In this document: piece after piece, positions 1 to 64,000 of the stretch | Numbering within the stretch: the stretch's first letter is position 1 | Layout of the letters: each line of letters opens with the position of its first letter | Assembly (NCBI GenBank): GCA_020161065.1 | Contig: JAIUPH010000004.1 | Location: forward strand, 24,021-88,020 | Reading direction: 5' to 3' | DNA length: 64,000 bases | Origin: Pseudomonadota bacterium | Lineage (GTDB): Bacteria > Pseudomonadota > Gammaproteobacteria > Burkholderiales > Burkholderiaceae_C | Position numbers and translations under genes: made by a program | Notes under the pieces: model-generated | Told to the model about the DNA's origin: nothing | The model's database searches: none | The model's input: only the letters and a program-made list of their open reading frames with translations

Positions 1-26
1 TCGTCCACTGCCCGAGGTTCCGCGCC

Positions 27-1325
27 ATGACCGCACCCGCCTTCGCCGCCGCCTTGCTGTGCGGCGCCGCCACCGTGGCCGGCGCCGCGCCGCTCACCCT
101 CTACCTGCAGCCGGTGGACCTGGCCTGGGCGACGCGCTTCGAGGCCGCCGCCGGCCACGCGGTGCACAGCGAGGTGCGCGACGAAAAGTCCACCGAGGCG
201 GTGCTGATGGGCCCGGTGATCGCCAGCGGCACCACCAGCAGCAACCAGGTGCTGCGTTATGCGGGCCAGGGCTATGCGACGCAGGCCAGCAGCGTGGTCG
301 GCGCCACCGTCAGCGCCGGCGCCGCCCTGCTGCTGCAGCAGACGAACGGCCAGCCGACGCCGTTGCCGGGGCAGGGCGCGCCCGACACCCAGGCCAGCGC
401 GCGCGCGCAGACCGGCACGCTGGGCGGCCTGCAGGGGCAGACGCTGGTGGACTTCTGGACCTCGCGCGTCGAGACGCGGACCAACCGCGTCGGCCTGCTG
501 ACCGGCAGCCACACCTACCAGAACCAGTACCAGTGCGCGTCGGCCACCGATCCCAACGGCACCGTGTTCTGCCTGACCGACCCGATCACCGTGAGCCTGG
601 GCACCGCCAGCCACCACCAGGCGGGCGCCGAGTCGTGGTGGATGGACACCTGGACGCCCAGCGCCGACACGCTGGTGACGCTGAGCTTCGGCGTGCACAT
701 GAACCTGGGCGCGGTGTTCGGCGACCGCAGCGACAGCTTCGTCGAACTGACCCCGGGCCAGTTGACCGGCCAGGGCTTTGCCGGTGGGCCGCTGTTCGAC
801 ATCGTGCAGCAGCAGCGCGCCGACGTCGAGCCGCTGCTGGCCGGGCTCGGCGTGTGGGACTTGTCGGTGCGCTCGCCGATGCAGTGCGCCGACTACCCCG
901 AGCTGCCGCCCGCGCTGCAGGAATCGGGCTGCCCCGAGGCGGTGGCCAGCCAGTTCGTGAGCGCCAGCACCGCCTTGCGCGAGTTGATGGAAGCCGGCGG
1001 CACGCTGGAGGTCGACACCGTGTTCGAGCTGCAGTTCCTGGCGCTGGCCGGCCACCAATACCGCGTGGTCGGCGGCATCGAGGTGCAGACGTCCAACGGC
1101 GCCGACCTCGACGGCTTCAACACCTTTGCCTTGAAGAGCGTGGCGTTGACCAACGGCGCGACGCTGCACTCCAGCGCGGCCGCCGCCTACGGCCTGCAGT
1201 TGCCGGGCACGACGGCCGACCCCGATCCCGACCCGCTGGCCGTGCCGGTGCCGCCGACGGCCGCGCTGCTGCCGGGCGCGCTGCTGGCGCTGCTGGCGGC
1301 CGGCCGCGCACGGCGGCGCCGCTAG
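27..1325 (+). CDS. Secreted protein with VPxPP-type C-terminal sorting-like signal
   Basis: I do not recognise the 432-residue body and name no enzyme activity. The N-terminus has a short Ala-rich hydrophobic stretch that could be an export signal. The C-terminus reads VPVPPTAALLPGALLALLAAG followed by Arg residues (about 405-432): a Pro-containing motif, a hydrophobic helix and a basic end. That is the three-part layout of PEP-CTERM/VPLPA-CTERM sorting signals, so the protein is probably processed by an exosortase-type enzyme; exosortase A is encoded at 45201. The ATG at 27 has no obvious ribosome binding site and the window begins just upstream, so an earlier start is possible. Codon use is strongly GC-biased like its neighbours. 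It converges on the S8 protease gene. The product type is well supported; its role is unknown. Confidence 0.7.
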   Translation: MTAPAFAAALLCGAATVAGAAPLTLYLQPVDLAWATRFEAAAGHAVHSEVRDEKSTEAVLMGPVIASGTTSSNQVLRYAGQGYATQASSVVGATVSAGAALLLQQTNGQPTPLPGQGAPDTQASARAQTGTLGGLQGQTLVDFWTSRVETRTNRVGLLTGSHTYQNQYQCASATDPNGTVFCLTDPITVSLGTASHHQAGAESWWMDTWTPSADTLVTLSFGVHMNLGAVFGDRSDSFVELTPGQLTGQGFAGGPLFDIVQQQRADVEPLLAGLGVWDLSVRSPMQCADYPELPPALQESGCPEAVASQFVSASTALRELMEAGGTLEVDTVFELQFLALAGHQYRVVGGIEVQTSNGADLDGFNTFALKSVALTNGATLHSSAAAAYGLQLPGTTADPDPDPLAVPVPPTAALLPGALLALLAAGRARRRR

Positions 1326-1350
1326 CCGCCGCTAGCCGCCGCTAGCCACC
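1321..1350. repeat. Three tandem 10-bp units spanning a stop codon
   Basis: The unit gctagccgcc occurs at 1321-1330 and 1331-1340, with a one-base variant (gctagccacc) at 1341-1350. The TAG of the first unit is the stop codon of the preceding gene. The repeat fills most of the short gap between two convergent genes. No stem-loop followed by a T-run is visible. Confidence 0.8.
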
Positions 1351-1367
1351 GACCACCACCGCCCGCG

Positions 1368-3926
1368 TCATGGCTGGCGCGGGCCGCGGCTCGCGTCGTT
1401 CTTCGGCCCGCCTGCCGCGCCGCGCCGCGGCCACGCCAGCGCCGCCACCGCCAGCGCCAGCCCGAGCAGCCAGCCCGGGCTGGTGGCGCCGCCGCCACCG
1501 CCGCCGCCGCTGCTGGCGGTCGCCTGCGTGACCGTCACCGTGCTCGTGCGGCTGTCCTGCGCGCCGCTGCTGTCGGTCACGGTCAGCGTGATCGTGAAGC
1601 TGCCCGCCGCGCTGGTGCTCACCGTGGCGCTGGCTGCCGTGCTGCTGCCGCTGATGGCGGCGATGTTGCCGCCGCTGGTGATGGCCCAGCGGTAGCTGCT
1701 GATGCTGCGCCCGCTGGGTGCCGTCGAGCCGCTGCCGTCGAAGCTGACCGTGCTGCCGGCGCTGACGCTGGCCGCCGAGGCGCCGATGCTGGCCGTCGGC
1801 CCCAGCGCGGTGACGTTGATGGTCAGGCTGGCGTTCGACTGCTGGCCCAGGCTGTCGGTCACCGTCAGCCGCACCGTGAAGCTGCCGCTGCTGCTGCCGG
1901 TGGTGGCGATGCTCACGCTCGACGCGGTGGCCGTCGAGGTGATGCTGGCCAGGCTGGCGCCGCTGGTGATGGCCCACTGGTAGCCGGCCACGCTCAAGCC
2001 CGCTGCCACCGTGGAGCCGCTGCCGTCGATGGTGACCGTGCTGCCCGCCGTCACCACCTGCGACGAGGCCAGCAGGTTCACCGTCGGCGCCGCCGGCGCA
2101 TTGACGTTGACCGTGCTGCTGGCGCTGGCCTGCGCGCCGGCGCTGTCGGTCACCATCAGGCGGATGGTGAAGCTGCCGCTGCCCGAGGTCAGCACGCTCA
2201 CCGTGGCGCCGCTGCTGCTGCCGCTGATCGCCGCGATGCCGCTGCCCGCGGTGATGGCCCACTGGTAGCTGCTGATGCTGCGCCCGGCGGCCGCCTTGGA
2301 GCCGCTGCCGTCGAAAGCCACCGTGCTGCCGGCCAGCACGGCCGTGCCGCCGCCGCTGATGCTGACGCTGGGCGCCGAGTTGGCGGCCGCCGCGGCCACC
2401 GCGGCGCCGGCGTCCAGCATGCCGGCGCCGCAGGTGGAGGTGGTGCACAGGCATTCGTCCTGCGGCACGCTCGTGGGCGCCTTGCACTGCGCCACTGTGG
2501 GGTCGCTGCTGGTGGTGGGGAAGGCGCGCGCGCTGCCCTGGATCAGCGACTTCACCTGCGCCGGCGTCAGGCTGGGGTTGACCGAGAGCATCAAGGCCGC
2601 GGTGCCGGCGACCAGCGGCGCCGAGAAGCTGGTGCCCACCGAGTAGTTGCTGCTGTCGCTGTAGGTATTGGCCGCGGGGCCGGTGTTGCCGCTGTTGATG
2701 GTGGTGAGGATCGGGTACAGGCAGGCGCCGCTGGTGTTGACGCAGTTGCCGCCCGGCGCCGACACCGTGACCTGCGGCCCGATGCTGGAAAAGCCCACCT
2801 TGGTGCCGGCGTGGCGCAGCCCGGCCACCGCGATCACGCCGCTGCAGTTGGCCGGCGTGGCGACGGCCAGGCCTTCCTCGTTGCCTGCCGAGGCCACCAC
2901 CACCACGCCGGCGGCCGTGAGCTGGCCGATCACGTCGGTGTAGGCGGCGGTGCAAGAGCCGGCCGAGCCCAGGCTGAGGTTGATCACGCGCGCCGGGTTG
3001 GGGTTGGCCACGGGGCTGCTGCTCAGCCCGGCGGCCCAGCGCAGGCCGGCCAGGATGTCGGAGTCGTAGCCGCCGCAGCGGCCCAGCACGCGCACCGGCA
3101 GCACCATCACGTTGAAGCCCACCGACGCCATGCCGACGCCGTTGTTGGTTTGCGCGCCGATCAGCCCGGCCGTCTGCGTGCCGTGCCAGCTGCTGGGGGC
3201 GGCGGCTTCGCCGGCGTCGCATTGGTTGGCGGTGGTCCAGTCGCCGGGGTCGCTGGCGTCGCTGTCGCGGGCGTTGCCGTCGTTGGCGGTGTCGGTGTCG
3301 CTGATGAAGTCGTAGCCCGGCAGCAGCTTGGCCGCCAGGTCGGGGTGGTCGAAGCGCACGCCGGTGTCGAGGTCGGCCACCACCACCTGCGCCGAGCCGG
3401 TGCTGATGTCCCAGGCGCCGACGGCGTTGATGGCCGAGACGAAGGTGCTGTCGGGCGCGCGCAGGTACCACTGCCCGGCGGCCGGCGAGATCACGCTGTT
3501 GGCGGCGAACAGCGGGTCTGACGGCACGGCCAGCGCGCGGCGGCGCTCGTCGGGCACGGCGTATTCCACGTCGTCGTCGGCCGCCAGCTTGGCGGCCAGT
3601 TGCGCCGAGCTGAGGTCGCGCCCGCCCAGCAGCACCTGGGTGCGGCGGTCGATGCCGCGGCCGTCGGCCAGGCTCAGGCCGTGGCGCTGCGCCATCGCGG
3701 CGGCCAGCCGCGGGCCGGCGGCGCCGACGGTGGCGGCGCTGGCCTCGCGCATCAGCCGGCCCAAGGCCTTGTACTTGACGATCACGCGCGCCGCCGGGCG
3801 CTGCGGCGTGGTGGTGTCGGCGGCCCAGGGGCCGCCGCTGATCGAGGGCAGGGCCAGCAGCATGGTCATCAGCAGGGCCAGGGCGAGCAGGCGCCGAAGT
3901 CGCATCGGAGTGGAGGCCATGGGCAT
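1368..3926 (-). CDS. S8 subtilisin-like serine protease with three PKD-type repeats and GlyGly-CTERM tail
   Basis: Secreted protease of 852 residues. It has a signal peptide (about 8-36), a propeptide-like segment, then a peptidase S8 domain with Asp187 (DLDTGV), His248 (WHGTQTAG) and Ser433 (GTSFSAP). After a Cys-rich linker come three PKD/Ig-like repeats of about 95 residues (about 518-803), each with a QWAITS/RWAITS core and an RLTVTDS-type strand. The C-terminus has a run of seven Gly, a hydrophobic helix (GWLLGLALAVAALAW) and Arg residues, which is a GlyGly-CTERM signal recognised by rhombosortase. The rhombosortase gene lies directly upstream; its TGA overlaps the ATG at 3926 (TGATG), which I take as the start, with an in-frame ATG two codons later as the alternative. 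The family typically yields secreted or surface-held proteases. The specific substrate is unknown. Confidence 0.93.
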   Translation of the reverse strand: MPMASTPMRLRRLLALALLMTMLLALPSISGGPWAADTTTPQRPAARVIVKYKALGRLMREASAATVGAAGPRLAAAMAQRHGLSLADGRGIDRRTQVLLGGRDLSSAQLAAKLAADDDVEYAVPDERRRALAVPSDPLFAANSVISPAAGQWYLRAPDSTFVSAINAVGAWDISTGSAQVVVADLDTGVRFDHPDLAAKLLPGYDFISDTDTANDGNARDSDASDPGDWTTANQCDAGEAAAPSSWHGTQTAGLIGAQTNNGVGMASVGFNVMVLPVRVLGRCGGYDSDILAGLRWAAGLSSSPVANPNPARVINLSLGSAGSCTAAYTDVIGQLTAAGVVVVASAGNEEGLAVATPANCSGVIAVAGLRHAGTKVGFSSIGPQVTVSAPGGNCVNTSGACLYPILTTINSGNTGPAANTYSDSSNYSVGTSFSAPLVAGTAALMLSVNPSLTPAQVKSLIQGSARAFPTTSSDPTVAQCKAPTSVPQDECLCTTSTCGAGMLDAGAAVAAAAANSAPSVSISGGGTAVLAGSTVAFDGSGSKAAAGRSISSYQWAITAGSGIAAISGSSSGATVSVLTSGSGSFTIRLMVTDSAGAQASASSTVNVNAPAAPTVNLLASSQVVTAGSTVTIDGSGSTVAAGLSVAGYQWAITSGASLASITSTATASSVSIATTGSSSGSFTVRLTVTDSLGQQSNASLTINVTALGPTASIGASAASVSAGSTVSFDGSGSTAPSGRSISSYRWAITSGGNIAAISGSSTAASATVSTSAAGSFTITLTVTDSSGAQDSRTSTVTVTQATASSGGGGGGGATSPGWLLGLALAVAALAWPRRGAAGGPKNDASRGPRQP

Positions 3927-4618
3927 CAGGGTCGAGGGTTGACGGGCGGACGACGGGCCGGCGCAGTGTCGGCCGCGTGGGTGTCCGGCGTGGCAGCGGT
4001 CTGTGTCGGCGCCGACACATGGCGGCGGCGGCCGAACATCATCGACAGCGAGGTTAGCAGCCCGGCCACCGTGCCGCTGAGGTGCGACCAGGGCACGATG
4101 GCGATGTCCCAGCCCGACCGCATCTGCAGCGCCGGGCCCCAGGGCGTTTCGAGCACGAGCTTGAGCGCCAGCCCGAGCAGCAGCGCGGCGCCGATCCAGC
4201 GCTGCCGCGGCTTGCGGGTCGGCCACAGCAGATGCAGCGCCGCCACCGCCACGCCGGCGTGCAGCACGCCCGACAGGCCGCCGAAGCGCGGCAGGTCGGG
4301 CCGCAGCGCCAGGCCGAGCTGCGTCAACGGCCAGGCCAGCGCCCAGGCCCAGGCGGCGCGCCGCGGCAAGCGCGCCAGCAGCCCCAGCGCCGCCAGCAGC
4401 ATCAGGCCGGCCAGGTTGGCGGCCAGGTGCAGCTTGCTCCAGTGCACCCAGGCGGCGGTCCACCAGCGCCAGGGCTGCGTCCAGGCGAGCGCCGGCTGCC
4501 AGTCCAGCCAGGCGGTGGGCAGCTTCGTCGCGGCCAGGCAGCCGGCGGCCAGCAGCGCGGCCAGCGCCACCCAGGCGCGGGCCGGTGCGGCGCGGAGCCG
4601 ATCAAGTCCGCTGGCCAC
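3926..4618 (-). CDS. rrtA: Rhombosortase (rhomboid-family intramembrane protease)
   Basis: Intramembrane serine protease expected to cleave the GlyGly-CTERM tail of exported proteins. From the GTG at 4618 it has 230 residues and several membrane helices. Rhomboid hallmarks are visible: KLHLAANLAG (His64 to Asn68), the nucleophile loop GGLSGVLHAG (Ser116) and HLSGTVAG (His179), giving a Ser/His dyad. It is smaller than typical rhomboids, as rhombosortases are, and ends in a Pro/Thr-rich tail. The GTG start overlaps the end of the upstream HEAT/TPR gene by 17 bp; an in-frame ATG at 4696 would add 26 polar residues and is less likely. The stop overlaps the start of the S8 protease gene, whose product carries the matching sorting signal. 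The family call is strong; the substrate pairing is inferred from adjacency and the tail motif. Confidence 0.9.
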   Translation of the reverse strand: MASGLDRLRAAPARAWVALAALLAAGCLAATKLPTAWLDWQPALAWTQPWRWWTAAWVHWSKLHLAANLAGLMLLAALGLLARLPRRAAWAWALAWPLTQLGLALRPDLPRFGGLSGVLHAGVAVAALHLLWPTRKPRQRWIGAALLLGLALKLVLETPWGPALQMRSGWDIAIVPWSHLSGTVAGLLTSLSMMFGRRRHVSAPTQTAATPDTHAADTAPARRPPVNPRP

Positions 4619-5273
4619 CGTGGCGCCGCACGGCGTCTTCGAGCAGCTCCAGCATCTCCGGCCCGTCTTCGAGGTTGGGGTTGGCCTGCAGCGCACGGGT
4701 GTAGGCCTGCAAGGCCAGCTCGGCGTCGCCGCGGCGCAGGTGGATGTGGGCCATGCCCGACAGCGCGCCGAAGTGCAGCGGGTTGCGCTTGAGCGTCTCG
4801 CGGCAGTCGTGCAGCGAGGCCTCGTCGTCGCCCAGCATGAAGTGCACGGTGGCGCGCTTGTTCCAGCCTTCGGCGAAGGCCGGCTTCAGGCGCACCACGC
4901 GGTCGAAGCTGGCCAGCGCGGCGTCGAGCTCGCCTTCGCCCATCTGGCGCATGCCGCGCTCGAACAGGCGGTCGATGGCCTTGTCGCCCGAGCGGCTCCA
5001 GATCATCCACAGCGCCGAGCCGGCCAGGCGGCGCACGTCGGCGTCTTCGTCGCGCAGCCGCTCGGCCACGCGGCGGCTGTCGGCCATCTGCCCGAGGTCG
5101 GCCAGCCGCGCCACGGCGGCCTGGCGCTGCAGCGCCTGCGGGTGCGACAGGGCCTGCAGCGCCTGCTGGCGCGTCATCGGCGGCGCGGCGGCCGTGGCGC
5201 CACCGCCCGGCAGCAGCAGGCACAGCGTGAACAGCCGCAACCAGCGGCCCAGGCTCGTGATGGCAGGCGCCAT
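4602..5273 (-). CDS. Exported HEAT/TPR-repeat protein
   Basis: Protein of 223 residues with a signal peptide (MAPAITSLGRWLRLFTLCLL, then Ala-rich). It has a short HEAT-like helical part (RQAAVARLADLG, VRRLAGSALW) and then TPR units (GELDAALASFDRVVRLKPAFAEGW and the next two 34-residue repeats, about 110-205). Such repeats act as protein-protein scaffolds, probably in the periplasm. The ATG at 5273 is preceded by GGGGAGG about seven bases upstream, which favours it over an upstream ATG at 5357. It is the first gene of the operon with rhombosortase and the S8 protease (17-bp overlap), so it may assist their export or assembly; that is inference. No enzymatic motif is visible. Confidence 0.85.
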   Translation of the reverse strand: MAPAITSLGRWLRLFTLCLLLPGGGATAAAPPMTRQQALQALSHPQALQRQAAVARLADLGQMADSRRVAERLRDEDADVRRLAGSALWMIWSRSGDKAIDRLFERGMRQMGEGELDAALASFDRVVRLKPAFAEGWNKRATVHFMLGDDEASLHDCRETLKRNPLHFGALSGMAHIHLRRGDAELALQAYTRALQANPNLEDGPEMLELLEDAVRRHGGQRT

Positions 5274-5443
5274 GGCCCATCCTCCCCGCGGCCCTGAACT
5301 GCGGGGCCGGTGCGGCGATTCTGCGGCCGCCGGCGCCGTCGGTGCGAGGCTTGACACGCCTCAAGTGTGGTGGCGCGGTGCTTGCCCACACTGCGGCGGC
5401 CGATTCCGGATCTCCCGCGCGGCCCACGCGCCCGCTCGCCGCC

Positions 5444-6676
5444 ATGCAAGCCAGCTTCTACGACCTTTCGCCCGCCGGCCAGTTGCTGCTGATCGGCGGC
5501 CTCGCCGCCACCCTGGTGTTGACCTGGATCCTGCGGCGCGAGCGTGGCGGCGGCTGGCCCGCCCGCTGGCGGCTGCTCACCCGGCTGCTGCTGGTGCTGA
5601 CCTTCGACCTGGTGCTATTCGGCGCCTTCACGCGGCTGACCGATTCCGGCCTCGGCTGCCCCGACTGGCCGGGCTGCTACGGCAACGCCAGCCCGCTGGG
5701 CGCACGCCACGAGATCAACGCCGCGCAGGCCGTGCTGCCCGACGGGCCGGTGACCCACGGCAAGGCCTGGATCGAGATGGTCCACCGCTACCTGGCCACG
5801 TCGCTGGGGGCGCTGATCACGGTGGCCATGCTGGCGAGCTGGTGGCTGCGCCGGCGCGACCACACGGCGCCACCGGCGCCGCCATGGCCCACGGCGGCGC
5901 CACCGGCGCCGCCATGGCCCACAACAGCGGCGGTGTCGCCAGGCCTGGCCACGGCGGCCTTCGTCTGGGTCTGCGTGCAGGGCGCCTTCGGCGCGCTGAC
6001 GGTCACGCTCAAGCTCTACCCGGCGATCGTCACGCTGCACCTGCTGGGCGGCTACGCCGGGCTGGCGCTGTTGACGCTGCAGGCGCACGACCGCCGCTTG
6101 GCCGCCGTGCCCTGCAGCGCCGGCCTGCGCCGTGCCGCCTGGGCCGTGCTGGCGCTGATCGTGGTGCAGAGCGCGCTGGGCGGCTGGGTCAGCACCAACT
6201 ACGCAGTGCTGGCGTGCAGCGAGTTTCCGCGCTGCCAGGGTTCGTGGTGGCCGCCGATGGACTTCGGCCACGGCTTCACGTTGTTGCGCGACCTGGGGCA
6301 GACCGGCGACGGCCAGGGCCTGCCGTTTGCGGCGCTGACGGCGATCCACTACACGCACCGGCTGGCGGCTTACGTCGTGCTGGCCTCGATGGCCGCGCTG
6401 GCCTGGGCGCTGCACCGGCACGGCGGCGTTCATTTACGACGTTATGCGCAAGGCCTGGCGGCGCTGGCGGCGTGGCAGTTCGCGAGCGGGCTGTCCAACG
6501 TCGTGCTCGGCTGGCCGTTGCTGGCGGCGCTGGCGCACACCGGCGGCGCTGGCGCGGCGATCGTGCTGATGACGCACCTGCTGGCGCGCACGCGCGCCGT
6601 GCCGGCGGTGGTGGCACCGCTCGCGCCGCCGCTCAGACCAGGCGCGCCAGCAGGGCGAGCAGCGCAGCCGCGATGA
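5444..6676 (+). CDS. ctaA: Heme A synthase (COX15/CtaA family)
   Basis: Integral membrane protein of 410 residues that oxidises heme O to heme A for terminal oxidases. It has about eight membrane helices in two related halves. The four expected heme-ligand His are present: EMVHRYLA, TLHLLGG, IHYTHRL and LAHTGG. Two extracytoplasmic Cys pairs are visible (GCPDWPGC and ACSEFPRC). The start is ATG 5444 (MQASFYDLSP). A Pro/Ala/Trp-rich loop (about residues 141-160) is an exact 27-nt duplication with a 30-nt period. The last 44 bp overlap the 3' end of the convergent CtaA-like gene. It stands next to the heme-copper enzyme operon that would use its product. Confidence 0.93.
   Translation: MQASFYDLSPAGQLLLIGGLAATLVLTWILRRERGGGWPARWRLLTRLLLVLTFDLVLFGAFTRLTDSGLGCPDWPGCYGNASPLGARHEINAAQAVLPDGPVTHGKAWIEMVHRYLATSLGALITVAMLASWWLRRRDHTAPPAPPWPTAAPPAPPWPTTAAVSPGLATAAFVWVCVQGAFGALTVTLKLYPAIVTLHLLGGYAGLALLTLQAHDRRLAAVPCSAGLRRAAWAVLALIVVQSALGGWVSTNYAVLACSEFPRCQGSWWPPMDFGHGFTLLRDLGQTGDGQGLPFAALTAIHYTHRLAAYVVLASMAALAWALHRHGGVHLRRYAQGLAALAAWQFASGLSNVVLGWPLLAALAHTGGAGAAIVLMTHLLARTRAVPAVVAPLAPPLRPGAPAGRAAQPR
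5866..5922 (+). repeat. 27-bp direct duplication inside the heme A synthase gene
   Basis: Two identical 27-nt copies at 5866-5892 and 5896-5922 are separated by 3 nt. Together they encode two copies of an APPAPPWPT block in a loop between membrane helices. The 30-nt period keeps the reading frame, so copy-number change here would not break the gene. Confidence 0.85.
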
Positions 6677-7526
6677 GGTTGTGCAGCAGCACGGCGGCCA
6701 GCGGCAGGCCGCTGGCCGTCATCCACAGCCCGAGCAGCGCCTGCAGCAGCAGCAGCGCGCCGATGGCGAGGCCGGTCGCGCGGCGGCCCAGGCGCAGCGC
6801 CAGCCAGGCCACCACGGCCAGCAGCGGCAGCAGCAGCGCCGCGCCGCCGCGGTGCAGCAGGTGCAGCCAGGCGCCGCGCGGCTGGCCGGGCGCCGCGGCG
6901 GCATCGGGCGCCAGCCAGGGGTTGAGCGCCTGCGCGTCCCAGCCGGCCTGACCCGCGATGCGGCTGCAATCGGCCCAGTCGCCGCAGGCCTGCGCGGCCG
7001 CGGCGCCGCTGATCAGCGCGCCCAGCGCCGCTTGCAGCACGACGGCCAGCAGCGCGACGGCGGCCCAGCGCCTCAACTGAAGCGTTGGCCGCGTTGACGC
7101 TGGCGGCGTCGGCGGCGCCGCCAGCCGCACGCTGAGCGCCAGCAGCACGAAGCCGCCGAGCAGGTTGCCCAGCGTCACCGCCGGCAGCGTGGCGCCGCGC
7201 GTCACCACGCCGAGTGCGGCCAGCGCCAGCGTCAGCACCAGCAGCGCCAGCGCCAGCGGGCCCTCGGGCCGCAGCGCCGGGCGCGGCCGGTGGCTGATCA
7301 CCAGCAAGGCCACGGCCAGGCCGAGGAAGACGGTGGCCACGATGCGGTGGGCCAGCCGCGCCAGCCCTTCGGCAACGCCGGACGCGGCGGCCGGCGGCGC
7401 ACCGGCCTGCGACAGGCGCAGGTAGGCGCTGAGCACGATGGTGGCCAGCATCAGCGCCACGCAGACGCGGGCCAGGCGGCGGATCTGCGCGCGGCGGCGC
7501 GCGGGCTCAGGGGCGGCGAGGGCCAT
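6633..7526 (-). CDS. Divergent COX15/CtaA-family protein
   Basis: Second heme A synthase-like membrane protein, 297 residues from ATG 7526 (an in-frame TTG at 7550 is an alternative). Like the family it has two helical halves. His residues are seen in LARLAHRIVATV, LHLLHRGGA and LLHNLIAAA, and one extracytoplasmic Cys pair in ACGDWADC. At the second His position of the N-terminal half, the typical TLHLLGG is TLGNLLGG here, so one expected heme ligand is missing, and the N-terminal Cys pair is also absent. It may be a variant heme-modifying enzyme, a heme chaperone or a partner of the convergent CtaA. Its 3' end overlaps that gene by 44 bp. It is divergent from the oxidase operon starting at 7738. 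Confidence 0.8.
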   Translation of the reverse strand: MALAAPEPARRRAQIRRLARVCVALMLATIVLSAYLRLSQAGAPPAAASGVAEGLARLAHRIVATVFLGLAVALLVISHRPRPALRPEGPLALALLVLTLALAALGVVTRGATLPAVTLGNLLGGFVLLALSVRLAAPPTPPASTRPTLQLRRWAAVALLAVVLQAALGALISGAAAAQACGDWADCSRIAGQAGWDAQALNPWLAPDAAAAPGQPRGAWLHLLHRGGAALLLPLLAVVAWLALRLGRRATGLAIGALLLLQALLGLWMTASGLPLAAVLLHNLIAAALLALLARLV

Positions 7527-7625
7527 CGATGGGCACGGCGGGAGCGGCAAGCAAAACCCGCGAAAGCAGCAGGGATTCGATGCTAGCCGCGCGCGTTGCC
7601 GGGGCGGTTTCGGGCTTCGTTTTTC

Positions 7626-7639
7626 TTGACTTGGTTCAT
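7626..7639. promoter_or_regulatory. Possible FNR/DNR-like half-matching box
   Basis: TTGAC-N4-TTCAT lies about 100 bp upstream of the first gene of the heme-copper operon. It shares TTGA and TCA with the TTGAT-N4-ATCAA consensus of FNR/DNR-type regulators but lacks full symmetry. It would fit low-oxygen or NO control of the operon. The evidence is weak because one short partial match is expected by chance. Confidence 0.22.
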
Positions 7640-7737
7640 GTCCCGGCCCAGGGGGCGGGGCAAAGAATGCGCCGCATCCGGGGGGCTCGCGAGGGGAGCC
7701 GTCCGTCCATTTCAGTCCTCACGACGAAGGAGCGCTC

Positions 7738-7899
7738 ATGACGACACCGGCACACGACGATCCGAACGAACCCGTGCCCTGGATGCAGCAGTTGCTGGAC
7801 AACCCGTTCCTGCTGTTGTTCCTCGGCGTGTTCGTGCCCATGATGGTCTACACGGTGTGGGGCGTGGTCGACATCCTCACGCTGCCGGTGGCCAAGTAG
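7738..7899 (+). CDS. Small single-TM subunit of the heme-copper enzyme (subunit IIa-like)
   Basis: Protein of 53 residues: a polar N-terminus (MTTPAHDDPNEPVPW), one membrane helix (about 22-46, NPFLLLFLGVFVPMMVYTVW) and a short tail. The ATG at 7738 is preceded by GAAGGAG with five-base spacing, a convincing ribosome binding site. The next gene, CuA subunit II, starts 10 bp downstream with its own ribosome binding site over the TAG stop. Position and topology match the one-helix subunit IIa (CbaD) of Thermus-type ba3 oxidases, which precedes CbaB and CbaA in the same order. The assignment rests on context and topology, not on residue motifs. Confidence 0.82.
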   Translation: MTTPAHDDPNEPVPWMQQLLDNPFLLLFLGVFVPMMVYTVWGVVDILTLPVAK

Positions 7900-7908
7900 G
7901 AGAACGGC

Positions 7909-8448
7909 ATGAGCGCCATTCTTCCGCCGGCCGAGCGGCTTTGGTACAAGCACCCGATCGACCGTGTCGAAGGCACCTGGATCGCCATCGCGCTGACCTG
8001 GTGCCTGATCATGTTCTTCATGATGGTCGGCTGGCACATCTGGGGCCAGCAGAACCTGTCGACCGAGACCTACCGCACCACGCCTGACAAGTTCATGCCC
8101 AAGGTGCAGGCGATGGTCGACAAGTACACCGTGCGCACCGAGACCGACGAGAAGACGCCGGTGGTGGCGCCGCCGGCGGGCAGCGACGTCTACATGCTGG
8201 CGCGGCTGTGGAGCTTCTACCCGATCCTGGAGTTGGAGAAGGGCAAGACCTACAAGCTGCACCTGACGGCGATGGACTACAACCACGGCTTCTCGCTGCA
8301 GCCGGCGAACATCAACATCCAGATCGTGCCCGGCTTCGAGCACGTGGTCACCGTCACGCCCAACCAGTCGGGCACCTACTCGGTGGTCTGCAACGAATAC
8401 TGCGGCATCGGCCACCACAAGATGGTCGGTCGCATCTACATCAAGTGA
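7909..8448 (+). CDS. ba3-type heme-copper enzyme subunit II with CuA site
   Basis: Electron-entry subunit of 179 residues. One membrane helix (about 24-45) anchors a cupredoxin domain facing the periplasm. The binuclear CuA site is complete: the His of DYNHGFS and the cluster C-NEY-C-GIG-H-HK-M near the C-terminus. It is short, like the subunit II of B-family oxidases (Thermus CbaB). The ATG at 7909 has AGGAGA overlapping the upstream stop. It sits between the small subunit and subunit I. A CuA-bearing subunit II is also found in several NO-reductase families of the superfamily, so it does not by itself show O2 reduction. Confidence 0.92.
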   Translation: MSAILPPAERLWYKHPIDRVEGTWIAIALTWCLIMFFMMVGWHIWGQQNLSTETYRTTPDKFMPKVQAMVDKYTVRTETDEKTPVVAPPAGSDVYMLARLWSFYPILELEKGKTYKLHLTAMDYNHGFSLQPANINIQIVPGFEHVVTVTPNQSGTYSVVCNEYCGIGHHKMVGRIYIK

Positions 8449-8458
8449 GGAGGACGCG

Positions 8459-10159
8459 ATGAGCACCGCGACGACGTATCGCACCTGCCCGCGTTCCGGG
8501 CTGCAATTCGAGCGCCAGGCCGAATGGCTGATCAAGGCCAACGCCTTCATCGCCGTGGTCTGGCTGCTGATCGGCGGCCTGCTGGCCATCGGCGTCGTGC
8601 TGACGCGCTGGCCGGCGGTGCGCTGGCTGGAGGCCGACACCTTCTACATGGTGCTCACGGCGCACGGCATCGACATGCTGATCTTCTGGATCATCTTCTT
8701 CGAGGTCGCGGTGCTGTACTTCTGCGCCTCGACGCTGCTGCGCTGTCGAATCGCGACGCCGAAGATCGCCTGGCTGGCCTTCGCGCTGATGCTGATCGGC
8801 TCGGTGGTCAACAACATCTCGGTGTTCCGCGGCGCGTCCAGCGTGATGATGACCTCGTACGTGCCGATGATGGCCGAGCCGAACTTCTACCTCGGCCTGA
8901 TCCTGTTCGCCGTCGGCGCGCTCGTCGCCTGCTTCGTGTTCTTCGGCACCCTGGTGGTGGCCAAGCGCGAGAAGACCTACACCGGCTCGGTGCCGCTGGT
9001 CACCTTCGGCGCCATCACGGCGGCCATCATCGCGGTGTTCACCATTGCCTCGGGCGCGATCATCCTGATCCCCACCTGGCTGATGTCGCTGGGCGTCGTG
9101 AAGTCGGTCGATCCGCTGGTCTACCGCACCATCTGGTGGGCCTTCGGCCACTCGTCGCAGCAGATCAACGTGGCGGCGCACATCTCGGTGTGGTACCTGG
9201 TGGCGGCCATCGCCTTCGGCGCCAAGCCGATGAGCGAGCGCGTCAGCCGCACCGCCTTCCTGCTGTACATCCTGTTCCTGCAGCTCGCCTCGGCGCACCA
9301 CCTGCTGGCCGACCCGGGGCTGTCCACCGGCTGGAAGGTCGTCAACACCAGCTACTTCATGTACTTCGCGGTGCTGGCCTCGATGCTGCACGGACTGACG
9401 ATCCCCGGCGCGATGGAAGTGGCGCAGCGCCAGAAGGGCTACACCAAGGGCCTGTTCGAGTGGCTGCGCAAGGCGCCCTGGGGCAACCCGACGTTCTCGG
9501 GCGTGTTCATCTCGATCATCGGCTTCGGCTTCCTCGGCGGCATCTCCGGCGTGATGATGGGCACCGAGCAGCTCAACATGATCATCCACAACACCATCTA
9601 CGTGCCGGGGCACTTCCACGCCACGGTGGTGGTGGGCACGACGCTGACCTTCATGGCGCTGACCTACTACCTGATCCCGGTGCTGTTCAAGCGCGAGATG
9701 ATCCTGCCCGGGCTGGCCAAGTGGCAGCCCTACCTGTTCGGCTTCTCGATGTACTTCTTCTGCCTGGTGATGATGGGCGCCGGCACGCTGGGCGTCTCGC
9801 GCCGGCACTGGGACATGGCCTTCAACGGCCACGCCCTGGCCTACGAATGGCCCGGCGCCGCCTACCTGATGATGGCGCTGGTGGGCATCGGCGGCGTGGT
9901 GGCGATCGCCGGCGGCGCGATCTACATCCTGATCACCGTCGGCTCGCTGCTGTTCGGCCGCAAGCTCGACGAAGGCGCCACCAGCCCGAAGTTCACGCCG
10001 ATCCCGCGCACCGCGCCGACCGGTGCCGCGCAGACCTACGGCTCGATGGGCTTCGCGGCGCCCGGCACCTTCGCGCTGGCGATGGTCTTCCTGCTGGCCT
10101 TCGTGCTGTACTACTTCATCAACTGGAAGTACCTCTCGACCTTGTGGGGCTTGTCGTGA
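8459..10159 (+). CDS. B-family-like heme-copper subunit I with active-site Tyr replaced by Gln
   Basis: Catalytic subunit of 566 residues with about 13 membrane helices. The metal ligands are seen at His69 (TAHG), His231, His280 and His281 (ASAHHLL), His385 and His387 (PGHFHATV). Spacing closely matches Thermus ba3 oxidase (72, 233, 282, 283, 384, 386). At the position of the cross-linked Tyr (H-P-x-V-Y) this protein reads H231-S-S-Q-Q, so Tyr is replaced by Gln235. Known oxygen reductases need that Tyr, while heme-copper NO reductases lack it. I therefore read this as a possible NO reductase of a non-cNOR family (eNOR/sNOR-like) rather than a standard oxidase; function is not proven. The start ATG 8459 has GAGGAGG upstream. 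Confidence 0.88.
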   Translation: MSTATTYRTCPRSGLQFERQAEWLIKANAFIAVVWLLIGGLLAIGVVLTRWPAVRWLEADTFYMVLTAHGIDMLIFWIIFFEVAVLYFCASTLLRCRIATPKIAWLAFALMLIGSVVNNISVFRGASSVMMTSYVPMMAEPNFYLGLILFAVGALVACFVFFGTLVVAKREKTYTGSVPLVTFGAITAAIIAVFTIASGAIILIPTWLMSLGVVKSVDPLVYRTIWWAFGHSSQQINVAAHISVWYLVAAIAFGAKPMSERVSRTAFLLYILFLQLASAHHLLADPGLSTGWKVVNTSYFMYFAVLASMLHGLTIPGAMEVAQRQKGYTKGLFEWLRKAPWGNPTFSGVFISIIGFGFLGGISGVMMGTEQLNMIIHNTIYVPGHFHATVVVGTTLTFMALTYYLIPVLFKREMILPGLAKWQPYLFGFSMYFFCLVMMGAGTLGVSRRHWDMAFNGHALAYEWPGAAYLMMALVGIGGVVAIAGGAIYILITVGSLLFGRKLDEGATSPKFTPIPRTAPTGAAQTYGSMGFAAPGTFALAMVFLLAFVLYYFINWKYLSTLWGLS

Positions 10160-10217
10160 GTCCCGCCCGGCCGCCCGAAGGGATTCACACCGCAGTGCGG
10201 AGCACGGAGGTTTCACC

Positions 10218-11090
10218 ATGACCCAGGGTGGCCGCTGGCGCCTGGTGGCGAGCGTGTTCAAGCTGCGCATCGGGCTGCTGATCATGCTCACCGCCGTCGC
10301 CGGGCTGGCCATCGTTCCCGGGGGCGCGTCGGTGACGGCGCTGCAGGCCCTGGTGCTGGCGTTGTCGGTGTTCGTCGCGTCGGCCAGCGCCGGCGCCTTC
10401 AACCAGTTCGTCGAGGCCGACAGCGACCGCCTGATGCCGCGCACGCGCGCCCGCGCGTTTGCCAGCGGCGCGCTGCCGCGCAGCGCCGGCTGGCTGAGCA
10501 TCATCGTCGGGCTGCTGGTCGTCGCGGTGGCCGCCGCGGCCTGGTGGGTCAACGCGGTGGCCGCCACCTTCGTGCTGCTGGGCGCGCTGACCTATGCGGT
10601 GGTCTACACGCTGGGGCTCAAGCGCCGCACGGCCTGGAACATCGTGGTCGGCGGCCTGGCCGGCAGCTTCGCGGTGCTGGCCGGCGCGGCGGCGGTGAAC
10701 CCGCAGCTCGGGCCGCAGGCGCTGCTGCTGGCGCTGGTGCTGTTCCTGTGGACGCCGCCGCACTTCTGGAGCCTGGCCATCGCCAACGAGGCGCAGTACG
10801 CCGCCGCCGGCGTGCCCATGCTGCCGGTGGTGGTGGGGCCGGCGAGGGCCGCGCGCATCGTGCACGCCAACACCGTGGCACTGGTGGTGGCCTCGCTGCT
10901 GCCGCTGGCCTTCGGCGCCGGCTGGGCCTACGGCGCGGGCGCGGTGATCGGCGGCGCCTACTTCCTGCGCAAGACGCACGCGCTGGCGCGCGCGCCGCAG
11001 CGCAGCACCGCCATGGCCTCGTTCTTCGCGTCGATGCTGCAGCTCAGCGCCTTGATCGCCGGGGTGTTGATTGACGCTGCCTTGCGTTGA
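10218..11090 (+). CDS. ctaB: Protoheme IX farnesyltransferase (heme O synthase)
   Basis: Membrane prenyltransferase of 290 residues, UbiA superfamily, that adds farnesyl to heme B to make heme O, the substrate of CtaA. The allylic diphosphate-binding motif region reads NQFVEADSDRLMPRTRAR (about residues 60-77), and a second polar motif lies in the FLWTPPHFWSLA region. The start ATG 10218 has CGGAGG seven bases upstream. It lies directly after subunit I and its last 20 bp overlap the SCO-family gene. Its place in the operon suggests that the heme-copper complex uses heme A or O. Confidence 0.93.
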   Translation: MTQGGRWRLVASVFKLRIGLLIMLTAVAGLAIVPGGASVTALQALVLALSVFVASASAGAFNQFVEADSDRLMPRTRARAFASGALPRSAGWLSIIVGLLVVAVAAAAWWVNAVAATFVLLGALTYAVVYTLGLKRRTAWNIVVGGLAGSFAVLAGAAAVNPQLGPQALLLALVLFLWTPPHFWSLAIANEAQYAAAGVPMLPVVVGPARAARIVHANTVALVVASLLPLAFGAGWAYGAGAVIGGAYFLRKTHALARAPQRSTAMASFFASMLQLSALIAGVLIDAALR

Positions 11091-11991
11091 ACGCCTTGCC
11101 GCCGCGCTGCTGGCCGCCGCGGCGCTGCTGCTGATCGGCGGCGGCGCGCGCGCGGCCGCCGCCGAAGCCGAGGCTGCCACCACCACCACGACCCCCACGA
11201 CCCCCACCGCGGTGCCGGCGCTCGACGAGCGCGAGGCGCTGCGCCTGGGCGACGCCGCCATCGGCCGCGCGGTGCCCGAGCTGGCGCTGCGCGACCGCCA
11301 GGGCCAGCTCGTGAACCTGTCGCGCTACCGCGGCAAGCCGCTGCTGGTGAGCTTCATCTACACCGGCTGCTTCCAGATCTGCCCGACGCAGACGCGCGCG
11401 CTTTACGAAGCCGTCAAGGGGCTCGACCGCATGCTCGGCGAGCAGCAGTTCAACGTCGTCAGCATCGGCTTCAACCAGCCCTTCGACACGCCCGACGCGA
11501 TGCGCGCCTTCGCGGCGCAGAACCGCATCGGCTACCGCAACTGGGAGTTCCTGAGCCCCACGCGCGAGCAGGTCGAGCCGCTGACGCGCGCCTTCGGCTT
11601 CAGCTACGTGGCGACGCCGGCCGGCTTCGACCACGTGCTCGGCGTGACCGTGGTCGACGCGCAGGGCCGCATCCACGCCCAGGTCTACGGCGACCGCCTG
11701 CGCGCCGACCGCCTGGGCGAGCCGCTGCGCCAGTTGCTGCTGGCCGCGCCGCCGCAGGCCGCGCCGGTGACGCTGGCCAGCATGGTCGAGCGCGTGCGCA
11801 TCCTGTGCACCATCTACGACCCCGACAGCGGCGAGTACCGCTACGACGTCAAGCTGATCCTCGAAATCATCGGCGGCGCCGGCTTCTTCCTCACGGTCAT
11901 CGTCTACGGTCTGCTCGAATGGCGCAGCCAGCGGCGCGCGCGCCGGTCAACATGTCAGCCTCCGCAACCAGCCTCCGGCAGCGCGGCCTGA
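11071..11991 (+). CDS. SCO1/SenC-family copper chaperone with C-terminal membrane anchor
   Basis: Thioredoxin-fold protein of 306 residues that delivers copper to the CuA site. It has an N-terminal hydrophobic export signal, a Thr-rich linker, the C-x3-C motif (Cys100 and Cys104 in GCFQICP) and the distal copper-ligand His188 (FDHVLG). Unlike most SCO proteins it carries a C-terminal extension (about 235-290) with a Cys (RILCTIYD) and a membrane helix (LILEIIGGAGFFLTVIVYGL). The start is TTG 11071, inside the end of ctaB. Its end overlaps the cytochrome b fusion gene by 40 bp. The order subunit II, subunit I, ..., SenC resembles NorSY-SenC loci of ammonia oxidisers. Confidence 0.9.
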   Translation: MTLPCVERLAAALLAAAALLLIGGGARAAAAEAEAATTTTTPTTPTAVPALDEREALRLGDAAIGRAVPELALRDRQGQLVNLSRYRGKPLLVSFIYTGCFQICPTQTRALYEAVKGLDRMLGEQQFNVVSIGFNQPFDTPDAMRAFAAQNRIGYRNWEFLSPTREQVEPLTRAFGFSYVATPAGFDHVLGVTVVDAQGRIHAQVYGDRLRADRLGEPLRQLLLAAPPQAAPVTLASMVERVRILCTIYDPDSGEYRYDVKLILEIIGGAGFFLTVIVYGLLEWRSQRRARRSTCQPPQPASGSAA

Positions 11992-13523
11992 AGGGCTGGC
12001 AGGCCGTCGAAGCGCTGTTCGACGCCGCCTTCGGCTCGCGCCTGAACCCGCTGCGCCACCTGGGCGCGATCGGCGTGCTGGCGTTCTGGCTGCTGGCGGC
12101 CAGCGGCATCGTGCTGTACGCGGTGCTCGATACCTCGGCGGCCGGCGCCTGGGCGTCGGTCGAGGCGCTGGCGCATGTGCCGTTGGGCCTGGGCCTGCTG
12201 CTGCGCGGCCTGCACCGCTACGCAGCCGACGCGCTGATGCTGGCCATGCTGCTGCACCTGCTGCGCGAATGGCTGCACGCGCACGAGCGCGGCGTGCGCC
12301 GCTTCCACTGGCTGACCGGCGTGGTGCTGATCGGCTTCGTCTTCGTCGCGTCGATCGGCGGCTTCTGGCTCAACTGGGACCAGCTCGGCCAGTACTCGGC
12401 CATCGCCACCGCCGAGTGGCTGGACGCGCTGCCGCTGCTGGCGGCGCCGCTGGCGCGCAACTTCCTGGCCGGCGCGGTGGGCGACCGGCTGTTTTCGCTG
12501 TTCGTCTTCGTCCACCTGGGGGTGCCGCTGCTGCTGCTGTTCGGGCTGTGGTTCCACGTGCAGCGCCTCAGCCGCGCCGAGTGGCTGCCGCCGCGGCCGC
12601 TGGCGCTGGGCGTCACGCTGACGCTGGCCGCGCTGGCGCTGGCCTGGCCGGTGCTGAGCCAGCCGCCGGCGGCGCTGGACCGCGTGCCGCAAAGCCTGCA
12701 GCTCGACTGGCTGCTGCTGTGGCTGCACCCGCTCACCGATGCCGGCTCGGCCGCGCTCACCTGGGCGCTGGTCGGCGGCGCGGCGCTGCTGCTGCTGACG
12801 CTGCCGTACTGGCCGCAGCCGGCCAAGCCGGCGGTGGCGCTGGTCGATGCGGCCAACTGCAACGGCTGCCGGCGCTGCTTCGCCGACTGCCCCTACGCCG
12901 CGGTGACCATGGTGCCGCACCCCAACCAGCGCATCGGCCGCCAGCTCGCGCAGGTCGACGCCGACCTCTGCGTGGGCTGCGGCATCTGCGCCGGCGCCTG
13001 CCCGTCGTCGACGCCGTTCCGCGGCGCGGAGCGGCTGGTCACCGGCATCGACATGCCGCAGCTCGGCGTCGACGGCTTGCGCCGCCGGCTGCGCGAGGAC
13101 CTGGCGGCGTCCAAGGCCGAGCGGCCGCTGGTGGTGTTCGGCTGCGACCACGGCGCGCGCCGCGGGGCCGCGGCTAACGCCGATGATGATGATGTCAGCG
13201 GCTGCAGCCTGCTTTGCGCCGGGCAGTTGCCGCCGTCGTTCGTCGAGTACGCGCTGCGCGACGGCGCCGCCGGCGTGCTGGTGGCCGCCTGCCGCGAAGG
13301 CGGCTGCGAGTTCCGCCTGGGCGAGCGCTGGACCGCCGAGCGCCTGGCCGGCCGCCGCGAGCCGCACCTGCGCGCCCAGGTGCCGCCCGAGCGCGTGGAG
13401 CTGGTCTACGCCGGCCCCGGCGACGAGGCGCTGCTGGCCGCCGCGCTGCAACGCCTGCGCCGGCGCGTGCAGGCGCTGGCCCCGATTCCTTCGGATCCCG
13501 AACGGCGCCTGCGCCATGGCTGA
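11952..13523 (+). CDS. Cytochrome b - 2x[4Fe-4S] - MvhD-like fusion protein
   Basis: Membrane electron-transfer protein of 523 residues. The N-terminal domain resembles the first half of cytochrome b/b6, with two H-x13-H pairs (His88/102 and His188/202) expected to hold two hemes b. After further helices comes a cytoplasmic 8Fe-ferredoxin part with two classic C-x2-C-x2-C-x3-C motifs (from Cys303 and Cys340). The C-terminal 150 residues resemble the MvhD/FrhD-type iron-sulfur subunit (VFGCDHG, GCSLLCAGQLPP, ACREGGCEF). Such proteins link ferredoxin-like or disulfide donors to hemes or quinones. It overlaps SCO upstream and the next small gene by 8 bp. The electron donor and acceptor are not known; partnership with the neighbouring heme-copper subunits is inferred from the operon. 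Confidence 0.85.
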   Translation: MSASATSLRQRGLKGWQAVEALFDAAFGSRLNPLRHLGAIGVLAFWLLAASGIVLYAVLDTSAAGAWASVEALAHVPLGLGLLLRGLHRYAADALMLAMLLHLLREWLHAHERGVRRFHWLTGVVLIGFVFVASIGGFWLNWDQLGQYSAIATAEWLDALPLLAAPLARNFLAGAVGDRLFSLFVFVHLGVPLLLLFGLWFHVQRLSRAEWLPPRPLALGVTLTLAALALAWPVLSQPPAALDRVPQSLQLDWLLLWLHPLTDAGSAALTWALVGGAALLLLTLPYWPQPAKPAVALVDAANCNGCRRCFADCPYAAVTMVPHPNQRIGRQLAQVDADLCVGCGICAGACPSSTPFRGAERLVTGIDMPQLGVDGLRRRLREDLAASKAERPLVVFGCDHGARRGAAANADDDDVSGCSLLCAGQLPPSFVEYALRDGAAGVLVAACREGGCEFRLGERWTAERLAGRREPHLRAQVPPERVELVYAGPGDEALLAAALQRLRRRVQALAPIPSDPERRLRHG

Positions 13524-14064
13524 AACCTTGTCTTCTTCTCCGTCACGTCCTTCCGATGCGCCGGCCGGCCCGGCGCGCTGGCTGGGCCAGGTGCTGCTGT
13601 ACGGCCTGTTCGCGCTGGCGATCGGCGTCTTCTCGCACTGGCCGCCGTACCACCACCTGGGCCCCGGGCAGGCGCTGATCAAGGTCAGCTTCTCGCGCGT
13701 GGGCAAGCCGGTGGGCGACTGCCGCAAGCTCAGCGACGCCGAGCTGGCCAAGCTGCCGCCCAACATGCGCGCCACCGAACAGTGCCCGCGCGAACGCTCA
13801 CCGGTGACGATCGAGGTCGACGTCAACGGCGCCAACGTGCTCAGCCGCACGGCGCCGCCGAGCGGCCTGTCCAAGGACGGCGCCTCGGCGCTTTACCAGC
13901 GCCTGGTGGTGCCGGCCGGCGAGCAGCGCATCGCGGTGCGCTTTTCCGACGACGTGCGCGCCCGCGCCACGCCGTACCACCGCGAAGCCACGGTGAAGCT
14001 GGTGCCGGGCCAGGTGCTGGTCATCGATTTCGACGCCGAGAAGGGCGGCATCACCCTGCAATGA
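13516..14064 (+). CDS. Membrane-anchored protein of unknown function
   Basis: I do not recognise this 182-residue protein. It has a cytoplasmic N-terminus, one membrane helix (about 22-42, GQVLLYGLFALAIGVFSHW) and an extracytoplasmic beta-rich domain with two Cys (GDCRKL and EQCPRE) that could form a disulfide. It overlaps the cytochrome b/4Fe-4S gene by 8 bp and the degenerate heme-copper subunit by 4 bp (ATGA), so translation is probably coupled. A role as an accessory or assembly subunit of the same complex is inferred from this packing. No cofactor motif is visible. Confidence 0.75.
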   Translation: MAETLSSSPSRPSDAPAGPARWLGQVLLYGLFALAIGVFSHWPPYHHLGPGQALIKVSFSRVGKPVGDCRKLSDAELAKLPPNMRATEQCPRERSPVTIEVDVNGANVLSRTAPPSGLSKDGASALYQRLVVPAGEQRIAVRFSDDVRARATPYHREATVKLVPGQVLVIDFDAEKGGITLQ

Positions 14065-15488
14065 ACACCCTCGTCGCCTTGCGCAAGCATTCCCGCGCCG
14101 TGCCTGCCACGGCATCCACCCCGTCCGACTACGTGCTGCCGGTGGCCGGCGCCGAGCGCATCGCGCTGGCGCGGCGCTGGCTGCTGCTGGCGCTGGCGGC
14201 GCTGCTGGGCTCGGGGCTGTTCTCGGTGCTGCTGGTGCTGGCGCGCACGCCGGGCATCAACGCCTGGCTGCCGGCCGGCGACTTCTTTCGCGTGGCGCTG
14301 GTCGTGCACGTCGACCTGTCGGTGCTGGTCTGGTTCGCCGCGATGGCCGGGCTGTTGTGGAGCCTGAACCTGCGCGAGCCGCAGACGCCGCGCGCGCGGC
14401 TGGCGGCGCGCGTGCCGCTGGCGCTGTGCGCGCTGGGCGCCTTCGGCATGGCGCTGGCCGCCTTCGTCGAGCCCGGGCAGGCGGCGGTGATGGCCAACTA
14501 CATCCCGGTGCTCGACGGCGTGGTCTTCCGCGGCGCGCTGGCGCTGTTCGGCGCCGGCGCGCTGGCGCTGGTGGCGCTGGGACTGGCGCGCGCCCTGCCC
14601 GTGGGGCTGGCGCCCGACGGCAGCGGTGCCTTGCGCTTCGGCCTCAACGCCAGCGTGGTGGCGGCGGCGGTCGGGCTGCTGGCCTTCGGCTGGTCGCTGG
14701 CGGTGGTGCCGGCCGATCTGCCGGCCAAGGCCTATTACGAGATCCTGTTCTGGGGCGGCGGCCATGCGCTGCAGTTCACCTGGACGCTGCTGATGCTGGT
14801 CTCCTGGCTGGCGCTGGCGCAGGCCTGCGGCGGGCGGCTGCCCTTGAGCCCGCGCGTGGTGCTGCTGATGTTCGCGGTGGCGCTGGCCAGCGTCTTCGTC
14901 ACGCCGCTGGCTTATCTGATGCACGACGTGAGCACGGTCGAGCACCGCGACATGCACACCTGGGGCATGCGCTTCGGCGGCGGCGTGGCCATCGTGCCGC
15001 TGGCGCTGGCGGTGCTGGTGGCGGTGGCGCCGCTGCGCTCGGTGGGCGCGCTGCAGCGGCCGCTGCGCGCGGCGCTGCTGGCGTCGATGCTGCTGTTCGT
15101 CGCCGGCGGGCTGATCGGCCTGGGCATCCAGGGCAGCAACGTCAAGATCCCGGCGCACTACCACGGCTGCATCGTCGGCGTCACGCTGGCGCTGATGGGC
15201 ATGGTCTACCACCTGCTGCCGCGCCTGGGCTACGCGGCGCCCAGCGGCCGGCTGGCGGTGGCGCAGCCCTGGGTCTACGGCATCGGGCAGTTGATGCACA
15301 TCGTCGGCCTCGTGTGGTCGGGCGGCTACGGCGTGCAGCGCAAGGTGGCCGGCGCCGAGCAGGTGCTGCGCAGCACCGGCGAGGTGGCCGGCATGGGCTT
15401 GATGGGCCTGGGCGGGCTGCTGGCGGTGGTCGGCGGGCTGCTGTTCGCGCTGGTGGTGTGGCGCGCCATGCGGGCGGCGGCGCGATGA
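14061..15488 (+). CDS. Degenerate heme-copper oxidase subunit I-like protein
   Basis: Polytopic membrane protein of 475 residues with about 12 helices. Motifs recall subunit I: His83 (VVHVDLSVLVW) and His368 (AHYHG) as low-spin heme ligands, His366 as the possible high-spin ligand, and His235 in WGGGHALQFTW at the first CuB position. No Tyr follows that His, and the adjacent His-His pair that completes CuB is absent; instead that region reads YLMHDVSTVEHRDMHTWGM. The active site is therefore probably altered or lost. It may be a heme-carrying electron-transfer or quinone-binding subunit, or a member of an uncharacterised heme-copper family. It is coupled by ATGA overlaps to genes on both sides. 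Confidence 0.78.
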   Translation: MNTLVALRKHSRAVPATASTPSDYVLPVAGAERIALARRWLLLALAALLGSGLFSVLLVLARTPGINAWLPAGDFFRVALVVHVDLSVLVWFAAMAGLLWSLNLREPQTPRARLAARVPLALCALGAFGMALAAFVEPGQAAVMANYIPVLDGVVFRGALALFGAGALALVALGLARALPVGLAPDGSGALRFGLNASVVAAAVGLLAFGWSLAVVPADLPAKAYYEILFWGGGHALQFTWTLLMLVSWLALAQACGGRLPLSPRVVLLMFAVALASVFVTPLAYLMHDVSTVEHRDMHTWGMRFGGGVAIVPLALAVLVAVAPLRSVGALQRPLRAALLASMLLFVAGGLIGLGIQGSNVKIPAHYHGCIVGVTLALMGMVYHLLPRLGYAAPSGRLAVAQPWVYGIGQLMHIVGLVWSGGYGVQRKVAGAEQVLRSTGEVAGMGLMGLGGLLAVVGGLLFALVVWRAMRAAAR

Positions 15489-17413
15489 TCGCCTTGCTTC
15501 AGCGCGTGCTGCGCGCCGGCTTCATGCGCGCCGAGGCGCTGTTCAACCGCGCCTTCGGCGACCGGCTGAACCCGCTGTACCACCTGGGGGCGATCACCTT
15601 CTTCCTGTTCTGGGTGGTCGGCGGCACCGGGCTCGTGCTGTATGCCTTCTTCGACACCAGCGTCAGCGGCGCCTACCGCTCGGTGGAGGCCATCAGCCAC
15701 GGCGCCTGGGGCGCCGGCGGCGTGCTGCGCACGGTGCACCGGCATGCGTCGGACGCGATGCTCTTGAGCATGCTGATCCACCTGCTGCGCTACTTCGCCT
15801 TCGACCGGCTGCGCGGCTTTCGCTGGTTCTCGTGGGTCACCGGCGTGGTGCTGCTGTGGCTGGCCTACATCGCCGGCGCCAACGGCTACATGCTGCCGTG
15901 GGACCGGCTGGCGCAGTTCGTCACGCAGGCCAGCTTCGAGTGGCTGGACTGGCTGCCCGGCTTCGGCGGCCGGCTGATCCGCAACTTCATCCTGCCCGAG
16001 CACGTCAACGACCGGCTGTTCTCGCTGCTGGTCTTCATCCACATCGGCGTGCCGCTGCTGATGCTGCTGCTGATGTGGGTGCACGTGCAGCGCGTGCCCA
16101 AGGCCGCCACGCAGCCGCCGCGGCCCATCACCGTGGCGCTGCTGGTGATGCTGCTGCTGCTGGCGCTGCTGGCGCCGGTGGTCAGCCAGGGCCCGGCCGA
16201 CCTGCACACGACGCCGGCGGTGCTGTCGATCGACTGGTTCATCCTGCCCATCTTCACGCTGCTGTACGCTTGGCCGCTGGCGGGCGTGTGGACGCTGGTG
16301 CTGGGCGGCACGGCGCTGCTGGCGCTGCTGCCCTGGCTGCCGCCGCGGCGCCGCGCCGGGCAGCTGCGGCAGATCACCGCGCACCCGGGGCCGGCGCGCA
16401 TCGCGGCGCGGCCGGGCGAGACGCTGCTCGAAGCCGGGCTGCGCGCCGGCCTGGCGCTGCCCTACGACTGCCGCGCCGGCGGCTGCGGCCAATGCCTGTG
16501 CACGGTGCTCAACGGCCGCGTCGACCAGGGCGCCTTCCAGGCCGCGGCGCTGACGCCGGCCATGCAGGCGCGCGGCCAGGCGCTGATGTGCTGCGCGGTG
16601 GCGCTGGAAGACGTGGAGATCGAAGTCGAAGGCGTTGCCACGCTGGGCAGCGCCGACGCCACGCCGCTGGGCCGCTGGCAGGCGCGCGTGCAGCGCATGG
16701 AACGGCTCTCGCCCGACCTGATGCGCATGCACATCGCGCTGCCCGAAGGCCAGCACCTGCCCTTCACCGCCGGCCAGTACATCAACATCCTGCTGGCCGA
16801 CGGCGAGAAGCGCGCCTTCTCGTTCGCCAACGCGCCGGCCGACCCGGCGCAGCCGCCGTCGACCGCGGGCGACGTGATCGAGCTGCACGTGCGCTGGATT
16901 CCCGGCGGCCGCTTCACGACCCAGGTTTTCGAGCAGATGAAGGTCGGCGACACGCTCGATTTCGAAGGGCCGCTCGGCCGCTTCACGCTGCACGACAGCG
17001 AGCGGCCCATCCTGATGCTGGCCGGCGCCACCGGCTTCGCGCCGATCAAGAGCATTCTCGAAGACGCCTTCCGCCGCGGCGTGCAGCGGCCGATGCAGCT
17101 CTACTGGGGCGTGCGCAAGGCCGGCGACCTGTACCTGCAGGAGCTGCTGCAGCGCTGGCAGGCCGAGCACCCCAACTTCCGCTACGTGCCGGTGCTGTCG
17201 GAGGCCGACGACGACGCACGCTGGAGCGGCCGCCGCGGCTACGTGCACGAAGCCTTGCTGGCCGACCACCCCGACCTCGGCGGCTTCGAGGTCTACGCCT
17301 GCGGCTCGGTGCGAATGGTGCAGGCGGCGGTGCCCGACTTCCTGGCGCACGGGCTGGGCGAGCAGTTCTGCTTCTCGGACGCGTTCGTGCCCTCGCCGCG
17401 TAGCGGCGGCTGA
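15485..17413 (+). CDS. Cytochrome b - [2Fe-2S] ferredoxin - FAD/NAD(P)H reductase fusion
   Basis: Protein of 642 residues joining three modules. Residues 1-280 form a cytochrome b/b6-like membrane domain with H-x13-H pairs His85/99 and His186/200 and share many stretches with the gene at 11952 (LNPLYHLGAI, LFWVVGGTG), so the two are paralogs. Residues about 295-385 are a plant-type [2Fe-2S] ferredoxin (Cys329, 334, 337 and 369 or 370). Residues 395-642 are a ferredoxin-NADP reductase-type flavodomain with RAFSFAN for FAD and LAGATGFAP for NAD(P). This builds a path from NAD(P)H through FAD and 2Fe-2S to hemes b across the membrane. The start ATG overlaps the upstream TGA. The acceptor (quinone or heme-copper subunit) is inferred only. 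Confidence 0.88.
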   Translation: MIALLQRVLRAGFMRAEALFNRAFGDRLNPLYHLGAITFFLFWVVGGTGLVLYAFFDTSVSGAYRSVEAISHGAWGAGGVLRTVHRHASDAMLLSMLIHLLRYFAFDRLRGFRWFSWVTGVVLLWLAYIAGANGYMLPWDRLAQFVTQASFEWLDWLPGFGGRLIRNFILPEHVNDRLFSLLVFIHIGVPLLMLLLMWVHVQRVPKAATQPPRPITVALLVMLLLLALLAPVVSQGPADLHTTPAVLSIDWFILPIFTLLYAWPLAGVWTLVLGGTALLALLPWLPPRRRAGQLRQITAHPGPARIAARPGETLLEAGLRAGLALPYDCRAGGCGQCLCTVLNGRVDQGAFQAAALTPAMQARGQALMCCAVALEDVEIEVEGVATLGSADATPLGRWQARVQRMERLSPDLMRMHIALPEGQHLPFTAGQYINILLADGEKRAFSFANAPADPAQPPSTAGDVIELHVRWIPGGRFTTQVFEQMKVGDTLDFEGPLGRFTLHDSERPILMLAGATGFAPIKSILEDAFRRGVQRPMQLYWGVRKAGDLYLQELLQRWQAEHPNFRYVPVLSEADDDARWSGRRGYVHEALLADHPDLGGFEVYACGSVRMVQAAVPDFLAHGLGEQFCFSDAFVPSPRSGG

Positions 17414-17518
17414 GGTGGAAACGCGTAGCGGCGGTTGAGGCGGAACCGCGTAGCGGCGGTTGAGGTGGCACCGCGTAGCGGCGGCTGAGGTGGAACCGCA
17501 CAGCGGCGGCTGAAAGGG
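17401..17518. repeat. 25-bp tandem repeat, about 4.7 copies
   Basis: Units begin at 17401, 17426, 17451, 17476 and 17501 (last one partial), each starting tagcggcgg (cagcggcgg in the last) with one to three differences. The first unit contains the last codons and the TGA stop of the cytochrome b/reductase fusion, so the array starts inside the gene. It fills most of the gap before the next gene (17414-17618). No inverted symmetry or spacers were seen, so it is neither a terminator array nor a CRISPR. The remaining 100 bp before 17619 show nothing recognisable. Confidence 0.85.
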
Positions 17519-17618
17519 CGCCGGCAATCGTCGGAAAGTGCCGGCCCCGCGGCGAGGCGGGCCGCTAGACTGCAGCGCTTTGCCCCGTCCTCCCGCCCCT
17601 CAACCCCCGCTGCCGCGC

Positions 17619-18626
17619 ATGAAGATCCTCGTCACCGGAGCCGCCGGCTTCATCGGCATGACCACCAGCCTGCGCCTGCTTGCGCGCGGCGACGAGGTGG
17701 TCGGCCTCGACAACCTCAACGACTACTACGACGTGCAGCTCAAGCGCGACCGCCTGGCTCGGCTGACGCCGGCGCCGGGTTTCCGCTTCGTGCAGATCGA
17801 CGTCGCCGACCGGCCGGCGATGGAGGCGCTGTTCGCCGCCGAGCGCTTCGACCGCGTCATCCACCTGGCGGCGCAGGCCGGCGTGCGCTACTCGCTGCAG
17901 AACCCGCACGCCTACGTCGACAGCAACGTCGTCGGCTTCATGAACGTGCTGGAAGGCTGCCGCCACGGCGGCGTGCAGCACCTGGTGTACGCGTCCAGTT
18001 CGTCGGTCTACGGCGGCAACACACGCATGCCGTTCTCGGTGCACGACCGCGTGGACCACCCGGTCAGCATGTACGCGGCCACCAAGAAGGCCAACGAGCT
18101 GATGGCGCACACCTACAGCCACCTGTTCGGCCTGCCGACCACGGGCTTGCGCTTCTTCACGGTCTACGGGCCCTGGGGGCGGCCGGACATGGCGCTGTTC
18201 CTGTTCACCAAGGCCATCCTCGAAGGCCGGCCGATCGACGTCTTCAACCGCGGCAACATGCGGCGCGACTTCACCTACGTGGACGACATCGTCGAAGGCG
18301 TGATCCGCGTGACCGACCGCGTGGCCACGCCGTCGGACCGCTACGACGCCGAGCAGCCCGACCCCGCCACCAGCCATGCGCCGTACCGCGTGTTCAACAT
18401 CGGCAACCACCAGCCGGTGCCGCTGATGGACTTCATCGCCTGCATCGAGGACGCGCTGGGCCGCAAGGCCGAGAAGAACTTCCTGCCGCTGCAGGACGGC
18501 GACGTGCCCGCCACCTACGCCGACGTGGCGGCGCTGGAAGACTGGGTGCAGTTCAAGCCGGCGACCTCGATCAGCGCCGGCATCGGCCGATTCGTCGACT
18601 GGTACCGCGGCTACTACAAGGTCTAG
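17619..18626 (+). CDS. UDP-glucuronate 4-epimerase (NAD-dependent SDR)
   Basis: Extended short-chain dehydrogenase of 335 residues that interconverts UDP-glucuronate and UDP-galacturonate. It has the NAD-binding GAAGFIG at the N-terminus, the catalytic Ser region ASSSSVYGG and YAATKKAN (Tyr/Lys), and family features [16 protein letters not shown] and [14 protein letters not shown] typical of bacterial uronate 4-epimerases. ATG 17619 (MKILVTG) starts exactly at the Rossmann strand. It lies ahead of the exopolysaccharide locus and probably supplies a uronic acid precursor. Its TAG stop overlaps the stop of the convergent protease gene. Confidence 0.93.
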
Positions 18627-19429
18627 GAGCGGTTCTCGGCGATCAGCGCGTGCAGGTAGCGCACCGGCAGCGCGTAGGTGATGCCGGTGGGCTGGCTGAG
18701 CGCCGATTCGCGGCCGCCCTTCACCAGCCCCATGTTGACGACGCCGATGACGCGGCCGGTCTCCAGCTCGAACAGCGGCCCGCCGCTGTTGCCCGGATAG
18801 GCGGTGGCGTCGAGCTGCAGCAGCTCGAAGCTGCCCTCGCGCAGCCGCGTCACCGTGCCTTCGTCGAGCTGGCGGGCGCCGGCCGTCGGCAAGGCGCTGG
18901 CGACGATGGAAGCCACGATGCCGCGGTGGGTGACCGGCTTGAAGCCCAGCACGCCGCCGATCGGGTAGCCGATCAGCGCCACGTCCATGCCTTCGCGCGC
19001 CGTGCCGGCCGCCGCCAGGGGCAGGGCCGGCCCCGGCTGCCCCTTGATGCGCAGCAGCGCCAGGTCGTGCGCGCGGCTGCTGCCCAGCACTTCGGCGTCG
19101 CGCTGTTCCAGGCTGCCGTCGGGCCGGGCCGTCTGCACGGCGATCGAGGTCACGCCCGCCGTGCGGTTGGGCGCCGTCAGGTCGGGCAGCACGTGCCAGC
19201 AGGTGGCCACGATGCTGCCGTCGCCGATGAAGAAGCCGCTGCCGCGAAAGCCGAAGCGCGGGCTGTCCATCATGTTGAAGGTGCCGACGGCGCACACCGA
19301 CGGCTTGGCCGTGGCGATCAGCTCCGGCAAGGGCGTCGCCGCCCAGGCCGGCAGCGCCACAGCGCCGCCGGCCAGCGCCAGCAGGCGGCGGCGCCGCAGA
19401 TCGGGGGGCTGAGGGCGGTGTTGCTGCAT
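18623..19429 (-). CDS. Secreted trypsin-like serine protease
   Basis: Exported peptidase of 268 residues with the trypsin-like triad His79 (CWHVLP), Asp122 (HDLALL) and Ser215 (GNSGGPL). The N-terminus (about 1-31) has Arg-Arg-Arg-Arg before a hydrophobic stretch ending in Ala-x-Ala, which could be a Tat or Sec signal. No PDZ domain follows, so it is shorter than DegP/HtrA. The start ATG 19429 is chosen; ATG 19450 is in frame and possible, and neither has a strong ribosome binding site. It converges on the epimerase gene (four-base overlap) and diverges from the exopolysaccharide transferase. Its target is unknown. Confidence 0.85.
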
Positions 19430-19820
19430 GCGCTGTCGCCGGGCTGTCATCGACGCGGCGCATTGTGCGGGCCGGTGGCCACGATGTCTGCGGTGGCGCG
19501 AGGTGCGTCGTCGTGGACGAGTACCGAAACTATCCGTGACGGGCGCAATGGCGGCTGCAATCATCCTGGGCCTGTGGACAACAATAATTGCAAGCGGGTG
19601 TCAACTGTTGGGCATGGACCACGGTGCGCCCCCCTAGGCCGGGGGTTGTTCGGCCGGAGACCGGCTCCTTACAGTCGTCGCCCGGTGTCGGGAGATCACT
19701 CATCTCAAAGCGTCCGCGTGGCGCCAGCTCCCACCGGGCACGTGCTGCCGACTGTGAATAACTGGCCTGCCGATCGGCCAGCCGGTCTTACGAATTGATC
19801 CGAATCACAGGTTTCTCTCG
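19430..19820. other. Intergenic region between divergent protease and exopolysaccharide genes
   Basis: About 390 bp without a convincing gene. It holds hairpin-capable sequence at 19629-19645 (CCCCC/GGGGG) and 19653-19665 (GCCGG-AGA-CCGGC). No full sigma-54 or sigma-70 consensus was found. It must contain the promoters of both divergent genes. Confidence 0.6.
19762..19781. promoter_or_regulatory. Inverted repeat upstream of the exopolysaccharide transferase gene
   Basis: CTGGCC at 19762-19767 and GGCCAG at 19776-19781 flank an overlapping palindrome GCCGATCGGC (19769-19778). It lies 40 bp upstream of the gene starting at 19821 and could be an operator for a dimeric regulator. Which regulator binds cannot be read from the sequence. 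Confidence 0.35.
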
Positions 19821-21206
19821 ATGATCCGCATCTTCAGCCACTACGTAAGCCGGCAAAGCATGCTGCGGGTGCTGTTCGACCTGGCTTTCCTGCTGCTGGC
19901 CATGTTGGTCGTGTTCGTGGCGTTCGCCGACGGACTGTCCGCCATCGGGGCGCAGGCCGGCGCGCCGGTGCTGTCGGTCGCCGCCGGCATGTTCATCGTC
20001 AACTCGGCTTCGGGTTTTTACCAACGCTCCAGCAACTTCACGGCGTCCCAGGCGCTGGGCCGTGCGACCATCGCCTTGTTGATCGTGCTGCCGTTGACGT
20101 ACTTCGTCTTCGACCTGCTGCCCCCCACCGTCACCAATCGCGAAGCCATCAAGTACGCCGCCATGTTCGGCGCCGGGGCCGTGGTGCTTCGCCGCCTGTA
20201 CGTCACGCTGTGGGGCGCCGACCCCCTGTCGCGCACGCGCATCCTGATCTTCGGCGCGGGGCCTGCCGCGGGCATCGTCGGCGCCACGCTGAAGGCGTCG
20301 GACCCCAACGCGCACATCGTCGGCTACGTCTCGGGCCCCAACGAAAAGGAAGTCTCCGTCGCCAGCGGCGAGTTGCTGTCGACCGACGGCCAGTCGCTCA
20401 CCGAAACGGCGCGGCGGCTGCAGGTCGACGAGATCGTCGTCGCGCTGACCGAGCGCCGCGCCGGCAGCATGCCCTTGCGGCAACTGCTGGACTGCAAGCT
20501 CAGCGGCATCAAGGTCTACGACATCGCCACGCACTTCGAGAAGACGCTGGGCCAGATCCGCATCGACTACGTCAACGCCGGCTGGCTGATCTTCGGCAGC
20601 GGCTTCAACCAGGGCGTGGCGCGCAGCCTGATCAAGCGCAGCTTCGACCTGCTGTGCTCGTTCGTGCTGTTCGTGCTGGCGCTGCCGATCATGCTGGTGA
20701 CGGCGCTGCTGATCAAGCTGGAAAGCCGCGGCCCGCTGCTGTACCTTCAGGAGCGCGTGGGCCAGAACGGCAAGACCTTCAAGGTGTGCAAGTTCCGCAG
20801 CATGCGCACCGATGCCGAGAAAGACGGCCGCCCGGTCTGGGCCGTGGCCAACGATTCGCGGGTGACGCGCATCGGCGCCATCATCCGCAAGCTGCGGGTC
20901 GACGAACTACCGCAGCTCTTCAACGTGCTCAAGGGCGAGATGAGCCTGGTCGGCCCGCGGCCGGAGCGGCCGTTCTTCGTCGAGCAGTTGACGGCGCAGA
21001 TCCCGTACTTCGCGGCCCGCCACAGCGTCAAGCCGGGCGTGACGGGTTGGGCGCAGGTGCGGTATCAGTACGGATCGACGGTGGAGGACTCGCAGGAGAA
21101 ACTCCAGTACGACCTGTACTACGTGAAGAACCATTCGCTCTTCCTCGACATCGTCATCCTGTTCGAGACGGTCTTCGTCGTGCTCACCGCCAAGGGCGCA
21201 CGCTGA
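19821..21206 (+). CDS. XrtA-associated exopolysaccharide sugar-phosphate transferase (EpsB type)
   Basis: Initiating polyprenyl-phosphate sugar transferase of 461 residues that loads the first sugar phosphate onto undecaprenyl phosphate at the inner membrane. It has N-terminal helices (about 15-125), a CoA-binding-like/NAD-fold region (RILIFGAGPAAGIVG), one further helix (about 275-297) and the catalytic C-terminus with KFRSMRTDAE, DELPQLFNVLKGEMSLVGPRPE and KPGVTGWAQV. The layout fits the TIGR03013 family found at exosortase A loci. It begins the PEP-CTERM regulatory block, followed after 48 bp by prsK. The start ATG 19821 has no strong ribosome binding site. Confidence 0.92.
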   Translation: MIRIFSHYVSRQSMLRVLFDLAFLLLAMLVVFVAFADGLSAIGAQAGAPVLSVAAGMFIVNSASGFYQRSSNFTASQALGRATIALLIVLPLTYFVFDLLPPTVTNREAIKYAAMFGAGAVVLRRLYVTLWGADPLSRTRILIFGAGPAAGIVGATLKASDPNAHIVGYVSGPNEKEVSVASGELLSTDGQSLTETARRLQVDEIVVALTERRAGSMPLRQLLDCKLSGIKVYDIATHFEKTLGQIRIDYVNAGWLIFGSGFNQGVARSLIKRSFDLLCSFVLFVLALPIMLVTALLIKLESRGPLLYLQERVGQNGKTFKVCKFRSMRTDAEKDGRPVWAVANDSRVTRIGAIIRKLRVDELPQLFNVLKGEMSLVGPRPERPFFVEQLTAQIPYFAARHSVKPGVTGWAQVRYQYGSTVEDSQEKLQYDLYYVKNHSLFLDIVILFETVFVVLTAKGAR

Positions 21207-21254
21207 ACGCTCGCGGCGGCTTCGCCGCACGAGCGGGCGCTGACCCCGGCCCCG

Positions 21255-23375
21255 ATGCTTGAACCCTCGCTCACGCTGCCGTTGGTGGGCCACGCGATCG
21301 CGGCGGCCGTCTACGCGGCGTTCGCCATCTACCTGCTGAAGCACGGCTACGCCTCGCGGCGCGGCGCCCGCGTGCAACAGGCGATGCTGGGCGCCGTGGT
21401 GCTCAGCCTGGGCTGGGCGCTGGCCGGCGTCGGCGATCAACTCTCGCCCTACACCTGGCCCGGCTACGTGGCCGCCGGCTTCGACCTCGCGCGCTACGCG
21501 GCCTGGCTGATCGTGCTGCTGTTGATGCTGCGCCCGGCGGGCGGTGGCGGGGCGTCGCAGCCGGGCCCAGGCGGCCGCAGCTTGCCCCGCGCGAGCGCGT
21601 GGCTGACCGCCGCGCTGCTGGCCGCCGCCGCGCTGGCGCTGGCCGAGCGCGTGCGCCAGGGGCAGTACGAGCCCGATGCTTCGCGCAACTTCCTGCTGGT
21701 GGCGCTCGGCCTGCCGGTCATGGGCCTGGTGCTGATCGAGCAGATCTTCCGCAACCTGGCCGACGCGCTGCGCTGGTCGGCCAAGCCCTTGTGCGTGGGG
21801 CTGGGCTTCATCTTCGTCTTCGATGTCTACCTCTACGCCGAAGGCGCGCTGCTCGGCCGGATCGACCCCGACGTGCTGGCGATCCGCCCGCTGGCGCATC
21901 TGCTGCTGATCCCGCTGCTGGCGCTGGCCTCGTGGCGGCGCGTCGACTGGGTGCAGACCATCCAGGTCTCGCGGCGCGCGGTCTTCTACTCGGCGACGCT
22001 GCTGCTGGCCGGCGGCTACCTGCTGTTCCTGGCGCTGATCGGCTACTACGTTCGCTACTTCGGCGGCCAGTGGGGCCGCGCGCTGCAGTTCGGGCTGCTG
22101 TTCGCCGGCGGGCTGACGCTGGTGCTGCTGGTGCTGTCGGCCTCGCTGCGCGCTCGCGTGCGGGTGTTCATCGGCAAGCACTTCTTCAGCTACCGCTACG
22201 ACTACCGCGAGGAGTGGCTGGCCTTCACCGCGATGCTGTCGTCCGACTCGTCGCCGCAGGAGGTGGGCGTGCTGGTGATCCGCGCGCTGGCCAACATCGT
22301 CGAATGCCCGGCCGGCAGCCTGTGGACCCGGGCCGACGATGGCGCCTACCGGCAGGCCGCGCACTGGAACACGCCCGAGCAAGCCAACCGTGAGCCGGCC
22401 GATTCGCCGCTGATCGGCTTCCTGCGCGAGAAGGCCTGGGTCATCGACGTGGAGGTCTTCCGCCGCGCGCCGGCCGACTACGGCAACCTCGACCTGCCGC
22501 CGTGGCTGCTGGCCAACGACCACGTGTGGGCCGTGATCCCCTTGCACGACGGCTCCGAACTGCTGGGCTTCGTGGTACTGGCGCCGCCGCGCACGCCGGT
22601 CGACCTGAACTGGGAAGCGCGCGACCTGCTCAAGACCGCCAGCCGGCAGGCCGCCGGCTACCTGGCGCAGATGCGGGCGACCGAGGCGCTGCTGGAGTCG
22701 CGCAAGTTCGACGCCTTCAACCGCATGTCGGCCTTCGTCGTCCACGACCTCAAGAACATCGTCACCCAGCTCTCGCTGATGATGAAGAACGCCGCCCGGC
22801 TGCGCGACAACCCCGAGTTCCAGGAGGACATGCTGCTCACCGTCGAAAGCTCGCTGGAGAAGATGCGCCGCCTGATGCTGCAATTGCGCGAAGGCGTCGC
22901 GCCGCCGGGCGGCGTGCGCGGGGTGGAACTGGCCGGCATCGTCGAGCGATTGGGCCACCTCGCCGGCCAGGCCGGGCGCCGCCTTGACATCGAGCTGGCC
23001 GAACCCCTGGCCACGCGTGGCCACGAAGACCGTCTGGAGCGCGTACTCGGCCACCTTGTGCAGAACGCACTCGACGCCACGCCGCCTTCAGGCAGAGTCT
23101 GGGTGCGTGTCAACCGCTTTGGCGGACAGGTGCGCGTCGAAGTCGGAGACACGGGTCAGGGCATGAGCGAGGAATTCGTCCGCACGCGGCTGTTCAAGCC
23201 GTTCAGCAGCACCAAGCACAGCGGCATGGGCATCGGCACCTACGAAAGCGCGCAGTACATCCGCGAACTCGGCGGCTCGATCGAGGTCGACAGCCAGCCC
23301 GGGCGCGGCACGACGCTGACCGTACTGCTGCCGCTGTTCGACAGCAGCCGCGGCTCCGACCTGCGGGCGGCGTGA
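21255..23375 (+). CDS. prsK: PEP-CTERM system sensor histidine kinase PrsK
   Basis: Sensor kinase of 706 residues. About ten N-terminal membrane helices (to about 300) are followed by a GAF-like domain (about 320-475) and a histidine-kinase core: His497 in VVHDLKNIV, and ATPase motifs HLVQNALDATPP (N box), EVGDTGQGM (G1) and STKHSGMGIGTYES (G2). It phosphorylates PrsR, encoded four bases downstream. Length and helix-rich sensor part match the PrsK family linked to exosortase A loci. The signal sensed is not known. Confidence 0.93.
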   Translation: MLEPSLTLPLVGHAIAAAVYAAFAIYLLKHGYASRRGARVQQAMLGAVVLSLGWALAGVGDQLSPYTWPGYVAAGFDLARYAAWLIVLLLMLRPAGGGGASQPGPGGRSLPRASAWLTAALLAAAALALAERVRQGQYEPDASRNFLLVALGLPVMGLVLIEQIFRNLADALRWSAKPLCVGLGFIFVFDVYLYAEGALLGRIDPDVLAIRPLAHLLLIPLLALASWRRVDWVQTIQVSRRAVFYSATLLLAGGYLLFLALIGYYVRYFGGQWGRALQFGLLFAGGLTLVLLVLSASLRARVRVFIGKHFFSYRYDYREEWLAFTAMLSSDSSPQEVGVLVIRALANIVECPAGSLWTRADDGAYRQAAHWNTPEQANREPADSPLIGFLREKAWVIDVEVFRRAPADYGNLDLPPWLLANDHVWAVIPLHDGSELLGFVVLAPPRTPVDLNWEARDLLKTASRQAAGYLAQMRATEALLESRKFDAFNRMSAFVVHDLKNIVTQLSLMMKNAARLRDNPEFQEDMLLTVESSLEKMRRLMLQLREGVAPPGGVRGVELAGIVERLGHLAGQAGRRLDIELAEPLATRGHEDRLERVLGHLVQNALDATPPSGRVWVRVNRFGGQVRVEVGDTGQGMSEEFVRTRLFKPFSSTKHSGMGIGTYESAQYIRELGGSIEVDSQPGRGTTLTVLLPLFDSSRGSDLRAA

Positions 23376-23379
23376 GGTC

Positions 23380-24771
23380 ATGAGCACCGATGCCAGCCCG
23401 CCGCTGCTGATCGTCGAGGACGATCTGGCGCTGCAGAAGCAGATCAAGTGGTCGCTCGACCGCTTCGACTGCGTGACCGCCAGCGACCGCGAAACCGCGC
23501 TGGCCGCCTACCGCCGCCACCGCCCGGCCGTCGTCACCATGGACCTGGGCCTGCCGCCCGACCCCGACGGCACCGGCGAGGGTTTCCGGCTGCTGGGCCA
23601 GTTGCTGGAACTGGACGCCGACCTCAAGGTCATCGTGCTGACCGGCCAGAACGACCGCGCCAACGCCTTGCGCGCGGTGTCGCTCGGCGCCTACGACTTC
23701 TTCGCCAAGCCCTTCGAGCCCGAACTGCTGGCGCTGACCATCGAGCGCGCCTACCGGCTGTGGGAACTGCAGGCCGAGAACCGACGCCTGCAGGCCCAGC
23801 AACCCAGCGGCGCCTTGGGCGGCTTGATCACGCGCGACCCCGAGATGCTGCGCATCGGCCGCGTGATCGAGCGCGTGGCCAGCTCCGACGCCACCGTGAT
23901 GCTGCTGGGCGAAAGCGGCACGGGCAAGGAAGTGCTGGCGCAAGGCCTGCACCAGGCCAGCAAGCGCAGCGGCAAGTTCGTGGCGATCAACTGCGCCGCC
24001 ATCCCCGAGGCGCTGCTGGAAAGCGAACTCTTCGGCTACGAAAAAGGCGCCTTCACCGGCGCCGCCAAGACCACGGTCGGCAAGATCGAGACCGCGCACG
24101 GCGGCACGCTGATGCTCGACGAGATCGGCGACCTGCCGCACCCGCTGCAGGCCAAGCTGCTGCGCTTTTTGCAGGAACGCAAGATCGAGCGCATCGGTGG
24201 CCGGCAGGAGATTCCGGTCGACGTGCGCGTGGTGTGCGCGACCCACCAGGACCTGCAGGAACTCATCAAGCAGCAGCGGTTCAGAGAGGATCTGTACTAC
24301 CGGCTGGCGGAGATCGTGGTCAACATCCCGGCGCTGCGCGAGCGGCAGGGCGATGCGCTGCTGCTGGCGCAGGCGTTCCTGCGGCGGTTTGCGCAGGAGC
24401 AGCGGAGCAACCTGAGTTTCAGCGAAGATGCCGTGACGGCGATTGAGCGGTTCGACTGGCCGGGGAACGTGCGCCAGTTGCTCAACGCCGTCAAGCGTGC
24501 GTCGATCATGGCCGACGGCAGCCGGGTCAATGCGCAGGACCTGAGCCTGCCGGCGACGGCGTCTTCCTCCGCCTTGGCGGATGACGGCGCCAAGCCGCAG
24601 TCGCTGGATCTGCGCCTGGCCCGTGAAACGGCCGAGCGGCAAGTCGTGCTGACCGCGCTGGCGCGCACGGCGGGCAACATGGCCAGAACAGCGGAACTGC
24701 TGGGGGTCAGTCGTCCAACCCTGTATGACCTGATGAATCGGTTGGCGATTCGGCAGCAGATCGAAGGCTGA
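23380..24771 (+). CDS. prsR: PEP-CTERM system sigma-54 response regulator PrsR
   Basis: NtrC-type activator of 463 residues. The receiver domain (1-125) has acidic pocket residues near Glu13/Asp14, phospho-acceptor Asp55 (VTMDLGLP) and Lys110. The AAA+ domain (about 145-380) has Walker A GESGTGKE (177-184), the sigma-54 contact loop GAFTGA (223-228) and [10 protein letters not shown] Fis-type HTH ends the protein ([18 protein letters not shown]). It should activate sigma-54 promoters of PEP-CTERM genes; one such promoter is visible at 27737. GAGG precedes the ATG. The receiver Asp region has an unusual insertion, [10 protein letters not shown]. Confidence 0.95.
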
Positions 24772-24866
24772 TCGTCGGATCAGGGATCGCCGGCGGCGAC
24801 TCGTCCGCACGCGCAGGCGCGGCGCGACACAGCCACCATCGGCAAATGACTGGGGAAGTTGTCCAC

Positions 24867-27644
24867 ATGAGCACACGTGCAAGAACAGCAATCGCGGCGG
24901 CCGTCATCCTCACCAGCTTGCTGGCGGGCTGCGATCGGCCGGCGGCCGAAGGCAATCTGGACAGCGCGCGCAAGCATCTGGCGCGTCATGAACACGTGGC
25001 CGCGGTCATCGAACTCAAGGCTGCCCTGCAGAAGGCCGAGACGGGAGAGGCCCGCTATCTGCTCGGCACCGCCTTGCTCGAGCAAGGCGATGCGGCGGCG
25101 GCGCTGTTGGAGTTTGCCAAGGCGCAGCAACTGCAATTCGATCCGGACCAGCTTGCGCCTCGCCTGGCGCACGCCATGGTGCTGGCCGGCAAGGCCAAGG
25201 AAGTCATCGACCAGTTTGTCGGCAACGAGCTTCATGCTCCTGCCCATACGGCAGAGCTGTACACCGCGTTGGCGCTTGCGCATTCAAGACTGGGCCACCG
25301 GGCGGAGGCGGATGCCGCTCTGGCCAAGGCCCTGGCCAGCGACCCCAAGTATCCCTGGGCCCTGCTGACGCAAGCGCGCAAGCTGGTCGGCCAGGGCAAG
25401 GTCGATGAAGCCCTGGCGACGGCGGAGCAGGCCCGCCTGCCCGGCGGCCCGAATGGCGAAGTCGACTTGTTCCAAGGGCAATTGCTGGCCGCAGCCAACC
25501 GGCCACCCGAGGCCGTCGTCAAGGCATTGACGGCCGCTGCCGAGGACCCCCTGCAGACGCTGCGCGCACGCACCCTGCTGGCCGAACACTACCTGCGCCA
25601 CAACAACCTGCCGGCGGCCAAGGAGCAGCTGGCGATGTTGCAGAAGCTGGCGCCGCAGAACCTGCAGACGGTGTACCTCGACGCGGCGCTGGCGTTCGAG
25701 GAGGGTGCCTACGCGCGCAGCGAAAGCGTCGTCGACACGCTGTTGCGCGTGGTGCCCAACAACGCGCAGGCCTTGGTGCTCGGTGGCGCGGCCAGCTTGC
25801 GGCGGGGGTCGCTGATCGCCGCCGAAACCAAGCTCGGCAGGGCCGTGCAGACGACCGAGAACGCCGTGGTCGCGCGACGGTTGCTGGCCGAAACCTACTT
25901 GCGCATGGCGCAGCCCGCCAAGGCGATGCACGTGCTCAAGCCGTTGATCGAGCGCCCGCGTCCCGATGTCGATGCGCTGGTTCTGGCGGCACAGGGCAGC
26001 CTGATGTCGGGTGACATCAACCGCGCCGAGTCGCTGTTCGCGGCGGTCGCGTCCAGTCGACCCGACGACATGACGGTGAAGACGGCACTGGCGCTGATCA
26101 CGCTCGACCGCGGCAACTCGAACGAAGCATTCAACGCCCTGCGTTCGATCTCGCAACGCGACACCGGCGACAGTGCCGACCTCGCCACGATCAGCCGGCG
26201 CTTGCGCCGGCAAGAGTTCGACGAGGCCCTGACGGCAATTGCCGCGCTGGAGAAAAAGCAGCCGACCGCGCCGACCGCTGCCTACCTGCGCGGCCTGGCA
26301 CTGGCCGGCAAGGGCGACGTGGCGGGAGCCAGGCAGTCGTTCGAGGCGGCACTCAAGATCGCGCCGACCTATCAGGCGGCGCTGCTGGAGCTGACGCGCT
26401 TGGATGTCGAGGAGCAGAAGCTGGACGCGGCCCGCAGCCGCCTGGCGAAATGGGTGGAGGCGCATCCCACCGACGTCGCCATGCGCATGGCGCTGCTCGA
26501 TGTCCGGCTGCGGCAGAACGCGCCCGGCGAGGAACTGCTGTCGGCCATTGACGAGGCCATCCGCATCGCACCCACCGAGCCGGCGCCCTATCTGGCCAAG
26601 ATCGTCCAGACCAAGCGCATCAAGGGCACGCGTGACGCGGTGGCGGCAGCCCAAACGGCGCTGGCAGCGCTGCCCAATCATGTCTCGGTGCTCGATGCGG
26701 CCGGCGTCGTCTTCTCGGCGGCCGGCGAAGACCAGCAGGCGATTTCCGTCTTCAACCGCATGGCGTCGCAGGCGCCGGCATCGGCCGTGCCCTTCCTGCG
26801 CTTGTCCGACGTGCACAGCAAGCTGGGCAATGTCGCGGCCGCCACCTCTGCCCTCGAGCGCGCCTTCGATCTGGATCCGGTGTCTCCCGACGTGCACCGG
26901 CAACTGCTGGCCTACGCGGCGAAGTACAAGGACTTCAAGATGCCGCTGTCCGCGGCCAAGCGCCTGCAGCAGCGCTACGGGGACCGACCGGCCGGCTTCG
27001 AACTGGAGGGCGACCTCGCGGCGGCGCAACGTCGCTGGGACGCCGCGGCTACGGCTTATCGCGCCGGCTTGGCGCGGGGCGCGGGGACGCGCCTGGCGAT
27101 CAAGACCTGGGACGTGCTGGCGCTCGGAGGTTCGGGCCATGCCGGCGCCGAAGCCTTTGCCCGCGAATGGATCGCCAAGCACCCGACCGACAGTGCGTTC
27201 CACGCATTTCTGGCCGACCGCGCCCGCGGTGCGAAGGACTACGCTGCAGCCGAGCGCAACTACCGCAGGGTACTGGAACTGCGGCCCGAGCATGGCATCG
27301 CCATGAACAACCTGGCCTGGGTGCTGGGACAGTCGGGACGCCGCGCTGAAGGCATCGAGTGGGCGCAGAAGGCGACTCGCCTATACCCCAAGGCGGCGCC
27401 GTACATGGACACGCTGGCCAGCCTGCTGGCGGCCGATGGCCAGGCCGCTGCTGCAATCGATTGGCAGCGGCGTGCCGTCGGCGCTGACGACGGCGATGTA
27501 TCGCTCAAGCTCGGCCTGGCCAAGCTGCTGCTGGATGCCGGCCAGAAGCAGGAGGCGCGCAGCCTGCTGGCGACCTTGGCCAAGAGCAATGCATCGGCGC
27601 CGGCCTCGGCGGAAGTTCAGCGGCTGCTCAAGCTGGCATCTTGA
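24867..27644 (+). CDS. prsT: PEP-CTERM system TPR-repeat lipoprotein PrsT
   Basis: Lipoprotein of 925 residues. The signal peptide ends in the lipobox SLLAGC (Cys22), and the rest is a long array of TPR helices (for example TAELYTALALAHSRLGHRAE and the last repeats around 820-900). It probably sits in the envelope as a scaffold for exopolysaccharide or PEP-CTERM protein assembly, as seen for the PrsT family next to PrsK/PrsR. The start is ATG 24867 with GGGGAAG eight bases before it; an upstream in-frame ATG at 24846 lacks this. Codon bias is slightly weaker than in the respiratory genes. Confidence 0.93.
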   Translation: MSTRARTAIAAAVILTSLLAGCDRPAAEGNLDSARKHLARHEHVAAVIELKAALQKAETGEARYLLGTALLEQGDAAAALLEFAKAQQLQFDPDQLAPRLAHAMVLAGKAKEVIDQFVGNELHAPAHTAELYTALALAHSRLGHRAEADAALAKALASDPKYPWALLTQARKLVGQGKVDEALATAEQARLPGGPNGEVDLFQGQLLAAANRPPEAVVKALTAAAEDPLQTLRARTLLAEHYLRHNNLPAAKEQLAMLQKLAPQNLQTVYLDAALAFEEGAYARSESVVDTLLRVVPNNAQALVLGGAASLRRGSLIAAETKLGRAVQTTENAVVARRLLAETYLRMAQPAKAMHVLKPLIERPRPDVDALVLAAQGSLMSGDINRAESLFAAVASSRPDDMTVKTALALITLDRGNSNEAFNALRSISQRDTGDSADLATISRRLRRQEFDEALTAIAALEKKQPTAPTAAYLRGLALAGKGDVAGARQSFEAALKIAPTYQAALLELTRLDVEEQKLDAARSRLAKWVEAHPTDVAMRMALLDVRLRQNAPGEELLSAIDEAIRIAPTEPAPYLAKIVQTKRIKGTRDAVAAAQTALAALPNHVSVLDAAGVVFSAAGEDQQAISVFNRMASQAPASAVPFLRLSDVHSKLGNVAAATSALERAFDLDPVSPDVHRQLLAYAAKYKDFKMPLSAAKRLQQRYGDRPAGFELEGDLAAAQRRWDAAATAYRAGLARGAGTRLAIKTWDVLALGGSGHAGAEAFAREWIAKHPTDSAFHAFLADRARGAKDYAAAERNYRRVLELRPEHGIAMNNLAWVLGQSGRRAEGIEWAQKATRLYPKAAPYMDTLASLLAADGQAAAAIDWQRRAVGADDGDVSLKLGLAKLLLDAGQKQEARSLLATLAKSNASAPASAEVQRLLKLAS

Positions 27645-27736
27645 TCTGGTGTCGACTGTCGAGATTTTTTTCATCTGCGCCATTCGACCACCCGATCAAG
27701 CTGATAAGTGATTGTTTTTAAAAGATAAAAATCTCT

Positions 27737-27752
27737 TGGCACTGTGGATGCA
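27737..27752 (+). promoter_or_regulatory. Sigma-54 promoter of the PEP-CTERM gene
   Basis: TGGCAC-N5-ATGCA with GG at 27738-27739 and GC at 27750-27751 differs from the consensus TGGCAC-N5-TTGCA at one base and has exact spacing. It sits 68 bp upstream of the start codon in an AT-rich pocket. The sigma-54 activator PrsR is encoded 3 kb upstream. A perfect 11-bp palindrome TCGACTGTCGA at 27652-27662, about 85 bp further upstream, is a candidate enhancer site for PrsR. Confidence 0.85.
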
Positions 27753-27819
27753 TAAAAGATGACGAAGGCCGATCAGTGGCATCGGCCGACAGATCAAGGC
27801 CCTCCAAAGGAGATTGAAA

Positions 27820-28629
27820 ATGGCGGGTTTCAAAGTTAAGTCAGTAGCGTTGTCGGCTCTGCTGGCAATCGGCGGTGTGGCTCAGGCGAACGTGGTCGAT
27901 CTGTTCACCGATCCGCCCGGCGGCCAGATCACGAACTGGGCGAAGAGCGAAGGCTTGGTGACCAAGGTCACGGAAGCGGGCGCCTACCCCAGCACGATCC
28001 TCGGCGGCTACCGCGATATCGTGCTGCAGATCACCAACACGGCGGGCAGCGGCAACTTCGCCACGGCTTCCGCTTCGGTTGCTGACGGCAAGTTCGAGTT
28101 GGCCACCTCGCCGAACATCACGGCCATTGCTCGCGTGCAGTGGGACGGCGGTGACAACAGCGCGGCGCTCAACACCCAGGGTCTCAACCACGCCAATCTG
28201 GTGGTCCAGAGTGGTTGCCCGGCCACTGGTTGCGATCGTTTCGTGGCAGACGTGTCGTTCGCTGACCTGCAGTTCCAATACCAGATCGTCATTTATGACA
28301 TGACGGGGAACTTCTCGATCCTGACGAGCGCTGCGCCTGGCGGCATCACGTCCGACACGCCGATCGACTTCCCGTTCGAGTGGTGGGGCCTGAGCGCTGG
28401 TGCGCACACCATCGATGGCGTCACGTTCAATATCACCCGTAGCGCGGGCGCCGTTGACTTCACGAACATCGGCGCGATGGAGTTCGTGGTCAACAGCGAC
28501 GGTCAGACCGTGTCGGTTGACTTGGCTCTGGGTGGCGTGACCAAGACGGGCGTGCCTGAGCCGGCGTCGATCGCTCTGGCTGGTCTGGCGTTGCTGGGCC
28601 TGGGCGCCGCTCGCCGCCGCAAGATGTGA
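27820..28629 (+). CDS. PEP-CTERM sorted surface protein
   Basis: Exported protein of 269 residues with a signal peptide (1-24, ending GGVAQA) and a beta-rich, Cys-poor body with one short disulfide-capable pair (SGCPATGCDR). The C-terminal sorting signal is VPEPASIALAGLALLGLGA plus RRRKM: the PEP motif, a helix and a basic tail, cut by exosortase A. The body resembles other secreted exopolysaccharide-associated PEP-CTERM proteins but matches no enzyme that I know. The start is ATG 27820 with AGGAGA seven bases upstream. It has its own sigma-54 promoter and terminator, so it is a single-gene unit. Codon use is less GC-rich at third positions than its neighbours, as in highly expressed or regulated genes. 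Confidence 0.93.
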   Translation: MAGFKVKSVALSALLAIGGVAQANVVDLFTDPPGGQITNWAKSEGLVTKVTEAGAYPSTILGGYRDIVLQITNTAGSGNFATASASVADGKFELATSPNITAIARVQWDGGDNSAALNTQGLNHANLVVQSGCPATGCDRFVADVSFADLQFQYQIVIYDMTGNFSILTSAAPGGITSDTPIDFPFEWWGLSAGAHTIDGVTFNITRSAGAVDFTNIGAMEFVVNSDGQTVSVDLALGGVTKTGVPEPASIALAGLALLGLGAARRRKM

Positions 28630-28669
28630 GATGAAGCCTGCGTCGGCCGAGTCAGGCCGACCAGCTGAC

Positions 28670-28700
28670 AAAAGGCGGGGCCAGTGGCTCCGCCTTTTTT
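28670..28700 (+). terminator. Rho-independent terminator after the PEP-CTERM gene
   Basis: A 9-bp stem (GGCGGGGCC / GGCTCCGCC, one G-U pair) with loop AGT is followed by a run of six T. It begins about 40 bp after the stop codon. It is the clearest terminator in the window. Confidence 0.93.
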
Positions 28701-28854
28701 CTTGGTGCGCCCGGCACGGGCGCCCACCCGAAGCTTCGAGGCCGCGGGCTGGGCTGGGGCACATCGCAGATACACTCCACAGCGGTGGGCGCGGGATGCG
28801 CATCGCCACCTGCACCAACCGTTACCGGCACGTCCAGGCAAAGGCTCAGCAACC

Positions 28855-29670
28855 GTGGTCGACGAAGCAGTCGCTTCACTCAGCGACGTGGTCAAGTCCT
28901 ATCAGATGGACGACGTGGTCGTTCCCGTATTGCGGGGCATCGACGTCGCCATCAGGCCGGCCTACTTCACCGTATTGCTGGGCCCTTCGGGCAGCGGCAA
29001 GACCACGCTGCTGAACCTGCTGGGCTGCCTGGACCGGCCCAATCAGGGCAAGGTGATGGTTGCGGGAACCGATGTCAACAGCCTGAGCGACGACGAACTC
29101 TCCGACTTCCGCAGCGAGAACATCGGCTTCGTCTTCCAGTCGTTCAATCTGGTCCCCGTATTGACGGCGTTCGAGAACGTCGAATATCCGTTGGTACTGG
29201 CCGGCATGGACCCTGTTCGGCGGCAGCGGCGCGTCAAGCGCCTGCTCGAAGCGGTGGGCCTCGATGAACGGGCCCACAACCGTCCGGGCCAGCTCTCCGG
29301 TGGCCAGCGCCAGCGTGTGGCGATCGCGCGCGCCTTGGCGCGCAAGCCCAAGCTCGTCATCGCCGACGAACCCACCGCCAACCTCGACAGCCAGACCGGC
29401 GCCGCGATCATCGCGCTGATGCGCTGGATGCAGCAGAACTTCAAGATCTCGTTCATCTTCTCGTCGCACGACTCGGGGCTGATCAAGGCGGCGGACGACC
29501 TGATCGTGCTGCGCGACGGCGTGATCCAGTCGGTGCGTCGCAAGCCCGGCGAAGCCGCGTCGCTGACGAGCGAGTTCGAGACTGACGACGATAGTGGCCC
29601 GCGCTGGGGCGAGGATCCTGCAGCGACGGATTTCTCGGCTTTGGACGACGCGACGAGGCCCAGCGCGTGA
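28855..29670 (+). CDS. ABC transporter ATP-binding protein (LolD/MacB type)
   Basis: ATPase of 271 residues with Walker A GPSGSGKTT, Q-loop FQSFNLVP, signature LSGGQRQRVAIARAL and Walker B LVIADEPTANLD. The sequence class is that of LolD and MacB, which power extraction or export at the inner membrane rather than solute uptake. A 45-residue acidic C-terminal tail is unusual. The start is GTG 28855 by frame and domain start; it has only a weak ribosome binding site. It is followed by its permease with a GTGA overlap. Confidence 0.9.
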   Translation: MVDEAVASLSDVVKSYQMDDVVVPVLRGIDVAIRPAYFTVLLGPSGSGKTTLLNLLGCLDRPNQGKVMVAGTDVNSLSDDELSDFRSENIGFVFQSFNLVPVLTAFENVEYPLVLAGMDPVRRQRRVKRLLEAVGLDERAHNRPGQLSGGQRQRVAIARALARKPKLVIADEPTANLDSQTGAAIIALMRWMQQNFKISFIFSSHDSGLIKAADDLIVLRDGVIQSVRRKPGEAASLTSEFETDDDSGPRWGEDPAATDFSALDDATRPSA

Positions 29671-31082
29671 GGATGACCCTCTCGCTGGCAACACGCAACC
29701 TGCTGCGCAACCGGCGCCGCTCGCTCGCGACGTTGCTGGCCCTGGCAATCGGGGCGACGTCGGTGTTGCTGTTCGGGGGCTACAGCGCCGACATCAAGTA
29801 CAGCCTGCTTACCGGTTATGTGCAGGGCGGCGGCCACCTCCAGGTGCAGCACAAGGATTTCTTTCTTTTCGGCAACGGCAACCCCACGGCCTATGGCATT
29901 GCGGGCTATACGCGGCTGATGGAGGCGATCGGCAACGATCCCGAGCTCAAGCCCGAGGTGCGGGTGATTTCGCCGACGCTGCAGTTCGGAGGCTTGGCCG
30001 GCAACTACGAAGCCTCGGTCTCGCGCACGGTGATGGGCGTGGGCTACGTCGCCTCGGATGTCGCCAAGATGCGCGAATGGAACGAGTTCGGCATCCCGCC
30101 GCTGTCGCCGCCCTTTGCCCTGGTCGCGGCCCCGGAGGACGCGGTCATCGTTGGCCTCGGGGTCGCTCGGGTGCTGTTGCTGTGTGACCGACTGGGACTG
30201 AAAAACTGCCCCAAGCCGGCGGTTGGCGACAAGCGCGCCGGCGCCGGCGGGCCGGCGTTGCCTGCCGACATCATGGCGCTGGCCGAAGGTGACCCCCAGC
30301 GGCCGGCCGGTGCGCCGGCGGCGGCCGTTGAACGTCCACAGATCGAACTGCTGGCGACCCAGCCCCGCGGATCGCCCAACGTCGCCGCGGTGAAGGTGCT
30401 GGCGGCCGAGGACCAGGGCTTCAAGGAGCTCGATGAAGTCACCGTCATCCTGCAGCTGAGCCAGGCGCAGAAGCTGGTCTACGGGCGCGGCGAGCCGCGG
30501 GCCACCTCGATCATGATCCAGCTCGAGCACACCGACTCGATCCCGGATGCTGCCAAGCGCGTGCGGGCCGTGCTGGACCAGGCGATGCCGGGTCATCCCT
30601 TGGCGGTGCTGGACTTCAGGCAGCTCAACCCCTTCTACGGTGAAACCATCAATCTGTTCAACACGATCTTCGGCTTCATCTTCGTGCTGATCGGCGGCAT
30701 CGTGCTGTTCACGGTCAGCAACACGATGATGGCCGCCGTCATGGAGCGCACCACCGAGATCGGCACCGTCCGCGCGGTCGGCCTTCGCCAGAGCGGGATC
30801 CGCAAGCTGTTCGTGACCGAAGGCTTCCTGCTCGGCTGTGTCGGTGCGACACTCGGCGTCGTGCTGGCGCTGGTCTTGGCGGCGATCGTCAAAAGCCTGC
30901 ATCTCACTTGGCTGCCGCCGGGATCGTCGACCCCGCTGCCGCTGACCATCCGCGTGGCGGGCGAGTACGGCATGATCGTTGGTACCATGCTCGGCTTGAT
31001 CGTTATCGCAACCGTGTCGGCGTGGCTGCCGGCCTGGCGTGCCGCCAGGCTCAGCATCGTCGATGCGTTGAGGCACGCCTGA
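29667..31082 (+). CDS. ABC transporter permease (FtsX/LolE type)
   Basis: Inner membrane permease of 471 residues. One helix near the N-terminus (RRSLATLLALAIGATSVLLF) is followed by a large periplasmic domain (about 45-320) and three C-terminal helices of the FtsX type (about 325-465, with TEIGTVRAVGLRQSGIRKLFVTEG). This topology belongs to LolC/E and MacB permeases. The start is GTG 29667 overlapping the upstream TGA, or ATG 29673. Its stop overlaps the LolA-like gene (TGATG). Together these suggest lipid or lipoprotein movement from inner to outer membrane. Confidence 0.9.
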   Translation: MRMTLSLATRNLLRNRRRSLATLLALAIGATSVLLFGGYSADIKYSLLTGYVQGGGHLQVQHKDFFLFGNGNPTAYGIAGYTRLMEAIGNDPELKPEVRVISPTLQFGGLAGNYEASVSRTVMGVGYVASDVAKMREWNEFGIPPLSPPFALVAAPEDAVIVGLGVARVLLLCDRLGLKNCPKPAVGDKRAGAGGPALPADIMALAEGDPQRPAGAPAAAVERPQIELLATQPRGSPNVAAVKVLAAEDQGFKELDEVTVILQLSQAQKLVYGRGEPRATSIMIQLEHTDSIPDAAKRVRAVLDQAMPGHPLAVLDFRQLNPFYGETINLFNTIFGFIFVLIGGIVLFTVSNTMMAAVMERTTEIGTVRAVGLRQSGIRKLFVTEGFLLGCVGATLGVVLALVLAAIVKSLHLTWLPPGSSTPLPLTIRVAGEYGMIVGTMLGLIVIATVSAWLPAWRAARLSIVDALRHA

Positions 31083-31867
31083 TGGACCGCTCCCGAATCC
31101 GCTTTCTGGCCTGCATGGGCTTCGCCGCGCTGACGGCGTGGGGTGCTGCGGGCGCCGCGCCGGATGCCCAGGCCCTGCTGACGGCCAGCGATGCCATCCG
31201 CAACCCTTCGCAGCCGTTCAAGGTCACGGTCACGCTGACGGAATTCGAGAAGGGCCAGCAGGTCGACTCCACCACGCTGGTCAGTTATGCGCGTACGTTG
31301 GAGAACGGCGGGCAGTTCGCGACGCTGGTGCGTTTCGTCGAGCCGGCGCGCGATGCCGGCAAGCTGATGCTCAAGAACGGCAACGACTTGTGGTTCTATG
31401 ACCCCGCCACCAAGTCCAGCGTGCGAATCTCGCCGCAGCAGCGCTTGATGGGCGAGGCGGCGAACGGCGACGTGATCACCGTGGCCTTGGCCCGCGACTA
31501 CAAGGCGAAATACGAAGCCGAGGAGACCGTGACCGACGGCGAGCGCAAGCCGCGCAAGGCCCACAAGCTGCTGCTCGCCGCGGCCTCGGAGGACGCCACG
31601 TATGCCACCGTCGAGCTGTGGGTCGACGCCGAGAACCGGCGGCCGATCAAGGCGCGCTTTTTGGCGGACTCGGGGCGGCTGCTGAAGACGGCCTTTTATC
31701 GCCGCTTTCAGCCGCAGTTGGGAACCGAGCGGCCCACCGAGACGGTGATCATCGACGGCCTGAATCCCCAGCAGGTCACGCTGGTGCGCTTGACGGACTT
31801 CGTGGCTCGGAACATCCCGCCAACGTGGTTCCAGCGCGATTTCTTGCCGCGTTTTCAGGGGGAATGA
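31082..31867 (+). CDS. LolA-like outer-membrane lipoprotein-sorting protein
   Basis: Periplasmic carrier of 261 residues with a signal peptide (1-25, AAGAAPDA). The body has the half-barrel strand pattern of the LolA-like family, with KNGNDLWFYDPATKSSVRISPQQ and late strands VTLVRLTDFV. Proteins of this type carry lipids or lipoproteins across the periplasm. It is translationally coupled to the ABC permease and to the following barrel protein, forming a complete inner membrane - periplasm - outer membrane path. Its cargo is unknown. Confidence 0.85.
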   Translation: MDRSRIRFLACMGFAALTAWGAAGAAPDAQALLTASDAIRNPSQPFKVTVTLTEFEKGQQVDSTTLVSYARTLENGGQFATLVRFVEPARDAGKLMLKNGNDLWFYDPATKSSVRISPQQRLMGEAANGDVITVALARDYKAKYEAEETVTDGERKPRKAHKLLLAAASEDATYATVELWVDAENRRPIKARFLADSGRLLKTAFYRRFQPQLGTERPTETVIIDGLNPQQVTLVRLTDFVARNIPPTWFQRDFLPRFQGE

Positions 31868-33153
31868 CCACCATGGTTCATGGCCGCACGCTGCTGAGCG
31901 CAGGCTTGGCTCTGGCCTTTCTGGCGGTGCAGCCTGCGTTCGCGGCCAGCGAAGAGGATGCCGCGCTGGACCTCGCGCCGGCGGCCGAAGCGGCGCCCGC
32001 CGCACGCGCCGAGCCGGGCCTGCGCGTGTTTGTCGAAGGCACCGCTGGCCGGTTGACGCAGCGCTACGGCTTGCCCAGCGAGGATGTGCGCCGCCTGTCG
32101 CTCGACCTGACCTGGCAGTTCAAGCCCGCGGCGCAATGGCGGGCGGTCTTGTCCAATCGGCTCGACGACATCCATCCGGCCGAGCAGGGCAGCCGGTCCA
32201 CCTTGAACAGCCTGCGCGAGGTCTACGTCGGTTGGCAAGCGGCGGACGGGCAGTGGGCTGCGGACCTGGGGCGCGTCAATCTGCGCAACGGCCCGGCCTA
32301 TGGCTTCAACCCGACCGACTACTTCCGCGATGGCAGCGCGCGTGCCGTGACGAGCGCCGATCCGCTGGCGCTGCGCGAAAACCGCCTGGGTACGGCCATG
32401 CTGCGGGCGCAGCGGTTGTGGGAGGGCGGCAACCTCACCCTGGTGGCGGCGCCCAAGCTGCGCGATGGCCCCAGCGACTCGTCGTTCAGCCCCGACTGGG
32501 GCGCGACGAATCACGCCGATCGGGTGTTGATGTCGGTGACGACCCAGGCCGGCAGCAACGTCAACCTGCAGGGCTTTGCCTTCCATGAACAAGGCAAGGG
32601 CGCCCAAATCGGCGCCAGTGGGACGGCCCTGCTGGGCCGATCGACGGTGGGCTTCTTCGAGTGGTCGGGCGGCAAGGATGCCGAATTGCTGAGCGAAGCG
32701 CTGACCCCGTCGCCTCGGATCATCACCGGCCACCGCGCGACGGTGGGCGCGACGTTCACGTTGCCGACCGGCCTCGCCTTGACGGCCGAGTTTGAGTACA
32801 ACAAGTTCGCCCTCGACAAGGCCGGTTGGAACGAAGCGTTGGCGACCTACGGGCTCGAGCCGTTGGGCACCTACCTGTTCCATGTCCAGCGCCGGCAGGA
32901 CATCGCGTCGCGCAAGGCGGCGATGGTCTACGCTTCGCAACGCAATGCGTTCGTGAGAAACCTCGACCTGACCGGGCTGGTCCGCTACAACACGGAGGAT
33001 CGCAGCCGCTTCTACTGGGTGGAGGCGCGCTACCACTTCCCGAAGGTCGACGTAGCCTTGCAATGGCAAGGCAACCGCGGCGCCGCGCAGACCGAGTATG
33101 GCGCCGTGCCCGGCCGCACGTTGGTGCAGTTGTTGGCGGCCGTCTACTTCTGA
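31864..33153 (+). CDS. Outer-membrane beta-barrel protein of the ABC/LolA-like system
   Basis: Exported protein of 429 residues with a signal peptide (about 1-31, QPAFAA) and alternating amphipathic strands throughout. It ends in a terminal aromatic residue (LLAAVYF), typical of outer-membrane barrels. Motifs such as GFNPTDYF and NLREVYVGWQ resemble DUF1302-like porins that accompany LolA-like transporters. ATGA couples it to the preceding gene. It probably forms the outer-membrane end of the transport route. Its 3' end overlaps the convergent ketosynthase gene by 10 bp. Confidence 0.82.
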   Translation: MTTMVHGRTLLSAGLALAFLAVQPAFAASEEDAALDLAPAAEAAPAARAEPGLRVFVEGTAGRLTQRYGLPSEDVRRLSLDLTWQFKPAAQWRAVLSNRLDDIHPAEQGSRSTLNSLREVYVGWQAADGQWAADLGRVNLRNGPAYGFNPTDYFRDGSARAVTSADPLALRENRLGTAMLRAQRLWEGGNLTLVAAPKLRDGPSDSSFSPDWGATNHADRVLMSVTTQAGSNVNLQGFAFHEQGKGAQIGASGTALLGRSTVGFFEWSGGKDAELLSEALTPSPRIITGHRATVGATFTLPTGLALTAEFEYNKFALDKAGWNEALATYGLEPLGTYLFHVQRRQDIASRKAAMVYASQRNAFVRNLDLTGLVRYNTEDRSRFYWVEARYHFPKVDVALQWQGNRGAAQTEYGAVPGRTLVQLLAAVYF

Positions 33154-34412
33154 GCCTGGCGAACGGCCAGCACGACGTTGCTGCCGCCGAACGCGAACGA
33201 GTTGGACAGCGCAAACGGCAGCTTGCCCACGTCGCGCCCTTCGCCGAGGATGTGATCCACGCCGGTGCAGGCCGGGTCGATCGCCGAACGGTGGGCCGTG
33301 GGCGGCAACTGGCCGTGGTGGACGGCCAGGATGGTGATCAAGGCCTCGATGGCCCCCGACGCACCCATCAAGTGGCCGTGCATCGACTTCGTGGCGCTGA
33401 CCGGCAGCACGGCCGCACGGTCGCCGAAGAACTGGCGCAACGCATCGATCTCGACGGGGTCACCTTCCGGCGTGGCGGTGCCGTGAGCGTTGACGTAGCC
33501 GACTTCGTCCTTGTCGGCTTTGGCGTCGCGCAGCGCCGCCGTGAGGGCGCGAAGCTGGCCGGCCGCCGACGGCGCCGTGATGTGGCCGTGATCGCACGAA
33601 CTGCCGGTGCCGGCAATCTCGGCATAGATGCGCGCGCCGCGGGCCTGCGCGCGTTCCAGGCTTTCCAGCACCAGGACCGCCGAGCCTTCGCCCAGCACCA
33701 GGCCGCCTCGGTCGGCGGCAAACGGACGGCAGGCGGCCCGTGCCGACGCTTCGTCGGCAGCCGGTGCCAACACCTGCATCGACAACCAGGCCTTGACCAC
33801 GCCATAGGGCAAGGCGGCTTCCGCCCCGCCGGCGAGCACGACGCCGGTCTGGCCGCTGCGGATGCGTTGCACGCCGTCGGCGATGGCCGCCGCCGCCGAC
33901 GCGCAAGCGACCGAGTACGTGTAGCAGGCGCCGCCCAGGCCGAAATGCTGCGCGACATGCGCCGCCGCCGCGTTGTTCATGCACTGCACGACGGTCAGCG
34001 GCGACAAGCGGTTGCGATTGCGCAGGAAGAGGTCTCGATAGCCCTTTTCAGTCGTCTGCGCGCCGCCGACGCCGGTGCCGAACAGCACGCAGGCCGTCTC
34101 GCGCTCTTCGGCCGACATGGCATCCATGCCGGCATCGTTCCAGGCCGCGCTGGACGCCAGCATCGCCAACTGGCTGACCCGGTCGAGCACGGCCGATCGA
34201 CCGCGGCCCAGGATCGGTGCCGCATCGACCTCCTTGCAAACGGCGCTCGCGATGGTGGCCGCGTGGGGAGCGTCTCCGACGGTGTTCAGCGAGATCGCGC
34301 TTTGCCCGGCCATCAGCGCTTGAAAGGCCGCCGACGCATCGCAGCCATGGGGACCGGCCAGCCCAAGGCCGGTGACGACGACTCGCACCCGATCCGCGCT
34401 GGCGACGGTCAT
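33144..34412 (-). CDS. Beta-ketoacyl-ACP synthase II-type enzyme
   Basis: Thiolase-fold ketosynthase of 422 residues with catalytic Cys170 (SVACASA), His310 (NAHGTATPEGD) and His345 (KSMHGHLMGASGA), the Cys-His-His triad of FabF/KAS II. It condenses an acyl group with malonyl-ACP. An ACP gene is directly upstream (TGATG overlap), so the enzyme probably acts on that dedicated carrier, outside housekeeping fatty acid synthesis. The lack of other fab genes nearby argues for a specialised acyl chain or modification. The product is unknown. Confidence 0.9.
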   Translation of the reverse strand: MTVASADRVRVVVTGLGLAGPHGCDASAAFQALMAGQSAISLNTVGDAPHAATIASAVCKEVDAAPILGRGRSAVLDRVSQLAMLASSAAWNDAGMDAMSAEERETACVLFGTGVGGAQTTEKGYRDLFLRNRNRLSPLTVVQCMNNAAAAHVAQHFGLGGACYTYSVACASAAAAIADGVQRIRSGQTGVVLAGGAEAALPYGVVKAWLSMQVLAPAADEASARAACRPFAADRGGLVLGEGSAVLVLESLERAQARGARIYAEIAGTGSSCDHGHITAPSAAGQLRALTAALRDAKADKDEVGYVNAHGTATPEGDPVEIDALRQFFGDRAAVLPVSATKSMHGHLMGASGAIEALITILAVHHGQLPPTAHRSAIDPACTGVDHILGEGRDVGKLPFALSNSFAFGGSNVVLAVRQAQK

Positions 34413-34681
34413 CAGGAGGTCTTGGCCTTCTTGGCCAGCTCGCTCATGAAGGGTTCGATCAGGCGCTGCAGATCGGCGACCGTTTGCGGCCGCTCGGACG
34501 GCTCGGCGATCGAGGTGCCCAGCGTGTCTTCCAGCGCGAACAGCATCTCGGCCAGCGACAGCGAGTCCACGTTCAGGTCGGCCAGCGTGGCCGAGGGGAC
34601 GATCGATTCGACCGGCGCGTCGCAGTACTTGACGATCACCTGCCGGATCAGCGACAGCGAATCCACCTCAGAGTCGGGCAT
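34412..34681 (-). CDS. Acyl carrier protein
   Basis: Acidic protein of 89 residues with the phosphopantetheine site Ser40 in LNVDSLSLAE, matching the DSL motif. It ends in a Lys-rich tail (KKAKTS), which is not usual for housekeeping AcpP. It carries acyl chains as thioesters for the ketosynthase encoded directly downstream. It overlaps the hydrolase gene end by 14 bp upstream and the ketosynthase start by one to two bases. Dedicated ACPs are known in exosortase A loci. Confidence 0.93.
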   Translation of the reverse strand: MPDSEVDSLSLIRQVIVKYCDAPVESIVPSATLADLNVDSLSLAEMLFALEDTLGTSIAEPSERPQTVADLQRLIEPFMSELAKKAKTS

Positions 34682-35807
34682 GTTCTAAGCTCCTGGTTCC
34701 ATGGGTCGAGTTGATGGGCGCTGCGCCGGACTCCGTCGCTGCGGACGCCTGAGAGCCACCCTGCAGGAAGTCTTTCATCTCGGCAAGGACTCGGGCCTTC
34801 TCCCGGTCGATGCTGATCATGTGGTAGCAGTCATTCAAGACGAGACAGTGCACGCGCTCTGACCGGACGCTGCTGGCGACTTCGAACGCGCTGCGCGGCG
34901 ACGCGCAGTCATCTTCGCGGGCATGCAACAGCAGCGTGGGCGCGACGATGCTCTTCAGTTCGGGCCGCACGCGACGCATGAGATTCTGCGCCTCCAGCAG
35001 GTCTTTCACGCGCAGCGAGGCAGCGCCGGCATCGGACCCGCCCGACTCGCGCATCTGCGCCGCAATCCAGGCGCGCAGACGCTCGTCCTTCAGGCCGAAC
35101 GGCTCGCGCTCGGTCACCGCCAGTTTGCCGAAGGCCGGCATCATGCGCGCCAGCGGCAACAGCCAGCGGCTGCGCGGCGCAGCCCAACCGTCGTAATGCA
35201 AGGTGGTCGACAGGGCCAGCACGTGAGAAACGGCCTTCGGCCGCGTGCCCGCGACATGCAGCGACAACAAGGCGCCGATGCACAAGCCGCCGACGGCCAG
35301 CGAATCGTGCTGCGAGCGCATGCGGTCGAACTCGGCGACGGCGGCGTCTGCCCATTGACGGTGCCCGGACGGCGTGGGCGAAGGCAGGCCGTGCGAATAG
35401 CCTTCGATCACCGCCACGCGGACCGAATAGCCGGCGCGATGCAGGCCGCGAGCCAGGAACTGCAACTCCAGCGGTGTGCTGGAGAGGCCGTGAAACAGCA
35501 GCACGCCGCGGCGGCCGCCCGGCAGGCTCAGGGCGCGTGGCCCGGTCGGCTTGTCGGCTTGCGGCTTCGGCGCGGGCGACGGCGGCGGCAACGTCGGCGT
35601 GCGGACCATCGTCAGCCCGGTCACCGTGCCTTCGCCGGTGCCGGGGCGGTACAGCCCGGTTACCCGGCCCTGCGCATCGGGCCGACCTTCTTCAAGCCAA
35701 ACCCCGCTGGTGCCATGCCCGCCGAAGCGACTGGGCCCGAACTGGCTCTCGCCGAACCGGCTGGGACCGGCGTCCGGTTCGGGCGCTCGCGGGGGTTTGA
35801 AATCCAT
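34668..35807 (-). CDS. Alpha/beta hydrolase with Cys nucleophile
   Basis: Protein of 379 residues. After a Pro/Gly/Phe-rich 90-residue N-terminal extension containing two GPSRFG blocks comes an alpha/beta-hydrolase fold: oxyanion region HGLSST, nucleophile elbow GGLCIGA (Cys176 where esterases have Ser), acidic residue Asp299/300 (REDD) and His329 (DCYHMIS). Cys in this place is known in dienelactone hydrolases and PHA synthase-like proteins. With ACP and ketosynthase downstream, thioesterase or acyltransferase activity is plausible but unproven. It is the first gene of the three-gene minus-strand operon. It may correspond to an exosortase-associated hydrolase, though I cannot confirm this. 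Confidence 0.82.
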   Translation of the reverse strand: MDFKPPRAPEPDAGPSRFGESQFGPSRFGGHGTSGVWLEEGRPDAQGRVTGLYRPGTGEGTVTGLTMVRTPTLPPPSPAPKPQADKPTGPRALSLPGGRRGVLLFHGLSSTPLELQFLARGLHRAGYSVRVAVIEGYSHGLPSPTPSGHRQWADAAVAEFDRMRSQHDSLAVGGLCIGALLSLHVAGTRPKAVSHVLALSTTLHYDGWAAPRSRWLLPLARMMPAFGKLAVTEREPFGLKDERLRAWIAAQMRESGGSDAGAASLRVKDLLEAQNLMRRVRPELKSIVAPTLLLHAREDDCASPRSAFEVASSVRSERVHCLVLNDCYHMISIDREKARVLAEMKDFLQGGSQASAATESGAAPINSTHGTRSLEHARL

Positions 35808-36203
35808 GGTTGATGTTGCGCAACGATCACCGATCCGTGATCCGCCGAAGAAAGGCCAGCCCCGGCGGCGGCATGCACCATAGCAGACTGACGCGCAGTC
35901 GCCTGCAGCGCGTTGCCCGGGAAGCTAATAGTTCATGGCAGACAACAAATGTTACCAGTGGGGCTGCCCGGTCGTGCGTCCATCAAGAGGGTGACGCAGG
36001 CAGAAGTCTGCCGTGAATATTGCGCTGGACCCTCGTTCGTGGCCCTAGAAGCTTGCCGAGTGCCATCGACGCTGTGCGAAGATCTTGACCCCATGCTTCG
36101 GTGGCGGGGCCGGATGAAGGCTGCGCACGCTGCGCCCGAGGAGATCGGCGCTGGCCATGGCCCCTGCTCAAGACCAAGACAGACCCGCAACGAGGTAACC
36201 GCA
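35808..36203. other. Intergenic region between divergent hydrolase and polysaccharide export operons
   Basis: About 396 bp with no convincing gene. A locally AT-rich stretch lies around 35925-35955 (with ctaatag and caacaaatg) and may hold a promoter or operator for the plus-strand operon. No complete sigma-54 or sigma-70 consensus, terminator or repeat was found. Confidence 0.55.
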
Positions 36204-36830
36204 GTGAACCTTCCGATGTCGATCGCCACCCTTTCGCGCCGCCTGCTGGTGTTGCTTGCCGTCGCCATCGTGGGCTGCGCAGGCCCGAGCTTCCCGCCCG
36301 CGCCGGCCGCGTTGCCGGCGTCGCAGGACTACACCTACGTCATCGGTCCGGGCGATGGGTTGCACGTGATGGTCTGGCGCAACCCCGAGTTGTCGATGGC
36401 GGTCTCGGTGCGGCCCGACGGCAAGGTCAGCGCGCCGCTGGTCGACGAACTCGTTGCCCAAGGCAAGACGCCCGAGCAACTGGCGCGCGATGTCGAGAAG
36501 GTGCTGGGCAAGTACGTGCGCGACCCGGTGGTCACGGTGATGGTGACCGGCTTCGTCGGACCCTACAGCGAGCAGATCCGCGTGGTGGGCGAGGCCGCCA
36601 AGCCGCAGTTCCTGCCGTACAAGAACAAGATGACCTTGCTCGACGTGATGATCGCCGTCGGCGGGCTGACCGACTTCGCCTCCGGCAACAAGGCCACCAT
36701 CCTGCGCACGGCCGAAGGCAACAAGCAGTACTCGGTGCGCGTGCAGGACCTGATCCGCCGCGGCGACGTGACGGCCAACGTCGAGATGCGGCCGGGCGAC
36801 ATCCTGATCATTCCGCAAAGCCTGTTCTGA
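36204..36830 (+). CDS. XrtA-associated polysaccharide export lipoprotein (Wza-like)
   Basis: Outer-membrane export protein of 208 residues. The signal peptide ends in a lipobox (AIVGC), followed by a polysaccharide-export domain (YVIGPGDGLHVMVWRNPELS, VRPDGKVSAPLVDELVAQG) and SLBB-type strands (IRVVGEAAKPQFLPYKNKMTLLD). It forms part of the outer-membrane channel for the polymer. It matches the short PEP-CTERM-associated export family (TIGR03027). GTG 36204 follows CGAGG at proper spacing; ATG 36216 is the alternative. It heads the export block with the chain-length protein 52 bp downstream. Confidence 0.92.
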   Translation: MNLPMSIATLSRRLLVLLAVAIVGCAGPSFPPAPAALPASQDYTYVIGPGDGLHVMVWRNPELSMAVSVRPDGKVSAPLVDELVAQGKTPEQLARDVEKVLGKYVRDPVVTVMVTGFVGPYSEQIRVVGEAAKPQFLPYKNKMTLLDVMIAVGGLTDFASGNKATILRTAEGNKQYSVRVQDLIRRGDVTANVEMRPGDILIIPQSLF

Positions 36831-36882
36831 CCGGCCTTCCGGGCTGACCAGACCGTTCCTCTTTCAACCGACCCCGTACGCC

Positions 36883-38466
36883 ATGCAAGATCTTCTGCGT
36901 CAAGGCCTTTCGCTCCTGCGCGGCATGTGGAAGTACCGCTGGCCGGGCCTGCTCACGGCCTGGGTGGCGGCCATCGTCGGCGTGGTCATCGTCTTCAAGA
37001 TTCCCGACCAGTACGAGGCCTCGGCCCGCATCTACGTCGACACGCAGTCGATCCTGAAGCCGCTGATGGCCGGGCTGACGGTGCAGCCCAACGTCGAGCA
37101 GCAGGTGTCGATGCTCAGCCGCACGCTGATCAGCCGGCCCAACGTCGAGAAGCTGATCCGCATGGCCGACATGGACCTGAAGGCCAGTTCCAAGGTCGAG
37201 CAAGAAGCGCTGATCGAACGGCTGACCAAGGAAATACAGGTGCGCAACACCGGCCGCGACAACCTGTACTCGCTGGCCTACAAGGATTCCGATCAAGAGA
37301 AGGCCAAGCGCGTGATCCAGTCGCTGGTGTCGATCTTCGTCGAATCGAGCCTTGGCGCCAGCCGCAAGGACACCGACTCGGCAAAGACCTTCCTGAACGA
37401 CCAGATCAAGCAGTACGAGGCCAAGCTGGAAGAATCCGAGGCGCGGGTCAAGGAGTTCCGGCTGCGCAACCTCGACAGCCAGTCTGCCGACGGCAAGGAC
37501 GCGGCGACGCGGGTCGGCGAACTGGGCCGCCAGCTCGAACAGGCCAAGCTCGAATTGCGCGAGGCCGAGAACGCGCGCGATGCCGCCAAGCAGCAGTTGG
37601 CGGCTGAAAAGGGCCAGGGCAACAATCTGGCGACGCAAAGCCTGCTGCAGGAATCGTCGATCTCCGTGTCGACGCCCGAGATCGATTCCCGCATCGAAGC
37701 ACAGAAGCGCAACCTCGACGCGCTGTTGCAGCGCTACACCGAAGCGCACCCCGACATCATCCAGACCCGCCGCCTGCTCAAGGAACTGGAAGAGCAGAAG
37801 AAGAAGGAAGTGGCCGAACTGCGCAAGACCGCGCTGGCCACCACCGGCGGCTCGACACCGCAAGCGACCTCCAGCCTGGCGGCGCAGGAGCTCAGCCGCC
37901 TGCTGGCCGGCACCGAGGTGCAGGTCGCGTCCCTGAAGGCGCGCGTCGGCGAGTACACCGCGCGCTACAACGCGGCCCGGGCCTCGCTGAAGACGGCGCC
38001 GCAAATCGAGGCCGAGGCGGCGCAACTCAACCGCGACTACGCCATCGTCAAGAAGAACTACGAAGACCTCGTGGCCCGGCGGCAGTCGGCCGTGATGTCC
38101 GGCGAACTCGACGTCGCCTCCGGCGTCGCCGACTTCCGCCTGATCGACCCGCCGCGCGTGTCGCCCAAGCCGGTATCGCCAAACCGGCTGGCGCTGCTGC
38201 CGCTGGCGCTGGTGGCCGCGGTGATCATCGGACTGGCCGTCGCGCTGATCGCCAGCCAGTTGCGCCCCGTCTTCAGCGACCCGCACGAGTTGCGGGTCAA
38301 GACCGGCCTGCCGATGCTGGGCGTCATTTCGATGGCGCTGAGCGACGGCGAACGCCGCTCCGAGCGGCGCAGCATGATCCAGTTCTACGGCGCTTCCGCC
38401 GCGCTGGTCGGGGTGTTCGTGGTCGGGCTGGTGGCCATGGCTTTCATGACCCGCAACTTCGGATAA
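36883..38466 (+). CDS. XrtA-associated polysaccharide chain-length determinant (Wzz/GNVR)
   Basis: Inner-membrane co-polymerase of 527 residues with two membrane helices (about 23-43 and 440-460), a further C-terminal helix (about 505-520) and a long coiled-coil periplasmic part (about 160-320, rich in Glu/Lys/Arg/Gln). The GNVR-like segment before the second helix includes IDPPRVSPKPVSPNR. It sets polymer length together with the tyrosine kinase downstream. It fits TIGR03007, which is larger than simple Wzz proteins. The two genes are five bases apart. Confidence 0.93.
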   Translation: MQDLLRQGLSLLRGMWKYRWPGLLTAWVAAIVGVVIVFKIPDQYEASARIYVDTQSILKPLMAGLTVQPNVEQQVSMLSRTLISRPNVEKLIRMADMDLKASSKVEQEALIERLTKEIQVRNTGRDNLYSLAYKDSDQEKAKRVIQSLVSIFVESSLGASRKDTDSAKTFLNDQIKQYEAKLEESEARVKEFRLRNLDSQSADGKDAATRVGELGRQLEQAKLELREAENARDAAKQQLAAEKGQGNNLATQSLLQESSISVSTPEIDSRIEAQKRNLDALLQRYTEAHPDIIQTRRLLKELEEQKKKEVAELRKTALATTGGSTPQATSSLAAQELSRLLAGTEVQVASLKARVGEYTARYNAARASLKTAPQIEAEAAQLNRDYAIVKKNYEDLVARRQSAVMSGELDVASGVADFRLIDPPRVSPKPVSPNRLALLPLALVAAVIIGLAVALIASQLRPVFSDPHELRVKTGLPMLGVISMALSDGERRSERRSMIQFYGASAALVGVFVVGLVAMAFMTRNFG

Positions 38467-38470
38467 GCGC

Positions 38471-39421
38471 ATGAGTCTGATCGAACAAGCCGCTCGCCGC
38501 CTCGAACAACTGCGCCAGGCCGGCATCGCCGTCCCTGACGCCGACCCGGCGCTGCAGGACGTGGCCGTGCGCCAGCCGGAGCCATTGCTGCGCGCGCCGC
38601 AGCCGCCCATCGGCGGCGTGCCGACCTCGAAGGCCGTCACGCTCGATCTCGAGATGCTGGCCGCCAAGGGCATCGTCACGCCCAACGCCCCGCGCTCGTT
38701 CATCGCCGACCAGTACCGCGTGGTCAAGCGACCGTTGATCGCCAATGCCATCAGCCGCGGCGACTCGGCCGTCAAGCACTCCAACCTGATCATGGTGACG
38801 AGCGCCTTGTCCGGCGAAGGCAAGAGCTTCACGTCGATCAACCTGGCGATGAGCATCGCGGCCGAGCTCGACCACACCGTGATGCTGGTCGACGCCGACG
38901 TGGCGCGCCCCTCGGTGCTGAAGGTTCTGGGTCTCGACCCGGCGCCGGGGCTGCTGGAAGTGCTGGAAGGCAAGTCCGACCTCGCCAGCACGCTGCTTCG
39001 CACCAACGTCGACAAGCTGACGCTGCTGCCCAGCGGCACGCCGCACCCCAAGGCCACCGAACTGCTGGCCTCCGATGCGATGGGCGCCTTGCTCGACGAC
39101 ATTGCCACCCGCTATTCGGACCGCATCGTCATCTTCGATTCGCCGCCGCTGTTGCTGACCACCGAATCACGCGTACTGGCCTCGCACATGGGGCAGATCG
39201 TGGTCGTGGTCCACGCCGGCCGCACCTTGCAGGCCGAGGTCCAGCATGCGCTGTCGACCATCGAGTCGTGCCCGATCCGCATGACGCTGCTGAACAAGGC
39301 GCGCTCGATCGGCAAGGACTCGTACGGCTATGGCTACGGTTATGGCTACGGGTACGGCTATGGCTATGGCTATGGATACGAGGACCAAGGCGTCGCTGCC
39401 GCCGCGGATGCCAAGAGCTGA
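38471..39421 (+). CDS. XrtA-associated bacterial tyrosine kinase with Tyr-Gly tail
   Basis: Cytoplasmic BY-kinase of 316 residues. Walker A is SALSGEGKS, Walker A' is MLVDADVARPS and Walker B is IVIFDSPPLL. The C-terminus has ten Tyr residues alternating with Gly (about 285-304), the autophosphorylation cluster. It pairs with the separately encoded chain-length protein, as in Gram-positive-like split systems. The DNA for the tail is a 6-bp repeat array, so tyrosine number could vary by slippage. It matches TIGR03018 of exosortase A loci. Confidence 0.94.
   Translation: MSLIEQAARRLEQLRQAGIAVPDADPALQDVAVRQPEPLLRAPQPPIGGVPTSKAVTLDLEMLAAKGIVTPNAPRSFIADQYRVVKRPLIANAISRGDSAVKHSNLIMVTSALSGEGKSFTSINLAMSIAAELDHTVMLVDADVARPSVLKVLGLDPAPGLLEVLEGKSDLASTLLRTNVDKLTLLPSGTPHPKATELLASDAMGALLDDIATRYSDRIVIFDSPPLLLTTESRVLASHMGQIVVVVHAGRTLQAEVQHALSTIESCPIRMTLLNKARSIGKDSYGYGYGYGYGYGYGYGYGYEDQGVAAAADAKS
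39323..39379 (+). repeat. 6-bp TAYGGN repeat array encoding (Tyr-Gly)n
   Basis: Nine and a half units of TAC/TAT-GGN encode alternating Tyr and Gly at the end of the tyrosine kinase. Third positions vary, so the array is imperfect. In-frame gain or loss of units would change the number of phospho-acceptor Tyr. Confidence 0.9.
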
Positions 39422-40999
39422 ATGAGCCCTGACAATCGCAATCCAGGTGGCTGCAATCGGGAGAGGCTGGGCCGCATCAAGCTGCTGGCCGTGGCTGCCG
39501 CTGCGATGTGCTGGGGCGCCGCCCAGGGCCAGGCATCGGACCAGGCGTTGGCGCAAGGGCAGGTACAGACCCTGGGCAAGGGACTGACCCTCACGCCGAC
39601 CTTCAACCTGACCGAGACCTGGACGAGCAACCGCGATCTGTCGTCGGTTGACCGGCGGCCCGACTACGTCACGCAGATCAGCCCGGGCCTGTCCATGAGG
39701 GCCGGGCGCGGGCCGCTGCAAGGGACCTTGTCGTACGCGCTCAATGGCCTGATCTACGCCGACCAGACCTCGCTCAACACCGTCTACCACACGCTGGCGA
39801 GCCAGGCCAGGCTGAGCTTGCTGGACGGGCGCGCCGGCGTCGAAGGCACGGCGACGGCCAACCGCCAGATCGTCTCGGCCTTCGGCACGCAGTCGAACGA
39901 GCAAGCCCTCAACAACGCCAACCAGACGCAGGTGTTCAGCTACAGCCTGGCGCCCTACCTGACGGGGCGGCTGCTGGGCAACGTGGACTACGGCTTGCGC
40001 CTGAACTACGCGGCATCGCACACCAACGAGACGTACACCGGCGACACCTCCTCGTTTTCGGGCCAGGCCAACCTGACGGGCCGGCTCGGGCTGTTCGACT
40101 GGGCGTTCGACTTGAGCAGGGTCATCTACGGCAGCCAGAACCGCTCGAACAGCCACATCGGCAGTGTCGGCGGCACCTTGCTGTACACGCCCGACGTCGA
40201 CTTGCAGTTCCGTGCGCGGTTGGGCAGCGAAAGCAACGACATCCGTACCGGGCAGTCGGAGCGCACCACCACCTGGGGCGCCGGCGTCACCTGGCGGCCC
40301 GGCCCGCGCACCAACCTGGTGGCCGACTACGACCGCCGCTTCTTCGGCAATGCCTACGCGCTGGGCTTCTCGCACCGCATGTCGAACACGATCGTGAACT
40401 TCAGCGACTCGCGCTCGCTGCAGTCCGCCGGCTCGACCGGACGCACGGTGCTGTCGCTGTACGACTTGCTGTTTGCCCAGACGGCGTCGATCGAGGCCGA
40501 CCCGGTCAAGCGTGACATCTACGTGCGCAACCTGATCGCCGCCAACGGCCTGGACCCCAACGGCCAGGTCATCGTCGGCGGCTTTCTCTCCAACGGACCC
40601 ACGATCACGCGCTCGCAGGTCGCCAGCCTGGCTTACCAGGGCTTGCGCATGACGGTGTCGGTCGCTTTCGTGCAGACGCAGACGCGCAGCGCTTCGGTCG
40701 ACCCGCTGACCGGTGACGACCTCGCCAACGGCGTGCGGCTTCGCCAGAAGGGCGCCACGCTGATGGTGAGCCATCGCCTGACGCCCGAGTCGTCGGTGAT
40801 GCTGTCCTTCGGCGAGCAGCGCACGGCCGCTGACATCAACCAGGCGGCCAACGACCTGCGCACGATCACCGCCACCTGGACGGCGCGGCTGGGTCAGCGC
40901 ACCACCGTGTCCCTCGGGGCTCGACGCGCCCGCAACACCAGCGAGACCACGCCCTACCAGGAGTCCGCGGTCTTCGGCACGCTCAACCTGCGCTTCTAG
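39422..40999 (+). CDS. XrtA-associated outer-membrane beta-barrel protein
   Basis: Exported protein of 525 residues with a signal peptide (about 20-41, LLAVAAAAMCWGAAQGQA). The body is a series of amphipathic strands (TFNLTETWTSNRDLSSV, LNYAASHTNETY, and others), ending in SAVFGTLNLRF with terminal Phe. It fits TIGR03016, a barrel at exosortase A loci, probably in outer-membrane polymer export or anchoring. The ATG follows the kinase stop with no gap and the next gene starts two bases after the TAG. Confidence 0.9.
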   Translation: MSPDNRNPGGCNRERLGRIKLLAVAAAAMCWGAAQGQASDQALAQGQVQTLGKGLTLTPTFNLTETWTSNRDLSSVDRRPDYVTQISPGLSMRAGRGPLQGTLSYALNGLIYADQTSLNTVYHTLASQARLSLLDGRAGVEGTATANRQIVSAFGTQSNEQALNNANQTQVFSYSLAPYLTGRLLGNVDYGLRLNYAASHTNETYTGDTSSFSGQANLTGRLGLFDWAFDLSRVIYGSQNRSNSHIGSVGGTLLYTPDVDLQFRARLGSESNDIRTGQSERTTTWGAGVTWRPGPRTNLVADYDRRFFGNAYALGFSHRMSNTIVNFSDSRSLQSAGSTGRTVLSLYDLLFAQTASIEADPVKRDIYVRNLIAANGLDPNGQVIVGGFLSNGPTITRSQVASLAYQGLRMTVSVAFVQTQTRSASVDPLTGDDLANGVRLRQKGATLMVSHRLTPESSVMLSFGEQRTAADINQAANDLRTITATWTARLGQRTTVSLGARRARNTSETTPYQESAVFGTLNLRF

Positions 41000-41001
41000 C
41001 C

Positions 41002-42096
41002 ATGTACGAATCGTTCTACGGGCTGACGAGCAAGCCGTTCCAGCTCAACCCCGACCCCAGCTTCTTCTTCGGCAGCAAGCAGCACCGGCGCGCCAAGGCC
41101 TACCTCGAGTACGGTGTCTCGCGCAACGAGGGCTTCATCGTCATCACGGGCGAGATCGGTGCCGGCAAGACGACCGTGCTGCGTTCGCTGATCGACGGCC
41201 TGCACGGCACCAACGTCATCGCCGGTCATCTGGTGACGACGCAGCTCGGCGCCGAGGACACGCTGCGCATGGTCGGCGCGGCCTTCGGCTTCCGCGTCAA
41301 GGACGTGCCCAAGTCGGAGCTGCTGATCACGCTGGAGGCCTTCCTGATCAGCCAGACCAGCAAGGGCAAGCGCTGCTTGCTGATCGTCGACGAGGCGCAG
41401 AACCTCTCGCCGCGCGCGGTGGAGGAACTGCGCATGCTGTCGAACTTCCAGTTCGGCAACCAGGCCTTGCTGCAGAGCTTCCTGATCGGCCAGCCCGAGT
41501 TTCGCGAGATCCTGCAGCGCCCGGAGATGGAGCAGTTTCGCCAGCGCGTGGCGGCCACCTGCCACATCGGGCCGCTCGACGCCGATGAGACCAAGAGTTA
41601 TGTCGAGCACCGCCTGAAGTGCGCCGGCGCCACCGACAAGCCCAGCTTCGATGACGGCGCCTTCGACGGCATCTACCAGGCCAGCGGCGGCATCCCGCGC
41701 CGCATCAACTCGGTCTGCGACCGGCTGCTGCTGCTGGGCTACCTGAGCAACCGCACGCACCTCACCACCGAAGACGTGGCCGAGGTCGCCAAGGAGTTTG
41801 CGCAGGAAGCGCAGGTGCCGGTGCGGCCCGCGCCCGAGGTCGGCGGCGGCGCCGAGCCGGTGGCCGATGGCGTCGCCGAGCTCGACGTCGACCTCTCCAA
41901 GCTGAAGCTCGACGTGCACGAGGCCGAGGTGATGAACCGCCAGATCGCCTCGCTGACGGCCGACCAGCGCGCCGACCAGTTGCAGCGGCTGGAGCGCAGC
42001 CTGCTGCGCCTGGAGCGCATCAACGTGCAGACGCTGGCCATGCTGCAGAAGCTGGTCAACGCCGCCAAGCGGCCGTCGGAAGGCGGCGGCCAGTGA
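41002..42096 (+). CDS. XrtA-associated ATPase (ExeA-like AAA)
   Basis: ATPase of 364 residues with an N-terminal YGLTSKPFQLNPDPSFFF signature, Walker A GEIGAGKTT, Walker B CLLIVDEAQNL and sensor region GIPRRINSVCDRLLL. The C-terminal 90 residues are charged and helical and probably form a coiled coil (ADQLQRLERSLLRLERIN). It fits TIGR03015, related to the ExeA/GspA energisers. Its role in the polysaccharide or sorting system is not established. The stop overlaps the following GTG start. Confidence 0.93.
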   Translation: MYESFYGLTSKPFQLNPDPSFFFGSKQHRRAKAYLEYGVSRNEGFIVITGEIGAGKTTVLRSLIDGLHGTNVIAGHLVTTQLGAEDTLRMVGAAFGFRVKDVPKSELLITLEAFLISQTSKGKRCLLIVDEAQNLSPRAVEELRMLSNFQFGNQALLQSFLIGQPEFREILQRPEMEQFRQRVAATCHIGPLDADETKSYVEHRLKCAGATDKPSFDDGAFDGIYQASGGIPRRINSVCDRLLLLGYLSNRTHLTTEDVAEVAKEFAQEAQVPVRPAPEVGGGAEPVADGVAELDVDLSKLKLDVHEAEVMNRQIASLTADQRADQLQRLERSLLRLERINVQTLAMLQKLVNAAKRPSEGGGQ

Positions 42097-43256
42097 ACGC
42101 GCCTGCCCAAAACCCCGGGCTCGGGCCCGTGATGTGCGTCGTCGGCGCGCGCCCCAACTTCATGAAGATCGCGCCCATCCTGCGCGCCTTCGCGGCGCAC
42201 CAGCCGCCGGTGCCGGCCTTCCTGGTGCACACCGGGCAGCACTACGATGCCAGCATGAGCGACAAGCTGTTCGAAGACTTGGCGCTGCCGCGGCCCGACC
42301 TCAACCTCGAGGTCGGCTCGGGTTCGCACGCGGTGCAGACGGCCGAGGTGATGAAGCGCTTCGAGCCGGCGCTGGACGAGCACAAGCCGTCCTGCGTGCT
42401 GGTGGTCGGCGATGTCAACTCCACGCTCGCCTGTTCGCTGGTGGCGGTGAAGAAGGGCGTGCCGGTGGTCCATGTGGAAGCCGGCCTGCGAAGCGGCGAC
42501 CGCCGCATGCCCGAGGAAATCAACCGGGTGCTGACCGACCAGATCTCCGACCGCCTCTACACCACCGAGCGCAGCGCCCTGGCCAACCTGCAGCGCGAAG
42601 GCGTCGCGGCCGAGCGCGTCTGCTTCGCCGGCAACGTGATGATCGATTCGCTGCACGCCTCGCGGCCGCGCGCGCGCAACGCGGCCGACACGCTGCGTGC
42701 CCACGGCCACGATGCCGGCGTGCTGAATGGCGCGGCCGGCTACGGCGTGGTCACGCTGCACCGGCCGTCGAACGTCGACCATGCCGAGGTGCTGCGCGCG
42801 CTGCTGGAAACGCTGCGCACCGTGGCGCAGCGCCTGCCGCTGGTCTTTGCGCTGCACCCGCGCACGCGCGCCAACATCGAGCGCTTCGGCCTCGCCGAGC
42901 TGGTCGACCCGGCGCGCATGATCCTGCTGCCGCCGCAGGGCTACCTGGAGATGCTGGGCCTGATGGGCGGCGCCGCGCTGGTGCTGACCGATTCGGGCGG
43001 CCTGCAGGAAGAGACCACGGCGCTGGGCGTGCCCTGCCTGACGCTGCGCGAGAACACCGAGCGCCCCATCACCGTCGAGCAAGGCACCAACACCATGGTG
43101 GGCCGCGACCGCGCCGCCATCCTCGCCGGCGTCGACGACATCCTGGCCGGCCGCGGCAAGCATGGCCGCGTGCCCGAGTATTGGGACGGCCACGCCGCCG
43201 AACGCATCGCGGCCGACCTGTGGCGCTGGCTGTCGCAGCCGCGCGCTGAACACTGA
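42093..43256 (+). CDS. wecB: UDP-N-acetylglucosamine 2-epimerase
   Basis: Non-hydrolysing epimerase of 387 residues that converts UDP-GlcNAc to UDP-ManNAc. Family motifs are visible: GARPNFMKIAPI, HTGQHYDASMSD, VEAGLRSGDRRMPEEINR, HPRTRANIERFG and LTDSGGLQEE. With the UDP-sugar dehydrogenase encoded at 46818 it could supply UDP-ManNAc uronic acid. The start is GTG 42093 overlapping the ATPase stop (GTGA). Confidence 0.94.
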   Translation: MNAPAQNPGLGPVMCVVGARPNFMKIAPILRAFAAHQPPVPAFLVHTGQHYDASMSDKLFEDLALPRPDLNLEVGSGSHAVQTAEVMKRFEPALDEHKPSCVLVVGDVNSTLACSLVAVKKGVPVVHVEAGLRSGDRRMPEEINRVLTDQISDRLYTTERSALANLQREGVAAERVCFAGNVMIDSLHASRPRARNAADTLRAHGHDAGVLNGAAGYGVVTLHRPSNVDHAEVLRALLETLRTVAQRLPLVFALHPRTRANIERFGLAELVDPARMILLPPQGYLEMLGLMGGAALVLTDSGGLQEETTALGVPCLTLRENTERPITVEQGTNTMVGRDRAAILAGVDDILAGRGKHGRVPEYWDGHAAERIAADLWRWLSQPRAEH

Positions 43257-43266
43257 GAGGCCGACC

Positions 43267-44145
43267 GTGCTGGCGCCCGCCATCAGCAATGCGCTGACCA
43301 TCGACGTCGAGGACTACTTCCAGGTCTCGGCCTTCGCGCCGTACATCGCGCGCGGCGACTGGGAGCAGCGCGAGTGCCGCGTCGAGGCCAACGTGCAGCG
43401 CATCCTGGCGCTGCTGGCCGAGCGGCAGACCCGCGCCACCTTCTTCACGCTGGGCTGGGTGGCCGAGCGCTACCCCAAGCTGGTGCGCGACATCGTCGCC
43501 GGCGGCCACGAACTGGCCAGCCACGGCTACGGCCACCAGCGTGCCAGCGACCTGGACCACGCCGCCTTCCGCGAAGACGTGCTGCGCGCCAAGCGCGTGC
43601 TGGAAGACGTGGGCGGCGTCGCCGTCAAGGGCTACCGCGCGCCGAGCTTCTCGATCGGCAAGGACAACCTCTGGGCGCTGAACACGCTGCTGGAGACGGG
43701 GCACCAGTACAGCTCCAGCATCTACCCGATCGCGCACGACCACTACGGCATGCCCGACGCGCCGCGCTTTGCGCACCGCACCGCGCAAGGGCTGCTGGAG
43801 ATTCCGGTCACCACGCTGCGCCTGTTCCAGCGCAACCTGCCGTCCAGCGGCGGCGGCTACTTCCGGCTGCTGCCGTACGGCGTGTCGAAGTGGATGATCC
43901 GGCGCGTCAACCGGCTCGAAGGCGAGAGCGCCATCTTCTACTTTCACCCCTGGGAGATCGATGCCGGCCAGCCGCGCATTGCCGGCATCGACGCCAAGAC
44001 GCGCTTCCGTCACTACGTCAACATCGAGCGCAACGAGCACAAGCTGCGCCGCCTGCTCGACGATTTCCGTTGGGGGCGGATGGATGACATTTTTCTCGGC
44101 CGGCAGCCGCTGCCGTCGCCGCCCGTCCTCGCAAATGCGGTGTGA
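43267..44145 (+). CDS. XrtA-associated polysaccharide deacetylase
   Basis: NodB-type carbohydrate esterase 4 family enzyme of 292 residues, expected to remove N-acetyl groups from polymer sugars. It has the acidic motif TIDVEDYF (Asp13, Asp16) and the metal-binding His86 and His90 (ASHGYGH). Later motifs are GYRAPSFSIG and FYFHPWEID. No signal peptide is visible, so action in the cytoplasm or on lipid-linked intermediates is possible. GTG 43267 with GAGAGG upstream is the chosen start. It matches the TIGR03006 family. Confidence 0.92.
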   Translation: MLAPAISNALTIDVEDYFQVSAFAPYIARGDWEQRECRVEANVQRILALLAERQTRATFFTLGWVAERYPKLVRDIVAGGHELASHGYGHQRASDLDHAAFREDVLRAKRVLEDVGGVAVKGYRAPSFSIGKDNLWALNTLLETGHQYSSSIYPIAHDHYGMPDAPRFAHRTAQGLLEIPVTTLRLFQRNLPSSGGGYFRLLPYGVSKWMIRRVNRLEGESAIFYFHPWEIDAGQPRIAGIDAKTRFRHYVNIERNEHKLRRLLDDFRWGRMDDIFLGRQPLPSPPVLANAV

Positions 44146-45204
44146 TTGCAAGCCGTGCCGAACAACGCCGTTTCCATCAGCCGACTCGACCTGAACGATG
44201 CCTCCGGCCACGCGGCCTGGGACGCCTACGTCATGCGCGCGCCGGCGGCCACCTTCTTCCACCGCGCCGGCTGGCAGCGTGTGCTGAAGCAGGTCTTCCG
44301 CCACGACACCCACTTTCTGAAGGCCGAGCGCGAGGGCCGCATCGTCGGCGTGCTGCCGCTGGCGCACGTCAAGAGCTTCCTGTTCGGCAGTTCGCTCACC
44401 AGCCTGCCCTTCGCCGTCTACGGCGGCGTGGTGGCCGACGACGAAGCCGCGGCCACGGCGCTGGAAGCCGAAAGCCAGCGCCTCGCGCAGCGGCTTGGCG
44501 TGCAGCATCTGGAGATGCGCAACCTCGAGCCGCGCCACGCCGACTGGCCCAAGCAGGACCTGTACGTCACCTTCCGCAAGGACATCCTGCCCGAGGAAGA
44601 AGCCAACCTGCTGGCCATTCCGCGCAAGCAGCGCGCGATGGTCCGCAAAGGCATCAAGAACGGCCTGCAAAGCCGGCTCGACGACGACGTCGACCGCTTC
44701 TTCGCGCTCTACGCCGACAACGTGCACCGCCACGGCACGCCGGCCATGCCCAAGCGCTACTTCCGCGCGCTGCGGCAGGCCTTCGGCCGCGACTGCGAGG
44801 TGCTCACCGTCAGCGCCGCCGACGGCCGGCCGCTGTCCAGCGTGATGAGCTTTTACTTCCGCGACGAAGTGCTGCCCTACTACGCCGGCGACGACGAAGC
44901 GGCGCGCGAGCTGGCCGCCAACGACTTCAAGTACTGGGAACTGATGCGCCTGGCCTGCGCGCGCGGCATCAAGGTCTTCGACTACGGCCGCAGCAAGCAG
45001 GGCACCGGCTCGTTCTCGTTCAAGAAGAACTGGGGCTTCGAGCCCAAGCCGCTGCACTACGAATACTGCCTCTACAAGCGTGACTCGGTGCCCCAGAACA
45101 ATCCGAACAACGCCAAATTCAAGCTGCTGATCGAGACCTGGCGCCGCATGCCCATCGGCATGGCCAACTGGCTGGGGCCGCACATCGTGCGCAGCCTGGG
45201 GTGA
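44146..45204 (+). CDS. FemAB-family XrtA-associated acyltransferase-like protein
   Basis: GNAT-fold FemAB-like protein of 352 residues. Visible features are FHRAGWQRVLKQVF, LPLAHVKSFLFG, KQRAMVRKGIKNGLQ and a C-terminal FDYGRSKQGTGSFSFKKNWGFEP. FemAB enzymes transfer aminoacyl groups; the exosortase-linked form (TIGR03019) has no proven substrate. The start is TTG 44146 right after the deacetylase TGA, or GTG 44155. Its stop overlaps the exosortase start. Confidence 0.92.
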   Translation: MQAVPNNAVSISRLDLNDASGHAAWDAYVMRAPAATFFHRAGWQRVLKQVFRHDTHFLKAEREGRIVGVLPLAHVKSFLFGSSLTSLPFAVYGGVVADDEAAATALEAESQRLAQRLGVQHLEMRNLEPRHADWPKQDLYVTFRKDILPEEEANLLAIPRKQRAMVRKGIKNGLQSRLDDDVDRFFALYADNVHRHGTPAMPKRYFRALRQAFGRDCEVLTVSAADGRPLSSVMSFYFRDEVLPYYAGDDEAARELAANDFKYWELMRLACARGIKVFDYGRSKQGTGSFSFKKNWGFEPKPLHYEYCLYKRDSVPQNNPNNAKFKLLIETWRRMPIGMANWLGPHIVRSLG

Positions 45205-46778
45205 AGGACAACATGGCCGCGCTTGCCGCTCCGATCGACGCCATCCCCAACGCACTGCGCCGGACGCTGCTGCTGCTGGCCGCGCTGGTGCTGGGCCTGC
45301 TGCTGCTGTTCCACGACACGGTGGCCGGCATGGTGGGCATCTGGTCGCGCTCCGACACCTTCGCCCACGGCTTCCTGGTGCTGCCGATCTCGCTGTGGCT
45401 GATCTGGCGCGACCGCGATCGCTTGCTGCCGCTGCAGCCGCGGCCCAGCCTGCCCTGGCTGCTGCCGATGGCCCTGGCCGCGCTGGCCTGGCTGCTGGGC
45501 GACGTGGCCGGCGTCAACGCGCTGTCGCAGTTTGCGCTGGTGGCGATGATCGTCATCGCCGTGCCGCTGAGCCTGGGCTGGCCGATGACGCGGGCCATGC
45601 TGTTCCCGCTGCTGTTCCTGTTCTTCAGCGTACCGGTCGGCGAGTTCCTGCTGCCGCTGCTGATGGAGCGCACGGCCGACTTCACGGTGGCGGCGCTGCG
45701 GCTTTCGGGCATTCCGGTGTTCCGCGAAGGCCTGCAGTTCGTGATTCCCAGCGGCAACTGGTCGGTGGTGGAGGCCTGCTCGGGCGTGCGCTACCTGATC
45801 GCCTCGTTGATGGTGGGCTCGCTGTTCGCCTACCTCAACTACCAGTCGCTGGGCAAGCGCCTGGTCTTCGTCGGCGTGTCCATCGTCGTGCCCATCGTGG
45901 CCAACTGGATCCGCGCCTACATGATCGTGATGCTGGGCCACCTGTCCAACAACCGCATCGCCACCGGCGTCGACCACATCGTCTACGGCTGGGTGTTCTT
46001 CGGCATCGTGATCATGATCATGTTCATGATCGGCGCGCGCTGGGCCGAGCCCGACCGGCCGCGGCTGGCGGCGCCGGCCGCCGGCACGGTGTCCGGCGGC
46101 GCTTCGGCTTCGCGGCAGTTCACGGCGCTGGGCCTGGCGCTGCTGATCGCGGCGCTGCCCGTGGTGGCGGCGCACGGCATGCGCAGCCAGGTGGCGCAGG
46201 CGCCGGTGACGCTGCCCTCGCCGGTGGTCGCCGGGCAGGCAGGCTGGACGGCGACGGCCGATGCCGCCGACTGGCAGCCCGTCTTCCACGGCGCTGCCGC
46301 GCAAAGCCACGTGCTCTATCGCCGCGGCGACCAGGTCGTCGGCGTCTACGTCGGCTACTACCGCAATCAGGATCGCGAGCGCAAGCTCGTCAGCTCGATC
46401 AACGTGCTGGTGCCGTCGAACCATCCGATCTGGAACGCGGTTGGCCAGTCGCAGCAGGCGCTTCGCGTCGGCGATGCCGAGGTCGACTGGCGCAGCACCC
46501 ACCTGCTGGGCGCCACCGGCGGCGTGTCCGCGCCGCGCCGGCACCGCAGCGTCTGGCAGACCTTTTGGGTCGACGACCGCTTCACGCCCAGCGACGTGCA
46601 GGCCAAGCTGTCGGGCATGACGGGGCTGCTGGCCGGCCATGGCGACGATGGCGCGGTGATCATCCTGCACACCGACCTGGCGCCCGAGGAGGGCGGCAAC
46701 CGCCTGCTGGCTGAGTTCGCCCAGGCCCACCTGCCACCCTTGCACGATGCGCTGCGGCGCGCGCGTGCGGCGCGCTGA
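45201..46778 (+). CDS. xrtA: Exosortase A fused to EpsI-like domain
   Basis: Integral membrane cysteine transpeptidase of 525 residues that cleaves PEP-CTERM signals. About eight helices (20-275) carry the catalytic Cys193 (VEACSGVRYL), Arg238 (ANWIRAY) and His259 (GVDHIVYGW). Residues about 310-525 form a periplasmic EpsI domain (YVGYYRNQDRERKLVSSINV), which in other systems is a separate gene. Its only clear substrate in this window is the protein encoded at 27820; the VPxPP-tailed protein at 27 may be another. GTG 45201 overlaps the upstream TGA; ATG 45213 is the alternative. Confidence 0.95.
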   Translation: MKDNMAALAAPIDAIPNALRRTLLLLAALVLGLLLLFHDTVAGMVGIWSRSDTFAHGFLVLPISLWLIWRDRDRLLPLQPRPSLPWLLPMALAALAWLLGDVAGVNALSQFALVAMIVIAVPLSLGWPMTRAMLFPLLFLFFSVPVGEFLLPLLMERTADFTVAALRLSGIPVFREGLQFVIPSGNWSVVEACSGVRYLIASLMVGSLFAYLNYQSLGKRLVFVGVSIVVPIVANWIRAYMIVMLGHLSNNRIATGVDHIVYGWVFFGIVIMIMFMIGARWAEPDRPRLAAPAAGTVSGGASASRQFTALGLALLIAALPVVAAHGMRSQVAQAPVTLPSPVVAGQAGWTATADAADWQPVFHGAAAQSHVLYRRGDQVVGVYVGYYRNQDRERKLVSSINVLVPSNHPIWNAVGQSQQALRVGDAEVDWRSTHLLGATGGVSAPRRHRSVWQTFWVDDRFTPSDVQAKLSGMTGLLAGHGDDGAVIILHTDLAPEEGGNRLLAEFAQAHLPPLHDALRRARAAR

Positions 46779-46817
46779 CGCCTCTTTCGCTTTTCTTTCC
46801 TTCTGTCGCCACCACTC

Positions 46818-48098
<1,281 letters not shown>

Positions 48099-48114
48099 GC
48101 CCGTGGGGCCGGCG

Positions 48115-49245
48115 ATGACCGCCGGGGCCGCCAAGCCCCTGGTCGCGCACGTGGTCTACCGCTTCGACGTCGGCGGGTTGGAGAACGGCGTCGTCAACCT
48201 GATCAACCGCATGACCGACTGGCGGCACGTGGTGATCGCGTTGACCGAAGCCGTGCCGGCGTTCTGCGCGCGCGTGCACAACCCCGAGGCGCGTTTCGTC
48301 TCGCTGCACAAGCCGGCGGGCCACGGCGTCAAGCTCTACCCGGCGATGCTGGCGCAATTGCGGCAATGGCGGCCGCAGGTCGTGCACACGCGCAACCTGG
48401 CGGCGCTGGAGATGCAGGTGCCGGCTTGGTGGGCCGGCGTGCCGCTGCGCGTGCACGGCGAGCATGGGCGCGACGCGCACGACGTCGACGGCACGATGCG
48501 GCGGTACCAATGGCTGCGGCGCTCCTACCGCCCCTTCGTGCACCACTGGGTGGCGCTGTCGCGCGACCTCGCGGCCTATCTGGAGCAGGCCGTCGGCGTG
48601 CCGCGGCGGCGCATCAGCCAGATCTACAACGGCGTCGACAGCGAACGCTTCGCGCCGGTGCCGGCGCGGCAGCCGATCGACGGCAGCCCGTTCAACGACC
48701 CCGCGTTGTGCCTGGTGGGCACCGTCGGCCGCATGCAGACGGTGAAGGCGCAGCCGTTGCTGGTCAAGGCCTTCGCGCGCGCGCTGGCGCTGCAACCGGC
48801 GCTGCGCGAGCGCCTGCGCCTGGTGCTGGTGGGCGACGGCCCACTGCGTGCCGAGTGCGAAGCCTTGCTCGACGCCGCACACCTGCGGCCGCTGGCCTGG
48901 CTGGCCGGCGAGCGCGGCGACGTGCCGGCGGTGATGCGCGGGCTGGATGTCTTTGCGCTGCCCTCGCTGGCCGAAGGCATCTCGAACACCGTGCTCGAAG
49001 CGATGGCCAGCGGGCTGCCGGTCATCGCCACCGACGTCGGCGGCAATGCCGATCTGGTGACCGATGGTGAGAGCGGCAACATCGTGCCGCCCGGCGATGT
49101 CGATGCATTGGCCGCGGCCTTGCTGCAGTGGTCGGCCGATCCGGCACAGCGCCGCGAGGCCGGGCGCCGGGGCCGGGCGGCCGTGGAACAGCGCTTCAGC
49201 CTGCCGGCGATGGTGGATGCCTATCGCCGCGTGTACGAACGCTAG
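48115..49245 (+). CDS. XrtA-associated GT4 glycosyltransferase
   Basis: Glycosyltransferase of 376 residues with two Rossmann-like domains. N-terminal VVYRFDVGGLENGVVNLINRM and the C-terminal nucleotide-sugar site PSLAEGISNTVLEAMASGLPV (E-x7-E) mark the retaining GT4 class. It fits the exosortase-linked family TIGR03088. ATG 48115 is favoured over GTG 48103. The 146 bp to the next gene hold nothing recognisable. The donor sugar is unknown. Confidence 0.91.
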   Translation: MTAGAAKPLVAHVVYRFDVGGLENGVVNLINRMTDWRHVVIALTEAVPAFCARVHNPEARFVSLHKPAGHGVKLYPAMLAQLRQWRPQVVHTRNLAALEMQVPAWWAGVPLRVHGEHGRDAHDVDGTMRRYQWLRRSYRPFVHHWVALSRDLAAYLEQAVGVPRRRISQIYNGVDSERFAPVPARQPIDGSPFNDPALCLVGTVGRMQTVKAQPLLVKAFARALALQPALRERLRLVLVGDGPLRAECEALLDAAHLRPLAWLAGERGDVPAVMRGLDVFALPSLAEGISNTVLEAMASGLPVIATDVGGNADLVTDGESGNIVPPGDVDALAAALLQWSADPAQRREAGRRGRAAVEQRFSLPAMVDAYRRVYER

Positions 49246-49391
49246 GCGTGTGGCGGAAGTCATGGCGTTTCGCGCCTTGTTCGGCCGCCGGCGGCGCCCA
49301 GGCCCGGCGCTGAACTAGCATCCTGCAGATTCGGGCGCTGCGGCCGCACGGCACGTCTGCCCGACGACGATCGATCGGAGCAACCACCACC

Positions 49392-51344
49392 ATGTGCGGC
49401 ATCACCGGCCTCTTCGACACCCGAGGCAAGCGCCCCGTCGACGACGGCATCCTGCGCCGCATGAACGCCTCGCAGGCCCACCGCGGGCCCGACGAAGGCA
49501 GCCTGCACATCGAGCCCGGCGTCGGCTTCGGCCATCGGCGCTTGTCGATCATCGACGTCTCCACCGGCCAGCAGCCGCTGTTCAACGAGGACGGCTCGGT
49601 GGTCATCGTCTTCAACGGCGAGATCTACAACTACCAGGAACTGATCCCCGAGTTGCAGGCGCTGGGCTACGTCTTTCGCACCAAGAGCGACACCGAGTGC
49701 ATCGTGCACGCCTGGGAAGCCTGGGGCGAAGACTGCGTCAAGCGCCTGCGCGGCATGTTCGCCTTCGTGATCTGGGACCGCAACCGGCAGACCCTGTTCA
49801 TGGCGCGCGACCGCCTGGGCGTCAAGCCGCTGTACTACGCGCTGCTCGACGACGGCACGTTGCTGTTCGGCTCCGAGCTGAAGTCGCTGCTGGCCCATGG
49901 CGCTTTGAGCCGCGAGATCGACCCGCTGGCGCTGGAAGAGTATTTCGCGCTCGGCTACGTGGCCGAGCCGCGCACCGTGTTCCGCCGCGCGCGCAAGCTG
50001 TCGCCGGGACACAGCCTGCTGGTGCGCCACGGCCAGCCGCTGGCCGAGCCGCGCGAGTTCTGGGACGTGCGCTTCACGCTCGACAACCCCATGAGCGCCG
50101 CCGATGCCCAGGCCGAGCTGGTGCACCGGCTGAAGGAATCGGTGCGCCTGCGCATGATTTCCGAGGTGCCGCTCGGCGCCTTCCTGTCGGGCGGCGTCGA
50201 TTCCAGCGCCGTGGTGGCGATGATGGCCGGCCAGTCCGACGGGCCCGTCAACACCTGCTCGATCGCCTTCGACGACCCCGCCTTCAACGAGAGCGAGTTC
50301 GCGCAGATGGTGGCCGACCGCTACCACACCAACCACCGCGTGGAGACGGTCAAGAGCGACGACTTCGACCTCATCGACACGCTGGCGCGGCTGTACGACG
50401 AGCCCTATGCCGACAGCTCGGCGATCCCCACCTACCGCGTCTGCCAGCTGGCGCGCAAGCACGTCACGGTGGCCTTGTCGGGCGACGGCGGCGACGAGAT
50501 GTTCGGCGGCTACCGCCGCTACCGCCTGCACCTGATGGAAGAGCGCATGCGCGCGGCCTTGCCCGCAGGGCTGCGGCGGCCGCTGTTCGGGCTGCTGGGC
50601 CGCGTCTACCCCAAGGCCGACTGGGCGCCGCGCGTGCTGCGCGCCAAGACCACCTTCGAAGGCATGGCGCGCAGCGCAGTCGAGGCTTACTTCCATTCGG
50701 TGTCCATCCTGCGCGGGCCGATGCGCCAGCAGCTCTTCAGCAACGCGCTCAAGCGCGAGCTGGCCGGCTACGATGCGCTGCAGCTCTTCGAGCGCCACGC
50801 CGCGCGCGCCGGTACCGACGACGCGCTGGCGCTGATCCAGTACCTGGACATCAAGACCTACCTGGTTGGCGACATCAACACCAAGGTCGACCGCGCCAGC
50901 ATGGCACACAGCCTGGAGGTGCGCGAGCCGCTGATGGACCACCCGCTGGTCGAGTGGCTGGCCACGCTGCCTTCGTCGCAGAAGATCGTCGGCCAGGAAG
51001 GCAAGCACCTGTTCAAGAAGGCGATGGAGCCGCACCTGCCGGCCGACGTGCTGTACCGGCCGAAGATGGGTTTCTCGGTGCCGCTGGCGCGCTGGTTCCG
51101 CGGCCCGCTGCGCCAGCGCGTGCGCGACGCCATCCTCGGCCCGCGGCTGGAGATGACCGGCTGGTTCAACCGCAACTACCTGCAGCACCTGGTGGACGCC
51201 CACCAGTCCGGCGCGCGCGACTACAGCGCGCCGCTGTGGACGCTGCTGATGTTCGAGGCCTTTCTGCGCAACGTGGTCGACCAGGCCAACGCGCCGCTGA
51301 CCGCCGCCGGCAGAGGGCGCGCCCTGCCTGCAGCCGTGAACTGA
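49392..51344 (+). CDS. XrtA-associated asparagine synthase-like amidotransferase
   Basis: Protein of 650 residues. The class II glutamine amidotransferase domain begins with the nucleophile Cys2 (MCGITGLF) and has FNGEIYNY. The synthase domain has the P-loop FLSGGVDSSAVV (about 265-275) and SGDGGDEMFGGYRRY. It should transfer amide nitrogen from Gln to an activated carboxylate, perhaps uronic acids of the polymer. It fits TIGR03108 of exosortase A loci. The start follows GGAGCAACC. Confidence 0.94.
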   Translation: MCGITGLFDTRGKRPVDDGILRRMNASQAHRGPDEGSLHIEPGVGFGHRRLSIIDVSTGQQPLFNEDGSVVIVFNGEIYNYQELIPELQALGYVFRTKSDTECIVHAWEAWGEDCVKRLRGMFAFVIWDRNRQTLFMARDRLGVKPLYYALLDDGTLLFGSELKSLLAHGALSREIDPLALEEYFALGYVAEPRTVFRRARKLSPGHSLLVRHGQPLAEPREFWDVRFTLDNPMSAADAQAELVHRLKESVRLRMISEVPLGAFLSGGVDSSAVVAMMAGQSDGPVNTCSIAFDDPAFNESEFAQMVADRYHTNHRVETVKSDDFDLIDTLARLYDEPYADSSAIPTYRVCQLARKHVTVALSGDGGDEMFGGYRRYRLHLMEERMRAALPAGLRRPLFGLLGRVYPKADWAPRVLRAKTTFEGMARSAVEAYFHSVSILRGPMRQQLFSNALKRELAGYDALQLFERHAARAGTDDALALIQYLDIKTYLVGDINTKVDRASMAHSLEVREPLMDHPLVEWLATLPSSQKIVGQEGKHLFKKAMEPHLPADVLYRPKMGFSVPLARWFRGPLRQRVRDAILGPRLEMTGWFNRNYLQHLVDAHQSGARDYSAPLWTLLMFEAFLRNVVDQANAPLTAAGRGRALPAAVN

Positions 51345-51364
51345 ACCCGACGGAGGTCTTGCAC

Positions 51365-52402
51365 TTGTCGACTCTCATCCGTGCCCGCGCGCCGCTGCGC
51401 CTGGGCCTTGCCGGCGGCGGCACCGATGTATCCCCCTACTGCGACGAGTTCGGCGGCTGGGTGCTCAATGCGACGCTCGACAAGTACGCCTACGCGATCA
51501 TCGAGACCGAGCCCGCCGACGGCGGGTTGTGCTTCGAGGCCGCCGACCGCGCCACGCGGTGGGCGGGCCCGCTCGCGGCGCAGGTGCCGCCGGATGGATC
51601 CGAGGCCTTGCACAAGGCCGTCTACAACCGCATCGTCCGCGAGTTCAATCGCGGCCAGCCGATCAGCCTGAAGCTCACCACGTTCTGCGATGCGCCGCCC
51701 GGCTCGGGGCTGGGTTCGTCGTCGACGCTGGTGGTGGCCATGCTCAAGGCCTTCCAGGAACTGCTGCGGCTGCCGCTGGGCGAATACGAGATCGCGCAAC
51801 TCGCGTTCGACATCGAGCGCAACGAGATGGGGCTCAGCGGCGGCAGCCAGGACCAGTACGCGGCGACGTTCGGCGGCTTCAACTTCATGGAGTTCTATGG
51901 CGGCGGCCGCGTCATCGTCAACCCGCTGCGCATCAAGAACTGGATCATCTCGGAGCTCGAGAGCTCGCTGGTGCTGTACTTCACCGGCATCTCGCGCGAG
52001 TCGGCGGGCATCATCGACGAACAGCGCCGCAACGTGACCACGCGCAACGAAGCGGCCATCCAGGCCATGCACGAGGTCAAGCAGGAAGCCCAGGCCATGA
52101 AGGAGGCGCTGCTCAAGGGCGACTTCGAGTTGTTGGCGCACTCGCTGCGGCAGTCGTGGGAAAGCAAGAAGCGCATGGCCGGCAGCGTCAGCAACTCGAC
52201 CATCGAGTCGGTGCTCGACCTGGCGATGAATGCCGGCGCACGCGCCGCCAAGGTGTCGGGCGCCGGCGGCGGCGGCTTCATGATGCTGCTGGTTGATCCG
52301 GTGCGACGCATGGAAGTCTTGCGCGCGCTGCAGAACTGCAGCGGCCAGACGCTGAGTTGCCAGTTCACCAAGCACGGAACACAAGGATGGACGATTCGAT
52401 GA
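51365..52402 (+). CDS. hddA: D-glycero-D-manno-heptose 7-phosphate kinase (HddA type)
   Basis: GHMP kinase of 345 residues that phosphorylates heptose 7-phosphate at C1. It has APLRLGLAGGGTDVSPYC at the N-terminus, the ATP loop PPGSGLGSSST, GLSGGSQDQYAAT, and C-terminal KVSGAGGGGFMM. The next three genes encode GmhA-, HddC- and GmhB-type enzymes, which supports HddA over other GHMP kinases. The start is TTG 51365 with CGGAGG eight bases upstream. Its TGA overlaps the next ATG. Confidence 0.9.
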   Translation: MSTLIRARAPLRLGLAGGGTDVSPYCDEFGGWVLNATLDKYAYAIIETEPADGGLCFEAADRATRWAGPLAAQVPPDGSEALHKAVYNRIVREFNRGQPISLKLTTFCDAPPGSGLGSSSTLVVAMLKAFQELLRLPLGEYEIAQLAFDIERNEMGLSGGSQDQYAATFGGFNFMEFYGGGRVIVNPLRIKNWIISELESSLVLYFTGISRESAGIIDEQRRNVTTRNEAAIQAMHEVKQEAQAMKEALLKGDFELLAHSLRQSWESKKRMAGSVSNSTIESVLDLAMNAGARAAKVSGAGGGGFMMLLVDPVRRMEVLRALQNCSGQTLSCQFTKHGTQGWTIR

Positions 52403-52980
52403 AGGCCTTCATTGCAGAGCAGCTTGCCGCCAGCCGACAGGTCGTTCAAGCCATGGCGGAAGACGCCGCGCTGTCGCAGGTGGTGCAGACGGCGGCCGAC
52501 GCCTGCGTCGCCGCGCTCAAGCGTGGCAACAAGATCCTGTTCGCCGGCAACGGCGGCAGTGCGGCCGATTCGCAGCACCTGGCGGGCGAACTGGTCAGCC
52601 GCTTCGCTTACGACCGGCCGGGGCTGCCGGCCTTCGCACTGACCACCGACACCTCGGTGCTGACGGCCATCGGCAACGACTACGGCTACGAAAAGCTGTT
52701 TGCCCGCCAGGTCCAGGCCGTGGGCCAGAAGGGCGACGTGCTGGTGGCGTTCTCGACCTCGGGCAAGTCGCCCAACATCCTGGCGGCGCTGCGCGAGGCC
52801 AGGTCGGCCGGCATCTACACGATCGGCATGACGGGCAACCGGGGCGACGCGATGGCCGCCGACTGCGATTGCCTGGTGCGGGTGCCGTCGTCGGAAACGC
52901 CGAAGATCCAGGAAGGCCACATCATGCTCGGCCACATTCTGTGCGGCCTCATCGAGGTGGCCTGCTTCCCGCGCGCGTAG
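52399..52980 (+). CDS. gmhA: Sedoheptulose 7-phosphate isomerase
   Basis: SIS-fold isomerase of 193 residues that forms D-glycero-D-manno-heptose 7-phosphate from sedoheptulose 7-phosphate. It has GNGGSAADSQHLAGELVSRF and SFSTSGKSPN-like AFSTSGKSPN, plus QEGHIMLGHILC near the C-terminus, all typical of GmhA. ATG 52399 overlaps the hddA stop (ATGA); ATG 52387 is in frame but has worse ribosome-binding-site spacing. It is the first step of the heptose pathway encoded here. Confidence 0.93.
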   Translation: MKAFIAEQLAASRQVVQAMAEDAALSQVVQTAADACVAALKRGNKILFAGNGGSAADSQHLAGELVSRFAYDRPGLPAFALTTDTSVLTAIGNDYGYEKLFARQVQAVGQKGDVLVAFSTSGKSPNILAALREARSAGIYTIGMTGNRGDAMAADCDCLVRVPSSETPKIQEGHIMLGHILCGLIEVACFPRA

Positions 52981-53672
52981 TGCAAGCCATCCTGTTGGCC
53001 GGCGGCCTCGGCACCAGGCTGCGCAGCGTCGTCGCCGACCGGCCCAAGGTGATGGCCGAGGTGGCCGGGAAGCCCTTCCTGGAACAACTGCTGTTGCGCC
53101 TCGCGGCGCAAGGCGTCGAGCGCGCCGTGCTCGCCGTGGGCTATCTGCGCGAGCAGATCGTGTCGCACTTCGGCGCGAGTTTCGCCGGCATGGAGATCGT
53201 CTATTCGATCGAAGAGACGCCGCTCGGTACCGGCGGCGCGATCCGGCAGGCACTGGGCGACGCCGGCGGCGCGCCCAGCTTCGTGCTCAACGCCGACACC
53301 TGGCTCGACTTCGACATGCGTGCGATGCTGCACGCGCATCGGGCCGATCGGGCGCGGCTCTCGATGGCGGTGCGCCAGGTGGCCGAGGTCGGCCGTTTCG
53401 GCGCGCTCGATGTCCGCGACGGCCATGTGCTCGGCTTCTTCGAAAAGGGTCGGCAGGGGCCGGGCGTGATCAACGCCGGGGTCTACCTGCTGCCGACCGA
53501 TGCGTTCCAGGGGCTGGATCTCCCGGCGCGCTTCTCGATCGAATCGGACTACCTGATGCCGCAAGTCGCTCGCCTGCGGCCGCTGGCCTTCGAGGTCAGC
53601 GGCGACTTCATCGACATCGGCTTGCCGGAGGACTACCGCCGGGCCCAGCGGCTCTTTGCCGAACGTGCTTGA
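52980..53672 (+). CDS. hddC: Heptose 1-phosphate nucleotidyltransferase (HddC type)
   Basis: Sugar-nucleotidyl transferase of 230 residues with the signature LLAGGLGTRLRSV and RPKVMAEVAGKPF, then LNADTWLDFD for metal binding and GDFIDIGLPEDY. Context with a GHMP heptose kinase and GmhB implies GDP-D-glycero-alpha-D-manno-heptose formation. The nucleotide (GTP) is inferred from the kinase type, since ADP-heptose synthesis uses bifunctional HldE. The start is GTG 52980 overlapping the TAG stop of gmhA. Confidence 0.88.
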   Translation: MQAILLAGGLGTRLRSVVADRPKVMAEVAGKPFLEQLLLRLAAQGVERAVLAVGYLREQIVSHFGASFAGMEIVYSIEETPLGTGGAIRQALGDAGGAPSFVLNADTWLDFDMRAMLHAHRADRARLSMAVRQVAEVGRFGALDVRDGHVLGFFEKGRQGPGVINAGVYLLPTDAFQGLDLPARFSIESDYLMPQVARLRPLAFEVSGDFIDIGLPEDYRRAQRLFAERA

Positions 53673-54267
53673 CGTGACCTGCCCGTGCAGCGTGCCGGGA
53701 CGGGCGACCGCGCCGCCGGCGCCCGGCGCCGCGGCGCTGTTTCTCGATCGCGACGGCGTCATCAATTTCGACTCGGGCTATACGCACCGACGTGAGGATT
53801 TCCGCTTCATGCCGGGCATCTTCGAACTGGCGCGCGAGGCCTGCCGCCGGGGCCTGCGCGTGGTGGTGATCACCAACCAGGCGGGCATCGGGCGCGGGCG
53901 CTACGACGAGCCGGCTTTCCTGGCGCTGACGGACTGGATGCTCGATCGCTTTCTGGCCGAAGGTGTCGCCATCGATCGCGTGTACTACTGCCCCCACCAC
54001 CCCGAGGCCAGCGTGCCGGGCTACCGCGTGGCCTGTCCCTGTCGCAAGCCTGCGCCCGGTATGCTGACCGCGGCGGCGCGCGACCTCGGCCTCGACCTGC
54101 CGGCCAGCATGCTGGTGGGCGACAAGGCGGGCGACGTCGAGGCCGGCGCGGCGGCCGGGGTCGGCACGCTCGTATTGCTGGGCGACGATGCCATGCCGGC
54201 CGCGGCCCGCGGCGCGCGGCGCGGCGCCGACCTCGCCGCCGTCCGCCAACTCCTGTTCGGTGCCTGA
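53656..54267 (+). CDS. gmhB: D-glycero-D-manno-heptose 1,7-bisphosphate phosphatase
   Basis: HAD phosphatase of 203 residues that removes the 7-phosphate. Motif I is FLDRDGVIN, motif II ITNQAGIGRG, and the zinc loop CPHHPEASVPGYRVACPC carries the Cys/His ligands typical of GmhB. GDKAGDVEAG is motif IV. TTG 53656 lies inside hddC; GTG 53665 or 53674 are alternative starts. It stands last in the heptose set gmhA-hddC-gmhB, preceded by hddA. Confidence 0.92.
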   Translation: MPNVLDVTCPCSVPGRATAPPAPGAAALFLDRDGVINFDSGYTHRREDFRFMPGIFELAREACRRGLRVVVITNQAGIGRGRYDEPAFLALTDWMLDRFLAEGVAIDRVYYCPHHPEASVPGYRVACPCRKPAPGMLTAAARDLGLDLPASMLVGDKAGDVEAGAAAGVGTLVLLGDDAMPAAARGARRGADLAAVRQLLFGA

Positions 54268-54269
54268 TC

Positions 54270-55547
54270 GTGGAAGACCTGCTTTTTCTCGCGCAACGCT
54301 GCCCTTATCCGCCCAACAAGGGCGACAAGATCACCACTTGGAACATCCTGAAGCACCTGGGCGCGCGCTACCGGATTCACCTGGGAACGTTCATCGACGA
54401 TCCGGTCGACTGGCAACACGAAGCCGTTCTGAGGGACAACTTCGCCTCGGTGATGCTGCGCCCCATGGGGCGCAGCGCGGGGCTGACGCGCGCCGCATCG
54501 GGCTTGCTGACGGGGGCGGCGCTGAGCGTTGCGTACTACCGCGATGCCGCCATGCAGCGCTGGGTCGACGATCGGCTGGCCGACGGCATTCGTCGCGTCT
54601 TCGTCTATTCGTCGGCGATGGCGCGCTTCGTGCTGAATGCGTCCGGTTGCCAGCGTGCCATGCATTTCGCCGACATCGATTCCGACAAGTGGCGCCAATA
54701 TGCCGGCGCGTCGCGCTGGCCCATGTCCTGGGTCTATGCGCGCGAGGCGGATACGCTGCTGGCCTGGGAGCGCCGCATTGCCGCCACCTTCGACCGCAGC
54801 TTCTTCATCTCCGCTGCCGAGACGGCCGATTTCCACCGCATGGCGCCCGAGTCGGCGGCCAAGGTCGGGGTGCTGTCCAACGGCGTCGACGGCGGCTACT
54901 TCGCGCCGCGTCCCGACTATCCCAACCCCTACCCCGACGCGGTGCCGCGCGTGGTGTTCACGGGGGCGATGGACTACCGCCCGAACATCGACGCCGTGGC
55001 CTGGTTCGCGCAAGAGGTGCTGCCGCGCCTGCAACGGCAGTTCGGGCCGGTGCATTTCTGCATCGTCGGCAGCCGCCCCGCCGCCGAAGTCCAGGCGCTG
55101 GCCACCGACCCGCACGTGCAGGTGACCGGCCGCGTCGACGATGTTCGCCCCTACGTGGCCCATGCCGGCGTGGTCGTCGCGCCGCTGCGCATTGCCAGGG
55201 GCATCCAGAACAAGGTGCTCGAAGGCATGGCCATGGCCAAGACGGTGGTCTGCACCCCGCAAGGACTGGAAGGCATCGACGCCGAACCCGGGCGCAGCCT
55301 GCTGGTGGCGGGCGATGCCGACGAGTTTGCGGCCGTCTGCGCAAGGGTGCTGCGCGGCGACGTGGACCTGGGCCAGGCGGCGCGGGACTGCATGCTTGCC
55401 CGCTACGACTGGAACGCGGCGCTGTCGGTGCTGGACACCTTGTTCGACGGTGCCGATCCTGCCGCCTGGCCGGCGCGCGCGGCGGCCGCCAACCCGCCTG
55501 CCCTCGACCACGCCACCCCCCACGGCATCGGGAGCCGAACGACATGA
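54270..55547 (+). CDS. XrtA-associated GT4 glycosyltransferase
   Basis: Glycosyltransferase of 425 residues. N-terminal LAQRCPYPPNKGDKITTWNIL, central HFADIDSDKWRQYA, and C-terminal RIARGIQNKVLEGMAMAK with a GT4-type acidic site are seen. It fits the exosortase-linked family TIGR03087. It starts with GTG three bases after gmhB and its end overlaps the next transferase (ATGA). Given its place directly after the heptose genes, heptosyl transfer is one possibility, not shown. Confidence 0.9.
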   Translation: MEDLLFLAQRCPYPPNKGDKITTWNILKHLGARYRIHLGTFIDDPVDWQHEAVLRDNFASVMLRPMGRSAGLTRAASGLLTGAALSVAYYRDAAMQRWVDDRLADGIRRVFVYSSAMARFVLNASGCQRAMHFADIDSDKWRQYAGASRWPMSWVYAREADTLLAWERRIAATFDRSFFISAAETADFHRMAPESAAKVGVLSNGVDGGYFAPRPDYPNPYPDAVPRVVFTGAMDYRPNIDAVAWFAQEVLPRLQRQFGPVHFCIVGSRPAAEVQALATDPHVQVTGRVDDVRPYVAHAGVVVAPLRIARGIQNKVLEGMAMAKTVVCTPQGLEGIDAEPGRSLLVAGDADEFAAVCARVLRGDVDLGQAARDCMLARYDWNAALSVLDTLFDGADPAAWPARAAAANPPALDHATPHGIGSRTT

Positions 55548-56764
55548 GCCGGCTGCGCGTCCTGCACATCCTCGACCACTCGCTGCCGCTGCATTCGGGC
55601 TACACGTTTCGCAGCGCCAGCATTCTTCGCGAGCAGCGCAAGCTGGGCTGGGAGACCTTCCACCTCACCAGCACCAAGCAAGTGGGCGGCAAAGGGCTGG
55701 AGGAAGAAGCCGACGGCCTCCACTTCTTTCGAACGCCGCCCGCCGACGGGCCGCTGGACCGTTTGCCGGTGCTCAACCAATGGGCCGTGACGCGCGACAC
55801 GGCGGCGCGCCTGGACGAGCTGGTGCGCCAACTCAAACCCGATCTGCTGCACGCGCATTCGCCGGTGCTCAACGCCATGGCGGCGCTGCGCGTCGGCCGG
55901 CGGCACGGCATTCCGGTGGTCTACGAAGTGCGCGGCTTCTGGGAGGACGCCGCGGTCGACCATGGCACCCAGCGCGAAGGCGATCTGCGCTACCGGCTGA
56001 GCCGGGCGCTGGAAACGCGCGCCGTGCGCCAGGCGGATCAGGTGGTCACCATCTGCGAAGGCCTGCGCGGCGAACTGGCCGGCCGCGGCATCGACGAACG
56101 CAAGATGACCATCGTGCCCAACGCCGTGGACGTGCAGCGGTTCCAGCTGCGGCGGCCGGCCGACCCCGCCCTCAAGCAGCGCCTGGGCCTGGCCGGCGCC
56201 CGCGTGATCGGATTCGTCGGTTCGTTTTACGCCTACGAGGGGCTGGACCTGCTGATTGCCGCCATGCCCGACATCATGTCCGCGGCGCCGGACGTCAAGC
56301 TGCTGCTGGTCGGCGGCGGACCGAAAGAGGCCGAACTCAAGCAGCAGGCCGAACGAATGGGCCTGCTAGGCAAGGTGGTGTTCACCGGGCGCGTGCCGCA
56401 CGACGAGGTCGACCGCTACTACGACCTCATCGACCTGTTGGCCTACCCGCGCCATCCGATGCGCTTGACCGAACTCGTGACGCCGCTGAAGCCGTTGGAG
56501 GCCATGGCGCAGGGGCATTTGCTGATCGCGTCGGATGTCGGCGGCCATCGCGAGCTCATCCGCGATGGTGAAAACGGCGTGCTGTTCAAGGCGGGCAGCG
56601 TCGGCGACCTGGCCGCCAAGGCGGTGTCGACGCTGGCCTTGCCGGATGGCGGACGCCGCTACCGGGAGGCCGGCCGCGCCTATGTCGAGCGCGAACGCAG
56701 CTGGGCCGCCAGCGTGGCGCGCTACCGCGCCTGCTACGGCGCGGCCCTCGGGCGCGCGATTTGA
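55544..56764 (+). CDS. XrtA-associated GT4 glycosyltransferase (Daro_2409 type)
   Basis: Glycosyltransferase of 406 residues. N-terminal HILDHSLPLHSGYTFRSASI and EVRGFWEDAAVDHG mark the exosortase-associated family TIGR04063. The nucleotide-sugar site is LTELVTPLKPLEAMAQGH. It overlaps the preceding transferase by four bases. It ends at a hairpin-capable sequence, and the next gene starts 250 bp later. Confidence 0.92.
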   Translation: MSRLRVLHILDHSLPLHSGYTFRSASILREQRKLGWETFHLTSTKQVGGKGLEEEADGLHFFRTPPADGPLDRLPVLNQWAVTRDTAARLDELVRQLKPDLLHAHSPVLNAMAALRVGRRHGIPVVYEVRGFWEDAAVDHGTQREGDLRYRLSRALETRAVRQADQVVTICEGLRGELAGRGIDERKMTIVPNAVDVQRFQLRRPADPALKQRLGLAGARVIGFVGSFYAYEGLDLLIAAMPDIMSAAPDVKLLLVGGGPKEAELKQQAERMGLLGKVVFTGRVPHDEVDRYYDLIDLLAYPRHPMRLTELVTPLKPLEAMAQGHLLIASDVGGHRELIRDGENGVLFKAGSVGDLAAKAVSTLALPDGGRRYREAGRAYVERERSWAASVARYRACYGAALGRAI

Positions 56765-56785
56765 CCGCGCGCCGTTTGGCGCGGT
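56764..56785 (+). terminator. Possible hairpin at the end of the glycosyltransferase gene
   Basis: ACCGCGC at 56764-56770 pairs with GCGCGGT at 56779-56785. It begins at the TGA stop. There is no T-run, so it may be an RNA-stabilising hairpin or a weak attenuator. The following 230 bp up to 57014 hold no convincing gene; an open frame from 56796 joins the next gene but reads as low-complexity sequence. Confidence 0.3.
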
Positions 56786-57014
56786 GACGTGATGCTTGCC
56801 TCGAATGGGGCCCGCTGCGGTCGACGACGGCGCCGCTACCATTCCCGTTTCGCCGCGCCGGCCCTTCGAGCCTTGTGAAGAGTGCCTGCAGCAGCATCCC
56901 ATTGCGCACGTGAACTTTTCCGATTCATCTCCTCTTGCGGCGGCCGCGGCATGCCATGCCGGGCCGTCGGCGGAGCCGGCAGTGCCCCCATCCGCGGCGA
57001 GGTTGTTTCCCCCC

Positions 57015-58085
57015 ATGCGGCTGGCACTGGTCGGGCCGGTGCCGCCGCCGGCGGGCGGCATGGCCAACCAGACGCGCCAGATGGGCGAATTGCTGACGCG
57101 GGCCGGCGTCAAGGTGACGATGGTGCCGACGACGCCGCCATATCGCCCGGCCTGGGTGGCATCGTGGCCGGGTCTGCGCGCGGTGTTTCGACTGGTCGGT
57201 TATGTCGGCGTCCTGTGGCGGGCGACGGCGCGCGCCGATGTTCTTCACGTCATGGCGAACTCCGGCTGGTCGTGGCATCTGTTCGCGGCGCCGGCCATCT
57301 GGGTGGCGGCCGTGCGTCGCGTGCCGGTGGTGGTGAACTACCGCGGCGGCGAGGCGGCCGCCTTTCTGGCGCGTTCGCACCGGCTGGTCCGCTGGTCGAT
57401 GCGCCGCGCCGCCGCGCTGGTGGTGCCGTCGGGCTTTCTGCAGCAGGTCTTCGGCGGTCATGCGATACCGGCCCTGGTGGTGCCCAACATCGTCGACCTG
57501 AGCCGGTTCCGCCCGCAGGCGGACGGCGAAGCCATCGCCTTGCACGTCGTGGTGGCGCGCAATCTCGAGCCGATTTACGACAATGCGTCGGCGCTGCGGG
57601 CTTTCGCGCTGCTGCGCAAGGCGTTGCCGCAGGCAAGCATGACCATCGCCGGCAGCGGACCGGAAGCCGCCATGCTCGAGCGGCTGGCGCACAGCCTGGG
57701 CGTGGCTGATGCCGTGCGCTTTGCCGGCCGTCTGGACCGCGACGAAATGGCGGCGCTCTACCGGTCGGCCGATGTGATGCTCAATCCCAGCCAGGTCGAC
57801 AACATGCCCAATTCGCTGCTGGAAGCGCTGGCCTCGGGGGTGCCCATCGTCAGCACGGATGTGGGCGGGGTGCCCTTCATGGTGCAGAACGGCAAGACGG
57901 CGCTGCTCGTGCCGGCGGGCGATGCCGCCGCCATGGCCGCGGCGCTGCAGCGCGTGCTCGCCGAGCGCGGGCTTCGCCGGCAGTTGGTCGACGCCGGCTT
58001 GCAGGAAGTGCAGCGTTATGCCTGGGACCAGGTGGCGCCGCTGCTCGCGGGTGTGTATCGCAGCGCGGCCACCGGGCGGAAATGA
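57015..58085 (+). CDS. GT4 glycosyltransferase
   Basis: Glycosyltransferase of 356 residues. MRLALVGPVPPPAGGMANQ gives the acceptor-side glycine loop, and NPSQVDNMPNSLLEALASGVP with TDVGGVPF is the GT4 donor site. No closer exosortase-family match is recognised. The ATG at 57015 begins exactly at the first beta strand; the frame is open back to 56796 but that part looks non-coding. Its TGA overlaps the next ATG. The donor and linkage are unknown. Confidence 0.87.
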   Translation: MRLALVGPVPPPAGGMANQTRQMGELLTRAGVKVTMVPTTPPYRPAWVASWPGLRAVFRLVGYVGVLWRATARADVLHVMANSGWSWHLFAAPAIWVAAVRRVPVVVNYRGGEAAAFLARSHRLVRWSMRRAAALVVPSGFLQQVFGGHAIPALVVPNIVDLSRFRPQADGEAIALHVVVARNLEPIYDNASALRAFALLRKALPQASMTIAGSGPEAAMLERLAHSLGVADAVRFAGRLDRDEMAALYRSADVMLNPSQVDNMPNSLLEALASGVPIVSTDVGGVPFMVQNGKTALLVPAGDAAAMAAALQRVLAERGLRRQLVDAGLQEVQRYAWDQVAPLLAGVYRSAATGRK

Positions 58086-59449
58086 CGATGTACACCCGTC
58101 TGGTTTCGCAACTGCTGTTCCCCGTTCACGAGCGGCTGAAACATCACGACAGCGTAGCGCGGCGCCGGGAGCTGGAACGCAGCCAATGGCTCGACCCCGA
58201 GCAGTTGCAGCGCTTGCAGGCGCGCAAGCTGCGCAGCTTTCTGGCCGACCTGGGGCGGCACGTGCCGTACTACCGGGATCTGTTCAAGGCGCAAGGCTTC
58301 GATCCCGAGGCATTGCAGTCGGTCGCCGACCTGCAGCAGTTGCCGTTTCTCACCAAGGCCATCATCCGCGCGCACGGTGCCGAGCTGCGGCACGAGAATG
58401 CCGGCCCGCTGGTGCGCCACAACACGGGCGGCTCGTCGGGCGAGCCGCTCATCTTCTACGTCGGCCTGGATCGCGTCAGCCATGACGTGGCGGCAAAGTG
58501 GCGGGCCACGCGCTGGTGGGATGTGGACATCGGCGACCCGGAGATCGTCGTCTGGGGGTCGCCGATCGAACTGGGCGCGCAGGACCGCGTGCGCCAGTGG
58601 CGCGACCGGCTGCTGAGAACCGAGTTGCTGCCGGCGTTCGAGATGTCCGACGCCAACCTCGACCGCTTCGTCGCCACCATCGCCGAGCGCAAGCCGCGCA
58701 TGCTGTTCGGCTATCCCTCTGCGCTGAGCCACATCGCACGCCATGCCGAGGCCAAGGGCGTGCCGATGGACAAGCTGGGCATCGCGGTGGCGTTCGTCAC
58801 CAGCGAGCGGCTCTACGACGAGCAGCGCGCCACCATCGAGCGCGTGTTCGGCTGCCGCGTGGCCAACGGCTACGGCGGCCGCGACGCCGGCTTCATCGCG
58901 CACCAGTGCCCGGCAGGCGGCATGCACGTGACGGCGGAGGACATCGTGGTCGAGATCGTCGGTGCCGACGATCGCCCCGTGCCGCCCGGGCAGGCGGGCG
59001 AGATCGTCACCACGCACATGGCCACGCGCGGCTTCCCGTTCGTGCGCTACCGCACCGGCGACGTGGCCGTGATGGATACGCGGCGGTGCGAATGCGGGCG
59101 CGGCTTGCCGCTCATCCGCGAGATCCACGGCCGCACCACCGACTTCGTCGTCGCGGCCGACGGGACGGTGATGCACGGCCTGGCGCTCGTCTACATCGTG
59201 CGCGACCTGCCCGGTGTTTCGTCGTTCAAGATCATCCAGGAATCGCTGCAGCGCACGGTGGTGCAGCTGGTGGTCGACGGCAGCTTTCCGGCGGCTGCCA
59301 ACGAGGAGATCGTGACCGGCTTCAAGAAGCGACTCGGCCCTTCGGTCGACGTCGAGGTTCAGCTCGTCGACAACATCCCGGCCGAGCGTTCAGGGAAGTT
59401 CCGCTATGTCGTCAGCCGTGTGCAGCAGGGTGCGCCGGCGGCGGCATGA
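58082..59449 (+). CDS. CapK/PaaK-like adenylate-forming protein
   Basis: Protein of 455 residues related to phenylacetate-CoA ligase and CapK. The AMP-binding loop is NTGGSSGEPLIFY, followed by GYPSALSHIA, NGYGGRDAGFIAH and FVRYRTGD. CapK-like proteins occur in capsule and exopolysaccharide loci, where they may activate an acyl or carboxylate group for polymer decoration. The dedicated ACP at 34412 could be a partner, but that is inference. It is translationally coupled to the preceding transferase. Confidence 0.87.
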   Translation: MTMYTRLVSQLLFPVHERLKHHDSVARRRELERSQWLDPEQLQRLQARKLRSFLADLGRHVPYYRDLFKAQGFDPEALQSVADLQQLPFLTKAIIRAHGAELRHENAGPLVRHNTGGSSGEPLIFYVGLDRVSHDVAAKWRATRWWDVDIGDPEIVVWGSPIELGAQDRVRQWRDRLLRTELLPAFEMSDANLDRFVATIAERKPRMLFGYPSALSHIARHAEAKGVPMDKLGIAVAFVTSERLYDEQRATIERVFGCRVANGYGGRDAGFIAHQCPAGGMHVTAEDIVVEIVGADDRPVPPGQAGEIVTTHMATRGFPFVRYRTGDVAVMDTRRCECGRGLPLIREIHGRTTDFVVAADGTVMHGLALVYIVRDLPGVSSFKIIQESLQRTVVQLVVDGSFPAAANEEIVTGFKKRLGPSVDVEVQLVDNIPAERSGKFRYVVSRVQQGAPAAA

Positions 59450-59458
59450 AGGTAAGCC

Positions 59459-60775
59459 ATGCTGCGTGACTATGTGCTCTTGTTGATCGTCGGCGTTGCC
59501 GCGTTGGCGGCGCTGCGGCGGCCTTGGATCGGCGTGATGCTGTGGACCTGGCTCAGCATCATGAATCCGCACCGCTATTGCTACGGCATCGCCTACAGCG
59601 CGCCGCTGGCCTTGACGGCCGCCGTGGCGACGGCGGTGGGTTTCGTGCTCACCAGCGACGAGCGGTCCTCGCCATTCCGCAGCAGCGCGGTGATCGCCTT
59701 CTTCCTGTTCATGTGTCTGATCACCCTGTCCTGGGTGCTGGGGCTGGATGTCGCCGGCGACCTGGAGCAGTGGACGAAGGTGATGAAGATCGACGTCATG
59801 GTGCTCGTCGGCTTGATGCTGCTGCATAGCAAGAAGCACATCCTGGCCATCCTGTGGGTGTCTGCCGGATCCTTGCTGCTGCTGGGTGCCAAAGGCGGCC
59901 TCTTCACGCTGGTGCTCGGTGGCACCGAGCGCGTCTGGGGACCGCCCGGCAGCTTCATCGAAGACAACAACGAATTCGGCCTGGCGTTGATCATGGCGAT
60001 TCCGCTGTTGCGCTTCCTGCAGATGCAATTGCGCTGGCGCAGCGGCCGTTGGCTGATGACCGCGGGCATGCTGCTGTGCGGGGTGGCGGCCATCGGCACG
60101 CAGTCGCGGGGTGCCTTGCTGGCCATCTCGGCCATGGTCCTGGTGTTGTGGTGGCGCGGCAAGAATCGAATCGTCGCGGGCGCGCTGATCGTGATGGCGG
60201 TGGTGGCCGTGCTGGCGTTCATGCCCGACAAGTGGTACGACCGCATGAACACGATCGAGACCTACCAGCAGGATTCATCGGCGCAGGAACGGCTGGCGGC
60301 CTGGTCGGCGTCGTGGAACATCGCGCGCCACTATCCGCTGGGCATCGGTTTCAACATCGTCAACCAGGACCTGTTCGACAGGTTCTCGCACAACCCCGAG
60401 GCCGGGGCGCGTGCTGCGCACAGCATTTATTTCCAGGTCCTCGGCAACCACGGGTTCGGTGGCTTGTTCCTGTTCCTGATGATCTGGCTGATCACCTACC
60501 GCCATGCCGGCTGGTTGCGAAAACGAGCGGCCAAGATCCCCGAAGCGCGATGGTGCGCGGACCTCGGCGCGATGGCGCAGGTGTCGCTGGTCGGCTATGC
60601 CGTGGGCGGCGCTTTCCTGAGCCTGGCGTATTTCGACCTGCCCTACACCATCATGATGGTGGTTGCGCTGGCGCGTGTGTGGGTCATGAGCGAGGCCTGG
60701 AAGCGCGAGCCGGCCCAGCCCGACCGCTGGTTTACGCTGCCGGGCCTGCTGGGCCCGTCGCGCGCCGCCGGGTAG
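59459..60775 (+). CDS. XrtA-associated O-antigen ligase/polymerase-like protein
   Basis: Membrane protein of 438 residues with about eleven helices. The Wzy_C-type periplasmic part reads YPLGIGFNIVNQDLFDR and RAAHSIYFQVLGNHGFGG, containing the conserved His. It fits the putative O-glycosylation ligase of exosortase A loci (TIGR03097). It could polymerise repeat units or attach glycan to sorted proteins. The start ATG 59459 follows AAGGTAAGCC. Confidence 0.9.
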   Translation: MLRDYVLLLIVGVAALAALRRPWIGVMLWTWLSIMNPHRYCYGIAYSAPLALTAAVATAVGFVLTSDERSSPFRSSAVIAFFLFMCLITLSWVLGLDVAGDLEQWTKVMKIDVMVLVGLMLLHSKKHILAILWVSAGSLLLLGAKGGLFTLVLGGTERVWGPPGSFIEDNNEFGLALIMAIPLLRFLQMQLRWRSGRWLMTAGMLLCGVAAIGTQSRGALLAISAMVLVLWWRGKNRIVAGALIVMAVVAVLAFMPDKWYDRMNTIETYQQDSSAQERLAAWSASWNIARHYPLGIGFNIVNQDLFDRFSHNPEAGARAAHSIYFQVLGNHGFGGLFLFLMIWLITYRHAGWLRKRAAKIPEARWCADLGAMAQVSLVGYAVGGAFLSLAYFDLPYTIMMVVALARVWVMSEAWKREPAQPDRWFTLPGLLGPSRAAG

Positions 60776-60783
60776 CGGCCGAA

Positions 60784-61770
60784 GTGCGTTCGCTGCTCAA
60801 CCTCGTTTCGCCGTCCGGTGCGAAAGGCCGGCTCAGCGTGCTCGTCCTGCATCGCGTGCTGCCCGAGCCGGACCTCATGTTCGCCGACGCGATGCACGCG
60901 GCGCGCTTCGTCGAGTTGTGCCGCTGGGTGCGATCGATGTTCCAGGTGCTGCCGCTCGACGAGGCTGTCGGGCGGCTGCAGACGGGCACGCTGTCGGCGC
61001 GTGCGCTGGCCATCACCTTCGACGATGGCTACGCCGACAACCTTGAGGTGGCGACGCCCATCCTGCGCGCGCATGGGCTGACGGCGACGGTCTTCGTCAC
61101 CACCGGCATGCTCGGCGACGGCTGCATGTGGAACGATGTCGTCATCGAGTCGTTCCGTCGCACGGCGGTGGCCGAGGTCGATCTGCGCGATGTGCTGGGC
61201 GTGGCCGGCGGTCCTTTCCGGCTCGGCTCGCCCGCCGACCGGCGGCATGCGGCTGAAAGCGTCGTCAATGCCATCAAGTACCTCGCAACCGATCAGCGCA
61301 CGGCCATGGTCGCGCAAGTTTCTGATCGCACCCTCGTGGCGCCGCCCGTTGATCTGATGTTGCAGCCGTCACAAGTGATCGAACTACGGCGCGCCGGCAT
61401 GCAGGTAGGCGCGCATACCGTGTCGCATCCAATCCTGACGCGGCTGTCGGCGCCGCAAGCGCGGCACGAAATAGGGCACAGCAAGGCGTTCCTCGAAGAC
61501 CTGCTCGGCGAGCGAGTCGGTCTGTTCGCGTACCCCAACGGCAAGCCCGGCGAGGACTACGACGACGCCTGCGTGGCCATGGTGCGCGAACTCGGGTTCG
61601 ATGCCGCCGTCACCACCGTGCGCGGCGCGGCGATGCGCACGACGGACCCGTTTCAGATCCCGCGTTTCACGCCTTGGGACCGCTCGCGGCTGCGCTTTGG
61701 CGCGCGCATGGTGTCCACGCTGTGGGCTTCGCGCAGGGGCTTGACCGAGGCCACGCAAGCGGGTTATTGA
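60784..61770 (+). CDS. Second polysaccharide deacetylase
   Basis: NodB-domain protein of 328 residues with TFDDGYADN (Asp80, Asp81), metal-binding His211 and His215 (GAHTVSHP) and FAYPNGKPGEDY. It is distinct from the deacetylase at 43267, which has the DVEDYF form. No signal peptide is visible. The start is GTG 60784, eight bases after the ligase stop. It is the last gene of the operon; the following 400 bp hold no gene. Confidence 0.9.
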   Translation: MRSLLNLVSPSGAKGRLSVLVLHRVLPEPDLMFADAMHAARFVELCRWVRSMFQVLPLDEAVGRLQTGTLSARALAITFDDGYADNLEVATPILRAHGLTATVFVTTGMLGDGCMWNDVVIESFRRTAVAEVDLRDVLGVAGGPFRLGSPADRRHAAESVVNAIKYLATDQRTAMVAQVSDRTLVAPPVDLMLQPSQVIELRRAGMQVGAHTVSHPILTRLSAPQARHEIGHSKAFLEDLLGERVGLFAYPNGKPGEDYDDACVAMVRELGFDAAVTTVRGAAMRTTDPFQIPRFTPWDRSRLRFGARMVSTLWASRRGLTEATQAGY

Positions 61771-62169
61771 AAGTGCCCGAAGACGCGGCTGCGCAATCAG
61801 CAGACCGCGCAGCGTTGTGCCCCAATTGATCGGGGCCAAACGGTGATGCCCGCCATTGCGCACCATGCGCGGCGAATCAACGTAACCGACTGATTCGCAG
61901 GCCTCATCCACCGTCACTTGCGGGGGTCGCGGCGATTGACAACTGGGGTTGAGCACTCTAGTGTCGATGCCATTGCCGCAGATGTGGCGTGGCTCGGTTG
62001 CTCATTCCCTGTGGGGATCGTGACTGCAGACCATTGCCGAGTGTGTTCTCCCTAGCATCTGTTTCAGTTGGTGTTTTTGGCGTCGCGTTTCACGACGCAA
62101 ATTGACGTTGTCGTCCGCACGGCGTTCACGCCTTGCGCGGCCGGCTCAATAACAATTAAGAGGGTGGCT
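61771..62169. other. Intergenic region after the exopolysaccharide operon
   Basis: About 400 bp without a gene. It contains a GCCCC/GGGGC hairpin at 61819-61836 without a T-run, the candidate promoter at 61936, and a GCGTCG/CGACGC hairpin-capable sequence around 62087-62106 in the leader of the next gene. Base composition is less GC-rich than in the flanking genes. Confidence 0.6.
61936..61964 (+). promoter_or_regulatory. Candidate sigma-70 promoter
   Basis: TTGACA at 61936-61941, a 17-bp spacer, then TAGTGT at 61959-61964. The -35 element is perfect; the -10 keeps only TA and the final T. It would give a leader of about 200 nt for the gene at 62170. Confidence 0.4.
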
Positions 62170-64000
62170 ATGCACGAACCTGGAGTCCAGAGGGGGCGGC
62201 GCGCCATGCGCTTGATCTCTGGCATGCGCAGTCTGTTCCGAGGCTTCGTCGCGGCCGCCTTGATCCTGTTGACGCCGATGTGGGTGTCGGCAGGGTCGTA
62301 TCAGCTGTCGCTCGACTCGGAGTTGGGCAAGCGGCTGGCCAACCTGCCCGAGAACAGCTGGGTCAAGCTCAGCGCGAATCAGTTCCAGGACGTATGGACC
62401 CCGTTGGACCAACGTCCCAAGCCGGCGAACGTGCCGTCGGTCGGCGGGCCTTGGGCGGTCACCGGTGCGTGGAGCTCGATGGCCTGGGACAGCAACCGCG
62501 GCAGCCTGATCTTCTTTGGCGGCGGGCATGCCAATTACCCCGGTAACGAGGTCTATCGCTGGAACGGCAACACCTTGTTGTGGGAGCGTGGGTCGCTGCC
62601 GTCCGACGTCGTCCGCAACACGCAATCGGTCTTTACGACACTTTACGAAGCGGTCGACGGGCCGTTCGCAGCGCCGGCCTCGGCACACACCTACGACAAC
62701 TCCGAGTTTCTGCCGCTCAGCGATCGATTCGTGACCTTCGGTGGTGCGGCGTTCAATACCGGCCACTTCTTCGAATTGGGCACCGGCGAACGGACCGGCC
62801 CCTATTTCTGGGACCCCTCGCGCGCATCGCCCAATGCCGTGGGCGGCACGCTGGGCTCGCAGGTCAAGCCCGACGTGTACACGACGGTGACTGCCGGCAA
62901 CATGTGGCAGAACCGGAACAACCTCCAGCCGGCCTATGTGGGTGAATACAAGCCCGGCTACGGCGGTACCGAGTGGATCGATGGCACCACTGCCTACGCC
63001 GAGGAGAACGGCAAGGACGTCTTGTACATCGCGGTGTCTTCGCAGTTGTTCCGCTACACCGTGAACGACCTGTCGGACCCGACGAAGGACACCTACGAAC
63101 TGCTCGGGCGATACATCGTTTATCCGTTCACGGGCCAGGGTGCGGGCGCATTCGATCCATATCGACGCTTCTATCTCCGGACGGCGGGCGTTCAGTTCAC
63201 CTACTGGACCGTGGACAACCCCGGTCTTTACAACCAGAACGTCATCGTCACGCCGACGGACGCATCGGGAACGTTCCCGTTCTCCGGCTTGGCCATGCTG
63301 GGGATGGATTTCGATTCCGTCAGGCGCTCGTTCCTGTTGTGGGGTGGTCAGCGCAACGTCTGGCAATTGACCGCGCCAACGAACCTGGCGTCGGGCACCT
63401 GGACGGTGACGCCGCTGTCACCTGCATCCACGGCGGCACCGGATATCGCCAACATCGGCTTCGCGAACGTTGGCATTCTGGGCAAATGGAAGTACGCGCG
63501 CGCCTTGGACGTGTTCCTCGGTGCATTGCCCGGCAACTCGGGCGAAATCTGGGCCTACAAGCCTGCCAATTGGTCGCCGACGGTCGTCGAAGCATTGCCG
63601 TTTGTCGTTTCGCCGGCTGCCGGTTCGGCTTTCGACGTCGGCGCCAATGTTCCCATTACCGTCGATTCAGTCGACAAGACGGTTTCCTATGTCGCGGTCT
63701 ACGTGAACGGCAATGCCGTTGGCGTCGGCAGCGCCGTTCCGCTGACCGTCACCTGGACGCCTTCGGTGGCCGGCGCGTACGCGATCACCGCGCGGGCCAT
63801 CGGTGCCGACGGTATCGAGCGCACGTCCACGCCGGTGTCCGTCAGCGTCGGCACGCCGACCAACGTGGCGCCGACCGTGGCGCTGACCTCGCCGGCAGCA
63901 GGCCAGAGCTTCACGCAAGGCAGCGCGATTGCGCTGGCGGCCAGCGCAAGCGACAGCGACGGCACGGTGGCGCGGGTGGAGTTCTACGCCGACGGCGTGA
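62170..64000 (+). CDS. Secreted beta-propeller/Ig-repeat protein, 3' end outside window
   Basis: The open frame runs from ATG 62170 (AAGAGGG five bases upstream) through the window end: 610 codons with no stop. A basic N-terminus and a helix (FVAAALILLTPMWVSA) form an export signal. Residues about 90-440 look like a kelch/galactose-oxidase-like propeller (IFFGGGHANYPG, FVTFGGAAF, FLLWGGQRNVW). From about residue 475 two bacterial Ig-like repeats follow (SPAAGSAFDVGANVPITV and SPAAGQSFTQGSAIALAA), the second cut by the window edge. Third positions are less GC-rich than upstream, which may reflect later acquisition. A surface or matrix role near the exopolysaccharide locus is plausible; no enzyme activity can be stated. 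Confidence 0.88.
   Translation, partial: MHEPGVQRGRRAMRLISGMRSLFRGFVAAALILLTPMWVSAGSYQLSLDSELGKRLANLPENSWVKLSANQFQDVWTPLDQRPKPANVPSVGGPWAVTGAWSSMAWDSNRGSLIFFGGGHANYPGNEVYRWNGNTLLWERGSLPSDVVRNTQSVFTTLYEAVDGPFAAPASAHTYDNSEFLPLSDRFVTFGGAAFNTGHFFELGTGERTGPYFWDPSRASPNAVGGTLGSQVKPDVYTTVTAGNMWQNRNNLQPAYVGEYKPGYGGTEWIDGTTAYAEENGKDVLYIAVSSQLFRYTVNDLSDPTKDTYELLGRYIVYPFTGQGAGAFDPYRRFYLRTAGVQFTYWTVDNPGLYNQNVIVTPTDASGTFPFSGLAMLGMDFDSVRRSFLLWGGQRNVWQLTAPTNLASGTWTVTPLSPASTAAPDIANIGFANVGILGKWKYARALDVFLGALPGNSGEIWAYKPANWSPTVVEALPFVVSPAAGSAFDVGANVPITVDSVDKTVSYVAVYVNGNAVGVGSAVPLTVTWTPSVAGAYAITARAIGADGIERTSTPVSVSVGTPTNVAPTVALTSPAAGQSFTQGSAIALAASASDSDGTVARVEFYADGV

Follow-up and report, generated by a model that had tools for sequence, protein, structure and literature searches.

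The four genes and their operon

The window analysed here, a stretch of 64,000 nucleotides from a Burkholderiales bacterium, contains four adjoining genes (P1 to P4) coding for two cytochromes b fused to redox domains, a small anchored protein and a relative of heme-copper oxidase subunit I, which raises the question of what process this combination serves. The original prediction described a dedicated, stand-alone four-gene complex whose genes overlap by 4 to 8 bp. The arrangement itself was confirmed, with same-strand overlaps of 8, 4 and 4 bp (P1/P2, P2/P3 and P3/P4, respectively). The stand-alone complex was not: judged by gene order, P1-P4 make up the downstream half of an eNOR operon whose upstream half (7909-11991, same strand) had been overlooked, and outside Burkholderiales the parts are mostly found separately. 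The operon reads CuA subunit II, Gln-type subunit I, CtaB, SCO, P1, P2, P3 and P4, with a variant ctaA gene transcribed divergently.

Its first gene (7909..8448, +) codes for a cupredoxin that is anchored and carries CuA ligands (Pfam COX2, 24.5 bits against a cut-off of 22), in which H126, C161, E163, C165, H169 and M172 are present in 84 of 84 aligned rows. The adjoining gene (8459..10159, +; COX1, 214 bits) encodes a subunit I with six heme-copper histidines and with Gln235 substituting for the cross-linked Tyr; Q235 aligns with the active-site Tyr of helix VI in 7deg_A. H231, Q235, H280, H281, H385 and H387 were found in all 87 rows (83 distinct), and H69 in 86, with one gap. A Gln at the active-site Tyr position is the eNOR hallmark given in Table A4 of PMC8756737. 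Based on these residues, the pair is assigned to the Gln-type nitric oxide reductase eNOR, an enzyme that is already known. Assignment of subunit I to the cNOR/qNOR (NorB) type was rejected, the Tyr position holding Gln and not Glu, as was assignment to sNOR, which has Asn there. The other COX1-family matches in the genome are CcoN, CtaD/CoxA (ccoN and ctaD both over the cut-off) and P3, so that eNOR is the sole NO reductase of this superfamily found in it. In addition, the contig carries nirS, coding for a protein with cytochrome c and d1 domains, at a distance of about 18 kb from the eNOR genes.

Downstream of subunit I are the heme O synthase gene ctaB (10212..11090, +; NCBIfam TIGR01473, 240 bits, over the cut-off), whose start is uncertain within an open frame of 10023-11090, and a SCO1/SenC copper chaperone gene (11071..11991, +; Pfam SCO1-SenC, 52 bits; start also uncertain), whose frame shares a 40 bp overlap with P1. 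The eNOR described in the available part of PMC8756737 likewise has a Gln-type subunit I with a cupredoxin subunit II directly upstream, but that part mentions neither P1-P4 nor the CtaA variant. The NorSY-SenC and qCuANOR clusters, as far as covered in the excerpts of PMC3475470 and PMC6967387, also group a CuA subunit, a heme-copper subunit I and SCO, in one Bacillus case together with ctaB, but they have Asn at the Tyr position and no cytochrome b fusions are mentioned there. Among the literature titles and abstract openings covered, the P1-P4 set was not described; outside that scope lies the work of Murali et al. 2024, reportedly the main eNOR study.

Regarding regulation, an Fnr/Dnr-like box (9-10 of 10 positions) precedes the subunit II gene in 31 of 84 loci, compared with 2.3% of random segments from the same loci. 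The window's own upstream region has an Fnr-like box matching at only 7 of 10 positions; the count of such boxes across the whole window is high and none was placed in 7551-7908. No sigma-70-like site was found in 7400-8500, and an Rfam scan of 4000-18000 gave zero matches.

The cytochrome b fusions and P2

P1 (11952..13523, +) combines a b6-type diheme cytochrome b with a 2x[4Fe-4S] ferredoxin and an FlpD/MvhD domain, and P4 (15485..17413, +) a cytochrome b of the same type with a [2Fe-2S] ferredoxin and a FAD/NAD(P)H reductase. Pfam agrees with the domain composition that had been predicted for both (Cytochrome_B, 4Fe-4S domains and FlpD/MvhD in P1; Cytochrome_B, Fer2, FAD_binding_6 and NAD_binding_1 in P4). 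That the cytochromes b are paralogous is supported as well, and so is the proposed architecture for NAD(P)H input. The perfect H-x13-H pairs also stood up: they are exact in P1 (H88/H102 and H188/H202) and P4 (H85/H99 and H186/H200), and their histidines are kept in every one of the 90 P1 rows and in 88-89 of the 89 P4 rows, rows that are partly redundant (85 and 86 distinct sequences). All 90 P1 rows also retain the four FlpD Cys and the eight Cys that fit two 4Fe-4S clusters, and all 89 P4 rows the four 2Fe-2S Cys.

Both proteins have the two bis-His heme sites in a four-helix bundle that characterize cytochrome bc1/b6f, and they share this diheme domain with cytochrome b6 of the b6f complex (1q90, 6rqf). 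In contrast to cytochrome b6, they are fused to cytoplasmic ferredoxin or reductase domains, a conserved D-W occupies the place of the PEWY motif (P4 carries GYMLPWD), and Pfam detected no Rieske protein in the P1-P4 set. P4 shares the NAD(P)H to FAD to 2Fe-2S module of BenC-type ferredoxin reductases (1krh) and would operate as a transmembrane reductase, similarly to the NADPH-oxidase-like enzymes, but its heme part is of the bc type. The C-terminal half of P1 matches the electron-transfer domains of HdrA and MvhD, here fused to a membrane cytochrome, and no Hdr protein was found among the window genes scanned.

P2 (13516..14064, +) is an anchored protein with a single predicted TM segment (22-41) and two Cys, C69 and C90, that are conserved in 103 of 103 rows (96 distinct sequences). 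Pfam assigned no family to the window's P2, single relatives giving scattered weak matches, and a PDB search with it returned nothing convincing (best E 0.86, immunoglobulin chains).

P3, a heme-copper relative lacking CuB

P3 (14061..15488, +) matches Pfam COX1 with 57.5 bits (cut-off 34.8); a search of PDB sequences with its profile gave no match at E 0.01. It had been described as degenerate but instead represents a conserved family lacking the CuB His pair, in which four histidines, H83, H235, H366 and H368, are kept in all members examined. Of these, H83, H366 and H368, found in 101 of 101 rows, correspond to the His ligands for a low-spin and a high-spin heme, and H235 and Q238 are equally invariant, with F239 in 100 of the 101. 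The helix-VII His pair has no counterpart in the profile alignment. None of the 101 rows contains it, nor does any of 25 additional or distant sequences that were aligned, which precludes a three-His CuB/FeB site. At position 288, one of the two places concerned, 49 of the 101 rows do have a His, the window's P3 among them. A decaying, pseudogene-like oxidase was rejected, given the conservation of the four His across the family.

Among 35 P3 genes outside the order, the immediate neighbour is ctaA in 13, ctaB in one more and a ctaM-like DUF420 gene in another, and P3 adjoins ctaA even in genomes without eNOR and P1. Furthermore, four paralogs of a TPR-fused P3 branch adjoin cytochrome c assembly genes. 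The remaining 20 genes have no ctaA, ctaB or DUF420 neighbour; some of them sit at contig ends, and L245, L246, L250, L251 and L257 have several kb of flank. P3 seems to have turned from an oxidase homologue into a heme-handling protein.

Two CtaA-type genes

Upstream of eNOR there are two ctaA-type genes. The first (5342..6676, +; Pfam COX15-CtaA, 229 bits) encodes a canonical heme A synthase that retains the E-x-x-H-R motif and E/H/H at the key sites; it is a neighbour whose membership in the operon is putative. A longer ORF at 4744-6951 crosses it in the wrong frame and was rejected as a gene. The second (6633..7550, -; COX15-CtaA, 77 bits) is the divergent variant, in which the proposed catalytic Glu has become Arg and one substrate-side heme His has become Asn; the Glu that marks heme A synthases, three positions ahead of the first His, is thus absent from it. 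Among 47 distinct relatives, the window's included, the Glu site is Arg in 46 and Lys in one, and the His site is Asn in all 47. A table in PMC8239418 lists a CtaA/Cox15 variant 'E57K and H123N' in betaproteobacteria, e.g. Accumulibacter, changed at the same two places if, as we infer, the numbering corresponds; the window's group differs in being mostly Arg and tied to eNOR, a tie that the relevant portion of that paper does not state.

Across loci with P1, P2 or eNOR, 64 CtaA rows carry R/K/D plus Asn and 17 retain Glu. As these 17 canonical rows include the window's own CtaA, heme A synthesis does not have to depend on the variant. CtaA rows adjoining P3 elsewhere are canonical in 13 of 13 (11 distinct genes). 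The canonical enzyme needs O2 (PMC9145763).

Co-occurrence across genomes

eNOR and P3 were found in the identical 23 of 300 genomes of the order (E < 1e-90), and full-length P1 or P4 in all 23. Among the 277 eNOR-negative genomes, none had a full-length P1 and only one, a fragmented assembly, a full-length P4. eNOR subunit I is present in 72 of 80 named loci, where it is accompanied by P2 in 72, P3 in 72, P1 in 67 and P4 in 69. Every one of the 80 loci has P1, P4 or both. Similarly, P1 occurred in 8/8 eNOR-positive and 0/13 P3-positive, eNOR-negative chosen genomes (Fisher 4.9e-6, relatedness ignored). A gene set that recurs in dozens of genomes is not due to chance.

The expectation that the four genes would co-occur as a unit held within Burkholderiales and for several MAGs that bear the labels Lysobacterales, Dokdonella or Steroidobacteraceae. 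Cultured carriers include Comamonas granuli NBRC 101663 and Quisquiliibacterium transsilvanicum DSM 29781. Beyond the order the set is mostly divided: P1+P2 accompany eNOR or nirS, and P3 is often found next to ctaA. In several lineages P1-P2 adjoin nirS-family genes and not ctaA. One lineage outside the order keeps P1-P2-P3 together (L210, L215, L244), and the P3s from such clusters do not form one clade. In locus L110, a CtaD-type (O2-reducing) oxidase and ctaB are followed by P1, P3 and the CtaA variant. Some neighbourhoods also hold genes of the U32 and SCP2 families, which we take to be the O2-independent ubiquinone genes UbiU/V/T.

Possible functions of the P1-P4 set

The reading that we favour, with somewhat less than even confidence, is that P1-P4 constitute a dedicated biogenesis and redox module of eNOR for growth without O2. 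P3 would hold heme (o/a) and pass it on jointly with CtaB and the variant CtaA. Electrons could run in P4 from NAD(P)H through FAD and 2Fe-2S to two hemes b, and in P1 from a putative low-potential donor through FlpD and 2x4Fe-4S to two hemes b, both directions being putative, so that P4 and P1 would be interchangeable inputs moving electrons across the membrane. Together with P2 they may hold the heme in its reduced form or assist the conversion of heme O to heme A, a chemistry that normally depends on O2, and eNOR would thereby be loaded with heme anaerobically. The tie to eNOR is suggested by the shared distribution of eNOR, P3 and P1 or P4, and the heme role of P3 by its ctaA, ctaB and DUF420 neighbours and by the TPR paralogs; the variant CtaA, locus L110, the Fnr/Dnr-like boxes and the O2 requirement of canonical heme A synthase point in the same direction. 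Counter to it are the P3 genes without a heme-gene neighbour (20/35), the lack of a single clade for P3s of P1-P2-P3 clusters, the window's weaker Fnr-like box and the 17 canonical CtaA rows.

The main rival, which we consider less likely, is catalytic electron input, in which P4 and P1 would feed eNOR and make NO reduction independent of the bc1 complex, with NAD(P)H and low-potential electrons passing via the hemes b, P2 and P3 (as a diheme relay), or via quinone. The close tracking of eNOR by P1/P4, the complete NAD(P)H-to-membrane-heme chain in P4 and the ligands for two hemes retained in P3 are in agreement with it, and the location of P1-P2 beside nirS-family genes fits electron supply equally well. 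However, eNOR comes with a conserved CuA entry site of its own (84/84 rows), P3 lies next to ctaA in genomes without eNOR and P1 and its TPR paralogs next to cytochrome c assembly genes, and L110 places P1 and P3 behind a CtaD-type oxidase. It is improbable that the set serves redox balance as a NAD(P)/ferredoxin:quinone oxidoreductase, possibly driving quinol to NAD(P)+ with proton-motive force. The D-W at the PEWY place and the GYMLPWD of P4 would suit such a role, and an Accumulibacter quinol reductase, in which NAD/flavin domains are reportedly attached to a cytochrome b, is possibly a P4 homologue. A quinol-to-NAD(P)+ role has been proposed for this novel enzyme of 'Ca. Accumulibacter' (PMC4930944, citing Garcia-Martin 2006). 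Yet this function would not need eNOR, whereas full-length P1 and P4 are nearly confined to eNOR genomes of the order, and Pfam found no Rieske protein among the P1-P4 products. Finally, P3 itself could be a catalytic heme-copper enzyme with unusual ligands, e.g. a second NO-reactive site; its two ligatable hemes, the conserved H235, Q238 and F239 and the His at position 288 would allow this, but the absence of the helix-VII His pair from all sequences aligned makes it very improbable.

Within the favoured biogenesis reading, a bolder version, which we regard as rather doubtful, is that CtaB, the Glu-less CtaA variant, P3 and the NAD(P)H- and ferredoxin-linked cytochromes b jointly replace the O2-dependent heme A synthase reaction. 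Equally doubtful is its predicted product, heme A or another modified heme made and loaded without O2. If this were true, denitrifiers could assemble a heme-A NO reductase under anoxia, and UbiU/V/T would provide a parallel for such an O2-independent heme A system. eNOR yields the greenhouse gas N2O and is among the poorly known NO reductases. The genomes supply candidate partners that closely accompany it and may be relevant to its assembly and feeding, and they open to direct testing the question of how an enzyme of the heme-A type could be assembled in the absence of oxygen.

The eNOR operon and its P1-P4 genes

The four genes P1-P4 described in the original prediction are real, and their overlaps, claimed to be 4 to 8 bp, were measured at 8, 4 and 4 bp. 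P1 (11952-13523) carries two 4Fe-4S clusters plus a four-Cys FlpD/MvhD domain, and P4 (15485-17413) has the predicted NAD(P)H-input build, with an NAD(P)H-FAD-2Fe2S chain fused to a b6-like diheme domain. Each contains the two exact cytochrome b H-x13-H pairs expected, and their iron-sulphur Cys residues are conserved among aligned relatives. The proposal that P1-P4 form a unit was borne out by their co-occurrence in Burkholderiales, but the unit proved larger, since an eNOR half lies upstream on the same strand: subunit II with a CuA site (7909-8448), subunit I with six HCO histidines (8459-10159), heme O synthase (10212-11090) and SCO (11071-11991). Upstream of subunit II come two CtaA-type genes, one canonical (5342-6676) and one CtaA-like and divergent (6633-7550).

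In subunit I, Gln235, aligned with the Tyr of 7deg_A, replaces the cross-linked Tyr of oxidases in 87/87 rows of the alignment, and Gln at this active-site position is presented as the eNOR marker in the sections of PMC8756737 consulted, including Table A4. The genome (assembly 98.7% complete) has four COX1-family matches, namely eNOR, P3, CcoN and CtaD/CoxA, the last two both exceeding their curated cut-offs, and three Cytochrom_D1 matches; one of the three shares a contig with the window, some 18 kb upstream of eNOR, and shows a NirS-like cytochrome c plus d1 build. The source therefore looks like a nirS denitrifier with eNOR as its only NO reductase of the heme-copper superfamily.

Around the operon, a tandem repeat (25-base unit, 4.7 copies) runs from the end of P4 into intergenic space (17396-17513), and an XrtA/PEP-CTERM exopolysaccharide region begins downstream (17538-24771; epimerase-like, EpsB_2 glycosyltransferase, histidine kinase PrsK and PEP-CTERM-box response regulator genes). 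The minus strand at 1368-4463 encodes a large subtilisin-like protein whose C-terminus is rich in repeats; mycosin and dentilisin models match it below cut-off.

Co-occurrence, gene order and regulation

A search for co-occurrence of the four genes across genomes had been suggested as a check. Among one set of 300 genomes of the order (taken as Burkholderiales on the strength of near-identical contigs that carry names), eNOR subunit I (E<=1e-60) was found in 23, and exactly these genomes have P3 at E below 1e-90. One of them, G187, carries a less similar P3 (E 3e-95), separated from P4 by 2.8 kb and on the opposite strand; a 24th P3 genome (G145) has the distant TPR type only. Full-length P1 occurs in 21 genomes, all within the 23, and full-length P4 in 21, 20 of them within the 23. 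At least one of P1 and P4 is retained in 23/23; P1 is missing in two (G022, G100, with P4) and P4 in three (G011, G266, G295, with P1). Because either can remain alone, we infer that P4 and P1 can substitute for each other as electron inputs. The single P4 outside eNOR genomes (G153; 580 contigs, 7% contamination) is on a 4 kb contig beside SCO, P2 and the cut end of a P1-like cytochrome b.

In the best 80 named loci, drawn from at least 556 relatives, eNOR subunit I above 60% identity was present in 72; seven of the others end with the contig on the eNOR side, judged by locus and contig extents, and the eighth is L110. The 72 loci contain P2, P3 and SCO in every case, P4 in 69, subunit II in 68, P1 in 67 and ctaB in 63, and in none of the 80 are both P1 and P4 missing. 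The two chief orders are P1-P2-P3-P4 and P4-P2-P1-(P2)-P3. Clustering of open frames across 101 loci gave CtaA-type (58 loci), NirS-type (23) and Crp/Fnr regulator (22) neighbours, with NnrS, U32 and SCP2 families each present in 8 to 10 loci. In 31/84 loci an Fnr/Dnr-like box matching at 9 or 10 of 10 positions lies ahead of subunit II; random segments from the same loci reach this in 2.3% of cases and shuffled sequence in 0.5%. The window's own box scores 7 of 10. Neighbours and box place the operon in denitrification and, in many loci, under anaerobic control.

Outside the order, among 388 genomes across the phylum, eNOR was found in 30, P3 (E<=1e-15, any type) in 58 and both in 29; G455 (69% complete) is the eNOR genome without P3, and G478 has a distant P3 only. 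P1 was found in 8/8 eNOR-positive genomes versus 0/13 P3-positive, eNOR-negative genomes hand-chosen from 29 (Fisher 4.9e-6, relatedness ignored). P1-P2 lie downstream of eNOR-ctaB-SCO in L260-L263 and divergent from it in L266; elsewhere they are distant or on a different contig, mostly adjoining NirS-family genes (not in L284 and L285). P3 is located apart from P1-P2; the exception is a lineage in which the three form a P1-P2-P3 run (L210, L215, L244). L244 reads eNOR-SCO-P1-P1-P2-P3-CtaA(Asp/Asn) (3924-13857). A relative, G431, has one P3 in such a run (L215) and another paired with ctaA beside coxI/coxII/ctaB (L256), which suggests parallel gene sets in this lineage. Two P3-ctaA loci (L242:10319-12212, L256:6920-9022) additionally encode a small anchored cupredoxin together with two cytochromes b561.

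P3 and the CtaA variant

Profile comparison of P3 (14061-15488) with eNOR subunit I equates H235 with the helix-VI CuB ligand, F239 with the Gln/Tyr position and H366/H368 with heme ligands, and finds no counterpart of the helix-VII His pair. H83, H235, H366 and H368 are kept in 101/101 near relatives (96 distinct) and 25 further or distant sequences, none of which has the pair, one of its two positions being His in 49 of the 101. Judged by these residues, P3 can probably ligate two hemes and would be unable to form a three-His CuB.

For 35 distinct P3 genes from outside the order, ctaA is the immediate neighbour of 13 (two in P1-P2-P3 runs, one a partial match at a contig end), ctaB of one and a DUF420/ctaM-like gene of one; no such neighbour was seen for 20, partly but not solely because of contig ends. 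TPR-fused P3 forms a distinct branch (support 99/95; fusion confirmed by Pfam in L048 only) and adjoins cytochrome c assembly genes in 4/4 inspected loci (L048-L051). Each of these contains Cytochrom_C_asm genes; L049 and L051 also encode CcmB with an ABC ATPase, and L051 encodes CcmE. Where neighbours are informative, P3 thus sits among genes for heme A and heme c assembly. An 11-CxxCH protein is encoded nearby in L049, L050 and L051. The P3s of P1-P2-P3 clusters require two changes on the tree and thus do not make up a single clade.

The CtaA variant has Arg (46) or Lys (1) at the proposed catalytic Glu and Asn at one substrate-side His in all 47 distinct rows. In P1, P2 or eNOR loci 64 CtaA rows are of the changed type, with Asn at the His and a replaced Glu (Arg in 61, Lys in one and Asp in two, both from one gene), and the Glu persists in 17; CtaA beside P3 elsewhere is canonical in 13/13 rows (11 genes). 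The pair 'E57K and H123N' is tabulated in PMC8239418 for betaproteobacteria, Accumulibacter among them, and no link to NO reductase is stated there.

Biogenesis or electron supply

eNOR is already known; the P1-P4 accessory module turned up nowhere in the literature searched, which did not include the main eNOR paper. A P4-like protein may already have been noticed, as the quinol reductase of Accumulibacter. That enzyme appears in PMC4930944.

What is directly observed is the operon, the co-occurrence and the ligands. A strong rival explanation is that P1-P4 supply electrons for NO reduction itself, and P1-P2 (P2, 13516-14064) do also adjoin nirS. An eNOR has reportedly been purified from Rhodothermus. 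Since a CuA entry site is already present in eNOR and the informative neighbours of P3 are heme-assembly genes, we lean towards biogenesis. L110, a 10 kb contig without eNOR, argues in the same direction: P1, P3 and a cut CtaA variant come after a CtaD-type oxidase and ctaB (417-10041; COX III-like, SCO, COX II-like, CtaD-type COX I with Tyr, ctaB). Furthermore, canonical heme A synthase requires O2, according to passages of PMC9145763 and PMC12808453, which would be a problem for an anaerobically controlled operon.
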